From positions 1 to 43,897 of IMG/VR virus record IMGVR_UViG_3300025115_000022: 43,897 nucleotides of DNA; one strand, 5' to 3'. Of the stretch, positions 1 to 43,897 are shown in pieces. Origin of the DNA: a virus. Under the pieces are notes generated by a model. The model made no database searches, had not been told where the DNA came from, and saw only the letters and a program-made list of their open reading frames with translations. Position 1 is the first letter of the stretch, and each line of letters begins with the position of its first letter. A program made the position numbers and the translations under genes.

Positions 1-2
1 AG

Positions 3-119
3 CTACAGCAGTACGGAGTAATGGCCCTGGAGAGCGGCTACGGTACGCTGAGTGCAGCAATGGTGGAGCGCCGCGCCCGCGAGGCGCTGGAAGGAGAAGG
101 CAATGCGTTGGGGCATTGA
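3..119 (+). CDS. Small hypothetical protein, 5' end possibly outside window
   Basis: The frame is open from the left edge to a TGA at 117-119. It could enter from outside, or start at the ATG at 21 and give 32 residues. The C-terminal part is charged and helical (MVERRAREALEGEGNALGH). It overlaps the next gene by 17 bases, in the style of this operon. There is no recognisable domain and only the end of the gene may be visible, so this is a weak call. Confidence 0.4.
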   Translation, partial: LQQYGVMALESGYGTLSAAMVERRAREALEGEGNALGH

Positions 120-300
120 GCCGCCGAGATCGGGCAGCAAGCGCATCAAGAGCGGGTTCCTGTGGCTTCCAGCGTGCGCTGGTAATTGGAGCTGGCGGTG
201 GCTTGAATACGCCACATGGGAAGACCGCGTGTACTTGAATGGCACTTGGGGGAAGTACCGATGGATCGACATGGAAGGAGAAGGCAATGGAGATGCGTGA
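103..300 (+). CDS. Small Trp-rich hypothetical protein
   Basis: A 65-residue frame. I chose the ATG at 103 because the purine-rich ribosome site AAGGAGAAGG lies just upstream. The product is rich in tryptophan and aromatic residues, with a basic N-terminal half. No family is recognised. It overlaps the following gene by 14 bases. Its initiation leader (GGAAGGAGAAGGCAATG) is repeated exactly in front of the next gene, inside this gene's own 3' end, so the two starts may be duplicates of one another. Confidence 0.5.
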   Translation: MRWGIEPPRSGSKRIKSGFLWLPACAGNWSWRWLEYATWEDRVYLNGTWGKYRWIDMEGEGNGDA

Positions 301-562
301 GCGCCTGAAAGCAATCGACGCCGAGGTTCAACTCTGCGTGATGGGCCTGTCCGACGATGAGTTCTACTCGATCCGCAAGGCGGTGGCGGATGCGATTGCC
401 GCCTGCGCCGACGGCGGGTGGAGGACGATGGAGACGGCGCTTGCCGATGTCCGCGTGCTATTGGTTAACATGAACAGGCAAGTGGTCATTGGGTATCCTG
501 CGGAAACGGACACCCACTGGCAGCCATTGCCGCTGCCGCCGAAGGAAGCCCCCGATGCGTAG
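287..562 (+). CDS. Hypothetical acidic protein
   Basis: A 91-residue protein. The ATG at 287 is preceded by GGAAGGAGAAGGC, a strong ribosome site; a second ATG follows at 293. The N-terminal third is helical and charged (MRERLKAIDAEVQ), and the C-terminus is proline-rich. The end overlaps the next start by 8 bases. No domain is recognised, and the role is unknown beyond belonging to a coupled set of small phage genes. Confidence 0.6.
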   Translation: MEMRERLKAIDAEVQLCVMGLSDDEFYSIRKAVADAIAACADGGWRTMETALADVRVLLVNMNRQVVIGYPAETDTHWQPLPLPPKEAPDA

Positions 563-809
563 CGCCATCCCGTTCGGTCTGTTCGGCATGGAGGTCATTG
601 TTGACGTGAACTGCTACAAGACCATAAACGAGCAGGTCCGCTTCCCGCGATCCAAGAAGAAGCGCATCCGCAAGAAGTGGTGCAAGGACCGGCGCAACTG
701 GGTGTTCGAGAAGACGCCGCTGTGCTACCAGATGGGGAACAAGATCATTTGCGCTCCGGAAGTGATGGGCCAGATTCGCGCCGCGTGCGCCGAGGTGAAC
801 CATGCGTAG
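555..809 (+). CDS. Small basic hypothetical protein
   Basis: An 84-residue protein starting at the ATG at 555. The centre is strongly basic (RSKKKRIRKKW, then KDRRNW), which suggests nucleic-acid contact, but no family is recognised. It overlaps the lipoprotein gene downstream by 8 bases. The first 15 coding bases (ATGCGTAGCGCCATC) are identical to the first 15 of that next gene, although the proteins then diverge completely. This looks like a duplicated start region. Confidence 0.6.
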   Translation: MRSAIPFGLFGMEVIVDVNCYKTINEQVRFPRSKKKRIRKKWCKDRRNWVFEKTPLCYQMGNKIICAPEVMGQIRAACAEVNHA

Positions 810-1269
810 CGCCATCATCCTGCTCGCCTGCCTCGCCGTGGCGGGGTGCGTCGCAACCATGCCTGCCAACCGTTCGGAATTGCCGAACACTTCGACCACC
901 ATTCGTCAGGAATTGCCGGATAGTTCAGCCACCGCTGCCATGGTTGCCAAGGTCATGGTCGCAAACGACATCACCCTGCCGATGGTCGCCGCCTACCTCT
1001 ACAACCTCGGCTACACCGTCCATCCGTCACAGTTGCCGAAGTGGCACTGGTCAGCACCCACTGTGGGCGCACCTGTCGCCTACTATGCCTTCGAAATGAT
1101 CGGGGCCACAGGCGACACCACCCTTATCCACTATCTACCGCAGGCCGCGGGGCCCTACAGGCTCAAGGTGCGTGGGGTGGCTGCGAGTGGTGCGGTTGGC
1201 CCCTGGTCGTTGATCGGCTGGTCTGATAATGGGAACGGCAGTAATGCTCTTCCTGGTGCTGGCCCGTGA
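802..1269 (+). CDS. Predicted phage-encoded lipoprotein
   Basis: A 155-residue protein. The N-terminus is a lipoprotein signal: a short basic start, a hydrophobic core and the lipobox LAVAGC with the acylated cysteine at residue 16. This predicts export, signal peptidase II cleavage and membrane anchoring. The mature part is polar at first. It ends in a beta-rich stretch (YRLKVRGVAASGAVGPWS) resembling a fibronectin-type strand pattern. Possible roles are superinfection exclusion or an outer-membrane spanin subunit, but at about 140 mature residues it is longer than a typical o-spanin. The ATG at 802 overlaps the previous stop by 8 bases, and the end overlaps the next gene by GTGA. Confidence 0.7.
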   Translation: MRSAIILLACLAVAGCVATMPANRSELPNTSTTIRQELPDSSATAAMVAKVMVANDITLPMVAAYLYNLGYTVHPSQLPKWHWSAPTVGAPVAYYAFEMIGATGDTTLIHYLPQAAGPYRLKVRGVAASGAVGPWSLIGWSDNGNGSNALPGAGP

Positions 1270-1604
1270 ACTCGCTGTTCGCATCGGAGCGACTCATCAA
1301 AGTCATTGCCACTGCAGCCCACGGTGGTGATGACGATGATGGGTACACAATCAGTGACGATGACTACCTCACCCTAGTTGAGGTGCTACAGTGGTTGATG
1401 TCCGGTGCCAAGGAAGACGGACAGATCATGGCCGCTACCGGACTGCCGACTGTGAACATTGACGAGCTGAAGATGATAGCCCTGAGACAGGCTGTAGCGA
1501 AGCACAAGACCAAGGTAGCGGCCTGTGAGGCCATGGGGGTAGATAGGGCCACGTTCTGGCGTTGGCTACAAAAGGAGAGGCTAGATGAAGATTCACTACA
1601 TTAA
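1266..1604 (+). CDS. Fis-type helix-turn-helix DNA-binding protein
   Basis: A 112-residue protein starting at GTG 1266, inside the previous stop (GTGA overlap). The first half is acidic (GGDDDDGYTISDDDY). The C-terminus, about residues 76-103, has a Fis/resolvase-type helix-turn-helix: KTKVAACEAMGVDRATFWRW, with AACEAMGV as the first helix and turn and RATFWRWL as the recognition helix. This predicts a sequence-specific DNA-binding regulator or a recruitment factor. It lies upstream of the helicase, so a role in transcription or in marking an origin are both possible. Confidence 0.7.
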   Translation: MNSLFASERLIKVIATAAHGGDDDDGYTISDDDYLTLVEVLQWLMSGAKEDGQIMAATGLPTVNIDELKMIALRQAVAKHKTKVAACEAMGVDRATFWRWLQKERLDEDSLH

Positions 1605-1623
1605 ACTGGTGGCACTCAAGTGA
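1585..1623 (+). CDS. Possible 12-residue micro-peptide
   Basis: ATG at 1585 after the ribosome site AAAGGAGAGG, reading MKIHYIKLVALK and stopping at TGA 1621-1623. It sits out of frame across the end of the HTH gene and ends in a GTGA overlap with the next GTG start. It could be a translational-coupling leader rather than a functional peptide. The call rests only on the ribosome site and the two overlaps. Confidence 0.2.
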   Translation: MKIHYIKLVALK

Positions 1624-1922
1624 AAGCCCCTGTGAGCCTCATCCGCTATAAGTGCCGTCACTGTGGCGAGCTCGACATCATTGGGACTACCTGGTACCAG
1701 TTGAACAGCTGGTCCAGATCCACTGACGCAAACGGAGAAGAGTCTTACATGGTTGCAACCGCTGGTGGAGATTCTCCGCTGGACACCCTTTGGTGCAACG
1801 TCTGTGAGACTGAGATCGGTTGGGACGACGTAGAAGGGGAGCTGATACCATTTGAGCAAACCGACCAAGGCTGGCGGGAACGAAACTACCCGCCTAATAG
1901 AAACAATCAGCAAGCTGACTGA
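1620..1922 (+). CDS. Zinc-ribbon-like small protein
   Basis: A 100-residue protein starting at GTG 1620. Two CxxC pairs are visible, CRHC at about residues 12-15 and CNVC at about 59-62, the pattern of a zinc ribbon. The region between holds aromatic residues and a small beta-like core. Such ribbons in phage middle genes often bind nucleic acid or protein partners, and nothing more specific can be said. The 3' end overlaps the next gene by 71 bases in another frame. Confidence 0.62.
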   Translation: MKAPVSLIRYKCRHCGELDIIGTTWYQLNSWSRSTDANGEESYMVATAGGDSPLDTLWCNVCETEIGWDDVEGELIPFEQTDQGWRERNYPPNRNNQQAD

Positions 1923-2085
1923 ACAGAACCGAGTGCTGAAGGATGCCTACACCAAGAACCACGAGATGACTGAAGCGCTCTACGGATTCATCTACTCGCA
2001 AGAGAAGGTCATCCCTTCCTGGCTGGTTGTGGATGTCCTGCGAATCCTGAACAAACGCAAGGTCATCAACATGGAGCAGCTGTGA
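1852..2085 (+). CDS. Small coiled-coil hypothetical protein
   Basis: A 77-residue protein starting at TTG 1852 with the upstream ribosome site AAGGGGAG. Residues 12-35 look like a coiled coil (RLIETISKLTEQNRVLKDAY). The C-terminal half is helical and hydrophobic (IPSWLVVDVLRILNKRKV). No family is recognised. The start lies inside the end of the previous gene, and the stop overlaps the next GTG start by 4 bases. Confidence 0.55.
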   Translation: MSKPTKAGGNETTRLIETISKLTEQNRVLKDAYTKNHEMTEALYGFIYSQEKVIPSWLVVDVLRILNKRKVINMEQL

Positions 2086-2405
2086 ACGCGGTCTATGCTG
2101 TCTCCATTGTTGGGGGCAGCATGGCCCTCTTCAAGGAGTTCATCAGTGCGCTGAACTACTGGGAGTATGTCCGTCTCGGTGATGGAATCAATCCATCGTT
2201 GTGTGACCTACTGGGAATAAGCCGCGATGAGGTCACGCTCTGCGAGATCGCCGTCCTGGATGCGGCTAACTGGGACGTCATCAGTCACGCCATGGATGTG
2301 AACAAGGCCAGGCGTGAACGACAAAAGCATGGAGAGCTTCTTGAACTACGACAGGCTGCTGACAAGGTACATCCAAGGGCTGATCAAGAACCAGGGTGCC
2401 AGTAA
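2082..2405 (+). CDS. Hypothetical protein upstream of helicase
   Basis: A 107-residue protein starting at GTG 2082 in a GTGA overlap. The first 75 residues look like a genuine globular protein with a helical, HTH-like stretch (CDLLGISRDEVTLCEIAV). The last 30 overlap the helicase start in another frame and are of lower-complexity charged composition. It could be a helicase-partner protein by position, but no homologous family is recognised. Confidence 0.55.
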   Translation: MNAVYAVSIVGGSMALFKEFISALNYWEYVRLGDGINPSLCDLLGISRDEVTLCEIAVLDAANWDVISHAMDVNKARRERQKHGELLELRQAADKVHPRADQEPGCQ

Positions 2406-3603
2406 CCGTCACTGGCTGAAGGCCTACCACATCAGGAATCCCTTCGACCGTATGGTCGTTGAGGAGCTGTATGATATGTGGGCCAAGAAGTCGGTGATGA
2501 GTCCTGAGCTGGTGATCGAACGACTTGTCAGGGCTGCGAAGAACCATGGTGTGGATGAGAACCTGGTCTACACCCTGGTCAGTGACTCTATCGGATCGGA
2601 TGTCTCTGCTCCTGAGGTCATGGAACTCCACGATGCCCTCATCAAGCACGAGATCGAAGCCAGTGCCCGGACTACCCTGATGAAGCTGATGTCCTCCATC
2701 GGCTCACCAGGGGCCATTGACGAGGCCCTGGAGATCATGCGGAACCTGAAGGGACTCCAACCTTCACCCATCGTCGATCTGGTCTCTCAGGTCAACGTGG
2801 CGATCCAGGATGTCGAGAAGGGGGCCAATGCCCTGATCCCCTACGGCATCAAGCGACTCGACAAGAACATCGGCGGCATCTACCGCAAGGAGATCTGCGT
2901 ACTGGCTGGCAGGCCTGGGCATGGCAAGACCAGCTTGGCCTGTCAGTTCGTCCTGAACATTCTTGACCAAGGCTACAAGGTGATGATTATCTCCAAGGAG
3001 ATGGACGCAAGTCGGCTGATCCACAAGCTGATTGCCAATAGAAGCAACCTGACGAGCAAGGACATCATGCTCGGCGAGTTGACTGAAGACCAGAGGAAGG
3101 AGCTTCATCGTGCGGGTAAAGCTCTGTGCGAAGCGTATGACGGGCGGCTTCTACTGTTCGATGACGTTTATGATTCGGCGAAGGTTGAGACGCTTGTGGC
3201 TCGCCATCGCCCGGACATCGTTGTCGATGACTACCTCCAGCTCTCGCAGTACGTTAGTGATAACGGTCGGGTCGAGCTTAATCGACTTCTCAAGCACTAC
3301 AAGATCATTGCCAAGACTTATGACGTAGGGATGTTCTGTCTGTCCCAGTTGAACCGTGACATCGAGAAGCGGGAAGATCCCAGGCCCAGGTTGTCTGACC
3401 TGGCTGAGTCGGGTACCATTGAGCAGATTGCAGCTACGGTTGCCTTCGTGTTCTATGGTCATGCCTTCGACCATACCGAGTATCCGCCCGACAAGGTGGA
3501 GCTCATCGTCGACAAGAGCCGTTACGGCAAACGCCTGACGGTGGAGCTGTTGTTCGATGGAGAACACATGCGCTACTTGCCGGCTCCTGGGAAAGTACAG
3601 TGA
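2314..3603 (+). CDS. DnaB-like replicative DNA helicase
   Basis: A 429-residue protein of the DnaB/RecA-fold helicase family, which unwinds duplex DNA ahead of the fork using ATP. Residues 1-150 are an alpha-helical N-terminal domain as in DnaB. A linker follows, then the RecA core. Walker A is GRPGHGKTS at 199-207 and Walker B is IVVDDYLQL with aspartates at 305-306. The later CLSQLNRD and RPRLSDLAESGTIEQ segments are typical of DnaB motifs. No primase domain is fused. I use GTG 2314; an ATG at 2329 is an alternative. It overlaps its neighbours on both sides. No DNA polymerase is seen nearby. Confidence 0.92.
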   Translation: MNDKSMESFLNYDRLLTRYIQGLIKNQGASNRHWLKAYHIRNPFDRMVVEELYDMWAKKSVMSPELVIERLVRAAKNHGVDENLVYTLVSDSIGSDVSAPEVMELHDALIKHEIEASARTTLMKLMSSIGSPGAIDEALEIMRNLKGLQPSPIVDLVSQVNVAIQDVEKGANALIPYGIKRLDKNIGGIYRKEICVLAGRPGHGKTSLACQFVLNILDQGYKVMIISKEMDASRLIHKLIANRSNLTSKDIMLGELTEDQRKELHRAGKALCEAYDGRLLLFDDVYDSAKVETLVARHRPDIVVDDYLQLSQYVSDNGRVELNRLLKHYKIIAKTYDVGMFCLSQLNRDIEKREDPRPRLSDLAESGTIEQIAATVAFVFYGHAFDHTEYPPDKVELIVDKSRYGKRLTVELLFDGEHMRYLPAPGKVQ

Positions 3604-3920
3604 CCGATATTCAGCTGAAGATCCGGGTGCTGAAGCTGATCATTGGTTACTGCGGCGACATGACAACTGGCTACATCAACATCAGCCGCATCTGTGGCGG
3701 TCTCGCGAACATCCTCATTGAGATCGACAAGGCCACTGCTGCAGGAGATGAAGAGCTGGTTGCCGACCTGACCAAGAGTGCAGGCACTACTCCTGATGAG
3801 GCCTACAACACCCTGGTTCTGTGCGCTGGCAAGGTTCTGGGCAAAGACAAAAGTGAACTCGAGAGAGAGGCGTTTCATGTCACGGAAGTCGACAAGTACC
3901 TGGAAGGCGACGGAACGTGA
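3600..3920 (+). CDS. Hypothetical protein downstream of helicase
   Basis: A 106-residue, mostly helical acidic protein starting at GTG 3600 in a GTGA overlap with the helicase stop. The middle is predicted helical (ICGGLANILIEIDKATAAGD). No family is recognised. It sits between the helicase and a nuclease and overlaps the nuclease gene by 44 bases, so a part in DNA replication or recombination is inferred from position only. Confidence 0.62.
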   Translation: MTDIQLKIRVLKLIIGYCGDMTTGYINISRICGGLANILIEIDKATAAGDEELVADLTKSAGTTPDEAYNTLVLCAGKVLGKDKSELEREAFHVTEVDKYLEGDGT

Positions 3921-4257
3921 AGTAGCCGACTTCCTTCACCCTGGGCAGGGGAGGCGTACTCCCCTGTCTGGGGCCAACAGCGGTCATGACACAAGCAGTG
4001 ACTGTCTGAACTGCGGTGTGTATGCTGAGGTGAAGTACCGTCAGAAGCATACCGTCTACACCCTGGTCGATGACACACGGGGGAAGGCTCTGAAAGAGGG
4101 CCTTCTCCCTGTCGTGGCGCTGAAGCAAGCTCGACGCCATGGGTTTCTCCTGGTGATCGATAGCCGGGACTTCGACGAGGTGATCAAGATCCTCGCCGAG
4201 AACCGGAAGACATCCACCCGAACCATTGAGGAGATCCTTGATGGAGACCAAAGATAA
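3877..4257 (+). CDS. Holliday-junction-resolvase-like PD-(D/E)XK nuclease
   Basis: A 126-residue protein. I chose ATG 3877 because GAGAGAGAGG precedes it; the frame extends further upstream but without protein character. The layout matches small archaeal-Hjc/phage resolvase-like nucleases. It has an N-terminal TEREVADFL helix, an RRTPLSGANSGHD segment with an aspartate, then AEVKYR at about residues 53-58 as the ExK catalytic motif, and a conserved PVVALKQARRHGFLLVI strand. It probably cleaves branched DNA during replication or before packaging. Its position just after the helicase supports this. Confidence 0.72.
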   Translation: MSRKSTSTWKATEREVADFLHPGQGRRTPLSGANSGHDTSSDCLNCGVYAEVKYRQKHTVYTLVDDTRGKALKEGLLPVVALKQARRHGFLLVIDSRDFDEVIKILAENRKTSTRTIEEILDGDQR

Positions 4258-4444
4258 ACCGCTCGACAACGTGGTTGAGATCAAGCTGAGCATTCGCACC
4301 AACAACGTGAAGCTGAGTGGCGTCAGGATGATATCGGCAACTGAGCTGACCAGCTGCGTTGATCCCGCCATGCTGATGGAGGAACACTTCCGTACGCTGA
4401 AGCACCAGATCATGGCCACGTTCCTGAACACTGAGGTCAAGTGA
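4241..4444 (+). CDS. Small hypothetical protein
   Basis: A 67-residue protein. I chose ATG 4241 because GAGGAGATCC lies just upstream; an in-frame TTG at 4226 is less likely. The composition is mixed beta and helix, with MEEHFRTLKHQIMATFL near the C-terminus. It overlaps the nuclease gene by 17 bases and the next start by 4. No family is recognised. Confidence 0.6.
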   Translation: METKDKPLDNVVEIKLSIRTNNVKLSGVRMISATELTSCVDPAMLMEEHFRTLKHQIMATFLNTEVK

Positions 4445-4680
4445 TGAACTACATCGTCACCTGGACCACGGACGTTCCCCCTCATAGCGTTGCCTCGTCG
4501 TATGGTTGCGTCCTCTGTGGTAACAAGCTGGCGGCAGAGAGTGTCGTCAGGAAGCTGATTCAGGAGGGATACAAGAGCAGCTCCATTGTCATCTATGCTT
4601 CGGCACACATCGTTCCATTCTCGGTCAATGAGAGGGTCGTCAAGCATGTCGATGTCGCTGTCGGAGACCCTGATGCTTGA
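4441..4680 (+). CDS. Small hypothetical protein with CxxC
   Basis: A 79-residue protein starting at GTG 4441, with an ATG at 4444 as an equally good start. A single CVLC motif lies at about residues 23-26, followed by a helix (AAESVVRKLIQEGY) and beta strands. The compact alpha/beta pattern suggests a folded domain. No family is recognised. It overlaps both neighbours by a few bases. Confidence 0.58.
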   Translation: MMNYIVTWTTDVPPHSVASSYGCVLCGNKLAAESVVRKLIQEGYKSSSIVIYASAHIVPFSVNERVVKHVDVAVGDPDA

Positions 4681-4900
4681 GAAGGTGCCATACAGGCTGA
4701 CCTTGGTTCTCGAGGTGGTCGAACACGCTGATGCCATAGAGCCAATCGCACCATTCAGCTTCCACCAGGTTGAGTTTGTTCCGAGCAACTGGCTGGCACA
4801 GAGGCACAAGTACCAGCTCGCTCAGTACATCGACGAGCTGAGAGATGCCATGCTGGCCGAGGTGTGCAACGAGGACTGGCGTACTGACAGGAAGGAGTAG
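4673..4900 (+). CDS. Small hypothetical protein
   Basis: A 75-residue protein. I chose ATG 4673, with GGAG seven bases upstream and an 8-base overlap with the previous stop; ATGs at 4646 and 4652 are possible. The first half is beta-like (YRLTLVLEVVEHADAIEPIA) and the second half helical and acidic (QLAQYIDELRDAMLAE). No recognised family. Confidence 0.58.
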   Translation: MLEKVPYRLTLVLEVVEHADAIEPIAPFSFHQVEFVPSNWLAQRHKYQLAQYIDELRDAMLAEVCNEDWRTDRKE

Positions 4901-4904
4901 GGCG

Positions 4905-5117
4905 ATGATGGAGAAATTTCTCATCCGCGTGTCGATTCAGGAGGCGACGGGACAGAGCCCAGTTGAGGGCATGACGTACTCTCTGGCTGAAGAGCACCTG
5001 CTGGACATTGCCAGTCCTGCCACAATGCCGACCGCTGGTCGGCATGCAAGGTGGCTGGCAATCCAGCTGGTCGAGACCATGCGGATGGACATGGGCATCA
5101 AGTCCGATGAGGACTAG
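4905..5117 (+). CDS. Small hypothetical protein
   Basis: A 70-residue protein starting at ATG 4905 (or 4908) after the clear ribosome site GGAAGGAG. It has an N-terminal beta strand (KFLIRVSIQEATG) and a C-terminal helix (HARWLAIQLVETMRMDMG). It is the last gene before the only real gap in this operon, 60 bases containing a ribosome-site hairpin. No family is recognised. Confidence 0.6.
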   Translation: MMEKFLIRVSIQEATGQSPVEGMTYSLAEEHLLDIASPATMPTAGRHARWLAIQLVETMRMDMGIKSDED

Positions 5118-5142
5118 CTCAACAGTCCATGAACTGCTTTCA

Positions 5143-5178
5143 CGGGACCTCCATGGTGATGAGCCTTAGGAGGTCCTG
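5143..5178 (+). promoter_or_regulatory. Hairpin hiding the ribosome site and start of the 5178 gene
   Basis: The arms CGGGACCTCC (5143-5152) and GGAGGTCCTG (5169-5178) pair over 10 positions with one G-U pair, around a 16-base loop. The right arm contains the whole Shine-Dalgarno sequence and the first base of the GTG start. Translation of the next gene should therefore be off when this folds. There is no T-run, so it is not a terminator. The function is inferred from pairing only. Confidence 0.6.
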
Positions 5179-5450
5179 TGGAACAGTTCTACCTGGGGAA
5201 ACCACATCGAAAGGTCATCCTTCGCGGCATCCAAGAGGCTCTCGAGATCTCTCACCAGACTGGCGAGGACCTGTACGAGGATGATGAGGATGGACCGAAC
5301 TTGCTTTACTCGAACAGCTGGGATACCATAACAAGGCGCAACGTATGGCGGGCACTTCGGTCTGCCTACGGTCTGAGTCACATGGTCAGGAGCGCTCTGC
5401 CCGCTGAATTGAAGGCAGGAACCGTCGGGCCCGACTTCGAGGTCCGCTAG
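5178..5450 (+). CDS. Hypothetical protein under ribosome-site hairpin
   Basis: A 90-residue protein starting at GTG 5178 with the strong ribosome site TAGGAGG, which is sequestered in a hairpin. The product has a basic N-terminus (KPHRKVILRGIQEALEI), an acidic patch (EDLYEDDEDG) and a basic helix (RRNVWRALRSAYGLSHMVR). The basic helices and the structured leader raise the possibility of an RNA-binding protein that controls its own translation, but no family is recognised and this is speculation. Confidence 0.63.
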   Translation: MEQFYLGKPHRKVILRGIQEALEISHQTGEDLYEDDEDGPNLLYSNSWDTITRRNVWRALRSAYGLSHMVRSALPAELKAGTVGPDFEVR

Positions 5451-5457
5451 GAGTGAC

Positions 5458-5841
5458 ATGAAGCAGAACCTGAGCACTGGTGGCGGTGGCGGCGTGGACG
5501 AGGGTTTCCCCAAGGACACACCCATGCAGGAGTATTCTCCTCCTCCTCCTCCTCCCTGGATGGAGGACATGAAGCGTGAGGCTGCCCGGATGCGGGACAT
5601 CAGCACCACGGCTGCGAGGTTCCTGGAGGCCTACATCACCAGCGGTGGCACCTGGCAGAACCTGGATGAGAAGCACATCCACAAGGCCTATGAGATCGCT
5701 GCTGGCTTCGTGACCATGGGTGAGCAGTTCTGGGGTCGTGCCCAGGCTGAGATCATCGAGAAGTACGAGAAGCCCGAGGGAGCGGTCCCTGAGTCCAACA
5801 TCGTCGGGCTCGATGGTCAACCCCTTTCGACTGAGAATTGA
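5458..5841 (+). CDS. Hypothetical protein with Gly and Pro runs
   Basis: A 127-residue protein starting at ATG 5458, with AGGAGTGAC just upstream. The N-terminus is low complexity, with a glycine run (STGGGGGVDEG) and a run of six prolines before WMEDMKREAARM. Residues 35-105 form a helical domain (TTAARFLEAYITSGG and IHKAYEIAAGFVTMGEQFW). No family is recognised. The flexible proline arm could be a protein-binding tail. It overlaps the next TTG start by 4 bases. Confidence 0.63.
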   Translation: MKQNLSTGGGGGVDEGFPKDTPMQEYSPPPPPPWMEDMKREAARMRDISTTAARFLEAYITSGGTWQNLDEKHIHKAYEIAAGFVTMGEQFWGRAQAEIIEKYEKPEGAVPESNIVGLDGQPLSTEN

Positions 5842-6302
5842 CCTTGCACAAACCGCTGGTCAGCTCTCGCATCTGCGAGCTCTGTGACAAGCCGTTTGTT
5901 CCTGGCCTCACTGGTGGAGTCAGATACCATCATGGCTGTGCCGTTGAGGCCAGGAGGCAGTACCAGAAGAGGTACTGGCATCTCAGGAACGGCAGGGGTG
6001 GAAGAACCCACTGTCGGAACATCGATCTCGAGTACGACTGGAACTACGCCTGCCCTGTCTGCGGCATGAAGCATCCCACCGATCAGAAGGCCTACAAGTG
6101 CTGCGAGGGTGACGTCCGTTCAGACCGTGAGCCCTACTACCAAGAAGGTGGCTTTTGGTACCTAACCGGAGACCCAAGGCTTCTGCTGATGCCGAAGAAC
6201 GAAGTAACAATTTCCTCGTTACGGATACGCTGTACGGGTACCAGTTGCAGTGCCCCTGCTGTGGATTCCTCAGACTCGACCCAGCCATCATCCGTGGGCT
6301 GA
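5838..6302 (+). CDS. Zinc-finger protein, HNH/treble-clef-like N-terminus
   Basis: A 154-residue protein starting at TTG 5838 in a TTGA overlap. It contains CELC (about residues 13-16) followed by YHHGC, then a basic helix (RRQYQKRYWHLRNGRGGR), then CPVC and CC. The first part resembles the treble-clef zinc site of small HNH or endonuclease-VII-like proteins, but no clear catalytic histidine set can be assigned. The last third is Ser/Thr-rich and overlaps the next gene by 148 bases. The true C-terminus may therefore be shorter, or a frameshift may join the two frames. Confidence 0.52.
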   Translation: MTLHKPLVSSRICELCDKPFVPGLTGGVRYHHGCAVEARRQYQKRYWHLRNGRGGRTHCRNIDLEYDWNYACPVCGMKHPTDQKAYKCCEGDVRSDREPYYQEGGFWYLTGDPRLLLMPKNEVTISSLRIRCTGTSCSAPAVDSSDSTQPSSVG

Positions 6303-6565
6303 GGGTACTTGAGGAGATCTTTACGCTGAGGCTGCGCCATGGCTGCATGTGCGTGGAGGAAGCCAAGCGCTGGTACCGACAGCAGAACCCCTCGAAACAG
6401 GCAGCCATGTACCGCACCGTCCCCATGTACATGGGCGGTGGTGTAGTTCTTGATTTGCCAGTGGGTTACGACGAGACCATCCGCAAGCAGCTGAACGCTG
6501 TTGGCGCTGACTGCTACCTCGAGTCCGATACGGAGGGCGATCACTTGTTCCTGGTGACGAAGTGA
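6155..6565 (+). CDS. Small cysteine-containing hypothetical protein
   Basis: A 136-residue protein starting at TTG 6155 after AAGGTGG. It contains CPCCG at about residues 33-37 and CMC at about 64-66, a possible zinc site. The C-terminal half is alpha/beta (VLDLPVGYDETIRKQLNAVG). The long out-of-frame overlap with the previous gene is unusual here. Either the start lies further in, or both frames belong to one zinc protein interrupted by a frameshift. The function is unknown. Confidence 0.52.
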   Translation: MVPNRRPKASADAEERSNNFLVTDTLYGYQLQCPCCGFLRLDPAIIRGLRVLEEIFTLRLRHGCMCVEEAKRWYRQQNPSKQAAMYRTVPMYMGGGVVLDLPVGYDETIRKQLNAVGADCYLESDTEGDHLFLVTK

Positions 6566-6897
6566 GTGCTTGGTTCAGGACGGGCCTCGATAGGAACCGG
6601 GGCTCGTCCGCTTTCCTGGGAAGCTCCCTGAAGGGCCGTATGGCAACGAAGAAACCCACACCCATAGTGACCGTCGGAATCGACTTGCCGGGCGTAGGAG
6701 CCATCCTGGAGCTTCAGGTGCGGTTCAAGAAGGGCCGCCTGCAGGAGATCCACCGCCAGTATGGGAGGTCGGACCTGGCCATCGAGAAGCTACATGAGGA
6801 AATCTTAGAATCTGTGACGATGTTCATAAATACGAACATCGACGTCATGGTGAGTGACGAGGATCTCATAGAGCTGCTTGCTACCCACGGTAAGTAA
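6562..6897 (+). CDS. Hypothetical protein at the convergent junction
   Basis: A 111-residue frame from GTG 6562 (GTGA overlap). The ATG at 6640, with AAGGG upstream, may be the true start and gives 85 residues, since the extra 26 residues look non-globular. The body is beta then helix (PIVTVGIDLPGVGAILELQV, then LAIEKLHEEILESVTMF). It is the last gene of the rightward block. Its TAA is one base from the stop of the opposing 996-residue gene, within the 13-base palindrome GTAAGTAACTTAC. No terminator is visible between the two. Confidence 0.58.
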   Translation: MSAWFRTGLDRNRGSSAFLGSSLKGRMATKKPTPIVTVGIDLPGVGAILELQVRFKKGRLQEIHRQYGRSDLAIEKLHEEILESVTMFINTNIDVMVSDEDLIELLATHGK

Positions 6898-6898
6898 C

Positions 6899-9889
6899 TT
6901 ACGGGTTGCGCGGGTCTCCTTCACCCTCTCTACGCTCTTTCTTCTTTTTGTCCTCGCTAGAGGGGTCGTCCTTTTTGTACGCTTCCCTGGCCCCGAAGGC
7001 GTGCTTCACGAATGTCTCGGTCCTGTCGCTCCATGTCTTGGTATCGCCAGCCAGGTCGTACTCGTTCAGGTCCCTCCACGTTGAGAACCCGTTCCTGAAG
7101 TGCCTGGCCATCATGTTCAGGTTGTCCGAGACATCGGTGTAGTCCTCGTCCTCCTCAAAGCCGATCATCTTCGGGTCCCTGTTGATGCCCGTGATGTACT
7201 GCACGGCCATCTGGGAGTCGCTGGGGAGGTCACCACGCTCGTGGAACATCTGAAGCGCGGCGACATTGGCAGCCCACATCATCTCCCTCAGCGGAGGGCC
7301 AGTGAAGATCTGCCAGAAGGCACCACCGTAGTTGTTCCACTTGCGGTCGTTCGGATCCTTTGAGGTCGCCTTGGCGATGAACTTGCCGACTTCGGTGGCA
7401 TCGTTGCGGAAGTACCCCATGGCACGACCACCGAGGATACCCTTCTCGCGTTCCAGGAAGACACCCAGGCCCATCAGTCCGATCATCACGGAGATGTAGG
7501 CGGCCCTGGGATTGACCACGAAGCCTGCAGCCTTTTCATCCGGCGTAGGCTTAAACCAATCTGGAGATGCCTTCATCTCGTGGTACATGCGGACGGCATT
7601 CAGGGCCAGCTCAGTGTTCTGGCCAAGGCTGTACTGGCGGAACAGGGTTGACAGCTTGCCAAGCTGGAAGCCGCCCAGCTTGACATCCTCAATGGAGTGA
7701 CGGGCAAGGGCATCGTACTCCATCTGGGTACGTCGCACGAAAGTCAGGCCCTTCTCGAGAGCCTCGATCTCCTTGACCTTGATCAGCTGGCTGTCGCGCT
7801 CATTCTTTGTCCCATTGAGCTTCGCCTTGTCGAGGCCGTAGTGCTTGATGATGGCTTCGGGAATGTGGAGACCCTCCTCGAACAATGGGGCGATCTCCCT
7901 GTCGACGTAGTTGAGGGCCTGGATGGCGGCCAGATCAAAAGCCTGGTTGCGAAGCATGTTCTCCACAGCAGTCCACGGCAACAATGCGATCTCAGCGCCT
8001 TTTTGAACTGCTTCGTTGGCCTTGCTGGAGAATCGCCCTTCAACCAACGCTGCTTGCTGCCGCTCTTCACTCGCATACAACCGTGCGAGCTGTCGGTCCT
8101 TCAGCAACCCAAGGATGCCAACACCCGTAACTCCGGCATCGTCAGCAGTACCATCGAACAGGACAGAAGAGCTGAGCTTGATGTTGTAGTCCCTTTTCAG
8201 GGTCTCCAGGAAGCTCTTGACCTGCCCTTTGTTCGTCATCAGCTGACCCATCAGCTGAGCGTATCTGTAGCCACCCAGTTTGGTAGAGATCTGCGCTTGT
8301 GCTTCAACAGCGTTCTTAACGGAACCAGCAATACGAACACCACCAAGCAGGGCCCCGGTAGCAAAGGCGAGAATGGCGGAAGACGAGTTGTGTCCAGCAC
8401 CATGGCTCTGGGTTCCGATCAGCTTGCTGCGGATGTGCTGTGCATACTTCTCCATGGCTCTGGTGTATGCCACCAGCTCCATCGAGTTGTTGTTCATCGC
8501 CACTTCATGGATGCCGGACAGGTAGTCTGACACGATCAGATGGAACTTTGCCACATGGTTCGAGTGCAACATGCTCTGCATGTAGGTTCGCATCACAGTG
8601 GTGATGTCGAAGTTGCGGATGTCCTCTGGCATCTCGCCTTGGCCTCGGCTCCTGGTGAAGGAGCTCTGGCTGCCGATGGCCTGTCTGATGATGTTCAGGG
8701 CATCAGTGGAGTTGTTGGCCAGCTTGACATCATCCACCATGTCTTTGAGTGTCTTGACCAGGGACACTGGGTTCATCTCGACAACGGCCTTGCGCGTGAA
8801 GTAGCCATCCTGGACGATACCCATGTCGGTGATCATCCTCGTCACATCGGCGACATCCTGCTCATCTCCACCAGCACGCCTGACCTCACGAACCACGACA
8901 TCTCTGATCGTTTTGACCGTGTCCTGGCCGATATCTCGGTAGACCTTGTTGGCCGCCTCAATCTTCTCAACAAGTGAGTTGACCTTGACGGCGCTGACAC
9001 GGTGCTTCTTGGCAACAGTGCCGAGCTCGCCCCTGTAGGCGTCGTCGCTTATGGCCTTTTTCTCAATCAGTCGAACGATGTCACGATTCAGGCCAGCGCC
9101 GATGTTGGAGGTACGCTCGTCCTGCCCTTCACGCTGCGCGTACAAGAGGCTACGCTGTTCCCACAGGGCATCTTCTTTCTCCTTCAGCTGCTTGTCTTGG
9201 CCGTCTTCCTCCCACTCGGCCTTCTTCTCCTTCTTGGCAACAGCTCTTGCCTGGCGAAGGGCATTGATCCGCTGCAGCTCGTTGTCGATCCTGCGGGCTT
9301 CCCTCATGTCGTTGCGGTAGGTGTCACCACCGAGATCCTTGATGGCGGTGTTGAGCTCTCCGATGACCTGTGAGGCCCTGTTCATCTTGGCCACATGATT
9401 GGACTGCTGGCGAGTGACATTGTCCCACAGGCGCTGTCCGTTGTACATCTTCGTGGCTACCCAGAACCTGCCGGTTACCGGCATGGCCAGATGCCAGAAC
9501 TTCTTCATGCCTGGGAGCTTTGACACATCGACGTTTTGGATGCCGCGAGCCTGGTCGATGATCTTGCGACCATCTTTCATGGCCTTTTCAGCCGTTGACT
9601 CGAGCTCCTTGAGCCGTCCTTCGATGCGGGCGTACTCTGCATTTGAGAACAGCTGGTTGCCTGGATTGCGAGAAACCTCGCTGACCATGAACCAGTCGAT
9701 AATGCTGTTGAGCTGGGCATCCGAAGGCGGCTTGCCATTGAAGGTCATGCCAATCGCCCAGCGGACAAGCTCGGGCACTTCACCCTTGCCGATGATTCTA
9801 TCCTTGATGGCCTGATGGCGTCGGCCAGTTTCAAGGATGTCGTCGTCAATCTTGGTGACGCCGTTGCTGCTTTTTCCACAAGGGTCCAC
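6899..9889 (-). CDS. Large internal virion/ejection protein, 996 aa
   Basis: The last gene of the leftward structural operon. GTG 9889 follows AAGGAG, which overlaps the stop of the giant gene. The product is mainly helical. Residues about 200-270 are a highly charged coiled coil (RAVAKKEKKAEWEEDGQDKQ). Two hydrophobic stretches lie near 503-523 (AILAFATGALLGGVRIAG) and 797-815 (AYISVMIGLMGLGVFLE). The C-terminus is a polar Lys/Glu tail. The layout suits an internal head protein that enters or crosses the membrane with the DNA. No enzymatic motif was recognised. The assignment rests on position and composition. Confidence 0.68.
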   Translation of the reverse strand: MDPCGKSSNGVTKIDDDILETGRRHQAIKDRIIGKGEVPELVRWAIGMTFNGKPPSDAQLNSIIDWFMVSEVSRNPGNQLFSNAEYARIEGRLKELESTAEKAMKDGRKIIDQARGIQNVDVSKLPGMKKFWHLAMPVTGRFWVATKMYNGQRLWDNVTRQQSNHVAKMNRASQVIGELNTAIKDLGGDTYRNDMREARRIDNELQRINALRQARAVAKKEKKAEWEEDGQDKQLKEKEDALWEQRSLLYAQREGQDERTSNIGAGLNRDIVRLIEKKAISDDAYRGELGTVAKKHRVSAVKVNSLVEKIEAANKVYRDIGQDTVKTIRDVVVREVRRAGGDEQDVADVTRMITDMGIVQDGYFTRKAVVEMNPVSLVKTLKDMVDDVKLANNSTDALNIIRQAIGSQSSFTRSRGQGEMPEDIRNFDITTVMRTYMQSMLHSNHVAKFHLIVSDYLSGIHEVAMNNNSMELVAYTRAMEKYAQHIRSKLIGTQSHGAGHNSSSAILAFATGALLGGVRIAGSVKNAVEAQAQISTKLGGYRYAQLMGQLMTNKGQVKSFLETLKRDYNIKLSSSVLFDGTADDAGVTGVGILGLLKDRQLARLYASEERQQAALVEGRFSSKANEAVQKGAEIALLPWTAVENMLRNQAFDLAAIQALNYVDREIAPLFEEGLHIPEAIIKHYGLDKAKLNGTKNERDSQLIKVKEIEALEKGLTFVRRTQMEYDALARHSIEDVKLGGFQLGKLSTLFRQYSLGQNTELALNAVRMYHEMKASPDWFKPTPDEKAAGFVVNPRAAYISVMIGLMGLGVFLEREKGILGGRAMGYFRNDATEVGKFIAKATSKDPNDRKWNNYGGAFWQIFTGPPLREMMWAANVAALQMFHERGDLPSDSQMAVQYITGINRDPKMIGFEEDEDYTDVSDNLNMMARHFRNGFSTWRDLNEYDLAGDTKTWSDRTETFVKHAFGAREAYKKDDPSSEDKKKKERREGEGDPRNP

Positions 9890-9898
9890 GGTTACTCC

Positions 9899-12800
9899 TT
9901 AGGGCGTGCCGCAGTTCTTACCAGTCCGCTGCTGCTCTTCGGACTTCGCTTCACGGTTCCGCTGTGCCTGGCTGTTGATCATCTTCTGTTCGATGGAGAC
10001 ATCGGGCTCACCCTTCTTGAAGACCAAGGCGGCCTTCACAGAAGGGTCGGTCATGGCCCTGGTGACAGCACCAAGAGCCCTGCTGAAAGAACCGACGGCT
10101 TCCTTGGTGGCATCAATCCGCTGATTGGCGTCAAGGTACTCGACTTTGGTTCCTTCCTTCGTGGCAATGACGTTCTTGCGCTCTTCGACAATCGTCCTGA
10201 CATCAGCACGCTCGGTAATCAGGCCGTCACGGAGGTCAGCGCCAATAGTAACTTCACTGTCACCGAGATCAGCGATTGACTCGAGGCCCATGCCACGGAG
10301 CATCGATCCCTGGTCAACTTTAATCCAGATGTTGACCGCTCCGCCACGCCAGTCTTCAAGGTTCAACACGTTGGTGAAGGCCTCGGTCAGGAGGGAATTG
10401 GCTCCCCTGACAGGACGGCCAATCGCCACCGATACAATATCGTCCTCAAACTCGTTGAGCTCTCTTGTTGAGTAGCGGCGGATCATGTTCTGCCTGGCGG
10501 CCTCAAACACGGGATTATCAATCGGGAGATACTGCAGCGAGTGACGTACCATCATTCGCTGTTCCCCGATACGACCATCGAAGTCGGTCATGGCCTGGAA
10601 CTGCTTCAGAATCCCCTGGGACCCGATGACGTTGCCGCTTGAGAACGCCTCGGAATACACCATGGCGTTGATGGTGTATGCGTCCATGATGCTCTTGGCG
10701 ACATTGGCATCGTAGTCGGCAACAGCCTTGATCAGGTAGTTGGCCACAGGCTTGTAGGCCGTGGTCCTCTGCCCGTTCAAGTAGTAGTAGGCGTTGGCTG
10801 CCGGGATCAGGATCCTGGCGGCAATGTCTTCAGTGTGCCTGCCATCAGGGTCGATCTGCCTCATCAGATTCTCGACCAAGAGGTTGGTAATCTGCTGGGC
10901 GTACTCGGGCCTGATGCCTTCATCGCCGCCCTTGCCGCTCATGGCCTTGCCCCAAACCGCCGAGATCTGGCCAAGCATCCTGGCCACCGCGTTGTCCACC
11001 TGCTTGGACTGGTCGCCATCGAACGTGTCCTCGATGTTGGCCAGCGTCGTCTTCATGGCGTATCCGGCAATCGTGCTGTCACGGAGCTTTCGCAGGACGT
11101 CCTGTCCGAAGCCATTTTTGCCGGGGACAATGGTCGGGAACTTGCCATCGTTCGACCAGGTAACGGCCCTGGTGAGGATGCCTTCGAGCTGCTTGATCTC
11201 ACGGTCGTAGTAGGAGCCAGCCCCACCAGCCTTGGCCCTCATCCCCTGCAGCCTGGACAGCTCTTGCCTGAGCGAAGACTCGTTCTCGATGGCCTCGAGC
11301 ATGCTGAGAAGCTCATAATCGTCGGCAGCCCTGCGGGCCGTTTTGGGCGCTTCCTTGTCGGGATCAACGCCCATGGTCGAGGCATTCTTGTTCAGAACAT
11401 CACCGATCTCCACCGTCCACTGGTTCACGGCGTCAATGAAGGTGCGGTTCTTCTTGAACTCGAACCTGAAGCCCCTGTTGGTTCCGTCCGTGCTCTGCGA
11501 GACAAGCCGAGGGTCGCCCCTTTCCTGACCACCATTGATGTGGATCAGGTACTTGACCAGCTTCTCGCCAGACAGCCTGGCGTCGGGGTTTCCGAGGATG
11601 TCGACGTAGTTACGGGCCATCCTGATCCGCTCAGACGGAGTCCTTGCAATCACCTTGTTACCGTCACGACCGTCACGCATCAGGGCAGAGCCGTTGACAA
11701 TGAGGCCCATGACGTCGTTCAGAACGCCTCTGTCGAACTCATTCAGCGGCTGGTCTTGATCGCTCCTGACGTTGTTCTTGCTCATGGCATTCTTGACGTA
11801 CATGTTGCCGAAGATCAGATCAAGGACGTTCACCTTGTCGAGGCTGATCTCCTCGTTCACGCCGGAAGAATTCCTGACAGTCACCTTCGAGTCGGACAGG
11901 AAAGAGCCAGGGGTGTCCAGCACCGCCTGGGTGACAGTGTAAATCTGCTGCCAGCGGTCCATGAAGTCCCACTGAGAGGTCTGCAGATCGCCGACAGGCC
12001 TGATGATGTACTCCTCGTTGTTGTCGATGTAGCGGAACGAGTACTCGCCACCCATCATCTTCTCGAGGGCACCTCTGGCCGAGATCAACTGTCCCTTCAT
12101 GGCAGCAGCGGTAGCTTGGTCGGCGATGTACTTCAGGTACTGGTTATCGGCACCCCACGGATCCGACTTCACCAGCGGAGAGAAGGCGGTTTTGGTCTTG
12201 CCATGCTGGTCGCCAAGAGGACCGATGATGTTCTTCAGGCGAACGGCCTCACCAAGGGCAGTGCGGGGCATGGCCCAGGTGTACTTGAAGGTGTCGAAGT
12301 CGTAGTCGCCTTCCATCTGCTCGACAACGTCACGATGGTTCATGACAGCGAGTCCGCCCTCTTCAGGGTCCAGGAACCCACGCATCATGAAGGCAACGGT
12401 GTCGTTCAGGCGGGCCGAAGGAGACCGCTGGGCAGTGCCAATGATCCCCCATGCCACTGGGGTTTCGCCGTCGAAGTCAACGACATCACGCACGGCACCC
12501 CTGGGATCATTCACGGGGTCACTGGGTCTGGAATACCGACGGTTGAGCTCGAACCCACGGTAGGGGTTCTTGGGATTGCTGCGGTCGCCAGCGATCCGGT
12601 ACCCGAGCAGGGATGTGAAGAAGCCCATGAGGTCTTCGTTGTACATCTCCAGCTGCTTGTTAGAGCCACGAGGAGTCGTCCAGCGGCGATTGCTCGTGTT
12701 CCGGCCAGCGGCCCTGCCAGCGTTCCTGGAGTGCGCGTAGTAGGCCTGCAGGAGCTCGTTGCCGAACCTGCGGGCAAGGTCTTCGCCGCCCCTGGTGCTG

Positions 12801-15800
12801 GTCAGTTTGACCAGACCATCGACAATCCCCCTGACGGTACCTTCGATATCCTCGATGCTCTTCCCGGACAGGACCTCGACAACACCGTCATTGGCAATCT
12901 TGAGGGCTTTATCGAGCCTGTCGGCATCAATGTGCCTCAGGTCACCCGTGCCAATGTTGCCCTGTCGGTCATAAGGAGAGAACAGCTCCAGAATGGGAGC
13001 CACCTCAGTGGCGTTCATGTTGCGGCCACTGCCCCAGAGACCACCAGCCCAGACGTCCTCAAGGACATTGGCGAGGAATCCGCTTACCGTGTGATGATTC
13101 TGAGCAGCCCTGTTGGGGCCGCGTTCGACCTGCCTGGTGGATCTCTTGAACTTGTCCAGGATCCCCATGTGGTTGATCGTGGTCTGTCCGCGAGCCACGG
13201 CCCTCTGACCGCCAGTAGAAGACGGGGATGCCTGCGATGCGTAGTTGTCGGCATTCCCGTACTCGAACGTATCGTGCGCGTGATCCGCACTATCCAAAGC
13301 AGTGTAGTCCCTGATGCCCCTGAAAGTGTGCCTGCCGGTAGCGGGGTCGTAATCCCACTCGACGAACCTGGTACGCTGGATGCCCATGAAGCCCTGTCTG
13401 AGGTTGACGAGGGTTCGGCCCATCTGGACACCGCCGACCATATGACCAGACTTCAGCGAGAAGCTGTAGTCAGGACGCAGGGCTGAGGTGCCCCCATGGA
13501 AGGTGTAGCCCTTGTAGAGCCTGTCCTGAACCACCTTGAACAGGCGTTTCTCGACCTCGCCCTTCCAGATCGGGCTGGGAGACCCATAGGGGTTGCCAAC
13601 CATGGCAAACTCAAGCAGCGATGCCGTATTGTTCAGGTGGTCTTCGGGTTTGTGAGTGGCGTCGAAGCCACCACCGCCATCGTCATCCAGCTTCATCTCG
13701 AACAGGGCTCGGGCCAGGTTCATGTCGCCGATCCTGTAGCCAGCCACCTTGGCAGCAAGGCTCAGGACGCTGTTGACCGGGAACATGTCAGCGTCATCAA
13801 GCATGGCCTGGATACCAGCAGCAGACCAGCCCTGCGTCATCTGTCCAGTCATGATCGACTGGGTCTGGCCAGGGTCGAACATGTTCTGGAACTTGATGTC
13901 GCTGGTCGAGAGCGTCAGCACGTTCGGGTCGTTGGCCATGAATTCGACGTTACCGCCAGGGTCACGACGAAGCATGTGGGCGGCCTCAGCGAAAGTGACG
14001 GTGGAGGAGGCACCGTTGGAGCCTACGAACCTGACCATGCTGCCGACCTTCGGAGTGCCCAGCTTGGTGCTCGACATCGGGATGATCATGGCCACCCCAA
14101 GCCTGTCAGCCAATCTGGAGTTCTGCTCCGGCATGGCGGTGATCAGCGTCTTGGTCAGCAGGTTCTCTCCGGGGCGAGTGTTCATCTCGCCATGGATGAA
14201 GCCCTTGAACGCGCCAAAGTGCATCCTGCGCCGACTCTGGCTTCCGTCAAGGCCCCTGGTGCTGCGGTTCCACATTTCACTGGCCTGGTCAGGGTCGAAA
14301 CCCTCGACCATGGTGAGGATGTCCAGCATCCACGGCTGTGCATTGAGGTTGCCATCGAGGCCCTCAATTGCCCCAATCCTTCCCCACTCTTCTTCATGGA
14401 CGATGGCGGCCTTGATCCTGTAGGACCCGTCAGCGTCCCTGTAGAGGCCAGTCTCGTTGCCAGTCATGTATCTGCGGCGGATAGCTTCCGCCACGGACAT
14501 GCTGAAGGCGGCGTTGTCGATGGGCCTGTAGGAGTCGCTGGCAATCTGCGTGTACCGCTTCAGAACCTTGGTATCACCAGTGGAGTCAACCAGACGATTC
14601 CGGCCATGGGCCACGGCGCGGATCATCATGGTGTAGATGTTGCCGACCTCGGCTTCGGTAACATGGCCAGCCCTGATGGCGTCACGGAAGTCCGCGTGGC
14701 CCTCTTGCCTCATTCGAGCAGCCACGCCCCTGTACTGGGCGGCGAATTCGGCCAGGTTGGTACCGTCGAGGTTACCAAAGAGAGCATCGGTCTGGGCCAG
14801 GAAGGCGTCCATCTCTGCCTTGGTCTGGGCCATCCTGATGAGCAGGATCTTGGAGTCACCGAACCGCATCAGCCACAGCGGACGACTGTCGTCCATGGCC
14901 CAGCCTTTTTCATAGGTGGCCGCAACAGCGTTCATCTCAAGAACATTTGGACCATCCCCACTGGGGTTGGAAAGACCAAATTTCAGGAAGTCCCTGGCCA
15001 AGGCAGAAAGGGTGCCATCGGTGTAACCATACGTCAGACTGCGGCCAGTAGTCTCGTCATGGTCGTTGAGCTCCAGGCTGTTACCCCTGTCTGGGCCAAG
15101 GAAGCCCTCAGCCAAGTCACCAAACTCGTCGACCATGGTCCTGGAGCGGTAGTCGTACCGCCCTGAGTAGTTGCCCTTGGTGACACCAACGGGCTTGGGG
15201 GTCGCCTGGGTGGCACTTGCCGACTCAATGACCCCATCCACGGTCCCAACCTCACCACCAAAGGGAGTATCGGCATCGGCGATATCGATCCTCTTGGCAT
15301 GGGTACGAGTCAAGACAGTGTAGGCCCTGCGATTCACCAGCTGGGAGAACAGACCAATGTGGTCCGTGCGAGACATGCCAACGAGCGTATCAAACACGGC
15401 GCTCTGCACAAGGGGGCTTCCCTGTCTGCTGCCGATGTCCATAAACGTCGAAGCAGTGGCCTTGATGATGTCGTTCAGCATGGCTTCACCGCCGTACTGC
15501 CCGGTACCATCGTACTTGCGGTGAACGGCACGGAGAGCCTCAGTGACCTCAGCAGTCAGCGCTGCACGGCCAACAGTACCGACCCGCATCTTGTCGAACA
15601 GCTTGAGGATCGAGGTACCACGGCTGATGGAGCTCTTGTGCGAGAAGAGATCCAGGTTGTTCAGGTAGTTGACGTTCTTGTGGACGTCGCCGACCCAGTC
15701 CCTGAACAGGTTGGCCTCTTCTCCCATGCCGAGGTCGAGCTTCTCGAGCCTGTCGAACGCCTTCTTCAAGGACTCCTGTGTGACCTTGCGAAGCTCCAGC

Positions 15801-18800
15801 TTCGGTACACGCTTGCCGTCCTCTGTGACCCACTTGATGGTACCGATGCCCTGAATGGCGGCACGAAGCCTGGCCATCGAGGAAGCGGAGCCGCTACGGA
15901 CCAGGTAATCGATCTGGCCCAGGAACCAGTCGGCCCTCTTGGCCACCTCGGCATCGTCCTTATATGCCCTGGATCCCTTGATCTGCTTGGTCATGCTATC
16001 GACGAACCTCTGCCTGCGCTCAGGAGCGACATCACGCAGAGGAGCAAGCACCTCACGCAAGATCGGCATCCCTCCAGCCTTGAAGAGGTTGGTCTTCAGT
16101 GCCGTGGGGGTGCCATCGGCCTTGCCAGTATCGGTGTGCCAGCCCCTGTAGTAGCCAGCATCGATCAGGCTCTGGCCCATCTCCGTGTAGGCATCGAGAT
16201 CAAAGCCATAGTACTCCTCAATGGCTTCCTTGATCAGCGTGTCCTTGACGCCAGGATCTCGTCCCTCGGCCTCAGCCGCCTCCATCTCCTTGACGACCTT
16301 ATCGACCAGGAATTGCTTCAGCTTGGACTGATGCTTCCCCTTGCCGAGGATCGGCAGGGTTCTGTAGTTCGCCAGGTCGACCTCAGAAAATCTGTCACCA
16401 AGACTCCTGCGAAGGAGATCGGCAAGGGTTCTTGTGGACATCTTGGCGAGATCGCCGATGTTGCCGAACTGCTCGTTCAGCTCTGGGTCAAGGTCGGAGC
16501 GGATGATGTCGGCCACGGTCAGCAGCCGTTCGCCAAGGCGTCCGTCGGACACAGACAGCTTGTAGACCTTGATCGCGGCTCTGGCAAGAGCCTGCGACTC
16601 GGACATGTTCATGTCCTTCAGGGCGTAGATGTCCCTGAGGATGGCCGCTGCCTGGGCCCTGGTGCCAACGTAGACACCAGCATCCATCAGGGCACCGAAC
16701 AGGCCACCACTGCGAGAGCCCTGGGACTGCTCGTAGATGGGGTTGTAGTCTGCGCCCTCGCCAGGGATTTGGGAGTTGTCACCATTCCAGAGCTTGTTGA
16801 GGTCGAACGTACCGCCAAGCCTGCGCTCGTCGTAGTCGGACATCTTGTTGATGACTTCGTTTTGCCCGACAGCCTCAACAGAGGCGACATGCACGCCATC
16901 CATGCTCGCCAGCATGTCGTAGAGCCACCTGAACTGGATGGCCTTGATGCGGTCGATCTCGGAGCCCTGCATCATCTCGTCGAGGAAGGCGTCATCAACT
17001 GGACGGAGGATGTCATTGCCAGCAATACCGCCCAGCTTGCCAGTGAAGAACAGGCCAGAGGCCTTGGCAGCGGCTATGATTGCCCTGCGGTCCAGCAGGA
17101 CCTTCGACGGGTCCTTGGTCGCCATGCCCATGGGCGTTCCGAAATGGAACAACTCAGCAGCCGTATGCCTTCCAACAGCGCCCAAGGCGTCCAGCAGGTT
17201 GTTCTTGAGCGAAGACCCCTGGTCGCCGAAACGCATCTTGGAGACGTCGATACCGATCTCGGCAAGGTCAGCATGCAGAGCGTCGAGGATCTCCTGGACG
17301 AACTCAACACCCTTGCCGTCCTCGGTCATCATCTTGCCCTTGCGGAGGTAATCGCCACTTCTGTCCACTCGCATGGCAATGTTCGGGATGTCGTCAAGGA
17401 CGCTGATGCGGCTCGGCAGAGCGCCAAGCAGGTCGAAGATGTCGGCAATCGCCACATTGACTGCATCCTGGCCCTCGAACTGGAAAAACGAGAGCTTATT
17501 CGGCAGCCCCATGTGCAACACGGATTGGCCATCTTTGGCGATTAGCTCACCAGCACGCTGGACGGCAGCAATGGCCTTCGAGGTTGTCTGATAGAGCTCC
17601 ATTCTGGCGGCCTGGTAGATCTTCTCGATCTTCAGCTTCTCGCCAGGGCTGTACAACCCGCGATCAGCGAGAACCTTCTTCAGGCCATGGAGGACATGGC
17701 CAAGGAACTCGCCCTTGTTCGGCATCTCCCGGATCTTCTTCATGTAGTCTTCGCGCTGATCGGGACGAGTGCCATCCTCGAGGGTGAACTCGCTGCCCAT
17801 CTTCACGCCAGAATTGATCAGTGAGGCGAAGACCTTCTCGGCAATGGCAAGCTCGTCGTAGGTGACCTCCATGCCCGTCTTGGGCTTGTCAGATCCCTCG
17901 AACTCGTAGGGAATGGTCTCGTATGCCTTTGCGGCCGCGAGGTTCTCAAAGCCACCTGGGAGAAGCTCAAGGTTCGCCTCGCCAATGGGCTTGGCAATCT
18001 GGGTGCCCCCTCTGGCAACCGAAAGGGCGATCTGCTGTCCGAGTTCCCTGGTGAGCTTGTTCACCGAACCAAGAGCCACTCTGGTCAGCAGGTGGTCAGA
18101 GTCAGGCTCGGGAACATTGATGGCCATGAAGCTGTCGGTGTCACCACCGTTCTGGTACAACTGAGCCTGGATCGCGTTCAGATCATGGCGGATACGAAGC
18201 CACCGAGGCGGCTTCCGCATGGGCTTGCCGTCCTTGTCAATCAGCCCATCCCTGAGGCTCATCGGAACGCCCGTGGCATACCTGAGATTGGCACCAGCCA
18301 TCCAGGAGAAGGCACCGTGGGTCAGGACACTGCTAACCTCATCGGGCGTCATGCCATCCTCGGCCAGGTTCCGCATGAGGTGGATGCCGCCAGTCTCCAT
18401 GAAGATGGCACCGGAGGTCAGGAGGCTCCTCGTGAGGTCCTCGACAAGCGCACCCCTGGCTATATTCTTCATGATATTGACCAGGACTTCGGTATCCTGC
18501 GCCATGGCCTGGATGATGCGCTCCTGGGCGGCCTGAACGACCTTAGAGGCCGGATCGCCACTGTGCAGCAGCTCCAGGTCGGCATCGGAAATGGCAGCGC
18601 CAAGCCTGGACTTGGAGAAGATTCCAGTCGACCAGCCGTTGATGAACCGCTTGGAGTGCTCACGAGCCAAGGCAGAGACCCAGGCCAACTGCTTGGGCGT
18701 CAGCTTCTCCAGGCGGCCACGAGTCTGATCAATCAGCTTGCGGGCAGACTTCTCGCCCATGGGAAGATGAGAAGACATCGAAGAGCGGACGGACTTCAGG

Positions 18801-21196
18801 GCCTCAAGAATCTGTTCATCACCCTCGACACCAAGAGCCTTGGCAGCTCTCTCGGCTACCTTGCCGGAGGCCTGGGTCATGAATGTGATGAACTCCTCGA
18901 TCTCGGTCATTCGACCAGTACGGCCAAGGGCCATCTTCACGCCAGCCTTCATGCTTGCGAAGTGGCGCTTGTTGAACCAGGGAACAAGTCCAAGGCCACC
19001 CTTGGCCCCGAAGGCGGCACCAATCAAGAACTGCTCGCCAGCCCCACCAATCTGGGTGAAGCGCTCCTTGCTGAAGCTGTTCTGCATGAGTGTCCTCATG
19101 GCCCACTCGTTGTAGCCGAAAAAGGTCTTCGGGATCTCTTCCGGGTTCAGGCCAGACTCGGGGTCCTGTGCGGCCAAAGTGTAGTCGAACAGGATCTTGC
19201 TGTACTGCATATTCATGGCCTGGACGACGTTGCTGAACCCTTCAAGGGTAGCGTCCATGCCGATGCGAGCGATAGTGTTGCTGACCTTGTTGCCAGCGAT
19301 CTTCGTTGCGAGCCTGCCAGGCATCATCCCGGCAAGTGGGTTCGCCAGGAGCTCCTGGGCCTTCCTGCTGGCAGTCACGGCATCATCGAAGTTGTCCGAC
19401 ATGCCACGCAGGATGGTTTCCATGGCGTCATCGGTGAGGTCAGGCATGAACTTCTTGAGCTCAGAGGCCACCTCGGCGACGAAGGCCTCACCAGCGGACT
19501 TGCGGGCATTGGCTGCGACCTCGCCACTGACTGTGTTGCCAAGCGGGCTTCTGCGGGCAGCGTTCCAGGTTCTGGCCGTGGAGCGGGCAATGGAGTCCCT
19601 GACGATCTGCTCGACCCTGAGCAGACCAGCAGGCGTCAGCTTCTTGGTGACAGCATCGACGCCCTCCTTGCCTGCAAGCGCCTCGATCCTGTCGACAATG
19701 GTCATGCCAGTTTCGGCAGCCTTGGTGCCAGCCTTGCCCTTCCAGTTCATGACACTCTGGGTGAGCATGTTGGCAACTCTTGTACCGCGAACACCGCCAG
19801 CAACGTAGTCGAAGGAGTTCATAAGGCGGACTTGGATGCCACCATGAGAGATGGAGGCAGCCGCCTTGGCGGTGGTACCAGCCAAACCAGCGATGCCCTT
19901 ACGGGCAGCAGCTTCTCTGGCCAGGGCGATCTTCTTCTCGCCAGCCTCCACCTTGGCGAAGAACCCACCGATATTCTTGCCAGCAGTCGCAGCGCCAGGA
20001 ATCTTTGATCCCTCGAGCTTCTTCCCGGCAGCCTTGATGCCCCTCTCAAGAAGGCTGGTTCCAGTGTGCCCGGAGCCACGAAGTCCAGGAGTGCTCTTGA
20101 AGGCCTGAGCGACCCACTGGTCGCCCCTGGTGAAGAAGCCAGCAAGCTCACCAAGCGACATCGCCATGTTGCTGTAACGGTTTTGCTCGTACCCGAACTT
20201 ATTTTTGTCGGTAAACCAGCTAGGATCAACGACCCCGCTCTGGACGCCCCAAGCGGCAAGCCAACCGGGGGCACCAACGAAAGTGCTATTGACCAAACCA
20301 CCAGCAGCTGGGATACCAACGCCAAGTCGGGAATCCTTGTCGCCAATATCGAAGTCCTTGTATTCCTCCTGGCGGCGCTCCCAGGGGTTCTGCATGGCTC
20401 TGGCGGCAAAGTGGGCGGACCAGAATCTGTTGTCGTTCAGGTCCTGCGCCGGGAAGCCATTGGCCTTCCAGTACTCGTTGACGCGCCGACGAGCGTCAGG
20501 GCTGTCGATGATGGCCGGAGCCAGGAGCCCAAGTTGGTCCTCTCGCGGACGGACATAGTCGCCAATGCCAGCAGCCCTGCCGACAATCCTGCCTTCGTCG
20601 ATCTCCGACTTGGCGCCGGAGCTTCCGAGCAAGGTGACGTTCTTGAAGGCGTCGACGATGAAGTCGCCAGTCTTGTGCAGGGGACCACGCTGGTCTTCAC
20701 CTGTGCTTTGGACCAGAGGCCTCTTCTCGTACTGCGTCCTGCCATCGCCGAGGTCGGTAGCCACAACACCGTTGTCTTCGGCGGCCTTACTGATCTGGTC
20801 ATGTGAGCTGGCAATGGCCTCACCAAATCTGGTGGTGAAGATGTTTTGGACCTCAGCCTTGGTCCCGCGCAGCACCCTGATCTCGTTGGCAATTTCTGTA
20901 GGACTAGCATCCACGCCCTTGAGACGCAAGCCTTCGGCAGCCTGATAGAACTTCTCAACGGGGATGCCGGTTGCCTTAGCAACCTTCTCGATGAGAAGCG
21001 CATCTGCTTCCTCTTCTGGCGAGAGCCCCTCTCTGTATCCTTCAACGACACGCTGTCGCATCTTATCGTCAGAGTGTTCCAGGAGGCTTTTACCGTGCTG
21101 GCCGACAACTGCTTCTGCAGTCGGGACAGAAACACGATCTTCGCTGTAGTGAACCTGCTTGTCCTTTTCCTGGGTGACACCAACGGGCTTGGCCAT
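9899..21196 (-). CDS. Giant 3,765-aa virion-block protein, candidate two-barrel RNA polymerase
   Basis: One uninterrupted frame covers a quarter of the window. Its ATG overlaps the previous stop (TAATG). The first ~800 residues have Ala/Gly-rich helical stretches like ejection proteins. Further on is a series resembling the two double-psi beta-barrels of multisubunit-type RNA polymerases. These are VAMIIPMSSTKLG (lysine 2378), SDIKFQ (D2433, Q2437), an MTGQM segment, QRSPSARLND (R2924, P2926), and NHRDVVEQMEGDYDFD with aspartates 2964, 2966 and 2968. The last part parallels R-x-P followed by NADFDGD in bacterial beta-prime. I infer a virion-packaged polymerase like crAss-like gp66. The match is by eye, the overall similarity is low, and a purely structural protein remains possible. 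Confidence 0.6.
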   Translation of the reverse strand: MAKPVGVTQEKDKQVHYSEDRVSVPTAEAVVGQHGKSLLEHSDDKMRQRVVEGYREGLSPEEEADALLIEKVAKATGIPVEKFYQAAEGLRLKGVDASPTEIANEIRVLRGTKAEVQNIFTTRFGEAIASSHDQISKAAEDNGVVATDLGDGRTQYEKRPLVQSTGEDQRGPLHKTGDFIVDAFKNVTLLGSSGAKSEIDEGRIVGRAAGIGDYVRPREDQLGLLAPAIIDSPDARRRVNEYWKANGFPAQDLNDNRFWSAHFAARAMQNPWERRQEEYKDFDIGDKDSRLGVGIPAAGGLVNSTFVGAPGWLAAWGVQSGVVDPSWFTDKNKFGYEQNRYSNMAMSLGELAGFFTRGDQWVAQAFKSTPGLRGSGHTGTSLLERGIKAAGKKLEGSKIPGAATAGKNIGGFFAKVEAGEKKIALAREAAARKGIAGLAGTTAKAAASISHGGIQVRLMNSFDYVAGGVRGTRVANMLTQSVMNWKGKAGTKAAETGMTIVDRIEALAGKEGVDAVTKKLTPAGLLRVEQIVRDSIARSTARTWNAARRSPLGNTVSGEVAANARKSAGEAFVAEVASELKKFMPDLTDDAMETILRGMSDNFDDAVTASRKAQELLANPLAGMMPGRLATKIAGNKVSNTIARIGMDATLEGFSNVVQAMNMQYSKILFDYTLAAQDPESGLNPEEIPKTFFGYNEWAMRTLMQNSFSKERFTQIGGAGEQFLIGAAFGAKGGLGLVPWFNKRHFASMKAGVKMALGRTGRMTEIEEFITFMTQASGKVAERAAKALGVEGDEQILEALKSVRSSMSSHLPMGEKSARKLIDQTRGRLEKLTPKQLAWVSALAREHSKRFINGWSTGIFSKSRLGAAISDADLELLHSGDPASKVVQAAQERIIQAMAQDTEVLVNIMKNIARGALVEDLTRSLLTSGAIFMETGGIHLMRNLAEDGMTPDEVSSVLTHGAFSWMAGANLRYATGVPMSLRDGLIDKDGKPMRKPPRWLRIRHDLNAIQAQLYQNGGDTDSFMAINVPEPDSDHLLTRVALGSVNKLTRELGQQIALSVARGGTQIAKPIGEANLELLPGGFENLAAAKAYETIPYEFEGSDKPKTGMEVTYDELAIAEKVFASLINSGVKMGSEFTLEDGTRPDQREDYMKKIREMPNKGEFLGHVLHGLKKVLADRGLYSPGEKLKIEKIYQAARMELYQTTSKAIAAVQRAGELIAKDGQSVLHMGLPNKLSFFQFEGQDAVNVAIADIFDLLGALPSRISVLDDIPNIAMRVDRSGDYLRKGKMMTEDGKGVEFVQEILDALHADLAEIGIDVSKMRFGDQGSSLKNNLLDALGAVGRHTAAELFHFGTPMGMATKDPSKVLLDRRAIIAAAKASGLFFTGKLGGIAGNDILRPVDDAFLDEMMQGSEIDRIKAIQFRWLYDMLASMDGVHVASVEAVGQNEVINKMSDYDERRLGGTFDLNKLWNGDNSQIPGEGADYNPIYEQSQGSRSGGLFGALMDAGVYVGTRAQAAAILRDIYALKDMNMSESQALARAAIKVYKLSVSDGRLGERLLTVADIIRSDLDPELNEQFGNIGDLAKMSTRTLADLLRRSLGDRFSEVDLANYRTLPILGKGKHQSKLKQFLVDKVVKEMEAAEAEGRDPGVKDTLIKEAIEEYYGFDLDAYTEMGQSLIDAGYYRGWHTDTGKADGTPTALKTNLFKAGGMPILREVLAPLRDVAPERRQRFVDSMTKQIKGSRAYKDDAEVAKRADWFLGQIDYLVRSGSASSMARLRAAIQGIGTIKWVTEDGKRVPKLELRKVTQESLKKAFDRLEKLDLGMGEEANLFRDWVGDVHKNVNYLNNLDLFSHKSSISRGTSILKLFDKMRVGTVGRAALTAEVTEALRAVHRKYDGTGQYGGEAMLNDIIKATASTFMDIGSRQGSPLVQSAVFDTLVGMSRTDHIGLFSQLVNRRAYTVLTRTHAKRIDIADADTPFGGEVGTVDGVIESASATQATPKPVGVTKGNYSGRYDYRSRTMVDEFGDLAEGFLGPDRGNSLELNDHDETTGRSLTYGYTDGTLSALARDFLKFGLSNPSGDGPNVLEMNAVAATYEKGWAMDDSRPLWLMRFGDSKILLIRMAQTKAEMDAFLAQTDALFGNLDGTNLAEFAAQYRGVAARMRQEGHADFRDAIRAGHVTEAEVGNIYTMMIRAVAHGRNRLVDSTGDTKVLKRYTQIASDSYRPIDNAAFSMSVAEAIRRRYMTGNETGLYRDADGSYRIKAAIVHEEEWGRIGAIEGLDGNLNAQPWMLDILTMVEGFDPDQASEMWNRSTRGLDGSQSRRRMHFGAFKGFIHGEMNTRPGENLLTKTLITAMPEQNSRLADRLGVAMIIPMSSTKLGTPKVGSMVRFVGSNGASSTVTFAEAAHMLRRDPGGNVEFMANDPNVLTLSTSDIKFQNMFDPGQTQSIMTGQMTQGWSAAGIQAMLDDADMFPVNSVLSLAAKVAGYRIGDMNLARALFEMKLDDDGGGGFDATHKPEDHLNNTASLLEFAMVGNPYGSPSPIWKGEVEKRLFKVVQDRLYKGYTFHGGTSALRPDYSFSLKSGHMVGGVQMGRTLVNLRQGFMGIQRTRFVEWDYDPATGRHTFRGIRDYTALDSADHAHDTFEYGNADNYASQASPSSTGGQRAVARGQTTINHMGILDKFKRSTRQVERGPNRAAQNHHTVSGFLANVLEDVWAGGLWGSGRNMNATEVAPILELFSPYDRQGNIGTGDLRHIDADRLDKALKIANDGVVEVLSGKSIEDIEGTVRGIVDGLVKLTSTRGGEDLARRFGNELLQAYYAHSRNAGRAAGRNTSNRRWTTPRGSNKQLEMYNEDLMGFFTSLLGYRIAGDRSNPKNPYRGFELNRRYSRPSDPVNDPRGAVRDVVDFDGETPVAWGIIGTAQRSPSARLNDTVAFMMRGFLDPEEGGLAVMNHRDVVEQMEGDYDFDTFKYTWAMPRTALGEAVRLKNIIGPLGDQHGKTKTAFSPLVKSDPWGADNQYLKYIADQATAAAMKGQLISARGALEKMMGGEYSFRYIDNNEEYIIRPVGDLQTSQWDFMDRWQQIYTVTQAVLDTPGSFLSDSKVTVRNSSGVNEEISLDKVNVLDLIFGNMYVKNAMSKNNVRSDQDQPLNEFDRGVLNDVMGLIVNGSALMRDGRDGNKVIARTPSERIRMARNYVDILGNPDARLSGEKLVKYLIHINGGQERGDPRLVSQSTDGTNRGFRFEFKKNRTFIDAVNQWTVEIGDVLNKNASTMGVDPDKEAPKTARRAADDYELLSMLEAIENESSLRQELSRLQGMRAKAGGAGSYYDREIKQLEGILTRAVTWSNDGKFPTIVPGKNGFGQDVLRKLRDSTIAGYAMKTTLANIEDTFDGDQSKQVDNAVARMLGQISAVWGKAMSGKGGDEGIRPEYAQQITNLLVENLMRQIDPDGRHTEDIAARILIPAANAYYYLNGQRTTAYKPVANYLIKAVADYDANVAKSIMDAYTINAMVYSEAFSSGNVIGSQGILKQFQAMTDFDGRIGEQRMMVRHSLQYLPIDNPVFEAARQNMIRRYSTRELNEFEDDIVSVAIGRPVRGANSLLTEAFTNVLNLEDWRGGAVNIWIKVDQGSMLRGMGLESIADLGDSEVTIGADLRDGLITERADVRTIVEERKNVIATKEGTKVEYLDANQRIDATKEAVGSFSRALGAVTRAMTDPSVKAALVFKKGEPDVSIEQKMINSQAQRNREAKSEEQQRTGKNCGTP

Positions 21197-22824
21197 TATT
21201 TTGACCTCGTGGTGTCAGCCAGCCCCTCGACCAGGACCTTTATGTATTGGGAGCTCCTGCGAATGGCCCTCAGCCCATCCCTGTTCTCTGGAGAGATCTC
21301 TATGCCATCGTCAGGGTCAGTGTAGTCCTCAATGTCGCCGAAGTAGTTCATGGGGTCAAAGACTCCCTCGTCCAGCTCTTTCCCGTCGTCCTTGTAGGCA
21401 CTGACAATAGTCTGGACAAGACCAGAAATGTCCATCCCAAGTTGGGCAAATGCAGCAGCCTGACCACGCGCTTCGCCCACGGCCTTAACGGCAACAGCGG
21501 CCTCTCTCCAGTTCTTGGGAATGACTTCGTTTTGCTGTACAATGATGTCGCCAAAGCCATCGAGAGATGCTTGGGCGTTGTCACGGTTGCCGTTGTTGTT
21601 CCAGACGACAGAAGTAGCTCCAGCGCCACCGATATCTGCCAGACCAACAAGGTCAAGGGCCGATAGCTTGTATGTTTCAGCCTTGGACCTGAATGACTCG
21701 ACGACGGCATCACGAGTTTCAGGATTGGCTCCCATGCCCAGTTCTTCCGCAATAGCGTCGACCTTGTCGCTCCACTCCTGCTGCCCAGCTTCAGACTTGG
21801 CAAATACGAGCGACTTCAGTTGTCTCCATGAAAAGTCCTGGGATTCTCCAAGGCCATCAAGCGCCGTGTAAAGGCTCCTCTCAGAAGCCAGGAACCCTCT
21901 TGAGACGGTCTTTGGGGTTTCGGGAGCTTTAGGATCCGTCGCCAAGCCCCTGGCAAGCTCAACCAGGTGATTTCCGATCATGGCCTGCCTGCCGTCGATG
22001 ACGATCTCCTTGTACTCGTTGTCGTCCAGGATCTCCCTGGACTCGCCAGCCTGGTCCTGGAGTCTCGAGTTGACATAGGCCGAGACACCAGCAAGGGCTC
22101 CTTCAGCGTTCACCTTGGCATCACCAGAAGCTGGTCCGATACCAAGATTAGAATAGAGCTCGCCGATGAATTCGTACCTCACACTAGTGTTTCCGACATC
22201 GTTCTCCCAGTACAGGTCCCTGGCGAGATCACTGGTGGCCGAATTAGCCACTCCGCGCTGCTCCTTGACCGTGGTCTGGAATGTGGCCATGTGCTGGCCA
22301 AAGGCACCCATGACGGCAATGCCACGCTCTAGCGGAATGAGCTTTGAGTATATGATCTTCTCCTTGGCTCCGAGCATCGCCATCAGCGGAGCCCAGCCAA
22401 GTTGGATCTGGGCCAGCTCGTTGGTAAGCCGCAGCCCTTCGATCTGATGAGGCAGCATCGTGTTTCTTGCATTGGTTTGGCTCTTGTACTCGGCTACCTG
22501 GACTGGGGTCAGTTCCTCCCTGGCCTTGATCTCGCTGGCAATGTTCGCCCGCATGGAGATGCTGTTGGCCATCTGGTCAACCAGGCCGATGCCCTTGAAC
22601 CGGATGTCGGCCTTCTGAAGCTCGTGCTCGTACTCCAGCTTCTTGGAGTCGATCTCCAGCCTTCTGGGCAGAAGTTCACGCTCCGCCCTCTGGTCTGCCA
22701 GCTGGCTTTCCATCTGCATGAGGCGAAGTTGGTTCTCCTCCGACCTTTGCTGCCTTTGGTCGATGACATCTACGGCCTGGAGAAAGTCCCCGGCCCCGTA
22801 CCTGTTGAAGAGCGGTTTTGCCAT
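21196..22824 (-). CDS. Internal virion protein, coiled-coil, 542 aa
   Basis: ATG 22824 follows AGGAGACTGAACC. Residues 20-75 form a long charged coiled coil (QRQQRSEENQLRLMQMESQL). The rest is helical with scattered polar loops and no transmembrane segment or catalytic motif. It lies directly before the giant gene, with stop and start overlapping as TAATG, so the two should be made together. By position it corresponds to the internal core proteins of podoviruses (T7 gp15-like role), but sequence similarity to those is not evident. Confidence 0.62.
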   Translation of the reverse strand: MAKPLFNRYGAGDFLQAVDVIDQRQQRSEENQLRLMQMESQLADQRAERELLPRRLEIDSKKLEYEHELQKADIRFKGIGLVDQMANSISMRANIASEIKAREELTPVQVAEYKSQTNARNTMLPHQIEGLRLTNELAQIQLGWAPLMAMLGAKEKIIYSKLIPLERGIAVMGAFGQHMATFQTTVKEQRGVANSATSDLARDLYWENDVGNTSVRYEFIGELYSNLGIGPASGDAKVNAEGALAGVSAYVNSRLQDQAGESREILDDNEYKEIVIDGRQAMIGNHLVELARGLATDPKAPETPKTVSRGFLASERSLYTALDGLGESQDFSWRQLKSLVFAKSEAGQQEWSDKVDAIAEELGMGANPETRDAVVESFRSKAETYKLSALDLVGLADIGGAGATSVVWNNNGNRDNAQASLDGFGDIIVQQNEVIPKNWREAAVAVKAVGEARGQAAAFAQLGMDISGLVQTIVSAYKDDGKELDEGVFDPMNYFGDIEDYTDPDDGIEISPENRDGLRAIRRSSQYIKVLVEGLADTTRSK

Positions 22825-22838
22825 GGTTCAGTCTCCTG

Positions 22839-23288
22839 TTATGTGAAGGCCCCGGCGATTTGGGCCACATCCACGAAGTAGTCCCAGGTGGTCTTCTTGC
22901 TCTGCTGCAGCTGGGCTTCGGCGATGTCGCGCTGCATCTGCATCTGCGCCTGCTGAAGTCTAACGCCGCGGAGTTCCGAGCTGGCCCCCATGGCGGCCTG
23001 ATCGCTGATGCCCTTGGCTTCTACAGCTTTGGACATCATGATGCCAGCGCCCTCGGAAGCGATCATTCCCGGAAGTTTCGCCCGATAGGCACCAGAATAC
23101 TCCATGCCTCCAGCAAGCATCCTGGAACCAGCCTGCTCGTACGTCTGGTTCGGGTTGAACGAAGACATCAGAGCATTGCGGACGAACTCAGTCTGCCACT
23201 GCTGCCCGAGTCCTTCTCTGGCCATCCCCGTCAGTTCGGAGATAACTGGTTGCAGGTCAGGGATCGGGTTAAGGATCGGCTTGCTCAT
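22839..23288 (-). CDS. Small internal virion protein
   Basis: A 149-residue protein starting at ATG 23288, overlapping the previous gene by 4 bases. The middle is Gly/Ala/Met-rich (RAKLPGMIASEGAGIMMSKA). A Gln-rich helix follows (MQMQRDIAEAQLQQ), then an amphipathic C-terminus (WDYFVDVAQIAGAF). The MQRDIxExxL pattern also occurs in the 340-residue neighbour, suggesting related assembly helices. The composition suits a minor ejected head protein. No family is recognised. Confidence 0.6.
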   Translation of the reverse strand: MSKPILNPIPDLQPVISELTGMAREGLGQQWQTEFVRNALMSSFNPNQTYEQAGSRMLAGGMEYSGAYRAKLPGMIASEGAGIMMSKAVEAKGISDQAAMGASSELRGVRLQQAQMQMQRDIAEAQLQQSKKTTWDYFVDVAQIAGAFT

Positions 23289-24307
23289 TTGGCCACCCCA
23301 ATCTCAGCCAGGGCTCTAAGAGCCTCGACGCTTTCTGATGCGTAGGCGTCCTTCCTGAGCAGATCCAAGGCCGCATCGAGAAGAACCCCGAGCTGCCTGT
23401 CCATCTCATTCGAAGTGACCTTCGTCGAGTAGAGTTTGTCGGCCTTTGAGTAGAACGTTTCAAGGGCCCTTTTGGTATTTGCGACTTCTTCCTTGGTCGC
23501 AATGCCCTTCATAACAAGGCCCTGTAGCTTGGCGTTCTGTTCGTTGGTCCGGCGCAGCTTCTTGAGCGAAGGCATGGCGCTCTCAAAGAAGCCAGCAAAA
23601 TGGTTGGCGACACCCCTGACGCCCTTCTGTGGGTCCCTGTCTGGGGAGGCGTGCTTGGCAGCAATATCCTTGAAGGTATTGATCTCCTTCTGCGTCAGCT
23701 GCGGGATGTCTTCTTCGGTGAAGTCGACACCTGCCTCCCTGTAGCTCTCCATCAAGCTGGCGTTTCTGTCGTCAACCAAGAACTTGTACTTCTCTTCGTA
23801 CTTCTCCCTGTCCATCTGGCGCTCGGTGCCGGAGATGGTCCTGGCGAGCCTGCCAAGGCCCTGGGTAACAACCAGACCTTCCTTGACCGTGTCGAGGAAG
23901 TCGTTCTCGTTCGCCTTCAGCTCCTTCTCGGAGATGTCCCGCTGCATGGATATTCCAGCCTCTGCGGCGCGGCTCCGCAGCTCGCCGAGTTCGGCTTCAA
24001 ACTTGGTCTGTCCCTCTAGCAGCTTGGACGAAGACGCGGCATGGCGCGACTTGAGCTCGAGTAGATTGCGCGTGAACTCAGCGCCACCATCAGACACGGT
24101 GTTCGGGCCAAGTTGAGGAGCAAGGTCAGCAGCCCTGCCAGCGTAGGTGGCGAGGGTCTGGCTCCTGAAGTTGTTGCCCCTGGCTGTGACGCCCTTGATT
24201 GGGTTCAGTCCAAGGCCACTGTTCTGCCCGGCAATCTCTTCGTCGGCGGTGAGACCATGGTTGGACTCGTCCGATAGCCTGCGGCCCCTAATGTCGTACC
24301 TAGGCAT
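23285..24307 (-). CDS. Internal virion/assembly protein, helical, 340 aa
   Basis: ATG 24307 overlaps the previous gene by 8 bases. It is almost wholly helical and charged. Residues 80-140 and 240-330 look like coiled coils (KLRRTNEQNAKLQGLVMKG, EEVANTKRALETFYSKADK). It shares the MQRDIxExxL element with the next protein. It lies between the nozzle and the giant protein, which suggests an internal core or ejection role. No enzymatic motif is seen. Confidence 0.6.
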   Translation of the reverse strand: MPRYDIRGRRLSDESNHGLTADEEIAGQNSGLGLNPIKGVTARGNNFRSQTLATYAGRAADLAPQLGPNTVSDGGAEFTRNLLELKSRHAASSSKLLEGQTKFEAELGELRSRAAEAGISMQRDISEKELKANENDFLDTVKEGLVVTQGLGRLARTISGTERQMDREKYEEKYKFLVDDRNASLMESYREAGVDFTEEDIPQLTQKEINTFKDIAAKHASPDRDPQKGVRGVANHFAGFFESAMPSLKKLRRTNEQNAKLQGLVMKGIATKEEVANTKRALETFYSKADKLYSTKVTSNEMDRQLGVLLDAALDLLRKDAYASESVEALRALAEIGVAK

Positions 24308-24485
24308 CGCCCACCTCTACCCTCTTCCACCGTCCGTTGATGCGGGAATACCTGTAGGTCTTCCCACCGATTTCCACGAACCTCTCGTCGCCGTCACGGC
24401 CCTCGTTCTTGCCAGGGGCGACCTTCGACATCCTGGGGCGGTCGGTAGAACCGCTGCGGTTCCTCTCGACCTCGATGCGGCTCAC
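24300..24485 (-). CDS. Small basic hypothetical virion-block protein
   Basis: A 61-residue frame. I chose the GTG at 24485 for its GTGA overlap with the nozzle stop. The product is very polar and basic, with a short beta-hairpin-like end (FVEIGGKTYRYSRINGRWKR). It may be a small structural or assembly protein. No family is recognised. Confidence 0.5.
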   Translation of the reverse strand: MSRIEVERNRSGSTDRPRMSKVAPGKNEGRDGDERFVEIGGKTYRYSRINGRWKRVEVGDA

Positions 24486-27190
24486 TTGAGGCGCTTCGGT
24501 TTGTAGCTCAGACCAAGGCTTTCGATTACGCCACACCAGTTCACACCTCCCACGGGTATGGTCCTGAACGTCAGGTTCAGCCAGTTCTTGCGTAGCGAGA
24601 CGCGAACCCTCTTGACGTTCGGGCCGTCCTTGGCGTCGAAGTACATGTCCTGCACCTGGGGCGGGAGCTGTGTGTACCAGACACCGATCCGCAGCTTCTC
24701 AGAGCCAGACCCATCGTAGTCGATGAAGAGGCTCTTGCCCTTCTTGATGATCTCGGCAGCGCCCATGGTGATGGGGCCAGTGCTGACCCCCCACTCGAAC
24801 GGGACGTTGACGCTCGGGTAGGAAGCAGTATACATCCTAATGGTATCAGAGACACCAGGGTTCCTGTTGACAACTGTTGAGATGTCGATACCGTCGACAC
24901 TGAAGAACCGCACCAATTCGCCCTGCATGGAATCGGCGGCCAGGTCATGGGTGTGCCACTGCCCACGGTCGAAGTCGAAGACCAGGACATTCTGGGCACC
25001 GTTACAGACCCAGAGCTGGCGCATGCCGGGCTTCCAGGCCAAGGTCACCTTGGCCTTGTCCATGAGCCTGTAGGTCTTGTGGATGGTGCGACCGTCGATC
25101 TCGCTGATCTTCTGAAGCTGCTCCCCGTTGAACCAGTAGATGTCAGTCGGGCTGCAGAAGAACACGCCGACGGCTGTCTCTACGACGGCCTTGCTGCTGA
25201 TACACCCGATGTCATTGAAGGACCCGATCTCGCGCCAGGACATGTCCGAGCCACTAGAGATATCCAGGATGTAGCTGGAGGTGCTGTGGAGCACCAGAAG
25301 CCTCCCGGAGAAGCTGGCGAGAGCAACACCATAGCCGTCATCTCTCGGGCCGTAGTCGATATAGTTCGACTTTCTAAACACCCGGTACTTGCGGAACTCA
25401 CTGTAGCACAATCTAGCTGGCCGACTCTCACCGTCCTGGTTGACGTTCAGACAAACCATGCGGCCAGCAGCAACAGTCGCCACTTTTGGTTTGACGACAC
25501 TCCATTCGTTTTCGTTGGCCCCGTTGATCTGCTCGAAAGAGAAGCCTGGGGTCGAGTCGTCAAGATACAGGAACAGCGGCTTCCTGTCTGCGCCCATTGC
25601 CGTTCCGGTCCCTGTGTATGTTAACCACGACAAAACGCCATGCGGCTTACCTTTGACACTGGGGTTTACCGCCTGAACGAAAGCAACACCACCAATATCA
25701 GACCATAGCTCCTTTGTTTTGTCCGCGTTCAGAAGGTTCGGGATATGTGAGTAGTAAACCGGGAACATGCTCTTCCCGCCACCAGAAATGGTTGGAGTCA
25801 TTTGAACCTGGTCATCCCAAAGGGCCACGGTCGCTGAGCCAGCTCCCGTGTCGTACTGATAGCCGAACACTCCAACAGATGTAAGTTTGTAATACCAGGC
25901 CGAGAGGTCGTCCTCGTCAAACTCAAGGGACCGCTCAGGGTCGTTAAGGTACCCGAGCCAATATGTGTGCGTTCCCATTCCAATGAGCGTTCTCGGGACA
26001 AATGTCATGCTGCCGCTTGTGTATCCAAGCCAACCAGTAGTCAGAGCCGCAAGCCCAACAAAAGTTCTTGCCTTGTTCCAGTAGAACAAACCTGGAGCAC
26101 CCATAGGCTGCCCACAGTCTGCCTGTGTCATGCCCTGTGGGTAGTCTGTCCCTTCCATTTCATACGGCTTGTTCAGTACGTCTTGCGAAAGAAGAGAGTC
26201 GGCGGCCACTGACCTTTCGCTCAGAACATTCGCAACGTAGATCTGCTCGTAAACGGCCTCTGGGGTTCCAGCATCGCTCACATACGCCGTTCTGCGATAA
26301 ACGTTGATCGCGGCTACTGAATCGGGAAGAGCTCTACTCACGGAAATGGTCGTCGCTATACCAACACCAAGATGGCTAATGGTTGCCAAGTTTCCAAAAT
26401 CAGTCCTGACCTGTACCGAGTTTGACATCGCGCTAACTGAGCCATCAATAAATTCGTATTGGACGGCAAACTCTGCGGCGTAAATGCCTTTTGCTGCAAC
26501 CAATGGAATATAGTCGGCAATATCCCTCGTGTCGCTAGTTAGCGAAGAGTACCTGAACGCGGCCATGACAACAGCATTCTTGTTCGGGAGGCAGAAGTGG
26601 TCGACAGCAGCGAGATACTCGGACCTGTTATCTGTCCGTGGCGGGCTGGCCGGAACAGTGTGTCCCACCATGGCCAGATGCAGCGTTGGTACGTCTTCAG
26701 TGTGATTAACCAGAACCCAGTGCCCAATTATTGGCTGCAAGGCGGCGTTGCTGTTGCCAGTACAATACAAGGGCGCTCTGAATCTATACTGAGTCTTAAT
26801 GAAAGACGCCGTGTGAATATGGTTCAGTTGCCCGGACGTCAGTGAGACCACATAGATGTCGTTGCCACGGCAGTACAGCTTTGAGTCGTAGTCAATACTG
26901 GCAAACGATAGCGTCTCTGTCGTGTTGAGCGTCTCGTCGTGAATCTGGATGCTGGTCCTGAACAAGCTAACACGAAGAACCTTGGTACTGTCCAGAGGGC
27001 CCGGGATGTACTGAACGTCGATCAAGCCAAGTGTCTGGATGTTCTTGTGCTGAACCAGCACATCTCTGGGCCGCAGGATACCGGGCCGATCCAACTCGAC
27101 GTTCAGAAGCTCACGAACGGTCTGGGGGCCGACGTCTCCATCAGTCTGGCCGCCTTCCCACCCGATCTGCCACAGCTGCTTCTCGGCCAT
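24482..27190 (-). CDS. Tail nozzle/stabilisation protein, beta-propeller-like
   Basis: A 902-residue protein. It is rich in beta strands with repeated GVALASFSGRLLVLHSTSSYIL-type blades, DIYWFNGEQLQKISEIDG and LRQLWVCNGAQNVLVFDFDRGQW, as in propeller-containing podoviral nozzle proteins (P22 gp10/T7 gp12-like role). The N-terminus (QTVRELLNVELDRPGILRPRD) fits the same family type. It would form the distal short tail tube that closes the portal channel and recognises the cell surface. It lies after three adaptor-like genes and before the internal proteins, the usual podovirus order. The family assignment is from layout and motifs. Confidence 0.7.
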   Translation of the reverse strand: MAEKQLWQIGWEGGQTDGDVGPQTVRELLNVELDRPGILRPRDVLVQHKNIQTLGLIDVQYIPGPLDSTKVLRVSLFRTSIQIHDETLNTTETLSFASIDYDSKLYCRGNDIYVVSLTSGQLNHIHTASFIKTQYRFRAPLYCTGNSNAALQPIIGHWVLVNHTEDVPTLHLAMVGHTVPASPPRTDNRSEYLAAVDHFCLPNKNAVVMAAFRYSSLTSDTRDIADYIPLVAAKGIYAAEFAVQYEFIDGSVSAMSNSVQVRTDFGNLATISHLGVGIATTISVSRALPDSVAAINVYRRTAYVSDAGTPEAVYEQIYVANVLSERSVAADSLLSQDVLNKPYEMEGTDYPQGMTQADCGQPMGAPGLFYWNKARTFVGLAALTTGWLGYTSGSMTFVPRTLIGMGTHTYWLGYLNDPERSLEFDEDDLSAWYYKLTSVGVFGYQYDTGAGSATVALWDDQVQMTPTISGGGKSMFPVYYSHIPNLLNADKTKELWSDIGGVAFVQAVNPSVKGKPHGVLSWLTYTGTGTAMGADRKPLFLYLDDSTPGFSFEQINGANENEWSVVKPKVATVAAGRMVCLNVNQDGESRPARLCYSEFRKYRVFRKSNYIDYGPRDDGYGVALASFSGRLLVLHSTSSYILDISSGSDMSWREIGSFNDIGCISSKAVVETAVGVFFCSPTDIYWFNGEQLQKISEIDGRTIHKTYRLMDKAKVTLAWKPGMRQLWVCNGAQNVLVFDFDRGQWHTHDLAADSMQGELVRFFSVDGIDISTVVNRNPGVSDTIRMYTASYPSVNVPFEWGVSTGPITMGAAEIIKKGKSLFIDYDGSGSEKLRIGVWYTQLPPQVQDMYFDAKDGPNVKRVRVSLRKNWLNLTFRTIPVGGVNWCGVIESLGLSYKPKRLK

Positions 27191-27852
27191 TATAGGTCCT
27201 CTCCAGTCATGCTCCCGATACTCTGAGTCGTGTCGTCGTTGAAGCTGGACCTGACCTCGGCCTCCTTGCGAACCGCCAGCTGGAGGAAGTACTGAGCCCT
27301 CTGGAAGTCGCCGATCTCCTCAGCCACCCTCTGGGCGCACCGATACCGAAAGACCGTCAGCGGGGCTCCTGTGAGCCCTGGGACGTAGGGAGGGCTGCCA
27401 GCGTAGCCAGTCGTAAAAGTGACCCTTGGGCAGCATTCCAAGTCCGCTCTTGTGTACGCGGGCGGCTTGAGAAACCCGATCACGCGGACATCACCAGCAC
27501 TCGGCCAGACCTTGAGAACGTTCTCATCCATCGACCAGAAGTAAGAAGACCCAGAGACGAATTGCCCGTTCGTGGCAATCAGGTGGGCCATGTCAGTCGC
27601 GTAGATCTTCGAGCACTGGATGTTGTTGACGTAGACGTACTGGGGCCTGATGTACGCGATCTTAACTGGCGTGGCCAAGGTGTTGTTGGCCAGCGTGTCG
27701 GTAATGCTGAGCTGTGCCGGGAAGACGTTGGCGCAGTAACGCATCTCGTCCGACATGATCTGCAGAATCGACTCGATGGACGACTTGTTGCCATCGGGGT
27801 CGCCAGCCATGCGCTGGATCTGCTGGAGCATGTTCTTGATCGTGATGCTCAT
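27190..27852 (-). CDS. Head-tail adaptor-like protein (third copy)
   Basis: A 220-residue protein. An N-terminal helical segment (IKNMLQQIQRMAGDPDGN, then SILQIMSDEMRYCANVF) precedes a beta-rich middle (VKIAYIRPQYVYVNNIQCSK, FWSMDENVLKVWPSAGDVRV) and a C-terminal helical tail. This layout is shared with the two genes upstream (28889-29515 and 27849-28889). It suggests three related ring proteins joining portal and nozzle. It overlaps the nozzle start and the previous stop by 1-4 bases. Confidence 0.58.
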   Translation of the reverse strand: MSITIKNMLQQIQRMAGDPDGNKSSIESILQIMSDEMRYCANVFPAQLSITDTLANNTLATPVKIAYIRPQYVYVNNIQCSKIYATDMAHLIATNGQFVSGSSYFWSMDENVLKVWPSAGDVRVIGFLKPPAYTRADLECCPRVTFTTGYAGSPPYVPGLTGAPLTVFRYRCAQRVAEEIGDFQRAQYFLQLAVRKEAEVRSSFNDDTTQSIGSMTGEDL

Positions 27853-28889
27853 GTGTTCTCCTTGGTCGTGACACCAAGCATCTGCATCGTCTGGATGAAG
27901 TCCTGACGATAGAGTTGAGAGCGATTACCGTCGCCCAGCTTGAGCCAGAGGTTCGACAGGGCAAGGGACACAGTCGGGGTGTCCCATCTGTCGTTCAGGT
28001 AGCCGGCAGAAACGTCATTGGCGTAGCTGGTATACCCTGGCCAAAGCAGCAGGATCGGCGAGTTTGTCTTTGTGCCATCGGCTGGCTTGGACATCAGGAC
28101 TCTACCGCGCCATACAGCGGGAGCAGGGGGAGTGGTTGTATCGACGTCATAGAGGTCTAGAATCCTGGCCACAACGGTGTCCAAGACGATGTCCCCGTTC
28201 AAGCCCCCGACGCCCTGAACACAGACCCCGCCGATATACTGCGCGTAGTCGGCGGCGTAGTCAACAGTAAAGCCCTTTGACGTCAGCCTGACGATCGGAT
28301 CGCCATCCGTCGTGTCGGCATTTAGGAGCAACCCTCTCCCGGCATACCCTCCAGCGTCAGGCGGGCTCTGGATGTCCCTCTTATAGAGAATCTTATGTGG
28401 AGTACCGGTAGCGTAGCCGCCGACTGGGTTGAAGGCATTCACGTTGTAGTTCGTGTAAAACAGGCTGCCAACAGACATGTAGATCAGATCGGCATTGGCC
28501 GTGTTACTGTCGCCAATTCTCGTCCAGAACTCTCTCGGCTGGACTTCACGGACAGGGATAACCCTGGGAGTGGGCCTCGCCTGCTCCTGGCCAAAGCCGT
28601 GAGCCTGGATACCAGTATCGGCATACACGCCGACGATCTGCAGGCAGCCATAAGGCTTGTTCCAGGCCGCGCCGCCCTGAGAGAGGAGACCAACAACCGA
28701 GTTGCCGGAACCAAAGCTATTCATTGTCGGAGTCGCCATCTCAAGGATCTCTTCCACCATTTCGGCGGGGCAGATGGCTGCGATCTGGCGCTGTGCGGCA
28801 ATGACGGAGTTCAGGATCTCCCAGTCAGACACCTTGGCGGCTTCTTGGCCAAGGCCCTCATAGACGGCTGTCTTGAGAACGCTGAGCAT
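27849..28889 (-). CDS. Head-tail adaptor-like protein (second, longer copy)
   Basis: A 346-residue protein starting at ATG 28889, which shares one base with the previous stop. The helical N-terminus (LKTAVYEGLGQEAAKVSDWEI, SVIAAQRQIAAICPAEM) and the beta-rich core match the layout of its two neighbours. An insertion of about 100 Gly/Thr/Asn-rich residues may be an exposed loop. The likely role is a connector or tail-ring protein. The function is inferred from order and fold pattern. Confidence 0.58.
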   Translation of the reverse strand: MLSVLKTAVYEGLGQEAAKVSDWEILNSVIAAQRQIAAICPAEMVEEILEMATPTMNSFGSGNSVVGLLSQGGAAWNKPYGCLQIVGVYADTGIQAHGFGQEQARPTPRVIPVREVQPREFWTRIGDSNTANADLIYMSVGSLFYTNYNVNAFNPVGGYATGTPHKILYKRDIQSPPDAGGYAGRGLLLNADTTDGDPIVRLTSKGFTVDYAADYAQYIGGVCVQGVGGLNGDIVLDTVVARILDLYDVDTTTPPAPAVWRGRVLMSKPADGTKTNSPILLLWPGYTSYANDVSAGYLNDRWDTPTVSLALSNLWLKLGDGNRSQLYRQDFIQTMQMLGVTTKENT

Positions 28890-29515
28890 TAGTACCTACC
28901 TGCCAGTGTGCCGCGACCAGAGATGATCTGGACCTTCTCCTGCCACCTCTTGGCCGCCTGTTCAGACTGTTCCGGCTCTTCGTCCTGGTACTTCGCCTTC
29001 ATGGTAGCGTACTCGACAAGGAGCCCAAGCCAGTTCTCTGGCGGCCTCCCGTGGGCAGAACCAACCCACAATACAGGGTCAAAATCACAGGCTCTAATGT
29101 ACCTGATGGTGGTGCTTTCCGTCGTAGCGGGGTAGAAGTTCATGTTGAGCGAGTTCGGGCCGCCACTAAGCGTATAGGCTGGCCTCGACTCGCTGTGGAC
29201 GAGGAGCCCAAGACGCCTGTGCCTGGCGAGCTGCTCGACAGTCAGGGGAGTAGCAGAAAAACTTCCGCGTTGAACATAGGAAATCCTGACAATGGCAGAG
29301 TTAAGGTTTACGCTTGGTCCGACAGACTGCCCGGTGTAGTACGAGTTCTCAAAGACGGTCAGCTGCTCGTCTGGAAGCAGCTGGATCATCATGTTGGTGG
29401 CCTCAAGGACCCAGCCAGCAACCTGATCCTGTGTTGGCGTGCTGTTGTCGTCGATCTCAGACAGATCGAGATTGGCAGCCACGCCGTCCTTGATATCAGA
29501 GAACAGAACCGACAT
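28889..29515 (-). CDS. Head-tail adaptor-like protein (first copy)
   Basis: A 208-residue protein. ATG 29515 follows AAAGGAGGGCC. It has an N-terminal acidic helical pair (LSEIDDNSTPTQDQVAGWVLE), beta strands (SAIVRISYVQRGSF, LNMNFYPATTESTTIRYIRA) and a C-terminal helix (QSEQAAKRWQEKVQII). This is the pattern of podovirus/siphovirus adaptor proteins that sit on the portal. It is the first gene after the capsid, separated from it by a strong palindromic hairpin. The family is not certain. Confidence 0.6.
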   Translation of the reverse strand: MSVLFSDIKDGVAANLDLSEIDDNSTPTQDQVAGWVLEATNMMIQLLPDEQLTVFENSYYTGQSVGPSVNLNSAIVRISYVQRGSFSATPLTVEQLARHRRLGLLVHSESRPAYTLSGGPNSLNMNFYPATTESTTIRYIRACDFDPVLWVGSAHGRPPENWLGLLVEYATMKAKYQDEEPEQSEQAAKRWQEKVQIISGRGTLAGRY

Positions 29516-29530
29516 GGCCCTCCTTTGGGT

Positions 29531-29556
29531 GGGGAGGGGTATATATACCCCTCCCC
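29531..29556 (-). terminator. 26-bp perfect palindrome after the major capsid gene
   Basis: A perfectly self-complementary sequence: GGGGAGGGGTATA and its complement, 13 bases each side. It lies 10 bases past the capsid stop and just before the ribosome site of the next gene. As RNA it gives an 11-bp G/C-rich stem with a TATA loop. There is no T-run after it on the minus strand, so it is probably a partial terminator or an mRNA-stabilising/processing hairpin that raises capsid expression. It works equally on both strands. Confidence 0.62.
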
Positions 29557-29566
29557 TTCGACGTCA

Positions 29567-31225
29567 CTAGACCAGCTTCAGGATCGCATGAGCGGACTCA
29601 TGGCGGCACTCGAAGCCGAGTTCGGTCAGGTAGTAGTCAATCTGACCGTCCACGGTGCCGTCACCGCAGTTGGCCTTCAGGAAGGTGTCCCGCAGGGGAC
29701 GGACTTCGAGATGGTTGAAGTCGACGACCAGTGCGTAGTCCTCGTAGATGCCACGGAAGTGCGGCATGTCGACGAAGTGCAGGTCACCGTAGGGCGTCTC
29801 CAGCGTGCTGACCTTGACACCGAGGCGGCCATCCTTCTGGCCGATGTTGCCCCAGCGGTAGGATCCGCCAGAAGTGCCACCACTGTACCCAACTTCCTGC
29901 TTGAAGGCCATCTCGGCCAGGGCCCCACGCCACTTCCGGCTGGCGAACACGATCTTCGAGCTCGACGGAGTGTCCACCGTGTCCTCGAAGATGCGCGAAG
30001 CCAGGGTGTTCAGCGTGCTCATCGTGGCCGAAGCGTAGGCGAACTGGAACGCACTGTCGATGTCCGCATTCTTCGTCACGATGAAGCCAGCCGTGGCAGC
30101 GGTCGTCTTGCCGACGCCAAGACCCTTGAACCGCGTCAGCGGGTTCTCGTAGGTCTCGGTGCCGATGACGCCCCAGGCCGTACCCTCGGTACCACCACCC
30201 TGGAACAGGATGGCACGCTCGATGTCGACCTTGTGCTGGATGGCCTTGCGGTAGCGCAGCTTGGCCAGCTCCTCGCCGCCATACAGCTTCACGGCCTGCA
30301 GGGTGTTGCTGATCGAGTACGGAGTCTTGAAGATCTGGACGTAGTTCTTGAACGAACGGATCCGCTTGCGGCTCTCGTTCGGCAGACCACTGCCCTGAGC
30401 GTAGCCCTTCAGATGCTCGTTCGGCGTCACGACCGAGACGTAGGTCGACATGGTCGCGATAGAGGCAGTGAACAGAGCATGAAGGACGGCCTGCGTGATC
30501 GTCTTCATGGCCGTAGTGGCCGTGCCGTTGTTCGAGGTGGTGTTCCAGTACGGGAAGATTTCGCGGAGGTAGTTGTTGTTCTGGCCCCCGGCGCAACTCT
30601 GGCCGACGCCGAGCAGCGTACCGTTGTTGACCGTTCCAGCAGTGTCGTCCGCGATGATCAGTTCGTTGATCAACGTGCGGGCGGTGCCGCCAACGTCGGT
30701 AACAGTCCGCTTGTTCGGGCCGACGGACAGGCCGTAGGCGGTCGGAATCAGCAGCAGGCGACCAACAACAGCATTCGAGGTGTTGCGGGTCTCAAGCTGC
30801 ATGTAGATCACCGGAGCAGCCGGAACCGTGGTGGCGGCAGCCTGGGTGATGGCGTCAGCAAGGGGAGCGCCCTCGAACGCCTGCCAGTCGCCACCCTGGA
30901 GCATCTGCAGAGTGAAGAAGGCGTTGCCAGTGTTCGCGGTACGCTTCAGCGTGGCCTTGATGTCGCGCTGCAGGAAGAGCTCGTCTTCCATCCAGCTGAA
31001 ATCGATGCCATGCGTCGGGTTCTTGCGAACCATGGACATCCACGAGAAGAACGGGGTCGCATCCGCACCGAACAGATGGATGTTCTCCTTCATGTCCAGA
31101 ACGAATTGGGCGTCAGACACGAAGTCACTGCCGTAGCCATAGAAGTTGTCGAGGTTCGTCGCCCCGCCAACGTTATAGCCACGATCGGCAGCCCAGGTGC
31201 CGGGAGGAACATAGGGATTTGCCAA
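29567..31225 (-). CDS. Major capsid protein (HK97-fold, DUF5309-like)
   Basis: A 552-residue protein following the scaffold-like gene and followed by the adaptors. It contains segments expected of HK97-type capsids. These are a long N-arm (GATPFFSWMSMVRKNPT region), an E-loop/P-domain helix region (ESRKRIRSFKNYVQIFK, EELAKLRYRKAIQHKVDIERAI) and a C-terminal LEVRPLRDTFLKANCGD then TELGFECRHESAHAILKL. That C-terminus resembles DUF5309-type capsid proteins. The N-terminus may be processed, but no protease gene is seen beside it. Its position and the hairpin behind it suggest the highest expression in the operon. Confidence 0.82.
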   Translation of the reverse strand: MANPYVPPGTWAADRGYNVGGATNLDNFYGYGSDFVSDAQFVLDMKENIHLFGADATPFFSWMSMVRKNPTHGIDFSWMEDELFLQRDIKATLKRTANTGNAFFTLQMLQGGDWQAFEGAPLADAITQAAATTVPAAPVIYMQLETRNTSNAVVGRLLLIPTAYGLSVGPNKRTVTDVGGTARTLINELIIADDTAGTVNNGTLLGVGQSCAGGQNNNYLREIFPYWNTTSNNGTATTAMKTITQAVLHALFTASIATMSTYVSVVTPNEHLKGYAQGSGLPNESRKRIRSFKNYVQIFKTPYSISNTLQAVKLYGGEELAKLRYRKAIQHKVDIERAILFQGGGTEGTAWGVIGTETYENPLTRFKGLGVGKTTAATAGFIVTKNADIDSAFQFAYASATMSTLNTLASRIFEDTVDTPSSSKIVFASRKWRGALAEMAFKQEVGYSGGTSGGSYRWGNIGQKDGRLGVKVSTLETPYGDLHFVDMPHFRGIYEDYALVVDFNHLEVRPLRDTFLKANCGDGTVDGQIDYYLTELGFECRHESAHAILKLV

Positions 31226-31245
31226 CTTTGTCTCCTGTTCGCAGG

Positions 31246-31959
31246 CTAGAAGATGTCGTTAGGATTACCGACAAACTTCACGCCGTCTCTCATGCCAATA
31301 GCCTTCTTGGTATCCGGGCGGTCGGTGCTTCCACCAACAGCGGCAATCGGAAGACCAGAAGGCCCCTTTTCTTTGGGAACGGGCTTGGGAGCAGGCTTCT
31401 CATCGGCACTCGAGCGCTTCTCGTAGCTTTCAAACGCCGCATACAGATCCTCAACCGTCAATCCAGACGGGTTGTTCGTCCAAGCGACAAATTTGTCCGC
31501 CAGGTACTCGGGCACCCCACGGGTGGAGAGTACGTTCATGAAGTTCTTGAGCTCGATTCTCCGCGTTGCTTCCATCTCACCACGTTGACGAGCGGCCTCT
31601 TCCCGTTCGGCCTGAGTTGGCTCAGCCGTTTCTTTCGGAGACCGTCTTTTTGGTTCGTCATCGTCATCGTCGACGAAGAGCGACTGGCGCACTTCGACCG
31701 ATTCTCCGGCGATGTGCTTCTCGAGCACATCAACCAAGCTGGAGTCCTGCTCCAGCCTTGCAATGATGCCCTGGTAGCGGGCAGCAGAGCTGTACTTTTC
31801 CTGAAGGGCCTGGAGCTGGGCCTTGTAGAACCTCGCTCCACGCTCCTCGTGCTCTTCCTCGGTCGCCGCAGGCTCCTTTGACTTGGGCTCAGGGGCGCTA
31901 GTCGGAGTTTCTGCTGGCAACGGCTCGTCTTGCATCCAGCTCGGCTCGTTCGCGTTCAA
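31246..31959 (-). CDS. Scaffolding protein
   Basis: A 237-residue, highly charged, mostly helical protein between portal and capsid, the usual scaffold position. It has a Pro/Glu-rich N-terminus, a helical centre (RFYKAQLQALQEKYSSAARY), an acidic stretch (VDDDDDEPKRR), a long Glu/Arg helix (QAEREEAARQRGEMEATRRI) and a basic C-terminus (DTKKAIGMRDGVKF). A basic C-terminus of this kind often binds capsid in P22-like scaffolds. It overlaps the portal end by 62 bases in another frame. Confidence 0.72.
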   Translation of the reverse strand: MNANEPSWMQDEPLPAETPTSAPEPKSKEPAATEEEHEERGARFYKAQLQALQEKYSSAARYQGIIARLEQDSSLVDVLEKHIAGESVEVRQSLFVDDDDDEPKRRSPKETAEPTQAEREEAARQRGEMEATRRIELKNFMNVLSTRGVPEYLADKFVAWTNNPSGLTVEDLYAAFESYEKRSSADEKPAPKPVPKEKGPSGLPIAAVGGSTDRPDTKKAIGMRDGVKFVGNPNDIF

Positions 31960-33916
31960 TGTCTGCCTCCAATTCAGCCCTCATTTTCATGAGGCGGGCC
32001 TCATCTGTCGTCCGTGCCTTGATCAGAGCCACTTCGGCAGCGGCCTTCTCCTTGGTAAGTGCAACGGACGCTCTCGCAGCAGCAATCTCCTGTTTGATCT
32101 GATTGTCTGCGGCTCCCTGGGCAATGATCGTCCTGACATTGCCATCCTTGATCTTCTCGAGTTCTCCCTGAGCCCCGAGATGAACCTCGGCCTGCTGCAG
32201 CTGACGACGAAGCGTCTGGTTGAGGCCCTCGAGATTCTTAAGCGTGTCCTGGAGCTGGGCAATCTGCGAGGACATCTGGGCCTGTTCGCTCATGCGAGAA
32301 CGAAGCTCTTCGATGTCCGGGATATCCAGCCGCTTCCAGACCTCTTCCTTGTCCACCAGACCAAGCTGGTAGAAGTCCTGCATCATCTGGGCCATGGCCA
32401 TACGGTTGGTCGGCATCGTGGTACCGTCAGCGACGATCAAGTCGTACTTGCCGACCGTGACGTCGTTGAAGCTCTTCACGCGGCCAGTGAACTCGTCCAT
32501 GACCATGTCGTTGGCCAGCGACCGCTTGATGGTCTCGTTGGTCTCGCCAACAACACGCAGAACCTTCATCGGCGAGTATGACTGCTGGATCAACTGCATG
32601 ACGGCAATGCCAAGCATCCGCAGCCCATGACGAGCGTGCTTCGCCTTGTACTGAATCTTCTGCTGCCCGCGCTCCTCAAGGGCCAGCAGACCACGATAGG
32701 TCTCTGGAGCGTCCTGGTTACTCCCCATCATGTTCGAGAACACGCTGAGGGAGTACTCGATGTCGCCCTTGGCCTCTTGTTCAAGGGCCACCCAGGCGGG
32801 CGACAAGGGGGCGGGCAGCAGAGGCTGGGGGACCTGGCCGTTGACTTCCAGGTACTCCAGCAGATATCCAGGAGTCGTTCCACGAAGCTCGAAGTCCTGT
32901 TTGTTGGGAATCGAGCCCTTCGGGGCCATCATGCGGAAGTTGCCGCTCAAGGTGGCGTTGTGCAGCATGATCGACCGACGCTTGTTGGTCTCTTGCTGCA
33001 TTCCGATGATGACGGCTACGTCGCCAACAGGGTACGGGTTCCGCCTGTGATGCAGGTAGAACGAGATGATTGGATAAACATCCATCTGGAGAATGTACTT
33101 CTCCAGCATGAGATCAGGCCCGACTGAAACATGCACCTCGACGATTGTGTCCCAGACCTCTGTCGAGCGGATGGCCGACTCAGGGTTCTTCAGCTGATCC
33201 TCATACCCCTCAGGCAGGTAGCTGGTCTTGAAAGTCTTGCCCCTGGTGGCATCGAAGATCTTGTAGCGCCTGACGCGGACCTTCTCGTAGCGCTCGATGA
33301 CACGAACCTTGTCGGACCCCTCCATGGCGCTCTGGAAGTCGACCTTGGCGATGGCACTGCTGATCTCAGTGTTCGGCAGCGTGGTCGGCTTGTCGGCGGA
33401 GCCAGCAGCCTCGCTTGGGGCATCGTCGATCTTCTCGGCATGGTTCGGGTACATGAACTTCAGGGCAGCCTTATCGATCACCCTGGAGACGATGATGTAC
33501 CGAGCGTCCGAGAGATCGATGTTGCGGCTGTTGGGATCAGGGTAGACGTCCCACGGCGGCAGGCTCTTGATCATGACCTCGCCACGGCTCTCGTCGGCGT
33601 AGGGGTCGATGTAGGCCTGCATGTAGCCAGCGCCCATGACGAAGTAGTCCTGCATCGTCTGTTGGTACTCGCTGTCGCCGTTGCTGATGTGCCAGACATG
33701 CTGGGCTGCGTCATTGTAGATCTGCGCCACACGAACGTCGGCATCGTCATCAACCGGAAAGTACCGGAACGTCGGACGCTTCGCCAGGAACATCGACATT
33801 TCCTGCTGGATCACGGGCATGGTGCGGTTGACCACCAGCGGAGCCATGCCACGCTTCGTCAGCTCGTCGATCTCCTTCTTGGTCCATTGGACGCCGTAGA
33901 AGAAGTCCTCATGCAA
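31898..33916 (-). CDS. Portal protein, start uncertain
   Basis: A 672-residue protein from TTG 33916. The P22/podovirus-type portal pattern is clear: HEDFFYGVQWTKKEID, PLVVNRTMPVIQQEM, then PPWDVYPDPNSRNIDLSDAR, and a coiled-coil C-terminus (QLQDTLKNLEGLNQTLRRQ). It forms the twelve-subunit DNA channel that TerL docks to. The frame continues upstream with portal-like sequence (LSWQLFLEYQAQREEWAKN) but has no ATG, GTG or TTG there. CTG codons at 34015 (AAAGGGAA in front) or 33979 may be the real start. The end overlaps the scaffold gene. Confidence 0.85.
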   Translation of the reverse strand: MHEDFFYGVQWTKKEIDELTKRGMAPLVVNRTMPVIQQEMSMFLAKRPTFRYFPVDDDADVRVAQIYNDAAQHVWHISNGDSEYQQTMQDYFVMGAGYMQAYIDPYADESRGEVMIKSLPPWDVYPDPNSRNIDLSDARYIIVSRVIDKAALKFMYPNHAEKIDDAPSEAAGSADKPTTLPNTEISSAIAKVDFQSAMEGSDKVRVIERYEKVRVRRYKIFDATRGKTFKTSYLPEGYEDQLKNPESAIRSTEVWDTIVEVHVSVGPDLMLEKYILQMDVYPIISFYLHHRRNPYPVGDVAVIIGMQQETNKRRSIMLHNATLSGNFRMMAPKGSIPNKQDFELRGTTPGYLLEYLEVNGQVPQPLLPAPLSPAWVALEQEAKGDIEYSLSVFSNMMGSNQDAPETYRGLLALEERGQQKIQYKAKHARHGLRMLGIAVMQLIQQSYSPMKVLRVVGETNETIKRSLANDMVMDEFTGRVKSFNDVTVGKYDLIVADGTTMPTNRMAMAQMMQDFYQLGLVDKEEVWKRLDIPDIEELRSRMSEQAQMSSQIAQLQDTLKNLEGLNQTLRRQLQQAEVHLGAQGELEKIKDGNVRTIIAQGAADNQIKQEIAAARASVALTKEKAAAEVALIKARTTDEARLMKMRAELEADIERERAELDARRAVASRNSD

Positions 33917-33999
33917 AGCGGCATTCTTGGCCCACTCTTCCCGCTGGGCCTGGTATTCCAGGAACAGTTGCCAGCTCAGACGAGCCGGACTCTGGGGGC

Positions 34000-35499
34000 T
34001 TACAAGACCAGCCAGGAGAGTTCCCTTTCCGCTTCCCTTCGAGGAGCCTTGTCCATGAAGGGCTTGTTCTCGGGCGCATACGAAACATCCACTGCCAGGT
34101 AAAGGGCGTCAAGGGTGTCGTCGTGCGCGGCTCCGGGGTAGTGAAGCAACTCGGACTCCAGGTCTGTCTGACCTTCGGAGAGGAAGATCCCGCCCCTGGC
34201 AAAGATCGGCTGCAGGGACCTGATACGGGAATCCTTGCTTGTCCTTGGCTTCGTTTCCCTTATACCAATATACAAGTTTCGTTCCTCCATCACCTTGCGG
34301 AGGGCGTTAGCAACAGCCTGCTGAAACTGGACGGTCTCGATGTTCATCATCATGGCCTTGGTCTCAGTGGCCTTGGCGATGATCTCCTCGATGATGATGT
34401 CGATGTCCCCAGTCTTGATCCTGGTGTGGGGCAGCTGGTAGCGGTACCCCTCCCAATCGATAGCCACGGGCATGATGACCGTGAAGTCGGCCTTCCTGTC
34501 CTCGCTGATGGCCAGGTCGATCCCAAGCCCGACGTTCACCGGAACGGTCATCCCAGCCAACCCAGGACGAGGAGCCCTGTCGAACTTCAGGGCTGGCTGC
34601 ACATGGTCCAGCATGACGAGTTTCCCGGAATGGTACTTGAGCATGCTGGTCTTGAACAGCTGGGTGTCCTTGTTGATGGGCGAGTTCTGGTACTCCTGCC
34701 AGAAGGCGTCACCCATCCCACGGGCTTCGTAGGAATCCTTGATGGCCAGGAGCCTCGAAGTCGGAAACCGCTCAGGCCACAGCGGGGTGTTGAAGTCGTC
34801 CCCGATGGCAGCCTGGTAGAAGTGGGTCTTCCATGCCTTGTCCTTGCGGATGTCGGACATGTAGGCCCGCTCGTTGATGATCGTGCAGATGGCCACCAGC
34901 CGTCCGTCGTCAGCCAGAGAGGGCTCGACCGCCTTGGCGATCCAGCTCTTGTTCTTGTCGATGGCCTCGGGCGTGTTGCTGTTGTTCTCCGACTCGAAGT
35001 CGTCCAGAATGATCAGGTTCGGGCGGGTGACGGAGTCCTCGCCAGAGATGATGCCGCGAAGCCTCTGGCCCGTGCCCTTGGCCACGATGCGGACACCGTT
35101 GCTGGTGGTGATCTCCTCTTCGGCCCATTTAGGCCCCTCTAATGACCCAAAGTAGTGCAGAATACGGGGGTTCATTGCCAGGTTCTTCTTGATGATGGTC
35201 AGGAAGTTCTTGGCCTGGTCCTGCGACTCTGAGATCAGGACGATCAGCTTGTCTTCGCCCTGAGGCTTGCGAATGCACTCCCACATGGGGAACAAGACAC
35301 TGACCAGCGTGCTCTTGGAGTGGCCTCGAGGGGCGATCACGCCCAGACGCTTGAGGGAGTGGTCCTGGAGGTCCCGGTAGATCTCACGATGGAAGTCAGG
35401 GGTAGCAGCGAAGAAGACCTTCGGCATACAGATCTTGCCGAATGCCTCGATGCTGCTCAGGCACAGCTTCCTGACTTCGTCGTCACTACCGAGGTTCAT
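34000..35499 (-). CDS. terL: Terminase large subunit
   Basis: A 499-residue packaging motor. The N-terminal ATPase has Walker A APRGHSKST at 56-64 and Walker B LIILDDFES at 162-170. The C-terminal RNase-H-like nuclease has GIDLA with aspartate 328 and a second acidic motif, HDDTLDA, at 459-465. These are the standard TerL motifs for DNA translocation and genome cutting. It follows the exported-protein cassette and precedes the portal. The C-terminus lies close to the portal start, which it overlaps if CTG is used there. Confidence 0.93.
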   Translation of the reverse strand: MNLGSDDEVRKLCLSSIEAFGKICMPKVFFAATPDFHREIYRDLQDHSLKRLGVIAPRGHSKSTLVSVLFPMWECIRKPQGEDKLIVLISESQDQAKNFLTIIKKNLAMNPRILHYFGSLEGPKWAEEEITTSNGVRIVAKGTGQRLRGIISGEDSVTRPNLIILDDFESENNSNTPEAIDKNKSWIAKAVEPSLADDGRLVAICTIINERAYMSDIRKDKAWKTHFYQAAIGDDFNTPLWPERFPTSRLLAIKDSYEARGMGDAFWQEYQNSPINKDTQLFKTSMLKYHSGKLVMLDHVQPALKFDRAPRPGLAGMTVPVNVGLGIDLAISEDRKADFTVIMPVAIDWEGYRYQLPHTRIKTGDIDIIIEEIIAKATETKAMMMNIETVQFQQAVANALRKVMEERNLYIGIRETKPRTSKDSRIRSLQPIFARGGIFLSEGQTDLESELLHYPGAAHDDTLDALYLAVDVSYAPENKPFMDKAPRREAERELSWLVL

Positions 35500-35507
35500 T
35501 GCTCCCC

Positions 35508-35837
35508 TTACCGCACCTTCTTGTCCAACAGGTAGCGGTCGATGATTTCCGTGTTCCGCCTGACCGTCTCGGACACCGCAGCGTCGGCCTCGACATGAGC
35601 GGAGACCTTGGCCTCCAGCGCCGTCAACAGGTTGGCTACTCGCAGCATCACCTGTTCCTGCTCGGCCTGCTTGATCTGCAAGGCCGAGATATCTTGACTG
35701 TGAGACGCAGTGATCTGCTTGCTAGATCGTGTCTGGTCAACGAAGACGCCGATGGCCATGACAATCGCAATGATTTGGACTACGCGGAGCGCTTCGTCCG
35801 TCATGAACCAAACCTTCTGTTGCTTCGTCGTTGGCAT
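35508..35837 (-). CDS. Membrane-anchored coiled-coil protein (spanin- or holin-like)
   Basis: A 109-residue protein. I chose ATG 35837 because GGAGGAG lies just upstream; an ATG at 35867 would add 10 residues. One transmembrane helix at about 18-36 (VVQIIAIVMAIGVFVDQ) is followed by a long helix (QIKQAEQEQVMLRVANLLTA). This is the layout of inner-membrane spanins of the Rz type or of small membrane phage proteins. No endolysin is seen beside it, so lysis is only a guess. Confidence 0.6.
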   Translation of the reverse strand: MPTTKQQKVWFMTDEALRVVQIIAIVMAIGVFVDQTRSSKQITASHSQDISALQIKQAEQEQVMLRVANLLTALEAKVSAHVEADAAVSETVRRNTEIIDRYLLDKKVR

Positions 35838-35878
35838 AAGCTCCTCCGTTAAAACCCAGTGGTGCATGGAACCTCCAC

Positions 35879-36853
35879 TTAGTCAGGAACAGGAATTGTC
35901 TCGTATGGCCCGGCGTCGCCAGCTCCGCTGGTCATGGTTGCGTAGAACGCCTCATGCCATGAGGTCACATTCTCCCATCCTCCAGCAGCGCCCGACGTCT
36001 TGTATTGGATGCCGACACTGACACCGTCCGCGACGGTTGCGCCAGAAACAGTAATATTTGTTCCACTGGCAGTCCTCTCGGCGCCGATTTGGGTGTTGGT
36101 GTCCTTGTTCCAGTAACGCATTGTCAATGAAACGCTAGTTGGGAATGTCATGTTCTTGGCGATCATTTTGCCAGCGGACATTCCGATCACAATCGTTTGC
36201 ATCTGCGCCCACGGATCAAACAGTTCGACGTACCCGTCCTTCTCCTCGACATTGCTGCCACAGGTGTTCGTGGCCGTGAGAGTGACCGTCTTCATTCCAC
36301 CAGTGGTATACTCGTGGGTCGGGCTGGTAGACGTTGAGGTGCCACTGTCACCGAAGTCCCACTCGTAGGTTGGCGTCGGGTCACCCGTCGATGTGTTGGT
36401 GAATGTGACGGTCATTGGAGCACGACCAGTTAGCGGAGTGCCCGAGAAGGCCGCTACCGGCATGGTGCAAGATTGGTTCACGGTCACTGCGTCCTCAAGG
36501 ACGTAGACGCTCGTGTCGTAGTCGTTCATTACCGTGAGGGTGACATCGTAGACTCCAGGATCTTCGTAGATGTGTGTCGCGTCCGTGGTGTAGGCGAAGC
36601 TGCTGTCGCCGAAGTCCCAGACCGATTCACCGAGACCGAGAGAGATGTTTGTGAAGTCCACCTCAAGTGGAGCATCTCCCGAAGTGGGATCAAGCGTGAA
36701 TGAGGCATGAGGAGGCCCGACGTAGTAGATCTGCTCCTCGATGTGCCTTATTGCTGTTTCCCTTGCTACATTCAGCCTGTCCAAGTACCGATCCCTGGCC
36801 ATGCCGACAGAGGCAACAAGCATCAACACAACGAGGATCTTCAGCGCCTTCAC
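35879..36853 (-). CDS. Secreted protein with two PKD domains
   Basis: A 324-residue protein with an N-terminal Sec signal (MKALKILVVLMLVASVGMA). Two PKD domains follow at about residues 48-130 and 132-214, each with the hallmark WDFGDS and a closing VTLTV/VTLTA strand. The C-terminal 100 residues are beta-rich (TVSGATVADGVSVGIQYKTS). PKD domains mediate binding to surfaces or glycans in exported proteins. A phage protein with a clear signal peptide in the late operon may alter the host surface or bind exported phage proteins. No enzymatic domain is attached. Confidence 0.8.
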   Translation of the reverse strand: MKALKILVVLMLVASVGMARDRYLDRLNVARETAIRHIEEQIYYVGPPHASFTLDPTSGDAPLEVDFTNISLGLGESVWDFGDSSFAYTTDATHIYEDPGVYDVTLTVMNDYDTSVYVLEDAVTVNQSCTMPVAAFSGTPLTGRAPMTVTFTNTSTGDPTPTYEWDFGDSGTSTSTSPTHEYTTGGMKTVTLTATNTCGSNVEEKDGYVELFDPWAQMQTIVIGMSAGKMIAKNMTFPTSVSLTMRYWNKDTNTQIGAERTASGTNITVSGATVADGVSVGIQYKTSGAAGGWENVTSWHEAFYATMTSGAGDAGPYETIPVPD

Positions 36854-36854
36854 C

Positions 36855-37238
36855 TCAGTACCCCGCGATCACTCTGACGGCCACGAGAGTGGAGGAGCCG
36901 TTGTAGAGCTGGATCATTCTTCCACCGGGCTTGCCGAAGATCGGTTTGCTAGCCAGAATTGGGAAGAAAATGGATGGAAGGTTTGGAGCAGTATTACTGG
37001 CCTGGTCCCATCCATCACCACTACCGAAGCTAACCAAGACAGTACCGTTCGTGGCTCCAGTTGTCAAAAGAACCCAGACCGACTCCGGGTCCTTCTGCTG
37101 CCACCTGTTCGCGATCCTGAAGTCAACGAAGGACGAGCCAGGGCCGGCGACCTCGATATACCTATGGCGGTCATTGGCGGCATTCGCTACAGACGGCAGC
37201 ATGATGGCAATGAGCAGTGCGGCAATGAGTCTCTTCAT
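36855..37238 (-). CDS. Small secreted beta protein, paralogue of the next gene upstream
   Basis: A 127-residue protein with a classical signal peptide (MKRLIAALLIAIMLPSVANA, cleavage after ANA at 20). The mature region is beta-rich. From its VDF element to the end (90 residues) it aligns by eye with the C-terminal 91 residues of the 37240-37704 product. Both share VDF, a P-centred segment, DGW and a (T/K)P hydrophobic strand. The two look like a tandem duplication. No known family is recognised. Confidence 0.68.
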   Translation of the reverse strand: MKRLIAALLIAIMLPSVANAANDRHRYIEVAGPGSSFVDFRIANRWQQKDPESVWVLLTTGATNGTVLVSFGSGDGWDQASNTAPNLPSIFFPILASKPIFGKPGGRMIQLYNGSSTLVAVRVIAGY

Positions 37239-37239
37239 G

Positions 37240-37704
37240 TCAATACTCCGCGTAGGCGTGGACTTCCTGCGTCGTCGTCGCTATAGCCGTCGTCTCCAGC
37301 TTGAACTTCCCACATCTGCCACTGATGACCAGCGGAGTGTTCAAGAGGCCCCACGAGTAGCTCAGCGGCCCAAGAGCCGGGGCGGAAAAAGCCTCAGTCC
37401 ATCCGTCAGGGCTGTCACACGAAATCTTCACCTGTCCACACTGGGCGGTGAGGCATGTGAACGTGACATACTTCGGCGTCTTCTTGATGCCGTACTTCGT
37501 GAGCGTGAAGTCGACGTAGACAGTACCGTTCGGGGCCGGGACATGAATGATCAGCCCACGCATCTGCTGGGCGTCGGCACGACCAGCACAGACCAGCAGC
37601 GTGACCAGGATGGCGACCACAAGGACGATGGCGAGGAACGTCTTGTTGTAGACGAGCTCCGTCACCTTGTCGGCCAGCTTCTCGAACGTCTTCTTGATAC
37701 GCAT
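37240..37704 (-). CDS. Exported/membrane beta protein, paralogue
   Basis: A 154-residue protein. A 21-residue basic N-terminus precedes a hydrophobic segment at about 22-40 (FLAIVLVVAILVTLLVCAG) and GRADAQQ, so it is either anchored as a single-pass membrane protein or cleaved after RADA. The C-terminal 91 residues are beta-rich, with three cysteines, and match the layout of its neighbour 36855-37238. Exposure outside the cytoplasm is likely. The function is unknown. Confidence 0.66.
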   Translation of the reverse strand: MRIKKTFEKLADKVTELVYNKTFLAIVLVVAILVTLLVCAGRADAQQMRGLIIHVPAPNGTVYVDFTLTKYGIKKTPKYVTFTCLTAQCGQVKISCDSPDGWTEAFSAPALGPLSYSWGLLNTPLVISGRCGKFKLETTAIATTTQEVHAYAEY

Positions 37705-38144
37705 CAGCCAATCTCCTTGAAGGCGATCTTGGCCGGAACCGTGGGCGGCAGTTCGATGCCCCAGTTGACGGCCTTGAGGAACTTGACGGCGCTCTTGACG
37801 ATCATGTCGATGACGATATGATCGAAGGGCTCCAGGAACCAGGGAACCCTGATGAGGTCGTCCAGGAGGTCGACCACGATCTTGTGCTTCTCGGGGTTGT
37901 CCAGGCTGGCACCGCCGACGACGACTCGCTCAACGGCGGCCACGAGCTTCAGGGCGACGTCCCAGATGAGCTCCCAGTTGTGGTGCATCTCGGCAAAGAC
38001 ACCGACGTACTCATCCCCGTCCTCGTCGAACGGGTTGAGGTCGATGCCCTTCAGGCGGACAATGGACTGCTTGACTTCATCCAGCTCGAGGTAGTTCCAG
38101 AGCTGGGACAGGATCTCGCGGTAGTCGACGCTCACTCTCGACAT
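37704..38144 (-). CDS. Hypothetical helical protein
   Basis: A 146-residue protein starting at ATG 38144 after GGAGG. It is helical and acidic (LWNYLELDEVKQSIVRLKG, then LDDLIRVPWFLEPFDHIVID), with a hydrophobic Val/Ala-rich centre that does not reach clear transmembrane length. It lies just ahead of the exported-protein cassette and shares one base with the next start. No family is recognised. Confidence 0.6.
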   Translation of the reverse strand: MSRVSVDYREILSQLWNYLELDEVKQSIVRLKGIDLNPFDEDGDEYVGVFAEMHHNWELIWDVALKLVAAVERVVVGGASLDNPEKHKIVVDLLDDLIRVPWFLEPFDHIVIDMIVKSAVKFLKAVNWGIELPPTVPAKIAFKEIG

Positions 38145-38145
38145 G

Positions 38146-38310
38146 TCAATCCTCCAGGTTTGCCCAGTACAGGGCGTTGACCTTGCTCTTGGCCATGACT
38201 TCGTTCCAGACGTCCCTGAGGAACGGCATGGTCCTCATCACCCACTCGTACACTTCTCTCGTCGTCTGGTAGGTCCCGTCCTCGAACATGACGTAGTAGC
38301 CGCTAGGCAT
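38146..38310 (-). CDS. Small hypothetical protein
   Basis: A 54-residue protein. I chose ATG 38310 because CGGAGG lies just upstream; a longer frame starts inside the phosphoesterase gene and has no protein character. It begins MPSGYYVMFEDGTYQTTREV and ends in a basic, aromatic helix. It overlaps the phosphoesterase stop by 8 bases. The function is unknown. Confidence 0.55.
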   Translation of the reverse strand: MPSGYYVMFEDGTYQTTREVYEWVMRTMPFLRDVWNEVMAKSKVNALYWANLED

Positions 38311-39310
38311 TTCGACCTCCGTACTTGGCGAACAGCTCCCGCTGCCCCGGAATGGCCACGACCTGCGGAAGACCACCGATGAGTTCGATGTAGCCCGGAG
38401 CCCAAGAGGAATGAGGCGTGTCCAATTCCTGCTTGTACTCCATGAGGTCTTCGCGGCTCATGTAGCCACCGTCAGCGATAATATGCTTCCCGAAGCGGTC
38501 AAACGCCACACCAAGGTAGTGCTGGTGGGCCGTCAGGACGTTGCAGTGTTTGGTCTGGGAGATCGATTGGGCGAGGGAGAGGGGAACAGCCCGAGCCTTG
38601 TCGGGATGGGTGAGCCTCCAGTCACCCCACGGGCTGCCCCTGAGGACCATGTACCGTTGGTCTGTGATTTGGATTGACCCGTCATCCTTCCAGGCGTCAT
38701 CGCCGAGGACGAGGGTCAGGAGGTGGTCCATGGTCAGTGCGCCGTGGGACATCTGCTTGAGCCGTGTCCCGTCGTGGTTGCCAGCGCAGATCAGGATGGT
38801 GTTGAAGTGCTGCCTGGCCCTGTTGAGGACCTTCCTGGCCTCAGCGAACTCCTCCTCGACCTCCCTGGGCCCGTGCTTGGCCCAGTTCTGGAAGCGGGAG
38901 GCCCAGGCCATGTCCATGAGGTCCCCGACCACACAGAGCGTCCTGATGCCCTGGAAGTGGGCCCTCTCGATAGAGAGATCCACCAGCCTGTTGTTGTGCA
39001 TGGGGACATGCAGGTCGCACCAGACATGACAGTCCTCGTAGGGGACGTCGATGCCGTCGAAGATGATAGGGGGGAGACTGGGGGCCGCAGCAGGAGGCGG
39101 TGCCACGACGGGGGTAGGACCAGTCTCGCCCCCCTCCTCCCCACCATGGACCCTGAACGCACGCATGACCGAGTCTTCGCATAGATGAGAAAGACTGGGT
39201 ACGGCATTGATCAGAGCCCTGGCAGCCTCACGCTTGGAGCCGAGACGAGTGACCAGGCCCCAGTAGTTGCTTTCCTGTTGCAGCGCCCAGTTAGGCCTGA
39301 TTCTCGACAC
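38303..39310 (-). CDS. Calcineurin-like metallophosphoesterase
   Basis: A 335-residue protein starting at GTG 39310 with GGAGG upstream. After a proline-rich linker (about residues 65-82) it has the metal-binding motifs of the family. These are DLH at 99-101, GD at 129-130 (VVGDLMD), GNHD at 177-180 and HQH at 262-264. The enzyme would hydrolyse a phosphoester. The substrate could be DNA ends, RNA or a nucleotide, and cannot be told from sequence. The N-terminal 60 residues look like a DNA-binding helical extension. It sits between the terminase-small-like gene and the exported cassette. Confidence 0.82.
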   Translation of the reverse strand: MSRIRPNWALQQESNYWGLVTRLGSKREAARALINAVPSLSHLCEDSVMRAFRVHGGEEGGETGPTPVVAPPPAAAPSLPPIIFDGIDVPYEDCHVWCDLHVPMHNNRLVDLSIERAHFQGIRTLCVVGDLMDMAWASRFQNWAKHGPREVEEEFAEARKVLNRARQHFNTILICAGNHDGTRLKQMSHGALTMDHLLTLVLGDDAWKDDGSIQITDQRYMVLRGSPWGDWRLTHPDKARAVPLSLAQSISQTKHCNVLTAHQHYLGVAFDRFGKHIIADGGYMSREDLMEYKQELDTPHSSWAPGYIELIGGLPQVVAIPGQRELFAKYGGRNA

Positions 39311-40070
39311 CCTCAGCCCCTCCGTAGTCGTCTTCGGTCTGGATGACCTCAGCGACGACGGGGACCGTAACGGATTCCTTTATGGACTCAAGCAACTGTT
39401 GAGGAAGGCCCAGAAACAGAGGCGCCCCTTGGGCTTCCTTCTTCCCAGAGTCCAGGATGCCAGAGATCTTGGCCAGGGAGTTCAGCGAGGCGAGAGACAC
39501 CGAGTCGGCGTCAGCATTGTCGGCGAGCTCCTTATAGCGGGAAATGAGGTACTCCGGGGTAACCCCGGCAGCCTCGAGGACATCTCCGATCTTCTTGGCC
39601 ACTATCCTCTTGACCTCAGCTTTCCCCATCAACTCCAGGGACTTCTCCCTGATGTACCGCTCCGACTTGGCTTCTGGATAGACCTTCTTGTAGGCCTCGG
39701 CCAGGGGCATCCCGGTTGCCACGAACTCAGCGAAGACCTTCCACTCAGCCGTCTCCCGCTTGTGGCTCCCGATCCTCTTGGTGCCACCCATCGAGTACCT
39801 TGACGGTCTGGGCTCTGTATCGACCCTGACCGAGGCCTCATCAATCGGGAAGGTGCCCGTACAGGTACGGATCCATCTCTTCCCAGTTGCGAGTGAGCCG
39901 AACCTGAGTACCTGAACCACCTTGCCGTCGTCGGTCAGGATCCACTGGCCCTGCTCCCGTACCGACCTGGGGTCCGTCAAGTACTCCAGTCGAAGGCCGT
40001 CTGCCTCCTCACGTTCGTAGATTGGATAGCAGACGGGGCCTTCACGACTGACCCACCCGACATTCCGCAT
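39291..40070 (-). CDS. Terminase small subunit-like protein
   Basis: A 259-residue protein whose ATG overlaps the previous stop (TAATG). The C-terminal half has the small-terminase pattern. This is an HTH region (WKVFAEFVATGMPLAEAYKK), a helical dimer region (YIREKSLELMGKAEVKRIVA), and a long helix with SLASLNSLAKISGILD. The N-terminal ~90 residues (YEREEADGLRLEYLTDPRS and following) are an additional domain that is not recognised. The expected role is packaging-site recognition and TerL recruitment, though TerL lies seven genes downstream. Confidence is moderate. Confidence 0.68.
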   Translation of the reverse strand: MRNVGWVSREGPVCYPIYEREEADGLRLEYLTDPRSVREQGQWILTDDGKVVQVLRFGSLATGKRWIRTCTGTFPIDEASVRVDTEPRPSRYSMGGTKRIGSHKRETAEWKVFAEFVATGMPLAEAYKKVYPEAKSERYIREKSLELMGKAEVKRIVAKKIGDVLEAAGVTPEYLISRYKELADNADADSVSLASLNSLAKISGILDSGKKEAQGAPLFLGLPQQLLESIKESVTVPVVAEVIQTEDDYGGAEGVENQA

Positions 40071-40366
40071 TACTCCTCCGGGTGCGCCGTCGCCAGCTCG
40101 TCGATCTCGCCGTCTTCTCCGCAGATGGCCTCATCGGCAGCTTCCACAGCCGCCATGATGGCTGCCGTTGCAGTAGTGATGGTCTCCTGAAGCCCTTCGG
40201 AGCTCCCAGAGAAGGGGGTGAAGGCCTTCCTGGAGCCGACCGTCTGCGAGAACTGGATGTTCTGGATGTTGCCTGCGACGAGGTCAATCTGGGCCTGATA
40301 TGCTTCCTGGATGTCTTCCAGGTGCCCAGAGACCGCCGTCTTGAGAGCTGCGTAGGTTGAAGCCAT
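40070..40366 (-). CDS. Hypothetical helical Ala/Thr-rich protein
   Basis: A 98-residue protein starting at ATG 40366. It is helical and Ala/Ile-rich (TITTATAAIMAAVEAADEAI), with an acidic C-terminus. It may be a small virion or assembly protein. It shares composition with the 158-residue gene in front of it, and the pair are the first genes of the leftward operon. No family is recognised. Confidence 0.55.
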   Translation of the reverse strand: MASTYAALKTAVSGHLEDIQEAYQAQIDLVAGNIQNIQFSQTVGSRKAFTPFSGSSEGLQETITTATAAIMAAVEAADEAICGEDGEIDELATAHPEE

Positions 40367-40394
40367 GGTTCAGTTTCCGAAGTCCCCGAAGGGG

Positions 40395-40871
40395 TTACGT
40401 TTCCGTGACATGAATATCGACTTCGTCGTCGATCTCGGCCTGGGCGGCGGCGGTGGCGGTATCGACGGCCCCATCAGCCGTGGTGACCATGCCATCCAGG
40501 TTTGAAACCAAAGTGTCCACATCGGCGTCGATGGCTGCATCCGCCGTGACAGCCTGACCCTGCAGGTCACTCAGATGGCCAGCAATGACCAGAATGATGT
40601 TCCGGCGGAAGTTGTTGCCAGCGATCCCAGGACCCTCCTGGCTGATCAGAGCAAGCTCCATCTCGTTGATGGCGCTGGCCTGAATCGCAGCCAGGGCAGT
40701 CTCGATGCTCGTGCTGAGATCGCCCAGCTCGCTCGTGACGGTCGCCTTGACCGTGGTGGCATCCGTGCCCACCCCATCCTCAATCGTCGCGTTGGAGTCC
40801 TCTACGGTCTCCTTGACGGCCAGGAGCTCAGCCGCCACGAATGCCTTGAAAGCCGCTCTCTCTCCTGCCAC
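40395..40871 (-). CDS. Hypothetical helical protein, first gene of leftward operon
   Basis: A 158-residue protein starting at GTG 40871 after GGAAAGG. It is very rich in alanine, threonine and aspartate and almost wholly helical (LLAVKETVEDSNATIEDG; VTADAAIDADVDTLVSNLDG). Heptad-like spacing suggests an elongated coil, as in tail-fibre or whisker shafts, but no tip domain is seen. It is the gene closest to the candidate leftward promoter. Confidence 0.55.
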   Translation of the reverse strand: MAGERAAFKAFVAAELLAVKETVEDSNATIEDGVGTDATTVKATVTSELGDLSTSIETALAAIQASAINEMELALISQEGPGIAGNNFRRNIILVIAGHLSDLQGQAVTADAAIDADVDTLVSNLDGMVTTADGAVDTATAAAQAEIDDEVDIHVTET

Positions 40872-40959
40872 AAGTGACCTTTCCGCTTGAAGGCTTCCGC
40901 CTCAGAGATTCCCGCCCGCCCGTCCTTGATTTTGCTTCCAGAAGGAAGACTGATAGGAG

Positions 40960-40989
40960 ACAGTACACCGAATCACCGAAACCTGTCAA
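40960..40989 (-). promoter_or_regulatory. Candidate sigma70 promoter for the leftward structural operon
   Basis: On the minus strand a perfect TTGACA (40989-40984) is followed, 18 bases on, by TACTGT (40965-40960), a weak -10 that keeps T1, A2 and T6. Transcription would start near 40953 and lead straight into the first leftward gene at 40871. The 80-base leader has no further gene. This is by inspection only; a phage-polymerase promoter is an alternative. Confidence 0.4.
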
Positions 40990-41006
40990 GCATTCCACTC
41001 AACAGT

Positions 41007-41038
41007 TGTGAAAATATTCCAGAAATTTTTGTGGATAA
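41007..41038. promoter_or_regulatory. DnaA-box pair in AT-rich tract (candidate origin)
   Basis: TGTGGATAA at 41030-41038 is the exact complement of the bacterial DnaA box TTATCCACA. TGTGAAAAT at 41007-41015 is a one-mismatch form in the same orientation. The surroundings are strikingly AT-rich for this GC-rich window. The phage encodes a helicase but no visible polymerase, so use of host initiation is plausible. Function not shown. Confidence 0.45.
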
Positions 41039-41095
41039 CTTTTTCAGGGTGTTGGATTTGTGGTTTGATGAGACTCTACAAAAATGTAGCCGCAA

Positions 41096-41123
41096 TTGGG
41101 GGGAGACAGATCACATATATATA
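41096..41123 (+). promoter_or_regulatory. Weak rightward promoter candidate
   Basis: TTGGGG (41096-41101), a 16-base gap and TATATA (41118-41123) on the plus strand, ahead of the 41266 gene. The -35 is poor, and the TA run may only be part of the hairpin loop described separately. Confidence 0.25.
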
Positions 41124-41145
41124 TCCACGTTAAGTGGATGATCTG
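41107..41145 (+). promoter_or_regulatory. 12-bp bulged hairpin containing a TA run
   Basis: CAGATC (41107-41112) and ATCCAC (41123-41128) pair with GTGGAT (41134-41139) and GATCTG (41140-41145). The loop is GTTAA, and a 10-base bulge ACATATATAT lies on the left arm. All 12 pairs are perfect. It lies in the leader of the rightward block and could be an operator, a hairpin promoter or an mRNA leader structure. Confidence 0.5.
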
Positions 41146-41245
41146 TTTGAGTTTAGTTGTTATTCTTCGGGAATCTTTGGATTCTCTGTTCCGGTTGTTG
41201 ATCTTCGGGAGTTGCCACATGGTGTGGTAGCCTCGTGTACCCTAG

Positions 41246-41261
41246 CAGCCTTAGGAGGCTG
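41246..41261 (+). promoter_or_regulatory. Ribosome-site hairpin before the 41266 gene
   Basis: CAGCCT-TAGG-AGGCTG, a 6-bp stem enclosing the ribosome site TAGGAGG. The 12 bases AGCCTTAGGAGG (41247-41258) are identical to those in front of the hairpin-controlled gene at 5178. This suggests that one factor controls both. Confidence 0.5.
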
Positions 41262-41265
41262 TACC

Positions 41266-41667
41266 ATGCCGACCAAGAAGAACGCTCCCAAGGCCTCCAA
41301 GGCCATGTCCCTTGACCAGATCAAGGCGGCGATCGCTGCGTTGCAGGCCGAGCAGGAGAAGCTCGAGCCCCAGCCCAAGACCAAGGGTCTGACGGGCAAC
41401 GACCTGCTGCGGTACGTCGAGCTGGGCCGCAAGATCGCGGACGCTCCGGACACGCAGGCTGAGGCAATCGCCGAGGCCTACTACAGGTCCGACGAGTACA
41501 CCCGCATCCTGGAGCGGGCCGTCCATCGGGCGGCGAAGAAGGACAAGTGGCACGTGACGCGGGAAGCCCGTAAGGGTCTCCGCAACGCCAAGTACAACGT
41601 CGAGTGGAACGGCCTGTCGAAGGCCGAGCAGACGGAGTACGAGTGGCTCGTCGCCAAGCGCGGCTAG
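41266..41667 (+). CDS. Small basic coiled-coil protein, first rightward gene
   Basis: A 133-residue protein. I chose ATG 41266 because the strong ribosome site TAGGAGG is 5-10 bases upstream; the frame runs further upstream through non-coding hairpins. The N-terminus is basic and Lys/Ala-rich (PTKKNAPKASKAM), followed by a coil (QIKAAIAALQAEQEKL) and a helical, basic C-terminus (AVHRAAKKDKWHVTREARKG). Codon use is strongly GC3-biased. This suggests a highly expressed, perhaps nucleic-acid-binding early protein. No family is recognised. A strong hairpin terminator follows. Confidence 0.68.
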   Translation: MPTKKNAPKASKAMSLDQIKAAIAALQAEQEKLEPQPKTKGLTGNDLLRYVELGRKIADAPDTQAEAIAEAYYRSDEYTRILERAVHRAAKKDKWHVTREARKGLRNAKYNVEWNGLSKAEQTEYEWLVAKRG

Positions 41668-41749
41668 GTGCTGCAAGCACGCTAGCAAGCGGATAGGCTG
41701 CCCTGATCAGGTAGGACCGAGTTCCGTAAAGGGTGCCCACGGCATCCGA

Positions 41750-41778
41750 TGGGGAGGGGGGTTAGTCCCCCCTCTCCA
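41750..41778 (+). terminator. Strong hairpin terminator after the 41266 gene
   Basis: A 12-bp stem (TGGGGAGGGGGG with CCCCCCTCTCCA, one G-U pair) and the loop TTAGT, followed by TTCAT. The T-run is short, so termination may be partial. The composition is very like the palindrome after the major capsid gene. Confidence 0.6.
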
Positions 41779-41966
41779 TTCATACACAGTTATCACATGT
41801 TTGTTTACATGTCATGAGACAGTAGACAACATGTAATAGTCTGTCCCTATCGTGTCCATCGCAGCTGGGGAAGACCCAGTAACAGGTCAAGGTGTGACTC
41901 CTCCTCAAGTGACTGGTTATAGTGCCCTATCAACCTCGCAAAGACGCACTGGGGAGATCCTGGGCG

Positions 41967-41980
41967 GTGTAGAAATACAC
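41967..41980 (+). promoter_or_regulatory. GNRA-capped hairpin
   Basis: GTGTA-GAAA-TACAC: a perfect 5-bp stem with a GAAA tetraloop, a typical RNA-stabilising loop. It is followed within ten bases by a 24-base palindrome, so it may belong to a folded RNA leader. Confidence 0.4.
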
Positions 41981-41988
41981 GACTGCTG

Positions 41989-42012
41989 ATCATGTAGTTG
42001 CAACTGCATGAT
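41989..42012. promoter_or_regulatory. 24-base palindrome, possible operator
   Basis: ATCATG, T, AGTTGCAACT, G, CATGAT: symmetric except for one T/G pair. A dyad of this length in an intergenic region ahead of small genes suits a dimeric repressor site or a stem-loop. Confidence 0.45.
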
Positions 42013-42092
42013 AGGCGGCCCCGGCTGTGCGAAAGGCCTATCCCCACATTCACCGTTTCCTGTTCCCTGTCCTCAGCCCTGGAGGTAGAGCA

Positions 42093-42350
42093 ATGAACGA
42101 GAAGTGCATGTCCATCGGCGACACGGTCATCGGTATGACCGAGTACGGCACGGTCGTCGTCGGGACTCTCACCGAGTTCCGGAAGTCCGGCGAGAAGGTC
42201 ATCAACATGGTGATGGCCGACGACCTGTACGCCTGCATGATGGTCGTTCTCCTGGAGAACGTCATCGTGAAGGCCAACGACCACGCCGAACGGGTCCGGC
42301 AGAAGTCGCCCTACTTCATCCAGTCCGACCCGCCGAAGTTCGAGTGGTAG
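42093..42350 (+). CDS. Small hypothetical early protein
   Basis: An 85-residue protein. I chose ATG 42093 because CTGGAGGTAG lies just upstream; upstream codons in the same frame belong to the leader. It starts with a beta-rich stretch (GDTVIGMTEYGTVVVGTLTE), as in small SH3-like barrels, and then a methionine-rich helix (MVMADDLYACMMVVLLENV). The leader CCCTGGAGG is repeated before the 42806 gene. No known family is recognised. Confidence 0.62.
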   Translation: MNEKCMSIGDTVIGMTEYGTVVVGTLTEFRKSGEKVINMVMADDLYACMMVVLLENVIVKANDHAERVRQKSPYFIQSDPPKFEW

Positions 42351-42358
42351 AGTCCTCA

Positions 42359-42394
42359 GGGGGAGACGAGCCTAACTGGCCATGACTCTCCCCC
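42359..42394 (+). terminator. Intergenic hairpin
   Basis: GGGGGAGA (42359-42366) pairs with TCTCCCCC (42387-42394). Inside, GCC and GGC form a second short stem. There is no T-run. It sits right after the 42093 gene and may be a transcript end-stabilising or processing hairpin rather than a full terminator. Confidence 0.45.
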
Positions 42395-42430
42395 ACACCT
42401 CCCAACATCCTAGCCCAAGGAGAAGAAACC

Positions 42431-42703
42431 ATGAAGGTCTGTCATATCAGGACGACCATCGGGGAAGATGGTTCGATCATGCAGATCAGCTCCGGAGACG
42501 CCGTCATCGATCTCCAGGCCACCAGGATCATCCGGGAGCAGTTCCCGGAGCTGGTGCAGAAGATCGAGAACGACCTGGTGCAGAAGGCCCAGTACACGGA
42601 CACGACCGCGAGGCCCGTGAACCTGGTCGACATCGCCGGGAGCCACGAGGCCATGGTCGAGGTGGTGCTCGTGCTGCTGTCCAAGCTGCAGCTGAACCCC
42701 TAG
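42431..42703 (+). CDS. Small hypothetical early protein
   Basis: A 90-residue protein starting at ATG 42431 after AAGGAGAAGAAACC. It begins with beta strands (KVCHIRTTIGEDGSIMQISS), followed by a helix (ATRIIREQFPELVQKIENDL) and a C-terminal helix (EAMVEVVLVLLSKLQL). It is a compact acidic protein. No recognised family. It lies between two hairpin-containing gaps. Confidence 0.64.
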   Translation: MKVCHIRTTIGEDGSIMQISSGDAVIDLQATRIIREQFPELVQKIENDLVQKAQYTDTTARPVNLVDIAGSHEAMVEVVLVLLSKLQLNP

Positions 42704-42718
42704 CCCTCAACAGTTCAT

Positions 42719-42740
42719 GGCCTCACAGGGATGTGGGGCC
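42719..42740 (+). terminator. Intergenic hairpin
   Basis: GGCCTCACA-GGGA-TGTGGGGCC, a 9-bp stem with one G-U pair and a 4-base loop, 16 bases after the preceding stop. There is no T-run, so it is probably a processing or stabilising hairpin. Confidence 0.45.
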
Positions 42741-42805
42741 AGACTCTCCCTGATCGGGGTGTGACACGGAAGTCCGCCCCGAGTTCTCTAGCCCTGGAGG
42801 CAGCA

Positions 42806-43102
42806 ATGATCCTCTTCGTCATGTTCCTGTTCTGTGCCCTGATCGGGCTCGTTGGCTACTCCATGGTGACTGGCCTGGTCACTCCCCTGACCATCGTGAT
42901 CGGCGTCATCATGCTGGTGTGCGCTGTGATCGGCGTCGGCTTCCTGGGCGTCATCACCATCGACCTGCTGAAGAAGCAGCGTGATGACATCAAGGCCCGA
43001 GAGCAAGAGCGGGCACTCGCCGCCAAGATGAAGGCCCAGGAGTGGGTCATGGCGGTACATCGCAAAGACTTCCCCGACGGCAACCCCTTCTTCCGCGAGT
43101 AA
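42806..43102 (+). CDS. Small two-helix membrane protein
   Basis: A 98-residue protein. I chose ATG 42806 because CTGGAGGCAG is just upstream. Two transmembrane helices are clear, at about 2-22 (ILFVMFLFCALIGLVGYSMV) and 27-53 (LTIVIGVIMLVCAVIGVGFL). A basic cytoplasmic helix follows (KKQRDDIKAREQERALAAKM). This resembles small early phage membrane proteins or class-II-like holins, but the long charged tail and the position among early genes point more to host takeover or exclusion. Uncertain. Confidence 0.65.
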   Translation: MILFVMFLFCALIGLVGYSMVTGLVTPLTIVIGVIMLVCAVIGVGFLGVITIDLLKKQRDDIKAREQERALAAKMKAQEWVMAVHRKDFPDGNPFFRE

Positions 43103-43180
43103 TGCGCCAGTGCCACCTGGTGCTTCAGTCACCGGATACCGAGAGGTATGCCGTCACTGGGTGGAAGGGCCACTGGCGCA
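43103..43180 (+). ncRNA. Candidate structured RNA element closed by a perfect 10-bp stem
   Basis: TGCGCCAGTG (43103-43112) is the perfect complement of CACTGGCGCA (43171-43180). It encloses 58 bases that hold ATACC-GAGA-GGTAT and several GGTG/CACC pairings. The element begins at the stop codon of the membrane-protein gene. It could be a processed RNA, an RNase III site or a leader element. Confidence 0.4.
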
Positions 43181-43186
43181 GACCTT

Positions 43187-43250
43187 GGGGTGGCTGGTCC
43201 CTACTAGAATGAATGTCGCCCATTCATCGTAGGATATGGCTGGCCACCCC
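43187..43250 (+). promoter_or_regulatory. Long three-part hairpin before the 43281 gene
   Basis: Nested arms: GGGGTGGC/GCCACCCC, CCTAC/GTAGG and ATGAATG/CATTCAT around the loop TCGCC, in all 20 base pairs with internal loops. TTAACTCTTT follows. It may end upstream transcription or control the next gene, whose ribosome site TTGGAGG is 14 bases after it. Confidence 0.45.
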
Positions 43251-43280
43251 TTAACTCTTTCTGCTTGGAGGTAGGTAGCG

Positions 43281-43595
43281 ATGTTTGACAAGACTCTGTC
43301 CGTCACGACTGCCCAGCTGGTCAAGCTCATCATGGGCGGTGCCACGCTGGACCTGAGGGACTTCGCCAACTGGGCACTCCTGGAGAAGCCCCACAAGCCC
43401 GTTGGGGAGGCCCTGGTTGAATACCTGGGGGTCCGCTCGTTCGACTTCCAGCTCCGGGAGACCTACGAGACGCACGGGAAGATCGCGGCCGTCAAGGTCT
43501 GCCGGGAACTCACGGGCATGGGTCTGAAGGAGTGCAAGGACCTGATCGAGGAGCGTGCGGGGGAATACGGCTGGATTCTCCCGGTGAAGTGGTGA
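43281..43595 (+). CDS. Small protein with ribosomal L7/L12 C-terminal-like segment
   Basis: A 104-residue protein starting at ATG 43281 after TTGGAGGTAGGTAG. Residues 66-91 (GKIAAVKVCRELTGMGLKEC, then KDLIEE) closely follow the helix-turn of the L7/L12 C-terminal domain, where the bacterial motif is IKxVRxxTGLGLKEAKDLVE. In the ribosome this surface recruits translation factors. The N-terminal 60 residues are helical and not L7/L12-like, with no dimerisation domain or hinge. A role in touching the host translation machinery is inferred. Such domains also occur in unrelated small bacterial proteins. Confidence 0.72.
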   Translation: MFDKTLSVTTAQLVKLIMGGATLDLRDFANWALLEKPHKPVGEALVEYLGVRSFDFQLRETYETHGKIAAVKVCRELTGMGLKECKDLIEERAGEYGWILPVKW

Positions 43596-43897
43596 AGTAC
43601 TACCTTGTCGGGGTCACGGTGGTGGATCGGATTTACATCATCGATGGCCCCTTCAGCACCGTGGAAGAGGCTGCAGCAAGACGGAAGTTGTCAGGCGACC
43701 TTGTTATCGATGAGAACAAGAACATCGATGTCACGGACGCCTGGCTCTTCCCCTGGGAACGTGAAAACCCGTTTGTGTACGCCCGTCGTATGCAAAAGAA
43801 AGGAAGGCTTGACTTTGAAGTCTGGCGGCAAGACGGCCAAGGTCTCTCCCCCAGTCTCGAAGGCGCAGTTGCGGCTTCTGGGGCGCATCCAAGCCTA
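43592..43897 (+). CDS. Hypothetical protein, runs off the window
   Basis: GTG 43592 overlaps the previous stop (GTGA) and the frame stays open for 102 codons to the edge. The first ~75 residues look genuine (YYLVGVTVVDRIYIIDGPF; TDAWLFPWERENPFVYARRM). The rest may be a shadow of a second frame starting at TTG 43809 after AAAGGAAGG, which reads TLKSGGKTAKVSPPVSKAQL and looks like the start of a real protein. Both are incomplete here. Confidence 0.5.
   Translation, partial: MKYYLVGVTVVDRIYIIDGPFSTVEEAAARRKLSGDLVIDENKNIDVTDAWLFPWERENPFVYARRMQKKGRLDFEVWRQDGQGLSPSLEGAVAASGAHPSL

Follow-up and report, generated by a model that had tools for sequence, protein, structure and literature searches.

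A putative gp66-type RNA polymerase core within a giant virion-block protein of 38–50-kb phages

Introduction

Could an 11.3-kb gene lying among the virion genes of an uncultured 44-kb phage encode an RNA polymerase (RNAP) that travels with the DNA? Virion-packaged two-barrel RNAPs, named for their two double-psi beta-barrels (DPBBs), are known from crAss-like, jumbo and P23-45-like phages. The DNA analysed here, which we call the window, is an IMG/VR virus record of 43,897 bases that may be incomplete. Its largest protein was flagged in an initial annotation, made from the sequence without database searches, as a possible packaged polymerase on account of four short motifs. We followed this up with homologue searches, profile–profile comparison, structure prediction and gene-order analysis. 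Our results make it likely that the giant is a gp66-type enzyme associated with the virion: a DNA-dependent RNAP with two barrels in a single chain, flanked by some 2,200 N-terminal and 600 C-terminal residues to which it is fused.

Results

The giant protein matches nothing in routine searches

Re-reading the frame gave the same result as the initial annotation: a single uninterrupted 11.3-kb reading frame with an ATG start, 9899–21196 on the minus strand, encoding 3,765 residues. The motif positions claimed there are also exact, with SSTKLG starting at residue 2375, SDIKFQ at 2432, QRSP at 2923 and GDYDFD at 2963 (Table 1). DYDFD is the sole DxDxD in the protein; about 1.3 such motifs are expected by chance at its aspartate content of 7.1%. 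The DxDxD motif by itself is thus at chance level and not significant, and it gains significance because the motif residues are conserved among homologues. Pfam and PHROGs scans of the giant protein returned no match. A HMMER comparison of its family profile with PDB sequences gave chance matches only, none of them an RNAP, and tblastn of its core and of a relative's core (from IMGVR_UViG_3300023198_000958) against 50,697 phage genomes found no match.

Table 1. Features of the giant gene and its surroundings, in window coordinates
Feature	Position	Strand	Evidence or remark
Giant protein with putative RNAP core towards C-terminal end	9899..21196	-	single frame; homologues in three other phages
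Putative RNAP core, residues about 2271–3130	11807..14386	-	profile–profile matches and conservation peaks
SSTKLG, residues 2375–2380; K2378 = candidate catalytic lysine, DPBB-B	14057..14074	-	K invariant in 4/4
SDIKFQ, residues 2432–2437; D-x-[KR]-F-Q element	13886..13903	-	D2433, F2436, Q2437 invariant
GG, residues 2568–2569; candidate DPBB-A start	13490..13495	-	follows predicted helix; invariant in four members
Poorly conserved insertion, residues about 2620–2880, GG to R-x-P	12557..13339	-	GG-to-R distances
QRSPS, residues 2923–2927; putative R-x-P element of DPBB-A	12416..12430	-	invariant in four members
DYDFD, residues 2964–2968; putative metal-binding DxDxD	12293..12307	-	three Asp invariant in four members
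NQYLKYIADQATAAAMKGQLIS, residues 3018–3039; conserved, after putative active site	12080..12145	-	within second conservation peak
996-aa protein downstream of giant	6899..9889	-	homologues at same place in two relatives
542-aa protein upstream of giant	21196..22824	-	synteny in two relatives
902-aa virion protein	24482..27190	-	weak PHROG matches (virion structural, internal virion, head-closure); synteny
Major capsid protein	29567..31225	-	phrog_1328, E 1e-24
Portal protein	31898..33916	-	phrog_156, E 1e-79
Terminase large subunit	34000..35499	-	phrog_38, E 1e-88
Terminase small-subunit candidate	39291–40070	-	
DnaB-type helicase	2314–3603	+	plus-strand genes, outside virion block

Candidate catalytic residues are invariant across distant homologues

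Peptide and DNA pattern scans of IMG/VR yielded three full-length homologues amid many chance matches. The closest, a 3,754-residue protein of IMGVR_UViG_3300037041_000905 (31% identity to the window giant), was reached through a portal gene 68% identical to that of the window. A 3,544-residue homologue in IMGVR_UViG_3300023198_000958 (23%) came from a DNA pattern for QRSPSAxxNDTV, and a 3,529-residue homologue in IMGVR_UViG_3300033151_000217 (21%) from a three-member portal alignment. Overall identity among the four proteins is 21–36%. No homologue was found in the bacterial genomes scanned.

Conservation within this family concentrates on the proposed active site. The four-way alignment leaves K2378, D2433, F2436, Q2437, GG2568–2569 and D2964/D2966/D2968 invariant, along with Q2923-R-S-P-S2927 and N2931-D-T-V2934; K2435 is replaced by arginine in one member. 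The initial annotation had named loss of K2378 or of the three aspartates among homologues as grounds for abandoning its reading, and all four residues are present in every member. The aspartate motif itself reads DYDFD and DYDYD in two members and DNDGD in the other two, where it matches the classical pattern DxDGD. Nowhere in the protein are 60 consecutive residues better conserved than at 2910–2969, with 18 of 60 positions invariant against a maximum of 14 in 1,000 shuffles. Directly after it, from residue 2977, comes a second peak (15/60 invariant). This strongly conserved block, at about 2977–3040, lies after the putative DPBB-A, the side on which two-barrel enzymes carry the bridge helix and trigger loop; the NQYLKYIADQATAAAMKGQLIS stretch inside it is possibly the bridge-helix region. 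A third peak lies outside the core, at residues 1669–1728 (window 16013–16192), where 12 of 60 positions are invariant in the four members.

Family profiles connect the core to crAss-like RNA polymerases

Profile–profile comparison places two segments of the giant protein, in order, on two catalytic blocks of crAss-like RNAPs. The template profile was built from residues 850–1450 of gp66 of Cellulophaga phage phi14:2 and from eleven relatives, ten of them from Crassvirales and one from Flavobacterium phage Fpv1, and the full-length four-member giant-protein family served as the query in hhalign. The best match joins residues 2271–2449 to gp66 952–1112 (score 37.3) and the second-best joins 2921–2970 to gp66 1319–1367 (score 26.4); the two are colinear. 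Among controls, none of 99 column shuffles scored above 24.2, and reversing the profile gave 28.2. Scores of 14–27, at other places, were obtained with further protein families of the same phage and with giants from other phages. P23-45 gp96, an RNAP proven by experiment, served as positive control and hit the template where our family does, scoring 29.5 and 22.5.

These matches are weak when taken singly. As a single comparison the best one has an E-value of 0.0076 and a probability of about 5%; such probabilities are small because the giant-protein profile draws on just four sequences. The second match lies within the noise of unrelated proteins (up to 27.4; 28.2 for the reversed profile) and counts mainly through its position rather than its score. 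Single-sequence comparison with full-length gp66, gp65 and gp67 gave nothing at the right place, and direct profile comparison of the family with P23-45 gp96 and YonO gave no match. The relation to crAss-like RNAPs is clear only when family is compared with family.

The aligned residues correspond motif by motif. K2378 pairs with gp66 K1065, which is invariant in 12 of 12 crAss-like RNAPs; by analogy with this enzyme family, K2378 would be the catalytic lysine. SDIKFQ aligns with ADWKLQQ of gp66 and DNFRIQQ of Fpv1, and the second basic residue, equivalent to K2435, varies among crAss-like RNAPs too. QRSP aligns with the YRIP/YRVP of these enzymes (YRIP in gp66), and DxDxD with SDFDID of gp66.

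Spacing between elements is largely kept, and the added length falls mainly in one interval. The positions K2378, K2435, GG2568, R2924 and D2964 of the window giant correspond to K1065, K1098, GG1235, R1322 and D1361 of gp66. From R to D the distance is 40 residues in all four members and 39 in gp66; from the second lysine to GG it is 124–133 in the family (133 from K2435) and about 136 in gp66. From GG to R it is 297–356 in the family versus about 88 in gp66. The initial annotation had remarked on the 586 residues separating lysine and aspartate motifs. About 210–270 extra residues lie between GG2568 and R2924 and account for most of that gap. This poorly conserved stretch would sit inside the presumed second barrel (DPBB-A).

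A family-only structure model retrieves gp66 first

Structure search points to the same enzyme, through models of low confidence. AlphaFold gave a pLDDT of 32.8 for a 1,001-residue core with three sequences, and 38.5 for residues 2255–2625, the DPBB-B region, modelled from family sequences only. Because of this low confidence the barrels are not seen directly. The 2255–2625 model was built without any crAss sequence; in Foldseek it nonetheless ranked 6VR4 (phi14:2 gp66) first among 350,542 PDB chains (E 0.0018, probability 1.00), with the next match at E 1.3. The model and 6VR4 superpose poorly (TM 0.25, rmsd 13.9), as one would expect at such low confidence. The four top Foldseek matches in BFVD are all pieces of phage proteins of very large size; two have names, one belonging to crAss-like phage cr127_1 and the other to an unclassified podovirus. 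The larger 1,001-residue model found no match and is too poor to be meaningful. Colinear profile matches, motif spacing and the first rank of gp66 together support the polymerase reading of the initial annotation.

The giant gene belongs to a conserved virion block

Gene order suggests that the giant protein is packaged in the virion. The initial annotation placed it among internal-protein genes, and terminase, portal, capsid and internal or connector genes indeed share its block. The minus-strand block runs from the terminase small-subunit candidate through terminase, portal, capsid and the connector/internal protein to the giant and then a 996-residue protein. A metallo-phosphoesterase-like gene (phrog_221; window 38303–39310) adjoins the small-subunit candidate. 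In both relatives mapped, IMGVR_UViG_3300037041_000905 and IMGVR_UViG_3300023198_000958, the order is kept and the giant occupies the same place. Portal, capsid and terminase are 68%, 58% and 68% identical to those of the window in the former, and 53%, 50% and 56% in the latter. The 996- and 542-residue proteins flanking the giant have no Pfam or PHROG match and are possible co-ejected partners.

The structural genes set these phages apart from Crassvirales. The portal of the window is about 20–24% identical to Bcep22-type and KPP25-type portals over at least half its length, its best matches being in Bcep22-type phages, and the best capsid matches are Mel-JY34, CRP-810 and a Vibrio phage. We considered membership in Crassvirales and rejected it, since the best portal and capsid matches lie elsewhere and the records of giant-carrying phages span 38–50 kb against genomes of about 90–100 kb.

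Pfam identified no T7-type RNAP among the large proteins of this possibly incomplete record; a search for PF00940 was also empty, but its control was equally silent and it hence carries little weight. We looked for a repeat that might mark early promoters and obtained no convincing candidate. Beside the start of the plus-strand genes, window 40926–41200 is the only stretch with 59–64% AT in a genome of 58% GC, and it holds a hairpin, ATCCAC-GTTAA-GTGGAT, at about 41122–41140. This stretch may be an early control region, and none of the relatives showed a recognisable counterpart.

Discussion

The evidence above suggests how a packaged polymerase of this kind might be built and deployed. Its core would span residues about 2271–3130. 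K2378 would line the lysine barrel (DPBB-B) together with the D-x-[KR]-F-Q element, while R2924-x-P2926 and D2964/D2966/D2968 would lie in the metal-binding barrel (DPBB-A) together with the extra 210–270 or so residues. By this model the giant polymerase would share the phage head with neighbouring internal proteins and be extruded before the DNA or together with it; once in the cell, it would refold and transcribe the early genes first. Precedents exist for both cargo and fusion: crAss-like RNAPs travel as cargo of the virion and are believed to refold after extrusion (PMC7886860, PMC10172136), while P23-45 gp96 is a proven RNAP fused to a giant virion protein (PMC10770324).

Of the rival readings, a polymerase that is not packaged is the likeliest. 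P23-45 possesses a second two-barrel RNAP, gp64, that is not a virion protein (PMC10770324), and the giant could likewise be made during infection. We regard this as unlikely. In the window and both mapped relatives the giant gene forms one unbroken series, all in the same direction, with the genes for terminase, portal, capsid and internal proteins, and the phi14:2 RNAP gene is similarly placed among proteins that, according to its record, were detected in virions by mass spectrometry. A non-virion enzyme would moreover have its core fused to about 2,900 further residues. A packaged protein might instead have kept a degenerate core with a purely structural or ejection role. The arginine that replaces the second lysine in one member would fit such decay, as would the speed at which the giant evolves (21–36% identity, compared with about 50–68% for portal, capsid and terminase). 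The other candidate catalytic residues are nevertheless all exact while the remainder diverges, no part of the protein is better conserved than the catalytic block, and that second basic residue is variable in crAss-like RNAPs as well, which leaves degeneracy improbable.

Two further readings would do away with the two-barrel enzyme. An ordinary giant internal (ejection) protein might resemble a polymerase by accident: a DxDxD is expected about 1.3 times by chance, the giant has no Pfam, PHROG or PDB sequence match, and phages with related portals carry giants without an RNAP signal. Accident would also have to produce invariance across distant homologues, colinear profile matches, kept spacings and an isolated Foldseek match to gp66, and we judge it very improbable. 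An N4-type virion RNAP would be T7-like, with a right-hand fold. The size of the giant recalls the N4 enzyme, which has about 3,500 residues and is ejected alongside two further proteins (PMC12633501). Pfam, however, matches nothing in the giant or the other large proteins, the conserved residues are of the two-barrel type and the fold match is gp66; an N4-type enzyme is scarcely credible here. A packaged two-barrel polymerase remains our preferred reading.

Among known systems, phi14:2 gp66 and its relatives resemble the giant family most. They share the succession of elements and their spacing, from the lysine element through D-x-[KR]-x-Q, GG and R-x-P to DxDxD, are very large single chains encoded in the virion block, and include, in gp66, the best profile and fold match of the family. 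Compared with gp66, the family is too distant for BLAST or HMMER, contains the 210–270-residue expansion between GG and R-x-P, has its core at about residues 2271–3130 of 3,765 and occurs in 38–50-kb records with capsid and portal unlike those of Crassvirales. The giant had been described as larger than typical members of this enzyme family. That is partly right; several crAss-like homologues lie in 12–14-kb ORFs and exceed 4,000 residues, and the size of the giant is not exceptional.

The P23-45 and N4 enzymes offer more limited parallels. P23-45 gp96 likewise has an RNAP core with DxDxD inside a giant virion-block protein (PMC10770324) and a similarly weak profile relation to crAss-like RNAPs. 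It is fused to a tape measure with its core N-terminal, whereas the core of the window giant lies towards the C-terminus; P23-45 is a long-tailed phage, and the two proteins show no direct profile match. The virion RNAP of N4 (Schitoviridae) has a T7-like fold, and its active site is unrelated to that of two-barrel enzymes. It shares the length of about 3,500 residues and, on our reading, its nature as the ejected polymerase of a podovirus (PMC12633501).

Although the enzyme type itself is already known, its setting appears to be new, as judged against the systems compared above and not against the 23-family survey of PMC10770324. We find a two-barrel polymerase candidate in 38–50-kb non-Crassvirales phages. 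Also new are the place of the core, near the C-terminal end of a protein of 3.5–3.8 thousand residues, and the extra stretch in the presumed catalytic barrel. These phages probably form an unrecognised 38–50-kb lineage, structurally outside Crassvirales, with a gp66-type RNAP in a giant ejection protein and an additional domain in the catalytic barrel. If so, phages of very different kinds would share the strategy of packaging a two-barrel polymerase, transcription might be coupled to the entry of the DNA, and a lineage of much smaller phages would carry the polymerase within a virion-block protein of 3.5–3.8 thousand residues. Such phages would offer a small system in which to study how a giant enzyme leaves the capsid, refolds and starts transcription during DNA entry. 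They would also extend, by one divergent branch, the clade to which the RNA-interference polymerases belong.

Giant proteins are also found in phages with related structural genes. Bcep22-type phages (Lessievirus, Namazuvirus), whose portals are about 21–22% identical to that of the window, encode 'DarB-like' giants of 4,667–4,841 residues in the virion block; we rejected these as relatives, since they do not align to the window giant and carry no RNAP signal. The giant of Vibrio phage douglas 12A4 was rejected likewise, direct alignment showing no relation and no RNAP signal being present. The giants of Mel-JY34, CRP-810 and VS-ABTNL-3, which have similar capsids, were set aside for lack of an RNAP signal at the right place. 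Among related-portal phages, the giants of BcepIL02 (L006, 109–14112), POI1126 (L007, 73–14598) and douglas 12A4 (L008, 5572–14652) span 3,026–4,841 residues, show no RNAP signal and are unrelated in sequence to the window giant.
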